From assembly GCA_964036195.1 (NCBI GenBank), contig OZ038450.1, positions 3,474,701 through 3,538,700 on the forward strand: DNA of 64,000 bases. Reading direction: 5' to 3'. Positions 1-64,000 of this stretch are shown here, in pieces (the first letter of the stretch is position 1; each line of letters starts with the position of its first letter). A program made the translations under genes and the position numbers. The notes under the pieces were generated by a model, which saw nothing but the letters and a program-made list of their open reading frames with translations, had not been told where the DNA came from and ran no database searches. The DNA is from Sphaerolaimus hirsutus (lineage: Eukaryota > Nematoda > Chromadorea > Monhysterida > Sphaerolaimidae).

Positions 1-2
1 AG

Positions 3-2549
3 GTTTTGTCGCGTTTGATAAGTAGCAGTTTTAAAATACACCCAAAAAAGTGTTTTTTCGCGCGCACAACCGCTGTTAAATTCCTGGGTTATATGGTAGG
101 GCGTGAAGGGATTTGTATACCGGATGATAAGCAAAAATATTTGAGTGATTGGCCGCTACCTGTGTGTGTGCGTGAAGTCAAAGCGTTTTTAGGTGCCGTT
201 GGATTTTTCCGGAGGTTAATTCATAAATGTGCTGAATATGCCGCTCCCTTGTCTAATTTAACTCGAACAAAAACTGAATTAGGAACTGAAAAGTATAGCA
301 GAAGTACTCCCGTAGATTTAAATGTGAACCCTGCAGCTTTGGAAGCTTTTAATAAGTTAAAATTGATGGTGGCTGAGAGTCCCTGTATACAGTATCCTGA
401 TCCCAGTAAACCGTTTATAATTATTACTGATGCTTCTAAAGTTGCACTAGCTGGCATTTTAGTACAGCGCGCTGAACCTGCCGCCGCTCTGCATGCGTGT
501 TCATTTTATAGCCGAAAACTTTCTGAAACGCAATCCCGATGGCCTGCAATTACGCAAGAAGCATGTGCTATTTTTGAGAGCATACGCAATTGGCATTGTT
601 ATTTAGCGGGCCGGCCGTTTGAAGTGTGGACTGATGCGAAAAGTATTTCATGGGTAAAAAATCCCAATTTGGAAACCCATCCCCATACGGGTTTGCACCG
701 ATTTGCGCTAGCCATTCAATCATATCAGGTTACTTTTAAGCATTTGCGCGGGAAAAGTAATGAATTGGCAGACGCTTTGTCGCGCCGGCGTGATGCACCT
801 GTTGAATTTGATGAGCGCGTTAATTTGGACGAAGCTTTTGAAGAATATGCGTTTGATATACCTGCTGATGAATTGGCAAGAATTTTGACTGAGGAAATGG
901 CGTTGTTAACGTCTGAGGAACATTTAGCTAGTCAAGCAGTAGCTAAGGCCATGGCGCGATTGGCTGCCGCTCAAAATTGGCTGAAACATGCGAAAATGAA
1001 GTCTTTGGAACCGTCAGTTACGGTAGCTGCTGAACCGCCAGTGGCAAGTGTTGCTACTGTGCGGGCGCCACATCCAATGACTATGCGTGTGCGAAGTAAA
1101 CCGAAGGCGGAGTCCAATTCTGAAAGTACTTTGAAATTGCCGCCAAAAAGTGAAGATGTGCCTAAATTAATGGCTGGTGGCCGCCGTTCCGTTCAAGTAA
1201 GTAAGAAACCGGAAAAACTCGATGCTTTACCTCCTCCCATCACTCCAATTGAAGAATTGTCGCGTTTGCAAAAAGAAGAACCGTATATAATTACAATTCG
1301 ACGCATGTGCGAGGAATCTATTCTGCGTAGGGCCCCACCGTTTTTCATTGATCAATTTGATGTGGTTAGACGTGATGCGGATCCGTCAATATTAGTGGGT
1401 GAAAGGAAATACGACCCTGCGTGCATTCCCCAGTCATTAGTTGTCACTGTGTTAGAATTGGCGCATAACCACCCCACTGCTGGACATTTAGGTGTGATGA
1501 AAACATTTGAAAGATTGCGCGAATTTGCTTGGTTTACAAATATGCGTCCAGAATGTGCTAGATGGGTTTCTACTTGCCCTTCGTGCAACGCGAAGAAAGG
1601 ATTGCGTCGCTCGATGAAAACTCAAATTCAGAGCCGGAAAATTGCTAAGTATCCTGGTGATTTTATTGCGATTGATGCAGTAGGGCCATTGCCAATTACC
1701 GAAAAACGAAATGTGCATGTATTGGTATTTGTGGATCAATGCACGCGTTTTGGTTTAGCAGTGCCCGTTCCCAATTTGAAACAAGATACTGTAGCTATTG
1801 CATTCTTGCAACATGTGTTACCGATTTTTGGCGCGCCCGCTGTAATCTTATCCGACAATGCACCGAGTTTCATTGGCGGCATTTTTGCGGAGTTGCTGCG
1901 TTATCTAAACACAGTGCAGCACAAGTGTTTCAATTATACGCCAAAAGGAAATGGTTTGGTTGAGCGCAGGAATGGCGTCTTAATGGAAATAATTTCGCAT
2001 TATGTGAATGGCTCGCATTCGGATTGGGACAAACACTTAGGCGCCGCCGTCTATGCGTATAATACGTCTAAGCACCCCTCCATGAAAGTGACGCCATATG
2101 CGCTGCTATTTGGATCAAATTCTCCGTCACTTTGGGAGCGTATGATAGAGCCGACGGGAAGTGGCACCGATAAGACCGATAAGCCGATGGCGTACAGTCC
2201 CTTTGTGTCAAATTTAGACGCGTGACTTTCGGACGTCCGCACGGCCGCGCATTCGGCTTTACAACGCGCGCAAGAAAAAGAATGTTTTTATGCAAATCGC
2301 AGTGCGCGTCGCTTGAATTTGAAGCCCGGTCAATCAGTCCGTGTTTATTCGCCCCGAATTCTTCGAAAGTTAGGCCGCGTTAAGAAGTTCACGCATCATT
2401 ATATCGGCCCGTATGAATGCTTAGATTATGTGCATCCCATCGTGACCGTGTTTAATAGGTTGTCTAAGAAAACTTATACTGTTCATGCTGATCGCGTTAA
2501 ATTAACAAATGAACCAGTTAATCCCACCTATTCGCAGATTTTCGGTTAA
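3..2549 (+). pseudogene. pol: Retrotransposon pol (RT end, RNase H, integrase), one internal stop
   Basis: The frame is open from base 3, so the 5' end is cut by the window. It begins in the RT thumb/connection region (KFLGYMVGREG). It continues into RNase H with an acidic ITDAS start, an ITQEACAI segment, a WTDAKSI segment and a HLRGKSNELADALSR end. Integrase has the zinc-binding pattern (HNHPTAGH, then CPSC) and a catalytic core with D in IAIDAVG, D in LSDNAP and E in LVERRN; the last two are 35 residues apart, the classic D-35-E spacing. A TGA at 2223-2225 interrupts the frame in the integrase C-terminal region. The same frame resumes at once and stays open to TAA at 2547-2549, including the GPY/F motif (HHYIGPYE). 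Family assignment to Ty3/gypsy rests on domain order and GPY/F. Without readthrough, the product would lack the GPY/F module. Confidence 0.9.
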
Positions 2550-3083
2550 AAAACCCTGAGATTTTCCGCTCTTCAACCTAAAGTGCTTCAAGTCAATTAT
2601 TCCGTTCGAAAATTAAATTAAAATTCATTTTCATTTTTTATTTGGATTATTCGCGTTTAATTCTGGCCGTCAATTCGTGGTGAGTTCGGGGTTGCAATTT
2701 TTGTATTTTTGGTTGTGCGCGAGGTAATTTTGAAGTAAAAAGTTGTCTTTTATGTAAAAGGTAAAGCGCGAAAATTTTATAAGTGTTATTAGTTATTCGT
2801 TCCTAATTATCGTCGCAGTTTTAATTCACCAGTTATTCATACCATCGCATTTATTTCGTGCTAAATTCGTTCTTTAATTTTGTTCTCATTTTCGCCCATT
2901 TCGCAACAAAATAAAGATTATTTTTGGCGCAATACGTTTAACGTAGTGCGTTGAAAATAATTCGCAACTTTTCGATTAGGGTGTCGCTCAGACCTTCGTG
3001 CATTTCGGTGCCGACATTCTGGGTGGCGCATTTTAAGTAGCAATAAGTTGTGTTTTCCGGTGCTCTACTTTGAAGTGTGAAAG
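2550..3083 (+). other. Non-coding gap between pol and helicase frame
   Basis: This 534-nt AT-rich stretch has stops in all frames. An AATAAA-like signal near 2908 could end a pol transcript. The stretch could also hold a promoter or splice acceptor for the downstream frame, but no convincing TATA box or acceptor stands out. Confidence 0.5.
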
Positions 3084-4760
3084 ATGACTAGTTCGGGAGG
3101 CGTACCTATGAGTGGGTATGGAGCGAGTTCTAGTTCGTACCGTGGCGGGCGCATAGCCAAGGCGCCGCTCAAACCGTGGACTTCTCATGGAAAACAGGGC
3201 GGTGACACTATTCCGCCGCTGCCCTACAATCCCCCTCGAAACGCTCGATCGATTTGCCCTGAATTCGTCATCAACAAAAAGTTGTCGGGAATAGTGGATC
3301 GTGTCCACATCGGCCACGAACAGCGTCCTACCAGTTATCAATGCCACATTCGTTTCGACGGCGATGCGCAGGCGCTTTTGGAAAGTTATCCGGAGTGGTC
3401 GGAAGCAGAAAAGGCTTATCCATTTTTCACCTATTCGGTCAACAAGGCGGAGCGCGCTCGTGAGCGGTCGGTGCAGAAAATTTTGAAGGAATATCGCGAG
3501 GCTAACGAAGCTTACGACATGTTTTTGCCGCTTGTCCGCCACGGCATGCATTTTGTCGTGACTGGTATCAGTAGGGTTAGCGCCGATCCAAAGTATTGGG
3601 AATTGCGAGGCGTCACTATTATGAAAAATGACGCTCAAATGCCATTGTTTTTGGGCCGCCCGGTTGTCATTGTTTCGCAAGGACAAGTTGACCTCTCCAT
3701 CGATGAACCGGCGTCGGAAAATTCACAGAGAAGACAGGAAAATCGCGAAGGGTATCATGCTTATCCGGCCAAGTGGAGGTATTTGCGTTTGAGAGCGGCG
3801 TTCACCCCTTCGCGGTATATTAGTGCACCCCCCTTCAAAGGCGCCGACGAGCGGGATCCGGGCCCTGAAAAATTGATTTTTGCGCACAGCGAAAATGTCA
3901 TGGAAAGTGACGTACACCCGCACGCCGGACAATTAGGAGTGGCGCATGTAGAGTATCATGCTTTTGACGACGCCGGCAAAGTCAACAACTTTTATTGGGG
4001 TCATGCGTATGGCGTGCGTATTTTTTCGGCGCGGGAAATTGAGTCTGGTATGGAGTGGAAGGGTGAAATGAACAGAAATCACCTTACCTCTCAGCTGCAG
4101 CTCCGTTCCATTTTCTTGGCCGCTGCTAACCTGTGTCACGAAGCGCATTTGCGATACACTGCGACTAGGGCAAAAGCGGTGCGTGCGCAGGTGACTTGGC
4201 AAAATGGCCCGCGGGGATTAATCGCGATAATTAGGTGGGAGCGCGTGCATTTAAATCCAGCCGCTGCGATGCGCAACACGGCCGAGTGGCACAGGAATAA
4301 GGCGCAGGGCTACATGTTGAATTTTACATCGCCTATGTCGTCGCTACAAATCGTCGAAGCTGATCCCCGGGGGGAAGAGCGTGCTCTGACTGGCCGCCCG
4401 CAAATAAGTTTACGTACGGTCAGCGCTGACATCACTGCTGAGGCGGTGCAGTTGGTCGCCAAGCCGGATGTGTTGGTGCTGCAGGCGCTGTCGCCGCATT
4501 TGATGCCCAATTGCGATTACATGGTGCGCGGTTCCGCTTTGTCGCCTAGCTATAATGGCCGCATGGAAATTTTGGAACGTTTGTGCATAATGGGGCCTAG
4601 TGGTTACCGGCCAACCGAGAGTGACACCGGAATGCTCGCTGTGGAAGATCAGGTCAAAATGGCGGTGGTGATGCACAAACAGTTGACCCAGGTTGAGACT
4701 GATTGGCAGCGAACGCTCGACAAAATTGAGTCTGACGGGTTGTATGCTGAGGTGCGCTGA

Positions 4761-6950
4761 GGCACATGCGAAGATTTATTGCAAGCTCACCAGGGTGATT
4801 TTCGGCCGCAGGAGGGGCAGGGGCGTGTGATTGCAGCAGTTATCAAGTCTGTGCGAAAAACTGCGCCGCTGTTGTTGATGTGTGATTCACCGTTCGGTTC
4901 CAGTAAAACGACTGTGCAAAGTCAGTGTGCATACGCTGTTGCGTTTAAGTTTACTGAGAAAAATGACCCGCCGAACCCGCTGAAGAGGGAATTGCCCTCA
5001 GATGCAAACAAAAATGCGCTTTACCACTCTACAATGATTACTTGCAGTGTGAATTTGGCCGCTGATGAGTCTGCTAGACGATCGTTGCAAAGTTTGGCGG
5101 ACATCGGTCTGCCTACTTTGGAGAGGGTCGTGGAAGTTTTGCTGCGCAGTAGGGAGACGTGGACTGCGATGGATAACAAACCGAATTTCGAAACACCTGG
5201 CTATGCTTGTTTTTGTCAGGTGCGCGCTGCTTTCGCGATTCGCGTGCTGAGTCCGTTGTTGGAAGTTGACGATCACTACGTCGATATGACGCTCCAGCAA
5301 TTGCCGCTGTTGAATTTGATCGCGCAAAATATGCCCGTGCATGTGATTCGATTGAATGACCACTGGCTAACTGCTTATGAACGCTTTACCGCTCAACGCC
5401 ATATTTGTGACACTTTGAATGAGATCATCGCGAACAATCAGCATCCCGCCGACATTTTTGAAGCCATTCGGTCGCAGTTGCCTTTGGTTCGGTTGTCCAT
5501 CGACGAAGACAACGAGGATGATTTGGTGCCACTGGACGATGGTCAAGAGGAAGGCGTGCAGGCGTGGGGGGCCGCGGCTGGCTTTGTCGATGACAACCAG
5601 GCGTGGGGCAAAATTTACAAGCGCGAAATGCGACGCCTCGTTAGGGTGGCTACTAGGTTGCATAAGGTGGTGTTGAATGTTTTGCAGCCCGGTCAAGTTC
5701 ATGTGACTTTGGATTCATCGCGCGACAAGCGACTGCAAGTTTTGAAATATGCCGCGGTGTTTGTGGACGAGGCGTCTCTGGCGGATGAAACTGCCATTTT
5801 TGGCGCTGTTTCAAACGCTCGACTCCACCACAATGGCTTGGTGCTTTTGTTTGGCGATAGCAAGCAGTTGACCCGAATGGTCAGGCCGCATTCATGGATC
5901 GCTCCGATCCTGAAACCTGATCCATCGCTGATCAACAGGTTGGTGGAAGGTGTGCTGTGTCCAATTCTGAAGCTTGAGACTGTTTTCCGCGGCCACGACG
6001 CGCTGATTCAAGCGAATTCTGTCGCTGCGTACGATGGCCAATTGCGCGCGTTCTACGAATACAGTCAGTGGCGAGATACTTTGCCGCTCATGGCTTGCGG
6101 TGCCGATCAGGTGCCTTTGTCTTCTGTGATCGTGCACATGGGTTTCGAAATGAGCGAGGGCGTGTCTGTTAAGAATTTGACGGAAGTGGACATTGTGGTG
6201 CGCGTTGTACCGCAATTTGTCATTTTGGCGCTGAACAGCGAGGGCGAGAATGTCGTTCCGTGGAGTAATTTAGAAAGCGCCGATTCACTGCTGGTTGTGT
6301 GTTTCTATTCGGCGCAGGAGAGAAAAGTGATTGACGAATTGGTGCGACTGAATTGGGCGCAGTTGTTAGGGGGTGAGGGGTTCCCTGGTTATTTAGTGAC
6401 CCCAGCGTTTTGGCGGAAAAAAGTCATCACTGCTGATCGAGCGCAAGCTCGTGAAGCGCACGTGGTGATTGTGTCATGTGTGAGGGGTAGTGTGCCGCGA
6501 GTGGACGCTACTGGACATCCGTCGCAGCGCGAGCGCGATGTGATGGACAGAATTGGCTTTTTGGCGATGCCGGAGCGGTGCAACGTGGCCACGTCTCGAG
6601 CCAAAACGGCCAGGGTCGTGATCATGAACGCCGCAACCGTGCTGCATTCTGAGTTTTTCTGGCGTTTTGTGGCGGTGGAATTAGGAAAGGGACGCGTTTT
6701 TGCGTACCATGAGCGGCGTTTGTGGGAGTGTGACCCGTTGGCTAGGTTTTTGTTGCACTGGAGAAGTGCCCCGGTCGATCTGCAAGAACCCGCTCCGCCA
6801 GTGCAAGAAGAAGAAAATGAGGTTCCCCCGCCGGGAGAAGTCCAGGAGGTGGACGTGAACGAACAGCGAGCGTCCCCTCAGCCAGATGCTAACGTCGCCG
6901 CTCCCGATTCCCCAGACGTGCAAATGTTGCCGCCAGAAGAGCAGGAGTAG
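4761..6950 (+). CDS. SF1 (UPF1-like) helicase segment
   Basis: This is the middle third of the frame described at 3084-7622, listed separately because it carries the recognisable domain. It is open from just after the TGA at 4758. No ATG lies near its start, so it is unlikely to be translated alone; the nearest start-like codon is TTG at 4779. About 730 codons include all core SF1 motifs, with a split RecA fold: Walker A near residue 40, DEAS near 330, GDSKQL near 365 and ERCNVATSRAK near 605. The C-terminus becomes proline- and glutamate-rich before the TAG. An ATP-dependent 5'-3' RNA or DNA translocase would be expected from the family. The glycine before the Walker A lysine is replaced by serine, so activity is uncertain. 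Confidence 0.7.
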   Translation, partial: GTCEDLLQAHQGDFRPQEGQGRVIAAVIKSVRKTAPLLLMCDSPFGSSKTTVQSQCAYAVAFKFTEKNDPPNPLKRELPSDANKNALYHSTMITCSVNLAADESARRSLQSLADIGLPTLERVVEVLLRSRETWTAMDNKPNFETPGYACFCQVRAAFAIRVLSPLLEVDDHYVDMTLQQLPLLNLIAQNMPVHVIRLNDHWLTAYERFTAQRHICDTLNEIIANNQHPADIFEAIRSQLPLVRLSIDEDNEDDLVPLDDGQEEGVQAWGAAAGFVDDNQAWGKIYKREMRRLVRVATRLHKVVLNVLQPGQVHVTLDSSRDKRLQVLKYAAVFVDEASLADETAIFGAVSNARLHHNGLVLLFGDSKQLTRMVRPHSWIAPILKPDPSLINRLVEGVLCPILKLETVFRGHDALIQANSVAAYDGQLRAFYEYSQWRDTLPLMACGADQVPLSSVIVHMGFEMSEGVSVKNLTEVDIVVRVVPQFVILALNSEGENVVPWSNLESADSLLVVCFYSAQERKVIDELVRLNWAQLLGGEGFPGYLVTPAFWRKKVITADRAQAREAHVVIVSCVRGSVPRVDATGHPSQRERDVMDRIGFLAMPERCNVATSRAKTARVVIMNAATVLHSEFFWRFVAVELGKGRVFAYHERRLWECDPLARFLLHWRSAPVDLQEPAPPVQEEENEVPPPGEVQEVDVNEQRASPQPDANVAAPDSPDVQMLPPEEQE

Positions 6951-7622
6951 GAGCCAGAGAAAGTGCAGCCGCGCGCGGAGAAAAAGGCGGGTTGTTCTCG
7001 GTCTCGGCGTCGATATCGCGGTCGCCGTCGCTCCCCCTCGTCGAGTTCTTCCTCTTCCTCTAGTTCTTCGTCGGGTTCGTCAAAATCGGGATCGAGTGAA
7101 ACCGATTCGGCTTCGGAGTCTGAACGCGCGCCGCCCGTGCCAGCACACCAACAGAAAACGCTCCCGGAGGAGGAGGTGATGGAGGTGGAACAGGAGCAGA
7201 GAGAACAAAGTGCCCAACAGTTGGAACCAGAGGAGTTGGAAGGCCAACGGCAAGAACCAGAGCCGGAAACTGAAGAGGTCAACAATGCAGTCATTGGAGA
7301 GAAATTGGATGAGTTAATTCAAATGGCGGGCGAATTGAACACCGAGCTGGACGCCGAGCGACAGCAACAGTCCATGAATCCAGACAGGCAGGTGCTCAGA
7401 GAAATGGACGCCATCCAGGAAGAGGCCAATGAAGTTGAGCCCATGCAAGAAGATGAACAGGAACAGGAGCAGCCTGAGGAAGTGGTCGCACAGCAGCTGC
7501 AGCAACCTGTTCAGGTTGTTGTAGTTGGCGCGTTGCCACCGCAAGAGGAACAGAGTCCGCCCCCGCCAGTGACTCCGACTTTGGCAGGTTTGGAGCCAGA
7601 GGAGGAGATGGAAGCGGAGTAA
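6951..7622 (+). CDS. Ser/Arg-rich then Glu/Gln-rich low-complexity segment
   Basis: This segment is open and in frame with the helicase after TAG 6948-6950. Its first 50 or so codons encode arginine-serine clusters and a long polyserine run. The rest is rich in Glu, Gln and Pro (repeated QEP, EQE and PEE). The composition matches the proline/glutamate-rich end of the helicase segment just before the stop, which suggests one continuous disordered tail split by a single nonsense codon. No domain is recognisable. Confidence 0.5.
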   Translation, partial: EPEKVQPRAEKKAGCSRSRRRYRGRRRSPSSSSSSSSSSSSGSSKSGSSETDSASESERAPPVPAHQQKTLPEEEVMEVEQEQREQSAQQLEPEELEGQRQEPEPETEEVNNAVIGEKLDELIQMAGELNTELDAERQQQSMNPDRQVLREMDAIQEEANEVEPMQEDEQEQEQPEEVVAQQLQQPVQVVVVGALPPQEEQSPPPPVTPTLAGLEPEEEMEAE

Positions 7623-9614
7623 TGGTAATTTAGGTGTACAGGAATTTTTTGTTTTGTTGTTTTTTTTGTTTTTTTGTCGTTTTTGTTGAGCGAACTTTTT
7701 ACCAGTAGAATTGGGTTTTTGATGAGAATTGAATTTTCATTGAGTTTTACCGGTTCAAAAGTTTTTTTTGTGCTCTCAACAAAGTGTGGAAAAGTGTGTA
7801 ATTTTTGTTGATAAATTTAAAGTTGGTTTAAATAGTTCTTAAAAAACGGAAATTTATTTCAATTCATTTTTAATAGTTTTGTTGTGTTTCGATTTTAGTT
7901 TCGATTTTAGCCGGGAAGTAAAATGTATGGCTGGTGGAGTTTGTGAGCCAAAGTGAGTGTCCAAAAATTGTAAAATTCAAAAAAAATTTAAACGTAAATG
8001 TATATGCAGTTCACCTAATGAATTTATGTAGAGGGTTGTTTACACTTCCGAGCTTACAATAATTTAAACATTTCAGTTCTACTTCGACGTTGGGTTTGGG
8101 CGATTCTTGGGCAATTCGGTGGGCGAACGTGGCGTTGACGTTTTTGGCTACGTCGCTGCGCTACGTTGGCTACGTTGGCAACGTGCATTTCCGTTTTTCC
8201 GGTGCCCCATTGTGTTATGTGTGTCCTTTTGGCCAAGGAAAGGATTGGAGGTATTGAGGATCTGACACAAAGTTGACGCTGTGATGTAAATAGTTGTTTT
8301 TCTTTGTTTAGAAATTTTTTTAGTTAATTAAGTAGTTTTTTTTAAAAAAAAGTGAGACAAGTGAGGTGGCAACAATGCTATTTGTGACAGATTGATTAAA
8401 AAAAGTATTTTTTCTAATTTTACCGGCAGTTTAGATTGCATAACAAAGTTTCACTTATTGTCTCTAAGTAAAAAAGGTGACACTGCGGTTACATGTCGTA
8501 GTGCGTGAATGGTCAGTGATGGCTGAGGACACGTAGGTGGATATTTGACTAACTTTCGCTGCATTTTTTGAAGTGAGGGCCGTGGCTATTGATCTAGTAT
8601 GTACTGTGCATTTCTGCATTTCCGAATTGAGAAACAAAAGTTAATTTACAAGCGATTTTACAAAAGTACACTGATTATAGAGGTGCGGTGATGATTGGTG
8701 TTGAAAATGAGAGGTAATTAAAAGAATCGGGTCTAACTCGACAGGCATGATCTCATGTCTAAATGCCTACTCCCTTGGCTTGTTGTGAGAACAGCCCAGT
8801 CCGCCGATCTCATCGAAACAAGCACCCATACAGTGACAAGTGTACTTATTTTTGAGTGAATTGTGCGCAGTTCGGTATTTTCGGGGTGTGGTTTTTGCAC
8901 AGTGCGTATGGGATCAAAAAGCCGTGGTTAATTAATTAACATTCTGGTAGCAGAATGAGTGGTGTAGCAGCGAGAGTGGTCATTTTCTAGAGATGAGTGT
9001 CTTCGGTGGTTAGTGGCTGTTGCGTTTCGGCATGTGGCAGTGGATTCACTCAGATATTTTGTTCAGTTTCTAACTTCTAAAAAAGTTATGCAATTTAAAC
9101 ATGCATTTGAGCTAAAAAGATTGAGATTTATCAACTTTCCAGTTGCCAATCATTTGCGTTCGTATTTTTATTAAGTGTTATACCGATTTCACATTCATTT
9201 TAACTTTAGGTTTGGTAGGAAATAGGTAAAACTCGGGTATGTTAATTTTTATTCGATTTCTACTTTTGCAACTTCGCTATTTTTTATCTACCTAATCCTG
9301 GATTGATTGTTTTTTTTGAGTATTTCCTTTTCCCTTAGAAAACTGATAACTTGACATTTGGATATTTAGGAATTTATGCAATTTTCGTGGTTGATCTTTA
9401 TTATACAAAGAGATGAAATAATAAGCCGCTTGTTTTTCCTGTTTTTTCCCCAAATATTTTGATAAGTGTAAAGGTGATCTGATTTGAGTGCGTATTTTAT
9501 CACTCTGGTGGAATTTCCGCTAAGCGTCTTTAAAACGGTACCGTAATTCATTTTTTCCTTGACAGTCAGTGTGAAAGTTAATTCCATTCGCCTTACCGGT
9601 ATCCTAATCTCATC

Positions 9615-9821
9615 ATGGATTATCCCACTTACGATATTTTTTCGTTGTGCATTAATAATACGTGTGCGTCTTATGCTTTGGATATCAACGTTATCTTCGT
9701 TTACTATACGCTCTTTTTGCTGATGGGATTATTGTTCGCGTGTTTATTTGTCTCGCTTATCGCTGTGTGTTTTCCCGTTCGTGGAGGTGGTTTTGGATTT
9801 TCGGTAGAGTTCGCTGAGTAA
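9615..9821 (+). CDS. Small LTR-embedded membrane ORF, 68 aa, hypothetical
   Basis: ATG-started ORF inside U3, in sense orientation. It encodes a protein with a Cys-containing N-terminal part (about 25 residues) and one or two strongly hydrophobic segments (FVYYTLFLLMGLL, FVSLIAVCF). It ends in a Gly/Phe-rich tail. The solo LTR on the other strand carries the same ORF at 16148-16354. I counted two base differences in 207, both synonymous. The frame stays open after the TAA for another hydrophobic stretch to 10019. A retroviral accessory-like product is only a guess; the ORF could also be chance in a young repeat. Confidence 0.35.
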   Translation: MDYPTYDIFSLCINNTCASYALDINVIFVYYTLFLLMGLLFACLFVSLIAVCFPVRGGGFGFSVEFAE

Positions 9822-10129
9822 TTTTTGAATCGCCCGCCATTTTTTCGCGCTAAAACAAGTTTTTACAGTATCTCTTGTGTTTTTCCTGTTCTTTTCATTC
9901 TTCTCGCATTCGTTCATTTTCTATTTTCGTACTCGTTCCCGTTCCCATCTGTTTTTGCGCGTGAATTTTTTGTGTTTTTGTGTACTTTGATCGACATATC
10001 CTGTAAACTGACGCCGTGAATAATTTTCGGTATGCCCATTTTCAAATTCCGTGTGTCCGTCAAATCGTTTGTAAGCATGCTTCTCGTGGTATGTGGAAGT
10101 GTTGTCTGGACTTGGCTTATGTTGTTGCG

Positions 10130-10136
10130 TATAAAA
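10130..10136 (+). promoter_or_regulatory. LTR TATA box
   Basis: TATAAAA in the context GCGTATAAAAGCG, conserved exactly in the solo LTR (reverse strand, near 15835-15841). It is the only good TATA box in the LTR and precedes the AATAAA by about 170 bases, as expected for a Pol II LTR promoter. Confidence 0.6.
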
Positions 10137-10299
10137 GCGTACCGTAACTTAGAGTAGGGGTCGATTCAGTCGAAATTGCTTCGGTTTTATTTTCTTGGAG
10201 TGTTTTCGAAGGTTTTGTGCCGCTGGTTAGAAACTCGTTCTCAGTGTGTTCCCTGTGTTCTATCTGAATGTGTGAATTCTGAGTCTAAAAATCGCCTAA

Positions 10300-10305
10300 A
10301 ATAAA
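10300..10305 (+). terminator. LTR polyadenylation signal
   Basis: AATAAA followed by a CTTC/CCTTGG-containing stretch, conserved in the inverted solo LTR. This would define the end of R. Confidence 0.55.
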
Positions 10306-11196
10306 ATCTCTTCTAAAAACTTCGGACCCCTTGGTGTAAATTAGACATTCAACTAATTGCTAGTGCGTTGATAAAAACGCCATTCGCTAAAAAGCTAACT
10401 AATTGACGTAGCGTACACCTGTGACATTCACTTCGGTGAATTCACCATTGTGCGTTGCGAATTCAATTGGTAGTCGCTTTTCCGTTGCCTTACTTTGTCG
10501 CTCATCCAACAAGTAGGTGTGAGATCGGTAAAACTTGGCAGTTTGCCATAGTGGAATTTGGTTGAGTAAAAAGCAGCCGGTGAAAATTCATGACATAAAG
10601 TCGTGGAAGTGTCAAATTTTACAGTTTTACACAATTAAAGTTAATATTACAATTTTACACTATTTGTTTTACCATTTTCCAGGGCATTTTATATGACATT
10701 TCACAGTTCGCATGACATTTACCATTTTCAAGGGTATTTATTTTACAGAGTGTGATAGTAGTGTGGCACCAGATTTTGGTTTCTTTGCTGTTGAAATGAT
10801 GTTGAAACAAGGAGGTGTTTGATCTACTTTCTGCTGTCCGCGGTGTGTGGTGCCTGTGAAGCAAGGCACCATTTGACAGCCTATCACAGCAATGTTGGCA
10901 ATGAAACTATTCGCTGTCGGAACAAAATGCCCAGTTATACTCGGCGGACTGCACAGTATGCGCCCAAAATTACTTACACTCCGGGAAAAATGTCCTTATG
11001 TTTTGTTTTTTTTGGTTCAGTTGCGTACCAATAATCAAATATCGGTTCATTCGGGGTGACACTTATTTTTAGGGATGGTTATAGTGTCGACACCCCATAG
11101 TAGAAATATCGCTGCCCCCTGCGTATATAGCTGATTTTGGCTACACTGAAAGTGCAGCGCCTTCAGAACTGTTTGTTTGCTTTTTTGCAGGGCCCA

Positions 11197-12066
11197 GGGG
11201 CCAGATTTAACACTCCCTACAGATTTGTAGGGTAGGGCGTACACCCGACAGATTTTTTAAAGTTAAGCCGCATCGACGCACATGCACCGAGAGCAAGGCG
11301 GTTCGTAAAATAACGAAACCATCCTTTAAGGTTGCCGATATTGCAATATGACGTATATCACTTCGATTTTGGCTCGGAAATCACGATTTCGTCATTTCTT
11401 GACCGTCTGCCAATTCGTTTTTTATTTTATTTTGTCGGGCGGGTTACTCGCATACGTCACGCTTTTGTGTAGTCAGGTGGTCACTTTTTTAGTGTTCACT
11501 GTCTGCAACCGAAACCATGAGGGCAGCGACAAGAAAGAAATGCATGCACGAGCGTACAAAAGCGCGACTTATGCGAGTAACCCGCCCGACAAAATAAAAT
11601 AAAAAACGAATTGGCAGACGGTTAAGAAATGACGAAATCGTGATTTCCGCGCCAAAATCGAAGCGATATACGTTATATTGCAATATCGGCAACCTTAAAG
11701 GATGGTTTCGTATATTTTACAAACCGCCTTGCTCTCGCTGTCTGCAACCGAAACCATGAGGGCAGCGACAAGAAAGAAATGCATGCACGAGCGTACAAAA
11801 GCGCGACTTATGCGAGTAACCCACCCGACAAAATAAAATAAAAAACGAATTGGCAGACGGTCAAGAAATGACGAAATCGTGATTTCCGAGCCAAAATCGA
11901 AGTGATATACGTCATATTGCAATATCGGCAACCTTAAAGGATGGTTTCGTTATTTTACGAACCGCCTTGCTCTCGGTGCATGTGCGTCGATGCGGCTTAA
12001 CTTTAAAAAATCTGTCGGGCGTACGCCCTACCCTACAAATCTGTAGGGAGTATTAAATCTGGCCCC
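11197..12066. mobile_element. Foldback element with long inverted arms and internal tandem copy
   Basis: The termini are GGGGCCAGATTTAA and its complement. Inverted arms of about 270 bases share a CTACAGATTTGTAGGG motif, an AAGCCGCATCGACGCAC block and a GGCAGACGGTCAAGAAATGA block. A segment of about 235 bases near the right arm is tandemly duplicated (around 11500-11735 and 11738-11970). CCAG flanks both ends, as for the palindromic intron-invading family elsewhere in the window. No ORF looks like a transposase. Confidence 0.7.
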
Positions 12067-14443
12067 AGGGGAGTTATTTTTTCGTCAGACGTTTTGGAGG
12101 GGGGAGTTATTCAAGGGGGGAGTTATTCGAGGGGGGAGTTATTATTTCCTCAGGAAACTTGGACTCAATTCATTGTATGGATGCAGTAAAGTCGGCGGAC
12201 ATTTCACCCTACAAAATCGGAGAGTTAGAATTTGCTCGTGAATAGAGCAAACGACGAAACTTGTGTCCAACGCGGACGCTAGAAATTGAAAAAGAAAATC
12301 ATATTAAAAGAAAAATGGACGTTTCGCTGCGTCCGTGCGTGCCGCGCCCTAGTTATCTACATTTTCAACGTTGCTCGTAAAGAATTTGACCGTTCAAACT
12401 ACCGTTTTTTTTGTTTGTTTTTTCACTCGTTGGCTCCGTTCCAACAGAAGAGAACTTGGCAGCCGGCCAAAATTTCGAAATCCGCTATTAATATGAAAAA
12501 AATAGGCTCACGATAGCTATATAACCATGTATATAAACAAAAATAGCGATTATGAAGGTGGAAATTGACAAAGCGAAGCAAAATTTAACGATTTTTAGCT
12601 AACTTTCAGTTTTCACTCTCATTTGTATAATACGCAACTGGTAACTGGGATAAGGGCCAAGTTTTCATATGTGACCCGATCTATTCCAATCGTTAAAATA
12701 TTGCGTCACAATACCTAATGCCGTCATGCACTCTCCACTGGACGCAAATGTTTGTAGGGCGATACGTCCGCCGACTTTATGTAAAATCGTTTAATTCAGG
12801 TATTTAACCATCCAATAACAACAAAACAATGTGTATACACTGTTTGCACATTGCGTATCTGCTGTCGATGTCATAGGCTACTATTCTTTTTTTAGTTTTG
12901 TATTGTATCCTTTTCATCAGAGGGAGGAGTTTTTAAGAGGGGGGAGTTATTCAAGCGGGGGAGTTATTTTTTCCTCACCCCGCCAGCAGGGGGGACTTAT
13001 TCGAGGGGGGGCTCTTATTCGAGGATTTGCGGTACCTTGTTTTTGTTGTCGTTGAACTGTCAAATACCTGAATTACATGAGCTTATGGAATGCATTTATA
13101 CAATGAATAAAGCGCAAGTTCCGCGGGAAAAATAACACCCCCTAGAAGAACACCCCCTCGAATACCCCCCTCCAACACTTCTGATGAAATGATGACAGGG
13201 GTCTTATTTGGGATATACGCTGCTTGCATTCCCTACGAGTAAATTTTTTGCACAAATTTTCAATCAGCTTCATTTATCAAGTTGAGGAACAGCTTTAGCA
13301 TCCAGTTCGATCCATACCAGGTAACTTTAGATATTGATGTACATGGCCAATTAAAAATCGGCCAAGAAATTTTTGGCGCTGGCGCTATTCTCGCCTGGCG
13401 CCATTGTCCTCTGGCGCCATTGGCGCTACGGTCTGGAAAAGCGCCATGGCGCTTTTGGCGCTTGGCGCTAAAATCGTGTGGCGCCATTGGCGCTTGGCGC
13501 CGCAATGGGAAAAGCGCCATGGCGCTTTTGGCGCTTGGGCGCTTTTTACATCACTAGTCTGCCCTCATAGGTAAGTTGTTTGGCAATAGGCAGTGACACT
13601 TAAGTCATCTTTATCTTCCAACTTTGAGTTAGTGCTGTCGATAGCGGAATCTTTTCGACAGCGTACAGCGTTGTCGGAATCTATTTTTAACCCAAAATTT
13701 CTAATCTGAAGCCACAGTTTTGCTCGACAACACAGTATCAGCAAGACATTCATACTACGACACAATTTGCACATGTGCCACATTTTCCAGCACATTACCT
13801 ACTGCACACACGCAGTCATTTTTTTGGTACGCTGTTTCGTTCACTCTTTTTTTGGTTTTATGCTTTTTCGAAAGTGTAAAACTGAACCGTGTGAAAAGCT
13901 TTTTTACGCTTTTAGTACCCGGGTATTTTGCCCGGGAAAGCGTAAAAAAGCGTATGGGTATTTCCTGAAAGCGTAAGCGTAAGTATAAATACCCATTTAC
14001 CCGGGTATTTCGGGTATGCGTAAATACGCTTTCGCAACTCTGGTAAACACCAACATCTGTCACATTTCAAACGGGAGGACAGATAAACAATTTGCTCCCA
14101 TCCAGGAACATAAAGACATTTTTACCGGAGTGTATGTCTTAGTTGATAACGTGCGAGCAGGATATTTATGTATTTTATACACTTTCACAAAAAGAAAAAT
14201 ACCTACCGTATTACCTCGAAATACCCCCAGGGGGTTTATTATTTCGCCAGCAAAATTTGAGGGGGGGATAATTCGAGGGGGGGGGGTTATTCGAGGGGGG
14301 TCTATTATTTCGCCAGAAATTTTTGGAAATTCCCCATACGCAGACGTAGAAAAATCAAACATTTACTTATATGTATATGTGTTTATAGGCATATATACCT
14401 GTATATACACAAAAACCCTTCCCTAACGTCACTCAATCATCAG

Positions 14444-15278
14444 CATGGTTGGTTTTAGTAAAATTCTTTTTACTAAAATTGTATTTTATTTTTATTAAAA
14501 TTGTATTTTATTTTTATTTTATTCATGTTTAAGTTTATTTTATTTTATTTTATTCTGAAATGTCATTAATAAAATAAAATGAAACCATTTTACAAAAATT
14601 TTACAAATATTTTACAAAAATTTTACAAAAAATCGGAAATCTTGGATGCAAGGACATAAAACAATGTGCACGCTAGAAGCATGCGGATGAATACAAAAAA
14701 TTTTTTTGTAAACTTGTGACACGGGTTGCGAGGTAGGTATTTTGTATTTTGACCCTCAGGGGGAGCTAATTGCTCCTCCCAAGGGAAGATAGCTAAAAGT
14801 GGGTTGTTGTTTTTTCGGTGGGGGGGGGGGCTTGCGGGATTCAATATATTTATAGGCTTTTTCAAGGTATGGAATGAAGAAAATAAGAAAAAAATCACAA
14901 ATTAGTGATTTTTAAGGTGAAAATATTATAAAAAATGTAAAAATTGGCAATTTTGAGCAACAATATTTCTCAATTACAACAATGAAAGATACAACAAGGC
15001 ACTAGTTCTGCAAATTGGCAGCAAGAAACTTTAGCAACATGATAGAAAACTTTCTATAGAATTGAACAGACACTCGAGTTTTTGTAAAATTTTACGAAAA
15101 TTTTACAAAAATTTGAATTATTGTACAATTTTACTAAAATTTTACAAAAATTCGAATTTTAGTAAAATTGTATTTTTATTTTATTAATTTTCCATTTTAT
15201 TTTATTTTATTTTATTCTCCAATTTTCCATTTTATTTTTATTTTATTTTTATTTTTTTCTGAGATTTTGCCAACCCTG
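14444..15278. mobile_element. hAT-like non-autonomous element, AT-rich
   Basis: Ends are CATGGTTGG and CCAACCCTG. A perfect 8-bp duplication ATCATCAG lies at 14436-14443 and 15279-15286. The interior is TTTTACAAAAATTTTAC and TTTTATTTTA low-complexity sequence. The same family occurs at 20717-21756. Confidence 0.75.
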
Positions 15279-15373
15279 ATCATCAGTTTTAACGTGTGTT
15301 CTGCATTGTACAGATAACAAACTGCGGTATTTGTCATGTACGTTCACGTTACACTCAATTTTAGGGGAGGTAT

Positions 15374-18002
15374 TGTCATGAATTTTCACCGGCTGCTTTT
15401 TACTCAACCAAATTCCACTATGGCAAACTGCCAAGTTTTACCGATCTCACACCTACTCGTTGGATGAGCGACAAAGTAAGGCAACGGAAAAGCGACTACC
15501 GATTGAATTCGCAACGCACAATGGTGAATTCACCGAAGTGAATGTCACAGGTGTACGCTACGTCAATTAAGTTAGCTTTTTAGCGAATGGCGTTTTTATC
15601 AACGCACTAGCAATTAGTTGAATGTCTAATTTACACCAAGGGGTCCGAAGTTTTTAGAAGAGATTTTATTTTAGGCGATTTTTAGACTCAGAATTCACAC
15701 ATTCAGATAGAACACAGGGAACACACTGAGAGCAAGTTTCTAACCAGCGGCACAAAACCTTCGAAAACACTCCAAGAAATAAAACCGAAGCAATTTCGAC
15801 TGAATCGACCCCTACTCTAAATTACGGTACGCTTTTATACGCAACAACATAAGCCAAGTCCAGAGAACACTTCCACATACCACGAGAAGCATGCTTACAG
15901 CCGATTTGACGGACACATGGAATTTGAAAATGGGCATACCTAAAATTATTCACGGCGTCAGTTTACAGGATACGTCGATCAAAGTACACAAAAACACAAA
16001 GAATTCACGCGCAAAAACGGATGAGAACGGGAACGAGTACGAAAATAGAAAATGAACGAATGCGAGAAGAATAAAAAGAACAGGAAAAACACAAGAGATA
16101 CTGTAAAAACTTGTTTTAGCGCGAAAAAATGGCGGGCAATTCAAAAATTACTCAGCGAATTCTACCGAAAATCCAAAACCACCTCCACGAACGGGAAAAC
16201 ACACAGCGATAAGCGAGACAAATAAACACGCGAACAATAATCCCATCAGCAAAAAGAGCGTATAGTAAACGAAGATAACGTTGATATCCAAAGCATAAGA
16301 CGCACACGTATTATTAATGCACAACGAAAAAATGTCGTAAGTGGGATAATCCATGATGAGATTAGGATACCGGTAAGGCGAACGGAATTTACTTTCACAC
16401 TGACTGTCAAGGAAAAAATGAATTACGGTACCGTTTTAAAGACGCTTAGCGGAAATTCCACCAAAGTGATAAAATACACACTCAAATCAGATCACCTTTA
16501 CACTTATCAAAATATTCGGGGAAAAAACAGGAAAAACAAGCGGCTTATTATTTCATCTCTTTGTATAATAAAGATCAACCACGAAATTTGCATAAATTCC
16601 TAAATATCCAAATGTCAAGTTATCAGTTTGCTAGGGGAAAAGGAAATACTCAAAAAAAACAATCAATCTAGGATTAGGTAGATAAAAAAATAGCGAAGTT
16701 GCAAAAGTAGAAATCAAATAAAAATTAACATACTCGAGTTTTACCTATTCCCTACCAAACCTAAAGTTAAAATGAATGTGAAATCGGTATAACACTTAAT
16801 AAAAATACGAACGCAAATGATTGGCAACTGGAAAGTTGATAAATTTCAATCTTTTTAGTTCAAATGCATGTTTAGATTGCATGACTTTTTTAGAAGTTCG
16901 AAACTGAACAAAATATCTGAGTGAATCCACTGCCACATGCCGAAACGCAACAGCCACTAACCACCGAAGACACTTATCTTTAGAAAATGACCACTCTCGC
17001 TGCTACACCACTCATTCTGCTACCAAAAGGTTTAATTAGTCAACCACGGCTTTTGATCCCATACGCACTGTGCAAAAACCACACCCCGAAAATACCGAAC
17101 TGCTCAATTCACTCAAAAATAAGTACACTTGTCACTGTATGGGTGCTTGTTTCGATGAGATCGGCGGACTGGGCTGTTCTCACAACAAGCCAAGGGAGTA
17201 GGCATTTAAACATGAAATCATGTTTGTCGAGTTAGACTCGATTCTTTTAATTACCTCTCATTTTCAACACCAATCATCACCGCACCTCTATAATCAGTGT
17301 ACTTTTGTAAAATCGCTTGTAAATTAACTTTTGTTTCTCAATTCGGAAATGCAGAAATGCACAGTACATACTAGATCAATAGCCACGGCCCTCACTTCAA
17401 AAAAATGCAGCGAAAGTTAGTCAAATATCAACCTATGTGTCCTCAGCCATCATTGACCATTCACGCACCACGACATGTAACCGCAGCGTCACCTTTTTTA
17501 CTTAAAAAAATAAACAAAACCTTATTATGCAATCTAAACTGCCGGTAAAATTAGAAAAAATACTTTTTAATCAGCCTGTCATAATTAAAATTGTTGCCAC
17601 CTCACTTGTCTCACTCTCTAAAAATAAACTACCTAATTGAATAAAAAAAATTCTAAATAAAAGAAAAACAACTATTTTCATCACAGCGTCAACTTTGTGT
17701 CAGATCCTCAATACCTCCAATCCCTTCCTTGGCCAAAAGGACATACATAACACAATGGGGCACTGGAAAAACGGAAATGCACGTTGCCAACGTAGCACAG
17801 CGACGTCGCCAAAAACGCCAACGCCACGTTCGCCCACCGAATCGCCCAAAACCAACGTCGAAGTAGAACTGAAATGTTTTAATTATTGTAAGCTCGGAAG
17901 TGTAAACAACCCTTTACATAAATTCATTAGAAGAACTGTATATACATTTACGTTTAAAATTTTTTGAATTTTACAATTTTTGGACACCCACTTTTGCTCA
18001 CA
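15374..18002 (-). repeat. Solo LTR of the same Ty3/gypsy family, inverted
   Basis: This is the reverse complement of the 3' LTR at 7942-10595, 2629 bp, with the same TG...CA ends. It is flanked by a 4-bp direct duplication GTAT (15370-15373 and 18003-18006), typical of Ty3/gypsy integration. No internal retroelement sequence is attached, so it arose by LTR-LTR recombination. The two flanks join into one copy of a TACCGTATTACCTCG-type element, which is therefore the older insertion. Confidence 0.9.
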
Positions 18003-18356
18003 GTATTTCGAGAGGGGGGTTTATTATTTCCTCAGCCGAAATTTAGGGGGGGTATTTCGAGGGGGGGTTAATTCAAGGGGGGGTTTATTCGAGGTAATAC
18101 GGTAGGTATTTAGAAACGAAAAAGGCGGAGTCGCATACAAGCGGCAAATGTTCTTTTTTTGGTGGAACTTTTTTCCCCTTTTTTGAACAATTTTCATCTG
18201 TATGAATGATGACGTCATGATGGAGTGTTTCCTTCAGAAAAATGCATAGCATGCAGTCCGCCGAGGATACCTAAACTAAGCGATTTATCTAGATTCTAGG
18301 CAACTGTTCAACGCTTTTGCCAATAAATTTAACCCTACCAAAACATTCATCCGCAG

Positions 18357-21300
18357 GCCACATTTTGATAATACTAGCGTTTTGTTCATCGGGTGTGACC
18401 TGCTCCATACACACGTCATTGAACACGGTTGATCTGCTGCTTCTCAATCTGTTCTCCATCTTGCTGGGCGTCGCCGCCTCATTTGCATTGTTGCAGCCAG
18501 GTAATTTTGCATGATTTTTGGTGAGCTCGATAAAATAAAACCCTGTTTAATGTCAGGCAAAATTTTAACTGCCTAATCGCTGAATTGGCGCTCAGTTTGG
18601 GTGAGGTCTATTATGCATTTAAACCCATTACGCATGTAAACCCATTATACCTAGACACATACTCGCAGGGGTAAGAAAGGGAGCGGGTAACCCCACCCCA
18701 ATCCACCCAGCTATCTATCTATCCCAATGGCAATTTTTTGGCTACTTTCAACTGAACAGGCCCCCATCACAAATTGCCTAGCTATCTAGCTATCTGGTGG
18801 CAATCCCAAGCCCTGTAAAGTTTAAAGTAAAGTGTCAAATGTAAAGTCAAATGCAAAGTAAAGTGTCAATTGTCATGCAAAGTTCAGTAATAAAATCTTT
18901 TCCTTTTTGTTTTGATTGACACTTTACTTTTCATTTGACTTTACATTTGACACTTTTCTTTACACTTTACAGGGCTTGGGATTGCCCCCTGGAGCGCTTT
19001 TGAGCAATTTTACCTTAATTTTAACCCAAGGTCGCTAATTTTCATACTTTATACAGTTTTTCACCTTTAAAATCACCAGCTCGTGTGTTTTATTGCATAT
19101 TTTCAGCATGCCGGGTATAGTTAAATGCATGCCGGGTCTACTTGCGTTTACATGCGTAATGGCACAGGGCCCATTTAGAGGCCTGGGAAGGCATTGATCT
19201 CTCTGCTCTGATTTTCATACTCTAAATGCAGCTCACATTTCAGCAATGTCAAAAATCATCGGCCGCATGTTTCGCTCGTCGCCGCACGCTAACTGGGCCA
19301 TGTTGGTCACCATCGGCAAGCACGTGGTGCTCGTGTTCTACGTGCTCGACGTGCTCGTCATACAGATATGCGTGCAGGATGTGTGTTTCACTTGGGGCGT
19401 GTAAATTTCACAATTTCTTATGTTATATTACAAGTGTGTGAAATGCGCTCGCAGAGGGCGGCCAAGGGACTGACCATTCACTTCTCTATCGCGGCGTTTG
19501 TCACGCTTTTGTCGCTGGCGTCCTACATGTTGGCGCACAGCCACTACGGCTTCCTGTTGCCCACCGCCAGTCGTGAGAAAAACGTTTGTTGCGCTGCATT
19601 TACTTAGCCCGCTTGCCATTCGTCGCGGGCGAAACGTCCATATATCGATAGACTATATTCACTGAAAATATGATAAACAAACACGGAAATTTTGAGATGC
19701 GATTTCTGTACACTTATTTGCAACTCGTGATAACCAGTCCCGTAAAATTATGAATGTTTCCAGCTTACCGCATACCGTTCCACAGCGCTCGCCGACCACA
19801 CTACTTCAATTAAATTCTCGGCTCAGCCGCCATTGAAATTATTCAATTTTTATCCAGATATGAACGGAAAATGACGAAAAACCATGAATATCACTGCTGA
19901 TGATGATCTTTAACTTGAAAAAACGTTCTACTTGACAAAAAAACTTTCCCACCACAACTCAAATACCCCACAGCAGCCCCGAGGGTCCCCAACCCGGCGC
20001 GCATCGGCGCCCGACGCCAGCTGGTGCCACTCCCAGACCCTGTAAAATGCCCTGTCAAATGTGGTGCAAAGTGTCTGTCATGTAAAATGCCCTGCATAAT
20101 GGCAAACCTCCGTTTGCCATTCCCCAGGGCATTTTACATGAATTTTGCCACTTTGCATGACATTTGCCATTTCACCTGTCATTTTACAGCGCCTGGGAGT
20201 GCCACCTGGCCGGGCTTGGCTAGCACGGAGGAGCACACGCAGACCAGCGGCACCTCGTCCCTGTCCCTGTCCACCGCCAGCGACGCTGGCAATGCGGGCA
20301 AGATTAGATTGGGCGATGTGACCAAGTTGAAGCCTACGTATAATAGGAGGGATAGGTGCGTTTTTTGCTTGTTGGGTGCTTTTTGTTGTGGATATAGTTT
20401 TTTTCTAAGGGTCAGTAGCTATGGACATCAAACCCCCGGGAAATCATGTGTTGTATACCCTATCATGTGCAGGAGTCAAATAATAGTTACAATGTTTATG
20501 GATAACCATAAAGAGCCGGCAAATATAAATGGGTTTTTGATTTTGAAAAATTTAATCAATTTTCATTCGACCCCAAATAAAAGTTGGGGCGAGCCACCCA
20601 GCTCAGTTTGTAGCCCCAACTTTTATTTGGGGTCGGATGAAAATTGATTAAATTTTTCAAAATCAAAAACCCATTTATATTTGCCGGCTCTTTATATGCA
20701 TCAGGGATGTCCAGAGCAGGGTTGGCAAAATCTCAGAAAAAAATAAAAATAAAATAAAAATAAAATGGAATATTCAAGAATAAAATAAAATAAAATAAAA
20801 TGGAAAATTTAAGAATAAAAATAAAAATTGTATAAAAATTCAAATTTTTGTAAAATTGTATAAAAATTTGTATTTTTGTAAAATTGTATAAAAATTCATA
20901 TTTTTTGTAAAATCCATTGCTCGAGTCTCTACCTGTTTATTCAGGGATCTGGGGGCAGTCCCAAACATTGTAAAGTGTCAAATGTCATGTAAAATGTCAT
21001 GAAAAGTGTCAATTGTCATGATAAATGTAAATTAAAGTGTAAATTGTCATGACATGTAAAAATTAAAGTATCAATTGTCATGCAAATTGTGTTCAAATCC
21101 CATGTTTTATTTCGAAATCTTATGTTTTGTATCCAAATTATGTTGTTGTTGACTCCAAATCTTATGTGAACATTTGGATACAAAAACATAAGATTTGGAT
21201 ATAAAACATACTATGGATACAAAAACACAAGATTTGGATACACAATTTACACTTTGCATGACATTGGTCATGACAATTGCCACTTTGCTAGAAATTTTAC

Positions 21301-24300
21301 ATGACACTTGACATTTTGCATGACAATTGATACTTTACTTTACATTTGTCATGACAATTGACACTTTGCATGACATTTTACAAATGTGTCCAGCACACTC
21401 CAGTAGTCCTTCTACTGAAAATGCAAACCATTCTTATCAATAATTGTAACCTTACACTTGCAGCTAGCTAACAATACATACTGCATGCAACTTTTGAAAA
21501 GTAAGGGAAAAATTTGTCACAGGTTTTTCATGTATAGGTCTAATTATAACATTTTCTGGCCTTGCATGCATGTTTCTGATTTTTTGTAAAATTTTTGTAA
21601 AATTTTTGTAAAATGTGTCATTTTATTTTATTAATGACTTTTGGGAAAAACATAAAATAAAATAAAATGAAAGAAGAATAAAATTAAAATAAAATAAAAT
21701 TTTTATACAATTTTTATACAATTTTACTAAAATGAATTTTTATAAACCCAACCCTGGTCCAGAGGGCAATGATGTCCATGGTTTTTTTGTCACCATTTAC
21801 CATTCATATCTGGATAAATTAGCCTGTACATCTAGACCCTTTACTCATCTTAACCTGCTACTAATCTATACCCGACACTCATCTAGACCTACCCGCCACT
21901 CATCTATAAATACCCTTCTCCCCCACAGCTGCAGATGTCATGCAATGTGCACTGTGCACCTGCATAGCAACACACACATACATAAAGGATGCTTGCCGCC
22001 AGTGGCTGGCTGGAACTTCGCAAATTACATTATTTCAACGCATGCACTGCACATGCCCTTGCCAGTGCTGTAACACATGACACATGTGCCAGCTGCCATT
22101 GGCAAGACTCAGTACTATTTGTCGTGTAAAACTGGCTGTCATGTATTTTATGGGGCATTGGCATGGCACAGGGGTTAATGGCAGAGGGTTTACATGATGA
22201 GGTAGTGAGTACAAAGCTAGGGCAGTCACACAGTGTACATTGCACAACATCTGCAGCTGTTCGGGTATGGATGAGTAGCGGGTACGTCTAGATGAGTGCT
22301 GGGTCAAGATGACTAGCGGGTTGAGATGAGAAGCGACCCCATGTCAATAAAAATTTTACGATTTGATGGATAAAGTATATAGGTATCTCAAATTTTAAAA
22401 CTTAACAATGTAAATGATAAAAAACTCGACTGCCAAAACTCGACATTCTCACATCTCACATCTCACAACTTGCACATAATAAATATTACAGGCTGGGTGA
22501 CAAAAAGAAGGGTGCAAAGTCACGGGCCAGTATTGACACAGAAAGAACAGAGAGATCTGTGACAGTAGGAAACCGCAGGAAGAAGAGAGGTGGAGGTATA
22601 CTCGGATGACATTACACCGTACATTTTCCCGGAGGAAACACTCCCGCGAAGCATCATAAGAAAGGGAACGAAAGTGCACAAAACATTACGGTAGTTTTGG
22701 AGTAGCGCCAAAAAAAATATTTGGATACAGTTTGTAAACACCTTCCCGGTCACGTCCGGCACCTATTTTTTTATTTTACTTCTTACATCCTATCCCCAGT
22801 TCTAGGGCGCCCCAGAGGCTGAAACTTGGGGGAGATATTGGCGCAACCCCCCTCTACTTCGCATGAATTTGGGGGGTCGCGGCGACCCCTCTCAGGGTGG
22901 GTCGCCCCAAGTGCAAAATTTTTTTTGGCTTTTTTGGTGTCCCACAGCAGGTCCGGCACCCGCTGATTTCTGAGCTGTGGGAGGGGTATAAATCTATAAA
23001 TTTGGGAATGTGTTACCAACACCACTCCCCTACTATACACTATTCAATAATGTGAGATTAATGTGAAAAATTTCTCAAAAATTTGTTTATTCTCTTAAAA
23101 ACACCACTCCCCAATAGATGGATGACAAAAAATTCACTTTTTGGAACTTTTTTATTAGACACTTGAAGAGATGGTTTACAATACTTTAAAGGGAACAGTT
23201 TGATGTTTAAAGTTATGTAAAGAACCATACCTCTAAAATGTCTGCATTGCAAAATTTACTTAGGGTGAATTTTATGACATCATAATGACATCATTGCAGG
23301 AACAAAAATTTACAAAATTTACACTTTGAAATTCCCCCCAAGTAAATTTTGCAATGCATGCATTTTAGAGGTATGGTTCTTTACATAACTTTAAACATCA
23401 AACCGTTCCCTTTGAAGTATCATAAACCAGCTCTTCAAGTGTCTAATAAAAAAGTTCCAAAAAGTTAATTTTTTGCCATACATCTATTGGGGAGTGATGT
23501 TTTTTAGAGAATAAGATAATTTTTTAAAACTTTTTCACATTTATCTCACATTATTGAATAGTTTATGTAATTTTTATGTAAAGTTATAGAGCAAGTCCTA
23601 CCAAATCAACGATGTGGCGGGAGACGTCAACCCGTCACATCAAACGATTTGCGAGGACAATATTGCTTTTTCAAGTGTTTAGTCCATCAATTTAATGAAT
23701 AATAATAGACAAATATTGTTTAGCTGGTATTTAATAGGTTCCGCTGAACATATCTGAAGTTCTGCCTTTCGGAAACGCGACAAACTTGAAACAGTTGGCG
23801 TACACGCAATCTTTTCTTTTTTTATTTTCTTTTTTTAGAAACGTAGTTTCATAAGTTTCATAGTTCAGTATAAGACATAACTCCTATCTGTTGGTAGAGT
23901 ATCGTGTCTGCCGAGTATAAGTAAATATTCAATTAGGTTGAGGATTTTTGGATTTGTTTCTCGATCCGCTTTTCAAGTTCACAAGCTTCTGCGTGAGCGA
24001 AAATTTAAAAAAATCGTGTTTTCTACTCTACCCCTTGGCACCCAAATACAGATTCAATAACCCACAAATCGATGCGACAGGGCATGTCGGCCGAGTTCAG
24101 GGGGCAATCCCTATCACCGCAAATCGATGACCAACTGATCGATTCGGATGAAGCCTGCCGCACGGCCAGCTGGTGCCAGTCCCAGACAATGTAAAGTGCC
24201 GTGTAAAATGTCAAATGTCATGCAAAGTGTCAAAAGTCATGGAAAATCACCTGCAAAATGGCAACTCGGTTGCCATTTTGCAGGTCGTTTTCCATGACTT

Positions 24301-27300
24301 TTGACACTTTGCATGACATTTTACATTTTACAGGGCATTTTACAGGGTCTGGGAGTGCCCCCTGGCCTGATGACGATGATTCGGTGAATGATTCTTTCAC
24401 GGCCACTGGGAGCAGCGATAGTGCCAGTGAGAGGGGGGATGCGGGAAATAAAGGTGGGTTTTTTGGCAGGATTTTTTTTGGCAGGGGGTGGCTGGATGTT
24501 ATTGATTTGGAATGGAACCCTCAGGGTAATTTACATTTGTTTGTTTGAAAAGTGAATAGTAACTGAAATGTTCAAAAAATGCCAGTGCCAGCGGTATCTG
24601 GATAGGGCGTCAAAAAATTTTTTTTTTGGGGAAACGGGTAATTTCGCCTGCAGAAAACGGAAATTTGAGACCCTAAGCTGGGCCCAATTTAGCACCTGGA
24701 CGCAATTCAGCACATTAATCGCAACATAAGTTTTTGTCGACATTTTATACACGTAATAAAAAACCCACTGAATTCTGAATTTGGACACTTTCTCGGTTCT
24801 AATAGTTTCTTCTCTGGACAGCGTGCCCGGTGTTCGGGCAGGCCCGTTCGGTGCTGGGCAACCGCATGGTGCCATACGAGCCGGCGCCGAATGCGGCCGC
24901 CGATATACTCAAAAAAGGCGGAGCCAACGCGGCCGGCCGGCCCAGACTCGGCAGGATATTGAGGTTGATCAGGTACGAGTGCGCGCTGATGCTCGTCTCG
25001 CAGGCGATCAGCTATGTGAGTTTGGTGATGGGGTGTGCAGTTTGGTGTTGAAATGGCGAGAAATACTCTGGCGACGTTTCGATGGCGCCACTGGTATTTT
25101 ATATTTGCGTCATATTGTGAGCACACTCCAGCGACATTACACCTTATAATGAGAGGGCCATTGGGCCATGAAAGTTTGCCATTTTCCATGAATTTAGACA
25201 CTTTGCATGTAATTTTTCATTTCACAGGGCATTGCACATTTCACAGGGCATTTCACATTTCACAGGGCATTTCACACTTCACAGGACATTTCACATTTTA
25301 ACTGGGCATTTCACATTTCACAGGGCATTTCACATTTCACAGGGCATTTCACATTTCACAGGGAATTTCATATTTCACAGGGCATTTCAACACCCATCCC
25401 CTCTCAGTCGGTGCACCCGGCAGTGACTACCCTGTGCACGACGCACACCGGCAACCCCCACTGGCAGCGGTACTTCACCACGGTCGCCTGTTTCCTCCTG
25501 TGGGTGGTGTGCTTCGCGCTGGGCCGGTTCACCGGCACCTTGCTCGCCTGGCCGTCCAATGGCAGCACTTTGTTGCTCGCTTTTCAGGTTTGGACATTGG
25601 GGTTTTGTGTGGATTTATTTATTTATTTATTTTTGGGAACCCAACCCGACCCGACCCAACTCGAACCCGATACCCGTACACTTTTTGGAACCGAAATCCG
25701 ATACCCGAACACGACTCTACTACCCGAACCCGAACCGGATAACCGACTTCAATACCCGAACCCGAAACCGATCCTCGCAAAATTTTTGGAACCGATACCC
25801 GACCCGAAATTTGTAGAACCCGATACCCGAACCCGAAAATTTTGCAATTCCCAACCCTAGTGGGTGGTATGCGCGCTGTAGTGCAAAGGAAGCAGGGACG
25901 TATCCAGGATTTTTGAGCGGGGGGGGCTGCTTGTTCACGGATGCCGGCGAGGGGGGGGGGGCTCAGCCCCCCCCCCCCCCTTAAATTTTAGCTACATAGT
26001 GGCGGAATGGCGCCATGGCGCTGGCGCCATTGGTAGGCGCCACGCCATGGCGCCATTGGCGTTGGCGCCAGCGCCATGGAACGCTGTATATGTATGTAAA
26101 TATACATACAAAACAGAAAAAAGCACCACATTGGGTGTATTTATAACGATTTTCTGCAACATGGAGCAAATCTGACGATAATACCTTATGTTTGGTGAAG
26201 AATGCGCGCTTGCGCGCAAAATTTTTTACGCTGACGTTAAAAAAGTCGCATTTTCCGGTCACTTTCTGGTCTCGCCCCGGGAGGGGGGGGGGGCTGCAGC
26301 CCCCCCGCCCCCCCCCTGGATACGGCCCTGAAAGGAAGTGATCAAGTGAGCCAACTGAACAGTCAATTACCAAGTGATCCAGTCAGGGTAAAGTGCCGGA
26401 ACCACGAGAGTCTCATGAGTCCCACACCCTGTAAACTACCCTGTAAATGTCATATGTCATGCAAAGTGTCTAAAGTCATGTAAAATTCATGTCATGTCAT
26501 TTTTTATTATTTTGTTCAGTAAATTTTATGACCTTTCTATGACATCGGACATTTTACAAGGCATTTTACCGAGTGTAGCAGTGGCACAGGGCTCCATTTC
26601 CGCACCAAACTACAAACAAAACCCGCGCACACTCAAACAGATGGGTCGGGTCCCCTGCGCGTGCGTGCTGTGCGTGTGCCGCATGCGGTCGGGCGTCCGG
26701 CGCGACTCCATGGCCTGGATAGATTCCGACTGGGCCTTCTGCGCCGCATTGGCTGCTCTGGTGCCAGTCCCAGACCCTGTAAAGTGCCCTGTAAAATGTA
26801 AAATGTCATGCAAAGTGTGAAAAGTCATTGATAATGCCAAACTGCAAAATGGCAACGAAAGTTGCCAATTGGCAGGGCATTTTACATGACTTTTGACACT
26901 TTGCATGACATTTTACATTTTACAGGGCACTACAGGGTCTGGGACTGCCCCCTGGCCGTGTCCTACGGGCACGCACATCAGTTGACGCTGAGATATGCCC
27001 TGGAGAATCAATACTTTACTAGGATGGCGTATGTGGGGAGGGTGGGGGGTTGTTTGGGGTGGAAGGTTCTTGGGCTTAGGGGGCACTTTCAGACCCTGTA
27101 AAATGTCAAATGTTCTGCAAAGTGTCAAGTCTAGTAAAATGCGCTGGAATTTTAAGTAACTTTTAAGAGTCAGCCAGCGATGGAGTTTGGTCCCTGAAAT
27201 GGTTTTTTATTTTTTTATTTGGTATTCTGAATGACATTTGACATTTTACAGGGTCTGAGAGTGGCACCTTGGTTAATTTTGAGGAATTCATATAACTTGT

Positions 27301-27463
27301 ATGAAGTTTGTTGTACATGTATTTTACATTTGTCACAATCACACAACCCCCCCCCCGTCCCAGCCAAGTGAAAGCGGCCCAGTACGTGCTGCATTTGTGC
27401 TCGACTGCGGGCGCGCTCGCCGGCGCCGCCCTGTCGCTCGGAATCGTCGCTTACGGATTGTGA
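18357..27463 (+). CDS. Equilibrative nucleoside transporter (SLC29/ENT family), 5' end not found
   Basis: A multi-exon membrane protein. Inferred exons: 18357-18500, 19244-19398 (donor uncertain), 19455-19583, 19974-20355, 24052-24453, 24822-25015, 25408-25587, 26641-about 27032, 27364-27463 (TGA). The first visible exon starts in phase 1, so upstream exons are missing; they may lie beyond the solo LTR. ENT features: a TM6-like exon (FVTLLSLASYM), a long Ser/Asp-rich loop as between TM6 and TM7, then SVHPAVTTL and RYFTTVACFLLW with a GRFTGTLLAWP segment, matching the ENT TM7-TM8 region, and a C-terminal TM11 (LAGAALSLGIVAYG). ENTs carry nucleosides or organic cations by facilitated diffusion. 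Three exons (fourth, fifth, eighth listed) each contain a palindromic element flanked by CTGG. Unspliced, each gives a stop; removing element plus one CTGG restores the frame. The joins after 20355 and after 27032 have unresolved phase, so an exon or splice site is missed there. Confidence 0.75.
18798..18988. mobile_element. CTGG-flanked palindromic element, intronic copy
   Basis: Termini TGGCAATCCCAAGCCC and its near-complement, CTGG on both sides (18794-18797, 18989-18992), arms of TGTAAAG/TGTCAAATG. It lies in an ENT intron. Confidence 0.7.
20025..20205. mobile_element. CTGG-flanked palindromic element inside an ENT exon
   Basis: A 181-bp near-perfect palindrome between CTGG 20021-20024 and CTGG 20206-20209. 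Left end TGCCACTCCCAGACCC, right end GGGAGTGCCAC. Flanking coding sequence reads ...DASW before and PGLAST after, contiguous when the element and one CTGG are removed. A GT at CTG|GTGCCA and an AG at GGGAG|TGCC would splice in frame with three extra residues. Confidence 0.75.
20717..21756. mobile_element. hAT-like element with nested palindrome
   Basis: CAGGGTTGG...CCAACCCTG termini with perfect 8-bp duplication GTCCAGAG (20709-20716, 21757-21764). The AT-rich ends match 14444-15278. The middle (about 20950-21395) is a longer TGTAAAGTGTCAA-type palindrome, apparently inserted later. Confidence 0.75.
23036..23572. repeat. Large foldback, arms about 240 bases
   Basis: The arms share CTATTCAATAATGTGAGAT, a CACTCCCCAATAGAT block, a TTCAAGTGTCTAATAAAA-type block and GTATGGTTCTTTACATAAC in inverted order around a short centre near 23270-23320. 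No ORF and no clear target duplication. Confidence 0.65.
24174..24361. mobile_element. CTGG-flanked palindromic element inside an ENT exon
   Basis: 188 bp between CTGG 24170-24173 and CTGG 24362-24365, left end TGCCAGTCCCAGAC, right end GTCTGGGAGTGCCCC. Coding sequence ends ...RTASW and resumes PDDDDSV in the same frame after removal. As in the 20025 copy, CTG|GTGCCA with GGGAG|TGCC gives an in-frame splice. Confidence 0.75.
25190..25395. repeat. Short tandem array just upstream of an ENT exon
   Basis: About nine to ten copies of an 18-base unit close to GGCATTTCACATTTCACA. It looks like local amplification of the arm of a palindromic element, because the unit resembles the TTTTACAGGGCATTTTACA arm. 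It ends about 12 bases before the acceptor at 25407. Confidence 0.7.
25893..26330. mobile_element. hAT-like element, CAGGGACGTATCCAGG termini
   Basis: Perfect 8-bp duplication AAAGGAAG (25885-25892, 26331-26338). Inside are G- and C-homopolymer runs next to each terminus, GCGCCATGGCGC-like segments and the palindrome TGCGCGCTTGCGCGCA (26203-26218). Located in an ENT intron. A second copy is at 39702-40144. Confidence 0.85.
26762..26951. mobile_element. CTGG-flanked palindromic element inside an ENT exon
   Basis: 190 bp between CTGG 26758-26761 and CTGG 26952-26955. Coding sequence runs ...FCAALAAL then AVSYGHAH, contiguous after removal. Its right end reads GGGACTGCCCC, so the AG used in the model for the other two ENT copies is absent and no frame-preserving GT-AG pair is obvious. 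Confidence 0.75.
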
Positions 27464-27938
27464 TTAGAATGTGATGGGTTACGGTGATGCGACGCTGTGC
27501 ACTGCGCGCGCTGCAAATTGGGGGGTGGGATTCTGGGGAGACTTCTGTGAATGGACACGCGACAACTTTACTGGCTACTTGTCCACTTTCTGTCGCGGAA
27601 TTTGTCCTAGTGATGGGATGGCGTTATTTGGGGGGGGGGGCTAAGCTTACCTAGTGCCATTTTCTTGGCGTTTTTCCATCGCTAATTGGAAATTCCCCCA
27701 TTTTTAACTAGATCGCCAACGTTTTATTCATACTGATTTGGAGGAGCCGAATTTCTCCACATTGTTCTCACTTTACCACCTACCTAATTACATCCGCACA
27801 AAATTTCTAGTGTAGTGGTATTTGCCGCTATCGGATCGTAACGATTGGTTGCAGTGCGCGTAAAAATGAAACCCTCGTTGAAACGTATCCAAATCTCGTA
27901 TTTTCCCAAAAAAAAAGAAATACACGCCGATCCCTGCC

Positions 27939-30900
27939 ATGTCGGCTCCGCCCGCGCGGGACGTCCCGAAAGTGCGCCGCACGCCGTCGGGCAACATGTC
28001 GGGCAGCCCGAAATTGCTGTCACCTAACCCGCCTCAATCCAAAGTGTCACCGAAACCGAAACAAAGTGGGCAGAGTGCCAAAAGTGGACAATCGGTCAAC
28101 CTGTACCCCTACGAGTTGCGATCTTCCCCGGCGGGAACTTATGGCGGGAAAATAGACTCTGGTCGGGTCAGATTGCCCAGTCAATCGTCGGATGATTCTG
28201 GTTCGTTTCAGCCTTTATTATTTTGTCATACCATTCAGCCTACCATAATCTAATGAATAAAATCTTGTGATATATTTCGAAAATTAATAAACGAAAACGA
28301 AATATGATCAAAAACTGTAAAAATTTTGGTTCGTTATTCAGGTGGGTAATGTAGGGTTCCATACTAAGTATGATGTCCGCCGAGTATACTGAAGACTAGT
28401 GATGGAATTGCGCCAAAGGGCGCCTGGCGCCCTTTTTCCTGGCGCTCTTCCATCACTACTCAAACCAAAATTACTTCGTGCCGAAGGCGAAACGAATGTC
28501 TTCGCTTTTCGAAATTCAACCAGATTAGTAAACGTTAAGGTACCGTTTACCACCAAATACGGTTTTATTCTTTTACAGAACGTATAAATATGTACATATG
28601 TAGCATCCCTTTCATTATCCCAACGAAATTGGCACTGTGCCAACACAGCAGACGACGCGAGCGGTGCAGCCATCGGCGTAGCTTCCGGAGGCTGGCGGCA
28701 GCGCGACGAAACTGCAGTTTTGTTGCCCACTTCTACAGCTGGCGGTGGCCAGGTGCCAATCCCAGACTCTGTAAAATGTCAAGTGTCATGCAAAGTGTCA
28801 AAAGTCACGTAAAATGGCCTGCAAAATGGTAACCGAGGCAATACTAGGGTTCAAACGGGATCCCGATCCCGGATCCCGTGAAATTCCGGGATTTAGCAAT
28901 CCCGATCCCGAAACTTATCAAATCCCGATCCCGAGAAACTCCAAAGTCCGGGATCCCGATCCCGGAAAAATTAGTGGAAATTATCAAACGTGAAAAAACG
29001 ACGTTTTAGCATGCAAAAATGTGAACGCAAACCCCCAGCGTTCATTTTATGCCTCGTTTCTGGCATCCAACAGTGTTTTTAGACCTTTATGAACAACTGT
29101 GGATGCCAAACCATTGGCCAAAATCTCTATCCCAAGACCCCAATCCCGATCCCGAAAAAATGCCGATCCCGATCCCGTGACCCCAATCCCGGCCGATCCC
29201 GATCCCGAAATCTCAAAATACCAATCCCGATCCCGATCCCGAAAAGTCAATCCCGTTTGAACCCTAGGCAATACCGGCAACTTTTGACACTTTGCATGAC
29301 ACTTGACATTTTACAGGGTCCGGGACTGCCCCAGACTTCGCTCGTGTGCGATGAGGAATTGTGGTCGATGCAGCTGAAAAGTTTGGTGCAGTTGTGCTGC
29401 ACGCTGCCGCTGTGCGCGCTGGTCGTGTGCGTTTTATGGGCCCTGTTGTTTCATTATGAGGACAGCACTTTGACCCATTGTGATGTTGGTTTGGGGGTGG
29501 TATTTTTCGGTTTCCCGACGTTTTTCCGGTGATTTTAGTGATCGTTATATGCTGCTCCATTCGATGTAATTCTGATTGGATTTTCAAAAGTCGGTCGATC
29601 AATTTCTCTAGACAGCGTTCACACTGCATTTTTGTGACGACTCCGACAATACTTCAAAAAATTTCCATAAGTCGAGTGAAAAGTTCCATATTCATGAGTG
29701 AATGTGGTAAAGTATACATACCACCTAGGTCTATATTCATGTCAAATTTCAGATGAATCGTGTGTGTTATAAATACATGAATCTCAAGAGTGATACATGT
29801 TTATAAAAATTTTTTGCCACTGTCGGAGCCCGACAGGTGCGCCGACAATAAAACAAGTGGTCGTCACTAGGGTTGAAAAAAAATCGATTTTTTTTAACGA
29901 CCCCGATTTTTTCGATTTTTAAAAAAAAATTGATTTAAAAAAAAAAATCGATGGGGTCAAAATTAGCCCTATTTCTGCCTAAAATCGCCTCTGGGGGTAA
30001 TAAAAGCCATATAAATTGGTAGGGAATGTACACTTATGCTTTCTGTGCTAATATAAGTACTGTAGAGCTTCAGAAAAGCTTGAAAGTCAGTTATTTTTAA
30101 GTGTAAAAGTAATTAAATTGAATATTTGTGACGTGAATCACATTTCATCGACCATTTGCAATTTTGTTTGCAGAAATAGCATGTTTGTGCTCAGAACAAA
30201 ATATAAATGATATTGGAAGTGAACATGGATGCATTTGCATAAATGTTTGATGTGACAACACAAAAAAACATAACTATGAATACTTCCTAAAATGATTCAC
30301 AGCCTACCTTACATGCTTAAAAGCACACATAAATGGGTACTACACCCCCAAATTGGTTGTAAAAGCCATGAAAAAAGAAACTGATGGATTGTTTGCATGA
30401 AAGTGCGCGCTTGCGCGCAAAATTTTTGCATTTTACCCAGTGCTTGACTACCAAAAATTTTTGCCAGCGATTTTTTAAAAAAAAAATCGGTACGGGTGCT
30501 GCGATTTTTAAAAAAAAAATCGGAATTTTTAAAAAAAAAATCGCTTAAAAAAATCGCTTGCCAACCCTAGTCGTCACATTGCGCGAGGGTGACGACAAGT
30601 AAAATATTTGATCTAGTCGTCACAATGAGCATAGTTAAAAAAGTGTTGCTACTTGTCGCCAATAACGAGGCCGACCAGTCGTCACACTCATGAAAATCTG
30701 CTAAAAAATAGATTTGTCATCACAAAACGGTCTGTGACGAGTAAGATCTATTGTCGTCACTCAAGTGCAATATGAAAGGGGCATTACCTGTTTGAATAAT
30801 TCCCCGCATTTCATCTCTTTAAGTCACTCTCATTTACCTTTGTCCATTCAAACTACAAAATAACACCTAATTTCCTGCCGCAGGTGCCCAATTATTTGCC

Positions 30901-32913
30901 CTCACTTTCCGCCACAGTCAGCGAATTATCACCAGAGCGATACATTTGGCGGATTGCCATAGCACTACATTCGTTGCCGCGTTTTTTGACCGGATATTTA
31001 TATCATAACTTTTATAGAACTTGTCCACTGAGACCGGTGACATCTGTTGTGGACACAAATTGGATACTTTATTTGGGTTATTTGCTGATTTGTCTGCAAG
31101 CGGCCGAGAACTTTTTTCTGCTGCTTTTGACTTGCATTGCGTCGACTGAGAGTCATAGTTAGTGGGATTTATTTTGTATTATGTTGTCAACTTTCAGGTT
31201 TCCGGTGGCGGGAATTTCAAACATTTTTTAAAATACATTATTTTTAGAAATAAATTTCCTAGGCAATAAAATTGGCTGGAACCTCGCATCCTAATACTCT
31301 TCTGGTAGTTTATTTCCCTGCATTCTGTAATTTCTACACTTGTAATTTTGTGTTCATGTGGCCACCAATAATCTTTATCTCCACCACAATTTTCTTCAGA
31401 TCTGCACGTACTGTCGTTCTCCAGTTTCGTATCGTTCGGCATGGCCTACATGCTGTTGAACACGTATCTTTTTGACCATTCCGGTCGGCGACGCTCTTTC
31501 AGTCAGGTGAAATATTCGATTATTCAAAAATGGCTTGGGTTGGAATGGAAATTTGGGGCTGGGAACTTTACCATTTGGTTACATACCGTATTTCCTCGAA
31601 ATACCCCAGGGGTATATTTTTCCATAGTGCAAATTTTTCGGTGGGGGGTATTTCGAAGGGGTTAATTTTTCGCCAGAATTTTCAGTGTGTAGAAGGCAGA
31701 AATCGTAAAAATATGTGAAAATACATAGCTCTTGTTATTAAGCACACATATAGCCAAAATGAGATGATTACACAAGATTCGTGTCACTTTCCAGGGTGAA
31801 TTGTCCTTCCAATACAAGACAACATTTGTGGGCATCGCGGGTTTGTGCATCGCGCTCAGTGCGTATTTTTACTGGAGGCACAATACCTACTGCGAGAGCG
31901 GCGGTGAGTATTTTTAGGTTTTTTCTTTTTGTTGAAAGATTTAGCCGTGTTTATAACTATGTAGGTGTGATTGGTGATATATATTTGGAAACTGAAATCA
32001 GACTTATTTTAAATGGAACTGGAATTATGTTCGAACTATCTGGGCCGAGGGTCCGAACCATTGTTTCGCGACGCTGCACGTTTTAGTTTTTCAGATTTAA
32101 AAATCATAGAATCGGCAAACCCCACACCTAAACTGAAAACTTTGTTCTCCTCCCGGGTACACCAAACGGTTCAGCTACAATTAGGGTTCAAACGGGATCC
32201 CGATCCCGAATCCCTAAACTTTTCGAGATTTAGCGGTCCCGATCCCGAAACTCCAATCCCGATCCCGAAAATTTTCAAATCCCGATTCCGAAAAAAATCC
32301 GATCCCGAAAAAAATGGCCAACTTTACTACATGCCATTTTTGCGCTAATAAATGTGAATGGAAATTCCCGGTGTCCACTTTTCTGGCATCCAGATGTGTT
32401 TTTGAGCCCCCACACGCTAGTTGACATCGACGCCAAATGTCAACTGGTGCCGATCCCGATTCAAAGCTTGCTGACGAGCCGATGAATGACGCTCAAACGC
32501 AAGCTTTGAATTGGGAACGGAACCAGTTGACATTTGCTGTCGATGTCAACTAGCGTGTGTGGGACTTTTAGGCCTGTTTTGTCAAAAAATCATGGGAAAA
32601 ACATGTATATTAAAACCTTTTCAAAATGTCAATCGCGATCCCGAAAAAAACTCCCAATCCCGATCCCGAAAACTCGAAAAGTCAATCCCGTTTGAACCCT
32701 ACCTACAATTTCCTCCGAATTTACAATTCAACACGCGACTCAGTGTACACGCTGTTCTCCCTGTGCGAGTACGGCTACATCGTGGCGGTGGTCATGTACA
32801 ACTGGACCCTGTCCATGGACTTCCACGACAGGCGTTTGTGCGTCACCAGCGCCAACCCGCTGGAGTCTATGCTCGCGGCTACTGTGAGAACGGCGCCCAG
32901 GAAGGATACTTGA
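27939..32913 (+). CDS. PGAP2: PGAP2 (FRAG1 family), GPI-anchor remodelling factor
   Basis: Six exons, all phases consistent, 361 codons: 27939-28200, 28739-29484 (holding an inserted element at 28753-29330), 30884-31157, 31400-31506, 31795-31903, 32744-32913 (TGA). PGAP2 is a Golgi multi-pass membrane protein needed for fatty-acid remodelling of GPI anchors. Hallmarks: a TM1 exon ending LLFHYEDSTLTHC, then VPNYLPSLSATVS, ERYIWRIAIALHSLPRF, the SFVSFGMAYMLL helix, YWRHNTYCESG and VYTLFSLCEYGYIV, all in family order. An N-terminal extension of about 87 residues, basic and Ser/Pro-rich, is longer than in vertebrate PGAP2. The start ATG at 27939 is the first in frame. The gene begins 475 bases after the ENT stop, on the same strand. 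If the element in exon 2 were not spliced, translation would stop inside it. Confidence 0.9.
28753..29330 (+). mobile_element. CCAG-flanked palindromic element acting as an exact GT-AG intron in PGAP2
   Basis: The element starts GTGCCAATCCCAGAC and ends GTCCGGGACTGCC, with CCAG on both sides (28749-28752, 29331-29334). Read as an intron it gives CCAG|GTGCCA...GCCCCAG|ACTTCG, a canonical GT-AG pair that removes exactly the element plus one target copy. The frame then reads GGGQ|TSLVCDEELW without change. A younger hAT-like element (28845-29266) sits inside it. Confidence 0.85.
28845..29266. mobile_element. hAT-like element, TAGGGTTCAAACGGG termini, nested
   Basis: Perfect 8-bp duplication GGCAATAC (28837-28844, 29267-29274). 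The interior is built of GATCCC/CCCGAA short repeats. Related copies are at 32182-32701 and 60326-61148, with fragments near 51590-52200 and 58979-59132. Confidence 0.85.
29868..30569. mobile_element. hAT-like element, TAGGGTTG termini
   Basis: Perfect 8-bp duplication GTCGTCAC (29860-29867, 30570-30577). Both ends consist of AAAAAATCG/CGATTTTTT runs. The interior carries the palindrome TGCGCGCTTGCGCGCA (30404-30419). PGAP2 intron. Confidence 0.85.
32182..32701. mobile_element. hAT-like TAGGGTTCAAACGGG element with nested GTTGACA palindrome
   Basis: Target duplication GCTACAAT/CCTACAAT (seven of eight matching) at 32174-32181 and 32702-32709. Inside lies a palindrome with CACACGCTAGTTGACATCG ends (about 32407-32562), also found at 45680-45835. 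It lies in the last PGAP2 intron. Confidence 0.75.
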
Positions 32914-34522
32914 CTTTGGTTTTGAATTTGGATTGGAGGTGTAGGTTTTATGGGGGCTGTGCATATACTCAGCGGACATCACACTTAACCTAACATAACA
33001 CGTCCGAATAATGAACCAAAATTATACGGTGTTGCTCCTCAAAATATTTTGTTATTATTATGGAACGATTAATTACGACATTTATCACAAGATTTTATTC
33101 ATTTAATTAGGGCATGATTCACATAATTTGCGGTCCGCCGAGTATACCTGCGTTGTAAATATTCGGGGGGAATTTGATCTGTGATATGTAAATGCTTGTT
33201 TGGCGATTTATGTCGAGTCGAGAAAGGATTCGTGTTTTTCTTCCTTTTTTGATAAAAAATCGTGTGGTTTTTTTTCCATCACTTGGCTTGAGATATTCTA
33301 TTGGTTACTGTTTTTTATATATATTTAGTTGCCCATGCATATCGACTGTTGTCTCTGCTTCTGTGTGTCCACAGTCTGACGAATTTTTCATTCCCTTCAT
33401 GTCGATAAGTTGAAAACTTTTTCACAACAGCCAGAGTATAACAAAATCAGAATGAATAAAATAAAGAATCTCTAAAAATAAACACAGGTGTAACGTTGAT
33501 GAGGTGGTGATGTAAATAATGTGAATGGAAACGCGTTCAATGAACTATACACAAATCAGGGGTCTCCAGGATTTTAACCACCGCTAAGGGGTTCCATAGG
33601 TAGCAAATCGCCCCTCCAGAGGGATACAGAGCTAAAAAATTTTTGTGGGACTTCGCGGATACATTTTCAAATCGCTGAAAATCGGTTATAATGGAATGAC
33701 TAGGTTAAAGGTAGCATAAAAAGGCAAAGTACGAATACAACCAAAATAGCGATTTTGAAAGTGAAAATGCTAAAATTCTGCAAAATTTAATGATTTTAAC
33801 GTAATAGCCAAAAAATTCGCCGCGAGATAGATGATAGCTGGCCAAAACTCCTCCCACTGGCGACAGAAATACATGGCAGTATCAAATATTGACAAACGCC
33901 TCGTAATAATAAGTCAGGAAAAGACCACACAACCTTTGTTCAAACAGGCACAACTCAAAAAGTGAAAACAACTTAAAATATGGCCATAGCACAGCCAACA
34001 CTCCAGCAACCCATTATCAATCAGTATCTATCTTTATTTCACCTATTCACATGATAAGTGTGCCGCACTGTTGTTTTGCTCACTCTGAACGGACCCCCGG
34101 ACCCCAGAGAAGAATTTGTGGACATTTGGGACAAATTACTGCCGAATCTATCTGGCGCTGGGGGTCCATTTGATCCCGTAGAGTGGTCTGAAGGTTGCGA
34201 CTGAGAATACAGGGGGGGGGGGGGCAAAGTTTTGGGGGGTTGCATGGGGGTAATGGGGCCGAAAATGCCACCGTGTGAAAGTGAATACTATAGTAGCTTT
34301 ATTATGTAATTACGGCATTGTTTATTATGTCAATTAGTGGCCTGGCTGGATTGCCCGAAGATTACCTAATTTTTACAATTTTGAAAAAAGCCCCAAGATG
34401 GGTAAAGGGGACACCATGTAACGCGCAAAAACACTTCAAAAGCTTTTCAACGCGGAAACACCAAACTTTCTGAGGTAAAAATGTTTCTGAATTGACATCT
34501 GCAAAACCCAGAAAGTACAGGA
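32914..34522. other. Intergenic, no gene seen
   Basis: Between the convergent PGAP2 and p53-family genes. It contains a TATACTC...GAGTATA inverted pair (about 32963-33148), an AT-rich stretch, and a diverged copy of the CAGGGGTCTCC hAT-like family (about 33558-33860). A G-run (34210-34222) may be an old element end. Confidence 0.6.
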
Positions 34523-37500
34523 TCATCGCAATCCCCTCCGGTAGAGCCCTCTCACCTGTACAGTCTCCAAACTACTCATTTGGCTCTCTGCCAACATCCA
34601 CTTGAACTGCACAAATGCACCCAAAATGGCAGTTCTCTCTTCCTCTTTCTGCACACCAGCTTCAGCCAACTGCTTGTCATTCAAAGTGTCGCCAAAATCG
34701 GCCAGATTACGGTAACCGGCGTTGTGAAGGATTGGGACGAGATACGGTAGGTGCACGTGCGTGAGCAGACTGTGTTTAGGAGTGGTTTTTAAGTGTCGAC
34801 GTGATATACGCGATTTGATTATTTTTGTGCCGAGCAATGAAATGAAGACTAATATTGATTTATTTCGGGTAGGAAGTCTACACGTATACTCGGCGGGCCG
34901 CACGCTATGCATTTTCCCGATGGAAACACTCCATCATGACGTAATCGTAATAAAAATTGTCCCAGCAAAAAAAGGAAAAACGTCTCAGGAAAAAACATAC
35001 ATCATTTGTAGACTCCGCCTTTTTCATTAAAAATTTTTTTTGTGAAAATGAATACATAAGTACCTGGACACGAGTTTAAGGCGCATACTTTGCGGTCCGC
35101 CGAGTATACCAAAAAAATTGTCGGGTGAGAAATCCATCACTGTTCAGAATAAGTCAATTCAGAGGTTTAAGTAGGGGGGCTAATTCAAGGAACAAAACCC
35201 ACCTGTCCACAGGGGTTTCCAGGCTCCAAGTGCGTATCACATTTGATATTTGAGCGTGCGCACTGGCAGCGGCGCCAATGGCGCTGGCCGCAGCCAACAT
35301 GTCTTCGTACTGGCGCGCCATTTCGTAGTTGACGCAGATCGCCTTCACTATTTTGTAGAGTTCGCGACCGCGCACCTGCAGATTTGGAAGGGTGTTAATT
35401 TGACGGGAATTAAAAAAATGATGATTGCTTTCAGGGGTGTTCCAGAACCCGATTGGTTGAACATTTTGAGTTGAAACACTCGTTTGTGTTATTTATCTGA
35501 TCTGGGTAATTTTTTAAAGAGTCTGCAGAACAGGTAAATTTTTGATAAATACTCGATCGAGAGTGTTTTGCATGTTTTAGCCATGAACGGACAACCTATT
35601 TATTTAGCAGAGCAGAACATAAGGACCTTTTTCACTACCTACAATACCATTTTTGTTGTTTCGATGCTATATAAATTTCGGATATTTTTTTCCAAAAAAA
35701 TTCGCATTTTGAGACTAAAATAAGACAAAAAAATTTGTGAGACAAGAAAGCCTGAAAAACCCTGAATTTTCATCCAGCACCAACCTGAATCGTAAAAATC
35801 TCATCATCAGTAGCTTTCCGCTGTCTGTCTGCAGCTCGCCGCGGTTCCATCGTAGTGAATCGAGTCACCTTCTCATATATAGTCGGATTGTGGTCAGCTG
35901 ATAAAAACACGCAGAAATGTGTCAATTTATAACTAAAACGAACTAAAACTGAAGAAAAAAAATTAACGACTAAAATAAGAACCCATGAAATAAGGGATGG
36001 AAAGTGCATATGTACGGAGATGTTGAATACAAGTGCAATTTCAAGATGCAACTCATATCAGCACCGGTGCACATTTGAAATTCTGTGCACCTGTGGAGAA
36101 CCGAATCGGGAAAGGAAACACGATTGCACAACAAACCGCAACAACGCATTTCCATCACTACATCTCACGATCCACACTCACCTCTCCTCTTGACAGCGCC
36201 GCCAGCAGCGCCACCGGCGACGCGTCCGGCGTGCACTCCATCCGCACCAACGAAGTCCCCTTGCTCGTGTTTAAACTGATCGGTCGCGGTTGGTTGCTGA
36301 GCGGCCGCGCGTCTGCCAGCGGGCAAATTTGCATCCCTTCCGGGACACGCGCACACTTTGAGATCTATGGCGCGGCGGCCCAAAATTGTGCCGCTGTGTT
36401 CCAATGTGACGATCAGTTTGATCTGGCGACGATTTATGCCCGGGCAGCTGTTGAAGCACATGAATTTTAGGTCGCCTGAAATGGAAAAGTGTAAGAAATG
36501 GTGGAAGAAAGGGTTGGAACTATACCTCAATATACAGTTTCGGATTTCGGGTATTTTTCACATCGAATAGAATAGCGAGCTTTTAGATGAAACATCGATT
36601 AGGTACTCAAATTTTGGAAAATAAAAAAGGTGTAGGTAAAAAATTTGAAAAACTCCTGTCTATCCGGAACGAACCCTGAAAAGTGGCAGATTTCATAACT
36701 AATAGTCAACATCTCGCTTAGCAATGAAAAAACTGGCGATTTTGAGAAAATACAATCAAATATAACCTCAGAAAATCTCTCTAAAAATATAATTTAATCT
36801 CTTTAGAAAAAAACATATTTTTGATAGATTTTCTGGTATTTCTAAAAATATCAAAAAGATAGCTTTTCCGAATACCGTATTACCTCGAAATACCCCCATG
36901 GGGTTTATTATTTCGCCAGCAAAATTTGAGAGGGGGGGTGTTAATTCGAGGGGGGTTATTATTTCGTCTGAAATTTTTGTAAGGATCGTAGTAAATAGTA
37001 GGCATTTGTGTACCCAAAACAGGTAATAAATGTGTCCAAACAGGATAACGTAGATAGCTACACAAACTAGTCTATGTGTAGCTGCAATGCAAATTAGCAG
37101 TATATACATCATGTACATTGCATACATGACGTATTTATTACGTACATGACGAACATCATTCCGAAGGGGGGGGGGTATTTCGAGGGGGGTTTATTATTTT
37201 CCCATCCCATTTTGAGGGGGGGGGTTAATTCGAGGTAATACGGTAACTCACCCTGGGCGCAATTTTGACGCGACGGCTCGCGCGGCCTAAACGGGAAGCA
37301 CACCGACTGCCGGCCAGCCTGACCGAGCGTGTGATAGCTGGCGCTCGCGTTTTCACACCGCACAAAGTGCTCGGCGTGCTCGAATTTGTCTGCGATATTT
37401 TAAAGGCGAATATTTGTAAAAAAATAAAGTGTGTTCAAAACAGAGAGTTCTTTAGATTTCGACCTATACGGTGGTTCAGATAGATAGAAAATCGCTCATC

Positions 37501-40500
37501 CCAGATAGAAAACAGATGAAATTTTCCGGGGGTGGGTTGGGGGTGTGTACAGACCCCCTGCTAGACTCCAGGTTTATCCAATAATCACCATTAAGTGACA
37601 CATTTCCTGCTATCTTTCAAAAAACTCATAAAAATTTCAATCGCAACCCACCCTTATCCTGAGCAATATGGGTCAAACACCTCTGGACAACCTCGTTCAC
37701 GTGTTCAGGCTTAACATAAACCGCCTGCACGCGTACCATAGCGCCTTCGGGAGGGGGTCGACACAGGTGCACTTCCAGGGGACATACCACCGGTTCCACG
37801 TGAGACAGGGGTATCGTGAATTTTGACCCTCCGAGTGGTTGGATAGATAGCAAATCGCTCCTCCGGAGGGATAGATAGCTGAAAAATTTTCTGGGGGGGG
37901 GTTGGGGGGGGGTTTGGGGGGGGGGTTGTGGTGGTTCGATATATAGGCTTTTTCGGGGCATAGAAGGAAGAAAAGGGAGAAAAATCGCTAAAAGTAGGTG
38001 TAAAATAGCTCAAAATGGGTATACAAGAGCATATAGTACTTAAAATAGCTGAAAATAGGCAGTTAGACGCATGAACCAGTGATTTTTGTATTGAAAATCT
38101 ATATATAGGTATGAAAAATAGCGATTTTGAGCGAAAATTGGGGTATAGTTTCTGAAAAATCGCTCCAGATAGGTAGATAGCTGAGCGATTTGGGGGGGGG
38201 TTTAGGGGGTAGTAGCCCAAAATTTTGCCTCCGGGATAGATAGATAGCTGAGCGGCCTCCGGGATAGATAGATAGCTGGGCGGTTTGGGGGGGGGTAACC
38301 CCCCCCCAACCCCCCCCATTCGAGACCCCTGACGTGAGATGAGCGCGCGTATAGTTTGAGCGTGTCGGGTTCGAACTGTTTGTGGAGGGGAGGTTGAGTT
38401 TGTGTTGTTTAGAGCATTCGCGCTCCGCCGCACTATTTAGTTGACATCGCGTGACGCGTGTCAACTGGTTTCGATGTCAATTGAGAGTTTAGCTGATGGG
38501 TCGCAGAACAATATTCAAATGCGCATTGCTGTGATAATGGAAAAAAACATCGCAGCGTCAAGAAGCATGCCGCATTTTATGCGTTATTTTTGAACATTGC
38601 CAAGGGACCAGTCTACTAAAATCAGATTGACAAGGAAAGAAGTTGACGCCCGCTGTCAACTAGCGTGCGTGGGTAGCGCCATTATTCCGACGACAAATTT
38701 TTCAAATTTTTGTATCACTAACAACATAGGCGATGGTCTTTTTTGACTCTGGCTCCTGGGGCTTGGGCATTTCCAAACACATGGCGTAGTCGCCCGGTTG
38801 GCACGTGCTGTGGGATATCAGAATACGATATTAGACATTTAGCCTTTATTTAATATTGCCTTAATAATGAGACCAGGGGCCAGTTCCGCAAAATGAGAAC
38901 TGAGAAGTGAAATGGCAAAGGCGAAGTAAAAGCGCAAAGGCGTAGTGAAAAAATGAAAATAAAAAGTAATTTCTCTTCACGTGCGCCATTTCACTTGCCA
39001 ATTCACTTGCCGTTTCACTTCGCCTTTGCGCTTTTACTTCGCCTTTGCCATTTCACTTCTCACTTCTCATTTTGCGGAACTGGCACCAGAACGGCCATAT
39101 TTCAATGGTTTTCAATTTACATAATAGGGTCTAGGAAGGGCTTCACGAAAAACGGTACGGTAACTCTCCGAATTTGTCAGTGAACGGTACGGTACGGTAC
39201 ATTCTGCCACCCCAGGCGCAGCTCGATGTTGAGACAAACATAATAAAATGACGTTATCACATGATCACGTAACCAGTGATTAAAAACAAACTAATTCCAA
39301 TTAATTATACCTTAAACACGACCTTAGCGACGCAGTCGCAATGAATACATCATGTTCGCATTCTTCATTCTACGTTTTCTCAACTTCATTCAGATTGTGG
39401 TATTTTGAGGGTTAATTTTTTTTACCCAGCTCACTCAAACTCGGGGGCATTTCGAGGGGAGAGTTTATGTAGAGGGTAGGGATAATTCGAGGAAGTACCA
39501 CTTTATCTGTAATCTGCATCGATACCCACAACTAGGGATGGAAAAAAGCGCTTTTTTTTAACGACCCCGCTTTTTTTTTAAAAAGCTCTTTTTTTTAAAA
39601 AAACGCGCTTTTTTCGCTTTTTTCAAAAAATGTCAAGAAGGTACCTAAAAAGTTCCCAAATAGGGTTCTGAGTCAATATATACAGGTATATCAGACAAGT
39701 GCAGGGACGTATCCAGGATTTTTGAGCGGGGGGGCTGCTTGTTTACGGGGGCCGGCGAGCGGGGGGGGCTCAGCCCCCCCCCCTAAATTTTTTCCCTATA
39801 TAGGGACGGAAAGGCGTTTTGGCGCTAGCGCCATACCATGGCGCCACGCCATGGCGCTATTGGCGTTGGCGCCAGCGCCAGGAACCGCTTTATATATATT
39901 CAAATATGCATACATATGCGGCGAAAGTCGCAAAAATGTGTTCATTTTCAAGGATATTTGTTTACAGGGACTGATCCGCTAAAAATACAATGAGTGGGGA
40001 AGAAATTGCGCGCTTGCGCGCAAAAATTTTTAAGAAACATCAAAAAATGTATAGGAAAAATTGCATTTTCCGGGACTTTTTAGGTCTCACCCCGGGAGGG
40101 GGGGGGCTGCAGCCCCCCCCGCCCCCCCCCTGGATACGGCCCTGGACAAGTGGTAGTACTTGTGATGATATATAGCCATAGAATGGCTGTGTAATCATGA
40201 GATAGCATTATAAGCCCTAATTTCTGCCACAAAAATCCAATTTTATGTTGACTCGTTATGTATATCGCTGTTTGTGTATGTTTCATGACTTCTAGTGAAG
40301 TTAGGCATGGAATAGTGCTTAAATAACGTTGTAAGAGAAGGCTAATGCATGACAGTGATGTTACACTCTGTAGAAGTATGTGGGAGCACATTGGCTGGAT
40401 ATTATATACTACACTAGCATATCACGACTTATTATTACATGATACCATGCAGGAATAGAAGCAATGGCACTAAAAATGGCACAAAACCAATGAAAACAAC

Positions 40501-43500
40501 CACCAATGGCAATTTGCATGTGAAATTGCGCGCTCGCGCGCGAAAAAATTGCAAAATACCTAGTGCACAAGTACAAATTCTTTTGCCAGCGCTTTTTTTA
40601 AAAAAAAGCGCTGGGACCCTTGCGCTTTTTTTTTAAAAAAAGCGGCGTTTAAAAAAAAAAGCGCTTGAAAAAAAGCGCTGGCCATCCCTACCCACAACCC
40701 AACTTTAACCAATTTAGTTCCACCAGGATCCGATCCTCCGTAAAAAACATTTGGCACAGATCCAATAAAGTATAAAAATAAACCAATCAAAACGCACTTT
40801 GGCGGGCAGTCGGCCATCTGCTCAGCGGTCATTTTCACGTCGACCGGCACCGCGCAGCTGCCGCTGCTAGACGGGCCCATAAATTCAGCCACGCCACTGT
40901 GCAGTTGCGCCGCGCCGCCGCCGGTGGACATCTGGAAATTGAGAATTTAGAAGTTTGGGTGTTTAATTTGAATGGATGGAAATTTTTAGCTGGAAATAGC
41001 TACCCAGATGAATTTGCGGAAATATAAAGGCGTGGGCAAAATAATGCGGTTGCACAATATGGGCGCTATATTAAAACTGTAGAAATGGTAAACGATTTAT
41101 GTTGTCTACTCAGCACTATCAGCGTGCAGGCAAATATGCCAACCTCGTGATTTGAAGCCAATCAATTCACCACAGATAATCTTGCAAATTTCGTTCTGCA
41201 TATGCAAATCCAGGCACTAAAATACAGTAACAGCAGTGCGAACTTTGAGCGTGTTTCGCCTCGAGTGCCGCCGCAGCGGCAGCGGGCAGTAGTTGCACTT
41301 GACTCGGCCCCGCTGCGCGGCCGGTTTGAAGCGTGTCTGAACGGTAGCGCGGCGGGACTTTTTGGCTTCAGCAGACTGGCCGGCCAGGCTTTTTTGCCGC
41401 GCGTAAGCAGCAGAGTTGCGCCGCGGCGCGGCAGGTAGCGACAGGTACTCTACTGTGGCAAATGCGGACGCGTTTAGACAATCGAGTGACATTTTCGGGT
41501 AGCTTGTATTGGTCACGAAACGTGGGGTAGTGAGTGCTTTTGGGTAAATGGTAGGGTGTCAAATTTCCGTTTTCCGAAAACAATTTTTTTCCGTTTACCG
41601 TTCCATTTTCCAGCCAATAATTTTTTTCCATTTTCATATCCATTTTTCCAGATCATTTTCAGTTTTCCGGCTCAATTTTCTGTTGTTCCAACTTTTTTTC
41701 CATTTTCTGGCTCAATTTTCTGTTTTCCCGCCCCATATTTTTTTCAAACTCAACTGTCTGTTTTCTGTTTCAGCCAAACTGGTAAACATGCATGCAGGTT
41801 TTTAATTATGTGCATTGTTTACATTTTCCATCAAAATTTCAGCAATTTTTTTTTTACCATTTCGAGCTAATTTCAGCAAATTTTTTTCCCATTTTCCAGC
41901 AAAATTTCAGCAATGATTTTCCGTTTCCGTGCAAATTTCATTTTTCCATTTCCTTTTTTCCGGCGTTGTTTTCCGTTTTCCGGGTTCTGAATTTATCCGT
42001 TTCCGTTTTCCGGCAAGTGCAAACTTTTCCGTTTCCGTTTTCCGGCAAGTGCACATTTTTTTCCGTTTTCCATAAAAAGATTTTTGACACCCTAGTAAAT
42101 GGAGAATAGCATATATACGCGTGCACGTAATGTACAGAATGTATTTACTAAATTTAGGTAAACCATAAATTGTGTAAAGTGTCAATTGTCATGCAAAGTT
42201 CAGTAATAAAATCTTTTTTTTGTTTGACATGACATTTGACATTTTATTTTACTTAACACTTTACACGGCCTGGAATTGAAACCAGCTGGCACGTTTGAAC
42301 ATGTTGGCTGATTTATTTGTCTAGACAACTCGCAGGGCTTTGTGTGATGTGAGAATTTTGGTGGCAGCTTTCATGCCTAGTGACCGCAAATAAAAATGCA
42401 AAAATTCAAAATGTTGTCATATTTTCAATTTACTGTCTAATTTTTGTCACAATGAAAAAACATGCAATGTGAACATATAAAGTAAATAAGTTTCAAAATA
42501 AATGAGTAATTTGGGGTGAAACATTACAGAAAAAAGCAAAATTTTTTGCATTTGTGTCATGGCCAAAAATATTTTTATCATCATCACAAAGGTAATTCAA
42601 ATGTTATGTTATGTATCATTTTGAAATTTTCCCAATAGAATCACAAATTCAGAAAATAGTAGAAGCTTTCAAAAACTTTTACAAAACAATTCGCAATTCA
42701 AAACTGTTTTTGAAAAATTTCTAAAGGATAAATTTCAATTTTAACACTTGTTTCCTTGAAAGTTTGCCATCCATTGCTTTGTAATAAGGAGCAAGCTGGC
42801 AGATTTGAACATGTTTGATTTGAAAGTTCAAAAATTATTGGGGTAGTGCATTTTTAGAGACTCTTTAAAATCCACAAATAAAAATATATGCACTATTAAG
42901 GTTTAAACATTATATTTGGATTGAAATCCTACCAAAACCCAGATGAGCAATGTCATTTTTGAACAATATAAACATGTTTTTCTAATTTGTAAATGTATAA
43001 GAACATATATAGCATATCAGAAATGATGTGATGTCATTCCAACAACTGTAACTGACTAATAATTTCATTCTATTTGACCTTCAATTTGATTAAGCTCATC
43101 TTTGAACAAGAATCATATTTGTGTTCCTCATCAAATTAAAGTGATGCATGCTTGGCCATTCTTACATGAACAATTGAAACATTTCATGTGACACTTCCCT
43201 AATTTTGTAGTTTTCACTTGATGACAAATTTTTGCATGAAATTAAACAGTTATTAGTATCATGAATATTCTTTTCCCACAGAAGTAACTAAGAAATTGGT
43301 CTGTTCCAATAATTTTGAATGCTGAATGGCCACATCCTAGGAAAGTGCATAATCATTTTTGCATGTCATATTTAGTGTGATACACTTGCAGTGCCATTTT
43401 GTGTAAAGATTATGATTTATAAATGTATTTTACTTGGGCTTGGCATTTGTGGGTTTTTGATGGCACTGATTTCAAATAAGCACTCCATTTTGATACTGCA

Positions 43501-45620
43501 TTACCATAACTCTTCAATAGTACCCCCAGGTTTTTAATCATTTCAATTATGAAATGATGCATTTCATTGGTTTAAATGGTTCCGATTTCAAATATGACAT
43601 CAATTTTGAAACTACATTCCCATAACCCAAAAATAATACCCCAGGGTTTATAAAATTTCAAATTATGAAATGATGCATTTGGTTTTATTTGATGGTACTG
43701 ATTACAAAAATACACTACATTTTGACACTACATAACCATAACCCTTACCATGACACTACATAACATAATGATTCCCCTAAGTCTTAAAAATATCCAAATT
43801 ATGGAATGATGAATTTTGGGGGTCTTAATGGCTCTGATTTCAAATATGTACTTCATTTTTGTACTACATTACCATAACCCTAGAAAGTACTGCCAAGGCG
43901 AGAATAATGCCAGGGCGAGAATCCTGCTAGCGTAAATTTAAAACAACGGCACCTACAATAGGAAAACACGCACTAATGTCTAAACGCGGCCGGGGCGCGT
44001 CCGCCCGCGGCACTCGAAAATCCCGGCGGCGGTCCGTCGTTCGCGCGTCAAGAGCGCACAAAAACACCGCTGGATGGGCAAAAGAATGGCGGCGCGGCGG
44101 GCAGATTCTCTCAAATTCTAAATATAAACTTGTTGCCTCTTGCTAGCTTTTGTATGGACGGTAAAGCAGTAGAAAAGTAACGCAAAATGGCAAAAAGTGA
44201 CCTGCATGCGTGAAGAGTGGGCCTCTTGGTCGGGTTCGAATAACACCTGGGGGGCACTCCCAGACGCTGTTAAATGTCAAATGTCATGTAAAGTGTCAAA
44301 AGTCATGGAAAATGCCCTGCAAAATGGCAACTCGGTTGCCATTTTGCAGGGAATTTTTCATGACTTTTGAGACTTTGCATGACATTTAACATTTTACAGG
44401 GTCTGGGATTGGCACCTGATTCAGTGCGTCTTCGCCCAGCACCTGAAAAAAGACAATGTGAAAAAACATGTTTAACATAAAATGCGAAAAAATTATGAAA
44501 ATCATTTTTAAATTTCAGAGGTCAAAGCCTTTTGTCAAAACTGCTTTCTTTTTGTTAGATAATTTATCATTAGGTATATCTGGTGGGGCCATTTCCGCAA
44601 ATTGAGAAGTGAGAAGAAAAATGGCGAACGCAAGTGAAATTACAAAAGTGAAATTTAATGGCAAGTAAATTGCCAAAAGCGAAGTAAAAAAAGAAAAAGG
44701 AATTTCCCTTCGCTTTTGCCATTTTACTTCTCAATTCACTTCGCTTTTGCCATTTCACTTCGCATTTGCCATTTTTTTCCCACTTCTCAATTTGCGGAAC
44801 TGGACCCTGTTTCCCTTTTTGTTCAACTTCCCGAATAGCTGACATTAAAAGTCTGCGACTCGATTCGAATTGTGTGCGGCGGGGCGCAATCTCCAACCAC
44901 GTCAACGTCCGTATCTGCATCCGCGTCCCCGGTGTATACGCTGCGCGACGCAATAGCGGACTTTTGGGTTAAAATCATGTTAAAATCGTGTTAAAAATCA
45001 AGTTTCGATACTTTTGGGAGAAAATTCGGCTGGCCCGCAGCCTGTAAAATATAATGCAAGGATGTCAGAAAAATGGCAAAAAGTAATTTTTAAGTTTGCC
45101 GGAAATTTTACATGATATTTTACAGGGTGCTACACTGGCACGTTTGATGTGAAAAACCATTTTGACTCGAACTCACATTGTAAGCAAAATACGCCATCGC
45201 ACGATATAAGGCGGGAATAAAAAATTAAATGCGAGATCAAATCATATAGATGTAGGCGTGACGGCTAGTGTAAATTTTTCTTCTTTGCATACCTAAAATT
45301 CTACCCTCCACTGAATCTATGGGTGCAAGCCGAAGTGCGCCAGGATTCAGCAATAAGTGCCAGGCCGCAAGAACCATAAATTTACCTTACCGTTTACCGC
45401 AATTACACACTCCACCGTACCGTTTACCGGAAAACCGAATAGTTTCACAACCCTACCTGTGGGCACCACAAGCGGCGCCAATGTCAGCGCCGACACTTTC
45501 GAACCAGGTTTGCGACGGAACGTCCGCCATTAATCGCTGCCAGGTGCCTTCCGACAGGTCCGACTGCGAGTTTTCAAATTTTTTTGTTCGAGTTTTGAGA
45601 TGCTTCGCAAGAGCCCTCAT
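34523..45620 (-). CDS. p53/p63/p73-family transcription factor with C-terminal SAM domain
   Basis: Minus-strand exons: 45457-45620 (possible transactivation exon, [15 protein letters not shown]), 44202-44442 (split by an element), 40798-40931, 38726-38807, 37652-38375 (split by a hAT-like element), 37252-37389, 36182-36475, 35785-35897, 35203-35375, 34523-34769. From 44442 onward all phases agree and give 481 codons. The join from the first exon is out of phase, so that end is tentative. The DNA-binding domain is unmistakable: [19 protein letters not shown], a VVQRCLTH zinc site, [30 protein letters not shown] and VCACPGRD. A tetramerisation helix follows ([17 protein letters not shown]), then a SAM-like domain ([19 protein letters not shown]...[10 protein letters not shown]), as in p63/p73 and most invertebrate family members. 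The residue equivalent to human Arg273 is Lys ([11 protein letters not shown]). The final exon ends at TGA 34523, or may splice at 34556. Confidence 0.88.
34884..35109. mobile_element. Short inverted-repeat element, GTATACTCGGCGG termini
   Basis: Left end GTATACTCGGCGGGCCGCA and right end GCGGTCCGCCGAGTATAC bracket about 226 bases. Similar termini recur at 10935, 18253, 28368, 32963-33148, 45892 and 63369. Located in a p53-family intron. Confidence 0.65.
36882..37246. mobile_element. Foldback element, TACCGTATTACCTCG termini
   Basis: Inverted ends TACCGTATTACCTCGAAATA bracket G-rich GGGGGTTATT segments. Copies or fragments lie at 14207-14330, 18003-18105 and 31583-31680. p53-family intron. 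Confidence 0.65.
37806..38331. mobile_element. hAT-like element interrupting the p53 DNA-binding-domain exon
   Basis: Termini CAGGGGTATCG and CGAGACCCCTG with a perfect 8-bp duplication ACGTGAGA (37798-37805, 38332-38339). On the minus strand the coding sequence reads ...KLYARSSH before and VEPVVCPL after, contiguous when the element and one duplication are removed. Read through, it gives an in-frame stop. Interior has GATAGATAGC repeats typical of this family (also at 51696-51986 and within 62012-63360). Confidence 0.88.
38437..38676. repeat. GTTGACA palindrome
   Basis: Ends TTAGTTGACATCGCG and GTCAACTAGCGTGCG with imperfect arms. Related palindromes occur at 32407-32562, 45680-45835, 48915-49140 and 50388-50595. 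p53-family intron. Confidence 0.55.
38869..39092. mobile_element. CCAG-flanked foldback, GGGCCAGTTCCGC ends
   Basis: Arms of GCAAAATGAGAA, GAAGTGAAATGGC and GCGAAGTAAAAGCGCAAAG pair across a short centre. CCAG flanks both sides. A second copy is at about 44586-44808. Terminal and target similarity suggests kinship with the TGTAAAATG palindrome family. Intronic in the p53-family gene. Confidence 0.65.
39533..40690. mobile_element. hAT-like element, TAGGGATGG termini, with a nested hAT element
   Basis: Perfect 8-bp duplication CCCACAAC (39525-39532, 40691-40698). The ends are AAAAAGCGCTTTTT-like runs. The nested element 39702-40144 has its own duplication. A TGCGCGCTCGCGCGCG motif lies at 40527-40542, outside the nested copy. 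p53-family intron. Confidence 0.85.
39702..40144. mobile_element. hAT-like element, CAGGGACGTATCCAGG termini
   Basis: Perfect 8-bp duplication GACAAGTG (39694-39701, 40145-40152). Same family as 25893-26330, including poly-G/poly-C flanks, GCGCCATGGCGC segments and TGCGCGCTTGCGCGCA (40007-40022). Confidence 0.88.
41217..41460. other. GC-rich island, possible non-coding or 5' exon sequence
   Basis: A sharp rise in GC against an AT-rich background, with open frames on both strands. The minus-strand reading is basic ([12 protein letters not shown]). It lies in the intron between the p53 exons at 44202 and 40931. No family is recognisable; it could be an alternative promoter or exon. Confidence 0.25.
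41552..42094. mobile_element. hAT-like element, TAGGGTGTCAAA termini
   Basis: Perfect 8-bp duplication GTAAATGG (41544-41551, 42095-42102). The interior is TTTTCCGTTTTCC-type low complexity, pyrimidine-rich on the plus strand. p53-family intron. Confidence 0.85.
42095..43439. other. AT-rich intron sequence, nothing recognised
   Basis: Apart from one TGTAAAGTGTC palindrome (about 42172-42275), no repeat boundary, ORF or RNA structure stands out. Confidence 0.5.
43440..43900 (+). repeat. Degenerate tandem repeat, about 120-base unit
   Basis: About four diverged units share the order GGCACTGATTTCAAAT, CATTTTGAxACTxCATTACCATAACCC, a CCCCAGG/TAATACC-like block and ATTATGAAATGATGCAT. It ends at a short GC-rich island (43980-44110). 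Confidence 0.7.
44247..44415 (-). mobile_element. Palindromic element acting as an exact GT-AG intron in the p53-family gene
   Basis: On the minus strand it reads CAG|GTGCCAATCCCAGACC ... GGGAGTGCCCCCCAG|GTG. The 27-nt left exon part (VLGEDALNQ) and 45-nt right part ([15 protein letters not shown]) join in frame with canonical GT-AG boundaries. The CAGG target is repeated on both sides. Outer boundaries are TTTTTTCAG before and CAG|GTCACT after. Confidence 0.75.
45034..45134. mobile_element. Short CTGG-flanked palindromic element
   Basis: CTGG at 45030-45033 and 45135-45138, with CCTGTAAAAT and TTTTACAGG arms. Intronic or upstream in the p53-family gene. Confidence 0.55.
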
Positions 45621-45679
45621 TGCAGCGCATGGGGGCGAAAATTTTTGTCTGTACTGCTTGGTGGAGCACCGGAGTAGGC

Positions 45680-45835
45680 CCACACACGCTAGTTGACATC
45701 GACACCAAATGTCGACTGGTTCCGTTCCCAATTCAAAGCTTGCGTCTAAACGTCATTCGTGGGATCGTCAGCAAGCTTCGCATCGGGATTGGCACCAGTT
45801 GACATTTGGTGTCGATGTCAACTAGCGTGTGTGGG
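45680..45835. mobile_element. GTTGACA palindrome
   Basis: CCCACACACGCTAGTTGACA and its complement enclose AAGCTTGC arms. Nearly the same sequence is nested in the element at 32182-32701. Confidence 0.7.
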
Positions 45836-48547
45836 TCCAATAAAAACACAGAATGCCGAAAAGTGTCGGTACCGAAGAAGCGTTTATACTACGCGGACCG
45901 GACGCCATGCATTTTCAGAACTATTTAAACAATCGTCGAAAACCGTAAATTACATTCACAAGGCACGGGATTGACCCAGTCTTTCACACCATCACCAACA
46001 AAACAAAACAATGCAAAATTTACTCGCAACGAGGGCGTGACCATTTTTTCCAACGACGGCACATCACCTTCCCCCAGGCCAGACATCTCGCAATTGACCA
46101 AATATTCCTTGGGTTATGGTAGTTCGGGTATAGTAGTTTAAGGAAGCAGTTTTATTTAGAGAGGTACGGTAGTGTGTAGTGATGTAAAAGCGCCATGGCG
46201 CTAGCGCCAAAGCAAAAAGCGCCATGGCGCTTTTGGCTCTAACTTGCTGTGGCGCGATTGGCGCTTGGCGCCGTGCCCACGAAAAGCGCCAAGGCGCTTT
46301 TGGCACTTGGCGCTATTTTTACCCGGCGCGAAGAACAAAATATTTGGCGCTGGCGCTGGCCCTTGGCGCTAGCACCAAAGCAAAAAGCGCCATGGCGCTT
46401 CTGACGCGTGGCGCCATTTTTACTCTGGCGCCAAGCGCTAGGTGTTGGAAAAGCGCCATGGCGCTTTTGGTGCTTGGCGCCAAAGTCCTGGCGCTTTTTA
46501 CATCACTAGTAGTGTGTAATGCTGTCGATTTTTCGCTGTGTTTCAGAAACAGAAATGACGTATGTCCACAGAGTATGAGACAGTGTTTGTACAATTTATT
46601 TGCGACTAAATAATGTATGTATGCAATAAAAATACTTTATCCATGGATATACAAACTGAACTGGCACGATTTCAACTATTTAAATAAATTCAATAATATA
46701 TTATTTTTATGTCAAAGGCACAAGCAACAGCAAAAGTGTCCATTGCCTGTTTGGAAAATTGTTATGCAAATACATGGGACGCAATGCAATACATTCGAAA
46801 ACAATAAAAAATCAGATTGGAAACTTGCCAAAAATGGAATACCGAAAATGCTAAGTGTAGGGTAGATACTGGCCGACCTTACTTTACCCATTACGTAAAA
46901 ATAAAAGTATCAACAATTGGATAGCCTTATAAATATGAGATTAGCGAAAAATCTAAGGTTCCTGAACCAAAACAACTTCCTATTTGCAATGGAGACCTGA
47001 AACACTACAACTGGCAGACTGAGTGACAAAAAAATGAAAAATAGTATGATAAATGTTGAAACGCAAGCGGTGTGAGCGAAAATGCGGTCACAGAAACAAC
47101 AGAAATTGACCCACCCAAATGACTGCACAAATATTGATTAGCTAAGTAGTTGTCGTTCGATTGGCGTTAATCATTGCTTATCAACAAATCAACAGAAGTC
47201 AATTATATATTGGTCGTTTTCAATGGGGGTTCACACGGTATATTTCGAATATCGAGTATCGAAAAGTACCATATCAAATTAAGACATGGGGAATTTTGAA
47301 GCAACAAGAAATATGAGCGTTAAAATCGATTTTATATCTTTTTACGGTATTGAATATATTAAAATTATAAAAAACAACACTCTCTACATATCGAATATCG
47401 TCAGTCATCGAAAATTTTGAAAAGATATCGAACATTGATAGTGAAAAGTATTACCGACCAAACCCCATTTTTCACTGGGCAGTTGAATACATGTGATGGG
47501 GGCAGTCCCAGACCCTGTAAAATGTCAAACGTCATGCAAAGTGTCAAAAGTCATGTAAAATGCCCGGTAAAATGGCAAACTTGCCATTTTACCGGGAATT
47601 TTAAAAAGACTTTTGACACTTTGCATGACATTTGACATTTTACAGGGTCTGGGACTGGCACATGGAAACACCCGGGCCTGTGCCTCTGTGCATGTTTACC
47701 CGTTGTGCATGTCGGGGGTATTCTAGATTTTGACCCTCCAGGGGGTTGGATATATTGCTAATCGCTCCTTTGGAAGGATAGATAGCTGGAAAAAATTTAG
47801 GGGGTTTGGGGGTTCAATGTATAGGCTTTTTTGTGATGTAGAAAAAAAGGTAAAAAAATCGCAAAAAGTAAGTGAAAAATACTAAAAATGGGTATATAAG
47901 CACATATACTACAAAAAAATAGCTGAAAAAGACAATAAAACACATGAACTAGTGATTTTGAAGGTAAAAAATCTATAAAAAGGTATGGAAATTAGCGATT
48001 TTGAATGAAAATAAGGGTCAACATGCACACCGGGTAAACATGCACAGAAGGCCTCAGTCGAAACACCCATCCCCTCAGAAAAACCTGCACTACAAAATAG
48101 CGTACATTAACGGACTACATGCCCACGCTTTTTTCAAAAGTGTAGCGCGTAGCAACCGTTCAAATATTGAGTATCCACATCTACTATCCCAAATAAAAAT
48201 AGCAGCGCAGATAAAATCGAAACACCGAGATAGCAATAAAAAGGGAGAGTCACCGTATGTAATCTTGGCAAAATGCCAAAACGGCCGTTTAGATAGACCC
48301 GTTTGTACACACACACACACACACATCATATACATCTGTCAACTATTTAGGTGTGGGCCGCCATCAGCGACCATTTCCGGTTGCTTAATCGCATTTCGCG
48401 GTTACTACCAGTAACGCGAACGTAAATACTGCGTCTTTTACTCTAGCTCATACAATATCAAATTGTATCCAATACAAACTTAGACTGGTGCCAAGATCAC
48501 ATACGTGACTCGATCCAATAAAACCCCCCAAAAGTCAACCCCCCCAG
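45836..48547. other. Intergenic between beta-catenin and the p53-family gene
   Basis: Contains a GCGCCATGGCGC cluster (46185-46505), AT-rich unique sequence (46600-47220), short TATCGAATATCG repeats (47230-47430), a palindromic element with ATGG duplication (47500-47661), a diverged CAGGGGTCTC-type hAT fragment (about 47700-48020) and a short (CA)n run (48308-48325). No gene seen. Confidence 0.6.
47500..47661. mobile_element. Palindromic element, ATGG duplication
   Basis: GGCAGTCCCAGACCCTG and GGGTCTGGGACTGGCAC ends, ATGG at 47496-47499 and 47662-47665. It is the best-conserved intergenic member of the family and shows that CTGG is a preference, not an absolute rule. Confidence 0.7.
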
Positions 48548-51500
48548 CTACATATCAGTCCACTGCTGTTGTTGGGGGGTGAACCCGGTAGCGGGGGAAG
48601 GCTGGGGGGCGCCGGGCCACTCGAAGGGTGCGCACTGGGCCATAGAAGAACTGCTGGGGGTTGGAGTGGTGTCCAGAGGGCTTGTGAGGTCGCCTGTGCG
48701 AAATGGATGGGGTGTGATCGGAATTGATCGGGGTGGGATGAATTTTGGTGGGCGTAAAATATATTTGGAGCTTCTATTTGCTGAATGTTGATTCAAAGCT
48801 CTCTATGTTGATGCTCTTGTTTCGAACTCCCTCGTTCTCCAACATCGATTTCGATAAAATGTAATTTAACTTTCATTTCCAGTGAGCTGCCAGTGATGTC
48901 CCTTTGTGCCTACACAGACTAGTTGTCACCGTGACTTCGTGTGAAAACTGAAATTTTTTCAAATGCAAATAAACGATCACGGTTGAATAATTTAATTTTT
49001 TAAATTTGAATTTAAATAAATGAAAGTTTTAATTTGAAAACTAAAACACATTTAGCATACAAAAAGAGTAGGCTGAATGTCGCCATGTCACCATTTCAGA
49101 TTCACATCGGTCACGGTAAAAACTAGTGTGTGTAGAGCCTTTGGGTCCGCTCACTGACTATTTATCAAAAGCTCCTAATGTTTATTTTAAAGTGTCAAAT
49201 TTTCTTTGTGATAGAGCATAGTTTATTTGATATAGTGACACTTGATTTTCATTGTTTCTGTCAAGTGTGGTGCTTTTTAAATTATTTTCGGTCGTTGAGT
49301 TGACATTTTTGCGAAGTCAATTGGTGTATGTGAGTCCATAGTGCCACTACATTTCACAAAAAAACCTCCCCTCCCCCACCCACCAGCCATAGACCCGGCA
49401 GTAGCGACGCCAGAAAGCACGTCGCTCAGCTGCATGTCGGCATCGTGGTCATCAGCTGGCACGTTGCCAGAACCGAACACATCGCCGCACCAGTCGAGCC
49501 CGGCGCCAGGCGCCATGGTGCCAGATGATGTGGCCTCGGAGGGACCCATGGGGCCGGAAAGTTGCTCAACTAGTTGACGGGATAGTTTGGCTGAGTGGGG
49601 AAATTGGGTGAAGAATGGTGTATTTGTAAGAAAAGGTTTTACTTTAGTTTTTTTTAATAGGGATTGGTTGGGTGTTTGAGTTTTAGATGGCGTTTTGAGT
49701 TTTTTGCCATATAATGGCCGTGGTCCATGAGATAGCATTATATAATAGGTGATTTCTGCCAAAAATCAATTTTCATCAACTTATTATCCATATCGCCCTT
49801 CAAAATTTGAAAACATCGAAATCATCATAGTCATAATCATAGTTACCGAATGTCGAAATGTTGACATCATGGAAGCTAAGCGAAGCATGCTTCCCACCAA
49901 AATCCCGCCGAAAAAATCCCCAAAATCCCCAAACCAAAAACCAACCAATCTCCGCATTAGAAGAATGCGCCAAATCATTCAGAAGGCTCAAAGGCTGATG
50001 ATGTCTCAGAGCGACCAGCCCCTGGGGCTCTTGAAGCAGCTCCACTAAAGCGCCCAGAACCAATCTCAAAAGGGATTCCGTCTCAAACGCGAGCATGTGC
50101 ACCAAAGTCTGCATGACATTCGGCTGTTGATTCACCACGAAATTTCTGGCCTCGGGATATCTGGCCAGCCGCTGTAACGCGAAAACCGTGCACGCGGCTA
50201 AATTTACGACGCGCGTGGAGCCGACGCAACTGCGCTCGCCGAACTGTTGGATGTGCACGAACGCCTGCGGTGGGGGGTTTAGTTGACACCCGTGTCGTTT
50301 TGGGCAGTGAAAATTCTGGTCGTTTTCCCAAATTTATTTTTTGAATAGATTTTTCAATTTGGGCATTGAGACTCACTGGTTCTACACACACTAGTTGACA
50401 ATCACATCGTGTGTCAACTGGGTCGACTGGTATCGATTCATATTTTAGTTGACGGGTCACAGAACGATGTTCAAATGCACGACGCAATATTAATTCTTTT
50501 TCGACATTGCCACACGAGCACTGCGAAATGGTCCTTCAACCAGTCAACTAAAATCTGAATTGACGTGAAAACCAGTTGACACTTGCGTGTATAGCCGCAT
50601 TGTGTAGGATACCTATCATGCCGATTTTCGATTCAATGCGGTTCCGTTGGACAGCTTCCAACACGTTTTCTCCGGTAGTCCGATTAATCGTATCCGAAAT
50701 TCAGTACAGATCTCTACTGGGCAACTGGCAAGCAAAATCACATCGATTTTCCCCACACAACGAAACTCGACAATCAAAAGGGAAAAAACGGTCAACTAAA
50801 TGCCCAACCTGGTCCAGGGCGCCGATCACAATGACCAGAACCAAGCGACCGGGCGGCACGCGGGAAGGTTGTTCGGCCAGCGCGCGTACATGTTCGTCGT
50901 TGGCGGCGATATTGGCGATTAAGTCCAGTGTCCATCTGGAGGTTGAAGGGTGGTTTTTGAGGGTTTTTTGGACGGAAACGTTGAGAATTTATCGACTGTG
51001 TGGATTTATGTAGGGATGGCACTCGATTTTTTTAATGCTCTTAAAATTAATTTTTCCGACACTAGATTTACTTACGTATTCAGAGTGTGAAATTTTGACG
51101 GAAAACGGATAGGTCACAAATTTTTGGCACCCTAAAAAGAGAAAGATAAATATTTTTCAGCTGCAAGAAAACGGAAACCTAATTTTTTACAGAAAACGGA
51201 GACGGAAAGTTGACACACGAATGTTCACACTTATTTATCCTCATACCAACATTCTTCAAATAAACCACGTTTCTCAAACATCACCACTGAACCACCGCTC
51301 AAATAAAACCCCCCTCAAACCTAATAGCCACCGGCTGTCTACTCTCCAGCAAATCAGCGAGCAACTGAAACCCGTCGGCACTTCTCAAATCAGCCTGAGC
51401 CCTGGCAGCCAGTTCGTGTCTGCTCACCAAATGTCTCAAAGCTCTGAGACCACTTTCTACGATGTCGGCGCCCGCTTCTGTGCCGCAGTGAAGTTGCAAA

Positions 51501-54500
51501 GTGCGCACTAGTGCTGTGACCCCCTTCTCTTCCACTATGGTGCGCTGTGGGGGGGGGGTAATTTTGGTGTTGTGTGAGGGTGATAGGCACTCGAAAATCC
51601 CACACCCGATCCCGACAAAATGCCCCCCATCCCGATCACGAAAAATTGCAAATTCCAAAGCGAAGATGAAAAAATCACTCGTTTTTGCTGAGAAGCAGGG
51701 GTCTCTTAGGGGGGGGGCTGGGGGGGGGGCTGCCCCCTTTTTATAGTTTTTCACCTTCAAAATCGTGCTCTCCAGCTATATGCCTATTTTTAGCCATTTT
51801 AAACCTACTTTTAGCCACTTTTGACCAATTACTAGCGATTTTTTCCCCTTTCGGCCTTAAAAAGCCTATATATTTTGCCCCCGCGAGCCCCCCCCCCCAG
51901 AAATTTTTTTCAGCTATCTATCCCTCCGGAGGAGCGGTTTGCTATCTATCCAGCCCCCGCGTAGGCCAAAATCTTGCAGACCCCTGCTGAGAAGAATAGA
52001 AATCTGCATTGTGCATTTTATTGTCACTACTCTGGCGTCCATGTGCGTTTTAGACTTTTTTGTCAAAGATCAGGAGAAACCCCACACTTTTTTGGCCTAA
52101 ATTCCGATCCCGGAAATTCTGAACGCCAATACAGATAAAGAGAGTACAAGTCAAAATCCCGACATTAAAAAAAAATTCCGGAAAAGTCAGTCGGGTTCAA
52201 ACCCTACACCACCAACCTTATTCTGTTGGTTATTACAAGTCAAATTCATCAGTGTGCCCACACAATAAGCCTCTAGAACTCGATCAGTGGTGCCTAGCAA
52301 TCGAACTACATGTCTGAGTAATTCATCAACATTTGGCTCTTGCGTAGCCTCGTCGGATAGGTTTAGCAAGTTCTGCATGCACTTGTTGACTAGGCGTGCA
52401 GACGCGTGCGCTAGATGGCGCCCCAGTGCTTGCACGCCGCCTGTGGGGGGCGGAGTTTGTTTGGGGTTGAGTTAGGGAAGGTGTTCAACATTTTGAAATA
52501 AACTGCACTTTTTCAATTTAAATTGAAAAGTGTAGCATAGTTCACAATTCGAAAGTTCTCCGAAAAAAAAACTTCTTAGAACTTTGAATTTTGAAGACGT
52601 ATTGGTCTGACGCATAAGTTTTTGCCGTTTCCGGATCGTTTCATATTGAAGCGTCCAGGATGATCAGTGGGGCTTCAGCCGGGTGAGTATTTGGCCACAT
52701 GTAAGCTGGCATTAATTAGAGTAAACATATTTACAGCGAAATTGATCACGTAAAAGTGTATCCAGTCATAATCCATCTCTAAATAATGTCCAAAACTCTA
52801 CATGCATGGCAGACCATTTCCAAAGTGTTCAATTTTTCAGTGAAATTCCAATGTAAGATCAGTTGGAAACATAAAGTTGGCGACATTTATAATCATCTAC
52901 TTTTATGTAATCAATCTCGTGCTGGACTTTTATTCTTCAATTTTACACTGAGCTGTAATTGCAGCACATACCCCCTACTGAGACCTCACGATCCAATGGG
53001 AGACGATCCTGAAACGGCAAAAACTTTGGCATCAAGCCAACAAGTATATTTATACAACAACATCCGATTCACATCGATCGAAACGGCGTCTTGATCGGCG
53101 ATAGTAGCCAAAAAATTTGTCCAAATCGTCCAACTATCTATCTGGAGCGATTTTTGAGAAATTTTACCCCAATATTCACTCAAAATTGCCAATTTTCATA
53201 CCTTTTAATAGTTTTTCACCTTCAAATTGCCTATTTTCAGCTATTTTGTGCACTATATATGTTTATATACCTATTTTAAGGTGTTTTTCACCCACTTTTA
53301 GCGATTTTTTACACTTTTCTTCCTTCTATACCTTGGAAAAGCCTATATATTGAACCCCCCTCCATTTTTCAGCTATCTATCCCTCCGGAGGAACGATTTA
53401 CTATCTATGTGAACCCCAAGAGGGGTCGAAATCCACTAAACCCCTGCCCCCCTTTTCGACCCCTGCGAAACCCTATGAAATTTGTTGAAAATAACCGACC
53501 TAATCTGATAATGGTTGCCTTGTGGTCGGCGTGCGAACTGAGTCTGACTAATAAACGAGACGTGATCCACAACAATTTCTCATATTCCCGCTCTTTCATT
53601 ATCTGCACCAGCGCGGCCGTCCCGCCGCACGTCAGTATCGCGTGCTGAAAGTTTTTTTGAATTAAAAAATATCCATTAATGGATAACATGTTAGAGGAAA
53701 CAATGCAAGTGTGAGATAGGGATGGCCAAAAAATGTTTTTTAACGACCGTTTAAAAAATTGTTTTAACAACCAATTAACAACGTTTTTTTAAAAGCTCCC
53801 AAATAACAACATATCAAAATGAAAAACGTATCAATTTCACAACAAAAAATCACAACTCACTCTAACATCCGAACTTCCAGTGACAAAATGATGTAAACAG
53901 TCAACCAAAACAGCGAGAACTTTGTCCTGTTGATCCATAGTGAGCATATTCAGCACGACCCTGTGCGCATCAAATCTGACCATCTCTTCCTTGGCACTTG
54001 GCACCGAGCCAACTCCAGTTCGATGGTGATTGGCGTGCTGAAGGAGGTTGTGCACCGTGCTCAATGCGTAGTGCCGCACCGTTTCCGATGTGCGAGATTC
54101 CGGGTCGACTGATGTGTTGTCGCTGGTGCTCAGACCGAAACTGGGAGATGTGAGGGATAATGGGTTAATGTTTCCAGTTTGAGTTACGATTTTAGCATAC
54201 TTTCTATTTTGAAGTTATCTTGTGAATGCAAGAAAGCATCGGGTTTTCTGTAACCGTTTTTCTTCTTTGACAGATTTTTTGTCACTGTGTGGAACTATGA
54301 CAAAGAAAGTCTAATTTTAAACTATGTCTTGATGGTATAATTGGTTAAAGACATTTTGTGCAGAATGCATACAGCCAAAAATACGCAGAAGCACTTAACT
54401 CGTCGACTTCTTTGCAAATAAACAAATACGTATTTCACAAAACAGTAAAAAACAGTAAAAATCACACGCAGAAACCCCCCAAAACTCACGACAACAACCT

Positions 54501-56541
54501 CACAAGAGTAGCAATAACATGCTGTTGCAGCGCAACCACCCCATCGACCTGCGTGGACATCTGATAGAAGGCGCTCGCGACGTATTTTATTAGCACGGGC
54601 CGGTCCATCCGCTTGCCGATGTCCGCCAACGTGCGCATCAGTTCGGCGTTGTTGCACAGACTGGACAACTGTTGAGGTCCGCCGCGGCAGATCTCCACTA
54701 CTAGGTTGACCGCGTTTTCCACTACTACCTGAGGGGGCGGAGCTTATTTTGTGAAAGATTTTTTAACACGCCATGCAAAGAGTTACAGGCGTATTTTATG
54801 AGACGCGCAAGTTAAGTGCGACTCATTAAGTAGGCTTTAGCATTGAAGAATGTTTTGGGCTACGGGAGCTTCTTTTCACTTTGTACTTTCACTTGTAATT
54901 CGCCAAAAAATACAGACCTGATGACAATCCCGCAAGTGGAGAAGTAAACTTTTGACTTTCATTTCACGTCTCACTTTACTTAGCTTTTCGCTTCTCATTT
55001 TACTTCCCACTAGGGATGGCCGAATTTTTTTTAACGACCTGGTTTTTTTATAATAAAAAAATGTGTTTTTTTACAATAAAAAGGATTTTTTTGAATGAAC
55101 GACCATCCCTACTTCTCACATATCAGATCACTTCTAATTTGACTACTCACTTTGCAAACGGTTTTCGTCTTCTGAACTCGCCTAATTGTCACCAGCCAAA
55201 CCAGAACAGACGCCAAACTTTCCCCAACCCCCCCAACTTACAGGATCAGAATCGCTCATAAACTCGATCAAATTCCTTAAATGGTTCGGCGTAATTTGTC
55301 CCACGGGTGGGTAAACCCCCGGGGGGTAAGCACTCGAGGAGGGGGCGGGCATTCCATAGGGCACACTCGTTGCTGGCTGGTTGATTAAGGCCTCGTGTAA
55401 ACTGGTCGCGCCTGTGTTTTTTTAGGGGACTTTTAGGTATTTTAGCCTTGTTTGAAGCTTGAAAATGTTTGTGTAATATTTAGGATTAAGGTTTTGACGC
55501 TGGGATTCAGTATTGTTATTCGTTAAAAAATGACTGCGTGAAAAAAAACGTGTGGTGGTAATTTGATGTGACAGAAGTTTCACCCGGCTTTTTTTTACAG
55601 TTTACATGACACTCGACAAATTATATCTGACATAACACAATCAAAACTGTTTTAAAAAACCCACACAAAAAGTCACTTGTTTCACTGTGAAACATAACCA
55701 GTATCATATGCCAATGATCATCATAAATGTTGGCAAACCACAGAAATGACAAAATATGCATCAATGTACAGTACAAAAAAATAGCTTTTGTATAAACTAT
55801 AATATATTTACATGCAAAATGTAAATGAAATGCCATGCAGACGGTGACACTTTACAGGGTGAAAGAGTGGGCCCTGTATACACTTAACGCGTGATAATAT
55901 AGATAATTTGTCCAAATTTCAAATTCTAAGCATCCCAATATGGTACTTCTTTTATTGTGCAAGTGTGTGGTCAGTGGACAATATAATGATGTTGCTGTAT
56001 TTTTATGAATATAATCAGGTCAAAAGTTATTTAACAAGTTACTAATTGTGGGATCAATGTAACCAGATAAATTTTTTGTAGAATTGAAATTCATTATACC
56101 ATATTTTTATTATGGCGTCTTCCCACGTGCTAGCAAGCAGAAAAAGAACGTGTGACTCATAAGACTTTAAACCCAGATGATTTTAAACAAACCCAGAAGA
56201 CCAAGATAATTTAAAATAAAATAGCCCACACTAAATTTATCGCTACCTAATCGAGTAGCAACAATGTCAGCCGGAAATCCAAAAAATCACCTTTCCAATC
56301 CCCAAACAATAACCTTACCATACCCTAAAAAACCCTCCCGCAACCCACCAGACATAACACTGGGCGCGGCCGAGTTATTCCCACTCGAATGTATGCCCGA
56401 ATCGATCATATTATGCTCCTGGGCCCACATCTGCACTTGTTGGTGCCGCATGGCCATGGCGTTGGCGCTAGGCCCCGCCCCCGCGCCACCCCCGGTGAAA
56501 GCCACTGGCGCCTGCCCGCTGCCCGATGGTTGACCACTCAT
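48548..56541 (-). CDS. CTNNB1: Beta-catenin (Armadillo)
   Basis: Eleven minus-strand exons with consistent phases and a total of exactly 746 codons with stop: 56349-56541, 55242-55411, 54490-54728, 53861-54140, 53500-53644, 52217-52440, 51321-51544, 50809-50935, 49946-50264, 49380-49590, 48548-48653. The ATG at 56541 begins MSGQPSGSG. Beta-catenin is the Wnt-pathway co-activator and cadherin partner. The GSK3/beta-TrCP degron is intact (IDSGIHSSGNNSAAPS, about residue 47 on). Armadillo repeats follow: HYALSTVHNLLQHANHH, YEKLLWITSRLLVRLSSH, CMQNLLNLSDEA, VGTLMNLTCNNQQNK and GLRALRHLVSRH, all matching family positions. The C-terminus is a Gly/Asp-rich tail ending QQQQWTDM, resembling the acidic PDZ-binding end of vertebrate beta-catenin. 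Length 745 against about 780 in vertebrates. All introns are GT-AG. Introns hold several hAT-like elements. Confidence 0.95.
51696..51986. mobile_element. hAT-like element, CAGGGGTCTC termini
   Basis: Perfect 8-bp duplication CTGAGAAG (51688-51695, 51987-51994). Same family as the insertion in the p53 exon, with GCTATCTATCCCTCCGGAGG inside. It sits within CCCGATCCC-type repeat sequence in a beta-catenin intron. Confidence 0.85.
53125..53445. repeat. Diverged CAGGGGTCTC-family copy
   Basis: Contains the CTATCTATCCCTCCGGAGG core and an AAACCCCTG right end, but the left terminus and target duplication are not clear. A similar copy is at 58250-58590. Confidence 0.55.
55011..55111. mobile_element. 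Short hAT-like element, TAGGGATGG termini
   Basis: 101 bp with TAGGGATGGCC and ACCATCCCTA ends. Target duplication CTTCCCAC/CTTCTCAC (seven of eight). A deletion derivative of the 39533-40690 family. Beta-catenin intron. Confidence 0.65.
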
Positions 56542-57626
56542 TTTGGCAGGGTGCCAAAAGGGTGTAGGGCTGGTGGATGCGATGGATAGGTGGTGAGTGA
56601 TTGGCAGGGATCTGGGAATGGAATGTGTGGTGTTGAGATTTGTGAAGGTTGAATGTTTGTAGGAAGAAACGAGGCGAGAATGGAATGTTTTTCAGCCGCT
56701 TAGCATTTAATGTAATACAACGTATTGCCATACAAATTGCTACAACGAAAAATTGCCAAAGATCAAGCAAAATGCTCAATTCAATACACTTCAAAAACGC
56801 CGAAAAATTCGTCCAAAAACTATTAAGCTTCGATTTAAAACTGCAATCACAAAGCCATGCGGCTATTTCATTTTGCCGGCGGCATTGAATCCAAGGTAAA
56901 GCGGCCGCGGCGGCGACTTCAAAGCGACCCATCAATCAAACATCAATGCGTTTCAGAGGCGCACAATCATGAAAAAGCTGCCGGCTATTCGTACCACGTT
57001 CAAACTATGAGACGCTCCTAAAAAGCTAGCTGAAAAGATGCTTCATTTTATTTTTGACCAGTTTTCAGTGTGAACCAACACAGATTTGGCTACTTTTTAT
57101 TTGCACGCAGTTTTTCCTAATCGAAATTTTATACGGCGATGTGTGATATGATTACTGCAGAAGTAACGGTTCTGATTGTTATTCTGTCACTAGAATTGTT
57201 GCAAGATATTTACTTGTCTGAGAATACGTGGTAAGGAGTTTTCACGTTATCTGACATTTCTTTACGTTTCTTGCGCCGTATCTCTTTACGATGGTTAACC
57301 ATTATCACTTAACTGTTGTGATAGTTATGTATCGTAAGAATTTTGCGGATGTTCAGCTAGTACTATGTAATATTATTCAATTAAATCGCTGATTTATCAA
57401 TTTATCACATTTATTTATCAAACAGATTCTTATTCGACCCTTGGAAATAATCGATTTTGATATGCACTAGTGACGTCGTAGTAAACAAACTATCACATTC
57501 CCGACGCAAACTTTCCTATAAAAAGACACAAAAAAGTATCCACTCGTCACAAAATCGATAAAAATCGCACAAAATCAAAACAGCGAACTCAAAATTCCTT
57601 CAACAACCGCACGGTTAACTATCAAA
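56542..57626. promoter_or_regulatory. Divergent intergenic region between beta-catenin and SRSF1
   Basis: The two start codons face away from each other across 1085 bases that hold few repeats, in contrast to the rest of the window. A TATA box (TATAAAA, 57517-57523) lies 104 bases before the SRSF1 ATG. No TATA box was seen for beta-catenin. The region likely holds both promoters. Confidence 0.6.
57517..57523 (+). promoter_or_regulatory. TATA box of SRSF1
   Basis: TATAAAA in the context TTTCCTATAAAAAGAC, correctly placed for a transcription start around 57550 and a short 5' leader before the ATG at 57627. Confidence 0.55.
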
Positions 57627-60600
57627 ATGTCCGGCGGATCTGGTGCGCAGTGCCGAGTTTACATTGGCAATGTGCCAGCCGGATATAATGATCGCGATAT
57701 TGAAGATCTGTTCGGAAAATATGGCAAAATTGAATCGATCGACTTGAAAAATCAGAGGGGCCCGCCGCACTTCGCTTTCGTTGAATATGCCGATGCCAGG
57801 TGAGATAATTTTCGTTTGTGATGTTTTTGGGATGTAAGTCTGCCGGGCAAAGAATTTAAGGGGGGGGCTGTTTCATAAATATTTATGCTTATCGTGGCTT
57901 ATCATCGCACACTATGTATAAGTGGATCCGCTTGTCTGTCTAAAGAACATTGAATCGGTAGCGATGAATATGCGAAAAAAGTCGGTTCGCCGAAGGAATG
58001 TTTTGTGGTCCAGTATTGTGTACAGCTGAGTTACCCGTGAATGTTTTTGTGGACCTATTCAACTTAACGATCATCTGCTTAACGTGACTTTCAAACGTTC
58101 GTGTAAAAATCGTTCCTCTTTCTGATAATTTTTCGGAAAGTACACGTCACGTTTAAAAAAAGCCAGCCCTTGTATAGAATCACAGTTGAAACACGGCTCT
58201 CTTTTTTATAAAACAACAAAAAGTGTACATTCAAAAAAAACCTACACCCGGGGGTTTAGTAGGGAGGGTTACCCTCCGGTTATCTATCTTGCCCCAATTT
58301 TCGCTCAAAATCGCTAATTTTCGTACCTTTTTGTAGTTTTTCACATTCAAAATTCTAATTCATGTTCCGTATTGCCTATTTTCAGCTATTTTTTTGTACC
58401 ATATGTATTACCTATTTTTAGTTTTTCTCCTACTTTTAGCGATTTTTTTCCCTTTTCTTCCTTCTATACCTTGGAAAAGCCTATATATTGAACACCCCTC
58501 CATTTTTGCAGCTATCTATCCCTCCGGAGGAACGATTTACTATCTATATGAACCCCCAGAGGGGTCGAAATCCACTAAACCCCTGCCCCCCTTGCAAAAA
58601 ATTGTTTTTCAGGGGTTTTTCCCCTGACATTTTCCCTGACAAAATGACCTAAAACACCAAAAACAATGGATGCCAGAAACGTTGGATTAAATTGGCATTC
58701 AAAACAATAGGTTCATTTAGGCACTACGCCTGTCATTGTCAATGGGCTGCCTGTCATTGTCATTCACACCACTGTTTACCATATATACCTGTGTATTAAC
58801 CTCAAACTATGGTAATGGGCGCTGTATAAAGTCCATTTGTAGTGGTGTCCAGGCCCATTGAACAGATATGTAGAGGGAGGTGGGGAAATGCGCCTTGCGC
58901 GCAAAATTTTTGCAAACTGCATACAAAATCGTCCTTTAAAAGTGCCATTTCTGGCACTTTTTGTGGCTGTGAATTTTTCCGGGATCGGGATTGGGGCATT
59001 TTTTGGGGGATCGGGATTTGGATTGGCTTTTTCAAATTTCGGGATCGGGATCGGGATTGAGGTTTCGGGATCGGGACCACAAAATCCCGAAATTTCTCGG
59101 GATTCGGGATCGGGATCCCGTTTGAACCCTACTACACCCTACCCCACCTCCAGGGACGCCTCGGACGCGGTGCGCGGCCGCGACGGCTATAAAGTGGACG
59201 GCGGCTCGCTGCACGTGGAGTTTTCGCGCGGCGTGCCGCGCGGCCGCGGCGGCGGCTTCGCCGTGCGCGGCAGGGACGACTTCGGAGGGGGCGGGCGGCG
59301 CGGCGGCGGCGACTTTGGCGACCGCGGCGGCTTCAGAGGCGGCAGGGGGGGCGGCGGCGGGGGAGGAGGCGGCTTCCCTGGCTGCAGGGTCTATGTCAGC
59401 GGTGAGGATGTGCGAGGGCGTGGGCATTTGCATGTGCAAAAGGGTGTTTGGATGATCGTTGGTGTGCGATGGAAGGTTGCGATGAACGGCGTACGGTCTG
59501 GTGCTTTGTCCCGGACCTTGTAAAATGTTAAATGTTACGCACAGTGTAAAAGTCATGTGAAACGTCATTTTCTAGGGCATTTTTCATGACCTTTGACACT
59601 GCATGACATTTGACATTTTACATGGTCTGTGAATGCCCTCTGGTCGTCGCAAGTTTTTCTCGCGCACCGATTATTTTCCGCGGCCATTTTGCATGTGCAA
59701 ATGTGTGCGCATTAATACGCACCGGGTGTAGATTGGCGTGGCTCCAAAAATGTGGATTGGATCCGATCGGATTGGATTACGGATTTACCCGGATTAGAGA
59801 GTCCGTCATTCGGAATTCTTCGGAATATCCCCGCACCCGGCGCCTCACAAAACGGATAGTAAATGGAATATCGGAATGGAAGTAGCTTGGAAAAGACTAT
59901 CATTTTGACATCGGATCTCGGGGATTGCCTTTACCTTGTAACCCGTATCCGGAAGGAATGGAACCACCCCTCTTACTTTGTTGGCCGGTATGTTGCAGTG
60001 GCATGTGCATTTATGCGTGGCAAGCGTTTTTGAACCGCTTGTTTCAAGGGTAATTAAATGGCTACAAAGTAATCAATCACTGCAGCTTGTGTAATTTAAG
60101 ATGTCTATTGTAAATAGTTTCATTTTTTAACATTTACCTGGGTAGTTTAGTAGAGCGTTCTTCTCAATACTGTAATGTGTAAATAAAATTGGGTTGAGTC
60201 GTTCATGTGAAATATCCAATCTCTTTTTACTGACATATCTGGTGCCATATATTCATTTACATGGACAAATATACAATTTAGGGTGAGGACGATATGACTT
60301 TTCGATATCGATATTCGATATTTTATAGGGTTCAAACGGGATCCCGATCCCGGATCCCGTGAAATTCCGGGATTTAGCAGTCCCGATTCCGATCCCCAAA
60401 ATTTTCAAATCCCGATCCCGAGAAACTCCAAAGTCCGGGATCCCGATCCCGGAAAAATTAGTGGAAATAATAAAAAGTGAAAAAATGACATTTTTGCATG
60501 CCAAAATGTGAACACAAACCCCCAGCGTCCATTTTGACTGAGGCCCTCTGTGCATGTTTACCCGCTGTGCATGTAGACCCTAATTTTCACACAAAATCAC

Positions 60601-63600
60601 TCATTTTCATACCATTTCTCCTTCAAAATCACTAGTTCATGTGTTTTATTGTCTATTTTCAGCTATTTCTTGTAGTATATGTGCTTATATACCCATTTTT
60701 AGTAATTTTTCACCTACTTTTAGCGATTTTTCTATTTTTTTCCTCATTATGAAAAAGCCTATACAATGAACCCCCACGAACCCCCAAACCCCAAAAAATT
60801 CTTTTTCTAGCTATCTATCCCTCTAGAGGAGCGATTAGCCATCTACCCAACCCCCTGGAGGGTCAAAGTCTTGAATACTCCTGACATGCACAGCGGGTAA
60901 ACATGCACAGAGGCACAGGCCCTCCATTTTATGCCACTTTTCTGGCATCCAACAGTGTTTTTAGACCTTTATGAACAACTGTGGATGCCAGAACATTGGC
61001 CAAAATCTCTATCCCAAGACCCCAATCCCGATCCCGAAAAAATGCCAATCCCGATCCCGTGACCCCAATCCCGGCCAATCCCGATCCCTATCCCGAAATC
61101 TCGAAAAACCAATCCCGATCCCGAAAAGTCAATCCCGTTTGAACCCTAATATTTTATAGACATTTTCGATATCGATATTCGTTATCTGTAAAAAAATTTC
61201 TATATCGATATTCGATATGAAAAAACAATCGATATTCAATACGATATATCGTCTGAACCCTAACCTACGCTCATATTTCTCTCACCCCACTTCCCACATC
61301 ACTATAACACCCAATTAACCCCCCCCCCTCAGGCCTCCCCCCAACTGGCTCTTGGCAAGATCTCAAAGACCACATGCCCCAAATCGGCGAAGTGACATCG
61401 GCGGACGTGGACAGGAACCGCGACGGCACCGGCTGGTGCGAGTTCAGGCGCAAAGAGGACGCGAAGGATGCACTCAAAGAGATGGATGATAGCAAGTTTA
61501 AGAGCCATAAAGTGCGTTTTGGGGGGGTGGGTTTGAAGTGGCACTTTAAGGGTTTTTTTTGTTTGGATGAGGTGTGAAGTGTTTTCAAAACGTCTTTCTG
61601 GTTTGTGGTGTTCAATTGAGATCGGTTTTTCGTAAAAAACGGGGTTCCTTTTTCAATTTAGGGGTCGGGGTGTTAGACAAAGTTATAGAATTTAGGGGGT
61701 TTTTTTCCCTAATTTTCAACAAAAAAAATAAAAAAGAGAAGTGGGCCAGAATGCACACTGAAGGTTTCCATTCACATTTCTCATTGCAAAAAATCTTTCT
61801 GTTTATTTTTTTCTGATCAGGATAAGACAATTTTAGGGATTAACATATTTTATTTGGATAGACTCTGGGACTTCGGGATCGGGATCGCTGAATCTCGAAA
61901 ATTATCGGAATTCCGTTTAAATTCTACCCGTTTGAGCCCTATTTCGCATCGCAGGAATTTGTTCTCACATTCATTTGAAGAAAACTATAAATCAAGTAAA
62001 AGCACCTAATACAGGGGTCCAAGGACGTAGCCGGGGGGGGGGGGGCAGCCCACCCCCCTTCCCGGGCCGGACCAAAAAATGTGCCAGAAATGGCACTTTC
62101 AGACGACGATTTTGTCGACAGTTAGAAAAATTTTTGCGCGCAAGCGCGCATTCTCCCTTAACAACATATCTTTTTGGCTGACCAGTCTCCGCGGCCTAAA
62201 AGCCAGTGAAAATGGACTCAATTTCTGTCCATGTCGCTGTATATGCCTGTAAAATACAGACGTATACAGTGGCGTAGCCAGGGGGGGGGCGGCCGCCCCC
62301 CCCCCCTTCCCGGGCCGGACATCAAAATTGCCGAGAATGCCACTTTTCTATACCGATTTTGTAGGTTGTTTTCAAAAATTTTGCGCGCAAGCGCGCATTT
62401 TTTTCCTCGCAATATCTGTTCTTGTTATGTACGTCGCAGTAGTATAAATACCGCTTCAAATTACTAAATGCGGTACAAATTTTCAGACATCTAGGTACAA
62501 ATTTTTTCTTATATTATACCCATTGGCGCCAACGCCGACGCAAATCACGCCATGGCGCGGCGCCTACGAATGGCGCCAGCGCCATAACTCCATTCCGCTA
62601 TCATAGGGCCAAATTTTAGGGGGGGGGGCGCCGCCCCCCCCCGTTCGCCGGGCTCCGTATACAATCCGCCCCCCGCTCAAAAATCCTGGCTACGCCACTG
62701 GACGTATACTGCTGTTTTGGCACCAATGCCAACGCCAGTGGCGCCATGGCGTGGCGCCTACGAATGGCGCCATTCCCCTATAACAGGGGTAAAATTTTAG
62801 GGGGGGGGGGGGGCCGCCCCCCCCCCGTTCGCCGGGCTCCGTATACAATCCGCCCCCCCCCCCGCTCAAAAATCCTGGCTACGTCCCTGCAGGGGTCTCC
62901 GAGATTTTGGCCCTCGCGGGGGCTGGATAGATAGCAAATCGCTCCTCCGGAGGGATAGATAGCTTAAAATTTTCCTGGGGGGGCTGGCGGGGGCACATTA
63001 TATAGGTTTTTTCAAGGTTAAGAAGGCAGAAAGTAATAATCAGTTGAAAGTAGCCAAAAGTACGTTTAAAATGGCTAAAAATAGGTATATAACCATGTAT
63101 ATAGCCGGAAAGCACGATTTTGAAGGTGAAAAACTATAAAAAGATGCGAAAATTAGTGATTTTGAGCGAAAATTGGGGCAAAGTTTCTCAAAAACCACTC
63201 CAGATAGATAGATAGCTGAGCGATTTCGGGGGGGGGGGGTCTTTGGGGGTAGTAGCCAAAAAATTTGCCTCGGGGTAGAAAGATAGCTGAGCGGCCTCCG
63301 GGATACATAGATAGCTGGCCGATTTGGGAAGGGCAGCCCCCTTCCCTTAGGAGACCCCTGACCTAATATACTCGGCGGACATGATACTCTGCCCTCGCAC
63401 TCATTTATGTCGCACGTTGGAAGTGTGCCAACTATGATAAAGCATGCGATTATTGTGTAAAAGATGAAGAAAATCATTGTTGTGAATGAGTTAACGTTGC
63501 GATGACGTTGACTTAGCGATAACTTTTTTTCAACTTTTATGAAAATCGCATGCGTAAAAAATGGTTGGCACGCTTCCAGCGGGAACCACGTGTGAAGGGT

Positions 63601-63878
63601 GTAAAGTAACTGGTGTATAACTGCTATCAACCCTCCCCACAACTCAGGGCGAATCCTCCTACATCCGGGTATTCTCCAGCGAGTCCGAAACGCGCGGGTC
63701 CGATCGCAACGGCGGCGGCGGCAGGTCCCGCAGCCGGTCCAGGTCCCGCTCGCGCTCTCGTTCCCCAAGGGGTAGGGACAGGAGGGCTGGGGGCGGCGGC
63801 AGGGGCAGCCCTAGTTATTCCCCCGTTGGAGGGCAGCGGGACAAGGGCAGGAGGGATAGGAGCGATAGTGAGGGGTGA
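57627..63878 (+). CDS. SRSF1: SRSF1/SF2 serine-arginine splicing factor
   Basis: Four exons with consistent phases: 57627-57799, 59154-59401, 61333-61511, 63648-63878; 276 codons if the TGA at 63876 is used. SRSF1 binds exonic enhancers and promotes U1/U2 recruitment. RRM1 has RNP2 (CRVYIGNVP) and RNP1 ([10 protein letters not shown]). A long Gly/Arg-rich linker follows. The pseudo-RRM carries the family-defining SWQDLKDH heptad. The C-terminal RS domain has about seven consecutive RS dipeptides, then a Gly/Arg tail. Human SRSF1 is 248 residues. The end is ambiguous: GGG|GTGAGT overlaps the stop, so the transcript could splice onward past the window. Introns hold a CTGG-flanked palindrome and several hAT-like elements. 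Confidence 0.92.
58250..58590. repeat. Diverged CAGGGGTCTC-family copy in SRSF1 intron 1
   Basis: Shares the CTATCTATCCCTCCGGAGG core and AACCCCTG right end with the p53-exon insertion family. The left end is degraded. Confidence 0.55.
59502..59639. mobile_element. CTGG-flanked palindromic element, intronic copy in SRSF1
   Basis: CTGG at 59498-59501 and 59640-59643. Ends TGCTTTGTCCCGGACC and GGTCTGTGAATGCCC, arms TGTAAAATGTTAAATG. It is inside intron 2, so it does not affect coding. Confidence 0.7.
60326..61148. mobile_element. hAT-like TAGGGTTCAAACGGG element with nested insert
   Basis: Perfect 8-bp duplication ATATTTTA (60318-60325, 61149-61156). The middle (about 60540-60915) is a further GCTATCTATCC-type element. 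The whole lies within TATCGATATTCG repeats (60290-61255) whose ends (TAGGGTGAGGACGATAT, ATATCGTCTGAACCCTA) look like yet another inverted-repeat element. Confidence 0.85.
62012..63360. mobile_element. Composite hAT-like element
   Basis: Left terminus CAGGGGTCC and right terminus GAGACCCCTG, with a perfect 8-bp duplication ACCTAATA (62004-62011, 63361-63368). It encloses one complete nested element (62267-62700) and a junction at 62889/62890 where a CTGGCTACGTCCCTG end abuts a CAGGGGTCTCC start without target duplication. SRSF1 intron 3. Confidence 0.85.
62267..62700. mobile_element. hAT-like element, CAGTGGCGTAGCCAGG termini
   Basis: Perfect 8-bp duplication GACGTATA (62259-62266, 62701-62708). 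G/C homopolymer runs beside each end, GGCGCC-type segments and the palindrome TGCGCGCAAGCGCGCA (62382-62397). Closely similar in plan to 25893-26330. Confidence 0.88.
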
Positions 63879-64000
63879 GTGGTTTTGGGTGGAGTTTTTT
63901 GCTGTGTTTGTGGGGGGTTGCAAAATATCTAGTGCTTAGTACAAAAAAAATTGGCCAAGATTTTAAAAAAACGGTTTCGATGGTAAGTTTTTTAAAAAAA

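Follow-up and report, generated by a model that had tools for sequence, protein, structure and literature searches.

The PGAP2 gene in this nematode DNA is interrupted by a palindromic transposable element, which raises the question of whether the insertion acts as an intron and whether it belongs to a family that makes introns. An earlier note had described it as an introner, an exact GT-AG intron inserted into a coding exon. We addressed the question through the anatomy of the elements, their copy number, an orientation bias and the continuity of protein domains after exact removal, all read directly from the DNA, together with a predicted RNA hairpin. On these grounds, we regard it as very probable that a family of palindromic MITEs acts as introners in an animal genome, the PGAP2 element being one copy. 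Positions refer to the window, that is, the whole 64-kb stretch analyzed.

The element at the PGAP2 locus

PGAP2 was identified by a Pfam Frag1 match (E 8.7e-19) and by named PGAP2 homologues. The gene and the element comprise the following features.

27939..28200, forward strand: putative first coding exon upstream of PGAP2, an open frame only
28646..28752, forward strand: upstream coding part ending in GGGQ, an open frame with an uncertain start at about 28646 or 28739
28750..28752, forward strand: left target duplication, CAG
28753..29331, forward strand: outer palindromic MITE with tip A (GTGCC) 5′ in the PGAP2 sense, from sequence reading and the inverted repeat
28753..29334, forward strand: predicted GT..AG intron, comprising the element and the right CAG
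28757..28805, forward strand: inverted repeat, left arm
28837..28844, no strand assigned: left 8-bp duplication of the nested element, GGCAATAC
28845..29266, no strand assigned: nested hAT-like MITE with TAGGGTTCAAACGGGAT ends, labeled from presumed hallmarks
29267..29274, no strand assigned: right 8-bp duplication of the nested element, GGCAATAC
29280..29328, forward strand: inverted repeat, right arm
29332..29334, forward strand: right target duplication, CAG, source of the 3′ AG
29335..29484, forward strand: PGAP2 exon 3′ of the element (TSLVCDEELW..), from the frame and Pfam
30884..31159, forward strand: next PGAP2 exon (VPNYLPSLSA.., Frag1), from the frame and Pfam

Palindromic and non-autonomous, the outer element is a DNA transposon that harbors a hAT-like element. 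Its inverted repeat is 49 nt long, with arms that are 94% complementary, and it measures about 150 bp without the nested part. The nested element (422 bp) has an 8-bp target duplication and short inverted ends, which we take to be the hallmarks of hAT MITEs, and it matches at least 40 further places in the genome (40 of 6014 candidates scored). It is rich in GATCCCGATCCCG repeats.

As previously noted, CCAG lies at 28749–28752 and again at 29331–29334, and GTGCC begins the element at 28753. The duplication had been read as the 4-bp CCAG and the element as ending at 29330. The flanks of other copies carry 3-bp duplications, so the extra C of the right-hand CCAG (29331) is the element's own; the duplicated target is CAG, 29331 is the last base of the element, the right duplication occupies 29332–29334 and the intron would span 28753–29334. 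The proposal that the second CCAG supplies the acceptor AG holds, in that the right CAG gives the 3′ AG of the predicted GT..AG intron. Given that this copy has tip A 5′ and CAG duplications, GT..AG at 28753–29334 is its expected intron, the removal of which would restore the exon exactly.

The unspliced GGGQ frame indeed meets a stop within the element (..GTC ACG TAA), and precise removal brings GGGQ|TSLVCDEELW together in frame. The retained frame had been offered as evidence of splicing, but it is automatic for any target-duplicating insertion. Together with the CCAG repeats it fits any transposon insertion, and thus the argument of the earlier note proves little by itself.

The claim that a coding exon, rather than an existing intron, was interrupted is borne out for the family elsewhere, but not at PGAP2: the insertion site lies in an N-terminal extension to which nothing aligns in the five homologues compared, so homology is silent on the former continuity of this exon. 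The copy could instead occupy an ancestral intron or part of the 5′ untranslated region, or simply not be removed, and a methionine codon closely downstream (WSMQLKS), like the unaligned extension, speaks for such a reading. Nevertheless, a clean 3-bp duplication joins the PGAP2 flanks, the reading frame stays open for 55 codons on the left and the family occupies conserved exons elsewhere. While a 5′ untranslated position is possible for this copy, we consider these alternatives as a whole unlikely.

The repeat arms also contain good-looking internal splice sites, GTAAAA and TTTTACAG (28771–29316), the use of which would keep the PGAP2 frame with a 36-nt, 12-residue insert, VPIPDS/GPGLPQ. The PGAP2 copy has one terminal C fewer than full-length copies, and for this reason the internal pair is frame-neutral here; in full-length copies it would leave 18 + 16 + 3 = 37 nt and shift the frame. 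Moreover, the sites are present in both arms and would not select orientation. This alternative was dropped on account of the frameshift, and we deem it very improbable.

A transposon family with asymmetric tips and CWG target duplications

Within the 64-kb window, a pattern derived from the repeat matched 23 times, against 0.11 expected. As for a multi-copy mobile element, a 31-base A-tip pattern with one mismatch allowed gave 882 matches in the 348 Mb genome, and a second A-tip pattern with CAG in front gave 2288, with no matches for either reversed control; the larger count takes in CTG copies because one mismatch was allowed. The tips are asymmetric. Tip A, GTGCCA(G/A)TCCCAGACCCTGTAAAATG, begins GTGCC, and tip B, GGGGCAGTCCCAGACCCTGTAAAATG, begins GGGGC.

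In the examined loci we collected 56 copies detected through both tips, excluding L001, which duplicates the window, and counting the near-duplicate pairs L038/L039 and L029/L030 twice. Identical 3-bp flanks were found in 31 (14 CTG, 14 CAG, 2 CGG and 1 CAT), while those of the other 25 did not match, partly owing to wrongly placed ends. Both tips were intact in 32 copies, 24 of which were 139–196 bp long. Insertion of the family produces a 3-bp CWG duplication. CWG targets are also used by some animal Harbingers.

Further copies in the window are as follows.

20024..20205, forward strand: tip A 5′, CTG duplication, open frame (AS|WPGLAS)
24173..24361, forward strand: tip A 5′, CTG duplication, open frame (AS|WPDDDD)
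26761..26951, forward strand: tip A 5′, CTG duplication, nucleoside-transporter-like exon (AAL|AVSYGH; Pfam E 0.019, below the curated cut-off)
27080..27267, reverse strand: tip B 5′ in the gene sense, intronic between two exons of the same gene
44251..44415, reverse strand: coding flank not recognized
47499..47661, reverse strand: coding flank not recognized
59502..59639, forward strand: 3′ of RRM exons, probably intronic

The nucleoside-transporter-like region (about 19.9–27.5 kb, forward strand) holds three exonic copies (20024, 24173 and 26761), all CTG, and one intronic copy in the opposite orientation. Elsewhere in the window, two long adjoining open frames lie at 3081–6947 (forward strand), the second with AAA_12 helicase similarity and perhaps a mobile element, and near-identical 120-residue open frames (SHQQKERIVNEDNVDIQS..) at 9366–9728 (reverse strand) and 16241–16603 (forward strand) represent a dispersed repeat.

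Exact removal restores conserved domains

From the search list we took 36 A-tip copies (20 on C1 and the first four listed on each of C2, C3, C4 and C6), and seven of them gained Pfam support at E<0.01: those in exons for an Srx receptor, a xanthine/uracil permease, an RsmB-F methyltransferase, a Tudor protein, a DNA polymerase alpha/epsilon subunit B, a DOMON protein and a VWA protein. In OSCP1 (locus L014), exact removal of two copies joined a recognizable gene. The OSCP1 alignment (17–105 to profile 1–89) spans one CAG and one CTG copy. Alignments also run across the joins of CTG copies in the permease (1–87 to profile 221–306), DOMON (5–79 to profile 37–111) and Srx (6–110 to profile 6–108) exons, and of CAG copies in the VWA (48–104 to profile 21–79) and DNA_pol_E_B (27–85 to profile 99–157) exons, all with few gaps or none. 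Of the nine Pfam matches in the orientation test described below, those to methyltransferase and Tudor fall on one side of the join only. The receptor exon (L040) matches the nematode-type chemoreceptor families Srx, Srv and Srg.

The re-joined exons of a cadherin (L012; E 0.052) and of the nucleoside-transporter-like gene at 26761 scored below the curated cut-offs. Further exonic copies, among them those in a BTB-BACK gene, were recognized as open frames; several coding calls on family copies rest on such frames alone, and the coding appearance of L037, L043, L052, L053 and L065 comes from the open frame only. The BTB-BACK gene is tandemly duplicated (L029 and L030), and the same insertions are common to both copies, indicating that they are older than the duplication.

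Exonic copies share one orientation

A codon score proved unreliable as a strand indicator, as it favored the wrong strand for the permease copy L041, and orientation was therefore judged by Pfam on both strands. Frames open for at least 15 codons on each side of the exact join numbered 75 for the tip-A-5′ sense of the 56 copies and 63 for the tip-B-5′ sense. Single-frame scans covered 44 of the tip-A and 56 of the tip-B frames; the remaining 31 and 7, respectively, include the sole frames of some copies. The cadherin copy (wrong right end) and the PGAP2 copy (shifted end) fell outside this test. Matches at E<0.01, marking interrupted coding exons restored by exact removal, were found in 9 of 44 tip-A-5′ frames, compared to 0 of 56 tip-B-5′ frames (best 0.012; Fisher p 3.7e-4). 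This difference indicates that orientation is selected, as expected if the GT of tip A were the 5′ splice site.

Among 14 exonic copies listed by eye in a contiguous C1 stretch, with tandem duplicates counted once, 13 had tip A 5′ and one was unclassifiable. In introns or probable introns where the gene strand is known, six copies listed by eye were mixed (four tip B 5′, two tip A 5′). Insertion itself is thus not visibly strand-biased, whereas survival in exons is. Introner-like behavior is accordingly well supported for the family, which occupies conserved coding exons in one orientation and leaves restored domains, but less so for the PGAP2 site, which is not conserved.

These results bear on a different kind of removal. 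SOS splicing is triggered by the pairing of inverted repeats and is independent of splice sites and orientation. If such excision operated here, the inverted repeats would pair in the mRNA, an endonuclease would cut the element out and RTCB would ligate the exons. It would account for the exact removal of CTG copies without an AG, and the inverted repeats of the family can pair in RNA, with a long hairpin predicted. However, excision of this kind predicts no orientation effect, contrary to the Pfam matches above, and the GT sits on tip A. We therefore judge it improbable. SOS splicing does remove transposons from animal mRNAs, according to the available text of PMC13247085, but it is ligase-based and termed unconventional there, while the orientation bias here points to the use of splice sites.

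Predicted splice ends of CAG and CTG copies

With tip A 5′, GT lies at the exact 5′ boundary and the right duplication places CAG or CTG at the 3′ end. Five of the nine Pfam-supported copies are CAG and four CTG, like the family at large. All eight CAG copies examined had exact GT-AG ends, whereas none of ten CTG copies had AG at the exact 3′ end. The 14 exonic copies on C1 had the ends GT-AG (5), GT-TG (5), GT-CG (1), GA-AG (1) and GG-AG (2). Three exonic copies, L029:7172, L029:3835 and L029:8346, have GG or GA instead of GT at the exact 5′ end, one of them with a CCAGG repeat. The exact GT-AG intron claimed for PGAP2 thus has the ends expected of that copy, but these are not family-wide, as CTG copies would end in TG.

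Alternatively, the CTG copies could be spliced as GT-AG or GC-AG at other AGs with a few residues gained or lost, and TG ends would not exist. No GT-AG pair leaving the protein unchanged was found for any of the ten CTG copies within the searched range. The smallest GT-AG change was 3 residues in three copies (24173, 20024 and L065), through GGGAG near tip B, which speaks for this alternative, but 5–17 residues in the other seven. An element-internal GC-AG pair would add 7 residues in eight of the ten; the smallest GC-AG change in L052 was 9.3. In the DOMON copy, another GC-AG pair alters only about one residue (1.3 by script count; without a Pfam score), so TG is not needed there. The exact join scored better in Pfam than the tested alternatives for OSCP1 (63.1 bits, compared to 42.1 with a GT-AG deletion and 50.7 with 7 residues added), the permease (70.3 compared to 48.1 and 59.2), DOMON (33.9 compared to 26.5 with 7 added) and Srx (32.1 compared to 21.5 with 7 added). 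The exception was the Srv profile on the same receptor, which was nearly flat (22.5 compared to 22.2 with 7 added). Since exact joins mostly outscore the tested GT-AG and GC-AG variants, a predicted GT..TG removal is the best-supported reading for most CTG copies, and the use of other AGs throughout has a rather small chance of being correct.

A predicted hairpin may bring the exon ends together

The RNA of the permease copy (L041) folds in silico as one long hairpin (−99.3 kcal/mol; z −15.2 against 200 shuffles). In its minimum-energy fold GUGC and CCCC are unpaired at the hairpin foot, and the three other folded copies likewise have four unpaired bases at the start.

The best reading of the family is that its 5′ splice sites are element-borne and its CWG 3′ sites target-borne. 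With tip A 5′ in a gene, the GT of the 5′ splice site and a C-rich tract at the 3′ end would come from the element, and the final CAG or CTG of the intron from the right-hand duplication. A long hairpin formed by the element RNA would leave about four bases free at either end and bring the splice sites, and hence the exon ends, together. GTGCCA of tip A is a weak 5′ splice site, and a hairpin joining the exon ends may explain why this site and a TG 3′ end suffice. From the DNA, we infer that the element is removed at the RNA level, that the spliceosome does so and that CTG copies use TG as their 3′ end. As to how this came about, we lean slightly toward the view that the asymmetric tips evolved to supply the 5′ splice site, that about half of the new introns end in TG through the CWG duplication, and that removal is exact without an AG because the long hairpin holds the ends together.

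Comparison with known systems

Non-canonical introns have been studied in Fritillaria. In humans, splicing of U2-like introns that have GT-TG or GA-AG ends is established, but these are rare single cases in the available text of PMC4176328, whereas a mobile family would make many.

As far as the accessible parts of the source go, Chrysochromulina-type introners (Gozashti et al. 2022, PMC9860276) resemble the present family in being non-autonomous DNA elements with their own 5′ splice site and a 3′ site from the target duplication, leaving mRNA length unchanged. They differ in their 4-bp duplication and lack of TIRs, compared to the 3-bp CWG duplication, long palindrome and asymmetric tips here, where, moreover, the host is an animal and insertions with a CTG duplication would have TG at the end. 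Amoebophrya introner elements, as presented in the portion available of PMC7789003, also have near-end inverted repeats, short direct repeats at exon borders, predicted hairpins and non-canonical ends. However, they belong to dinoflagellate parasites and have very diverse, RNA-seq-supported ends, while here one family has fixed GT and WG and its splicing is predicted from DNA. The 3-bp target duplication is shared with PIF/Harbinger-type MITEs (PMC2213677, in the part available), but the tips leave the superfamily unsettled. Taken together, an asymmetric-tip palindrome, a 3-bp CWG duplication, an animal host and predicted TG ends would set this family apart from introners of the Chrysochromulina type. 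Our literature search, from which subscription papers were mostly absent, found no animal introner family with TG ends, which is weak evidence of absence.

The origin of new introns is an old question. A survey of 3,325 genomes placed introners in only two animal groups, by the available text of PMC9860276; here a single animal genome has hundreds to thousands of A-tip matches, and a substantial fraction of the sampled copies is exonic. Near-identical elements ending in CAG or CTG would allow the 3′ splice-site needs of a hairpin intron to be tested directly. If the proposed reading is true, the genome would amount to a natural experiment, genome-wide in extent, on the choice of 3′ splice sites independently of AG, or on a hybrid of spliceosomal and structure-directed excision.
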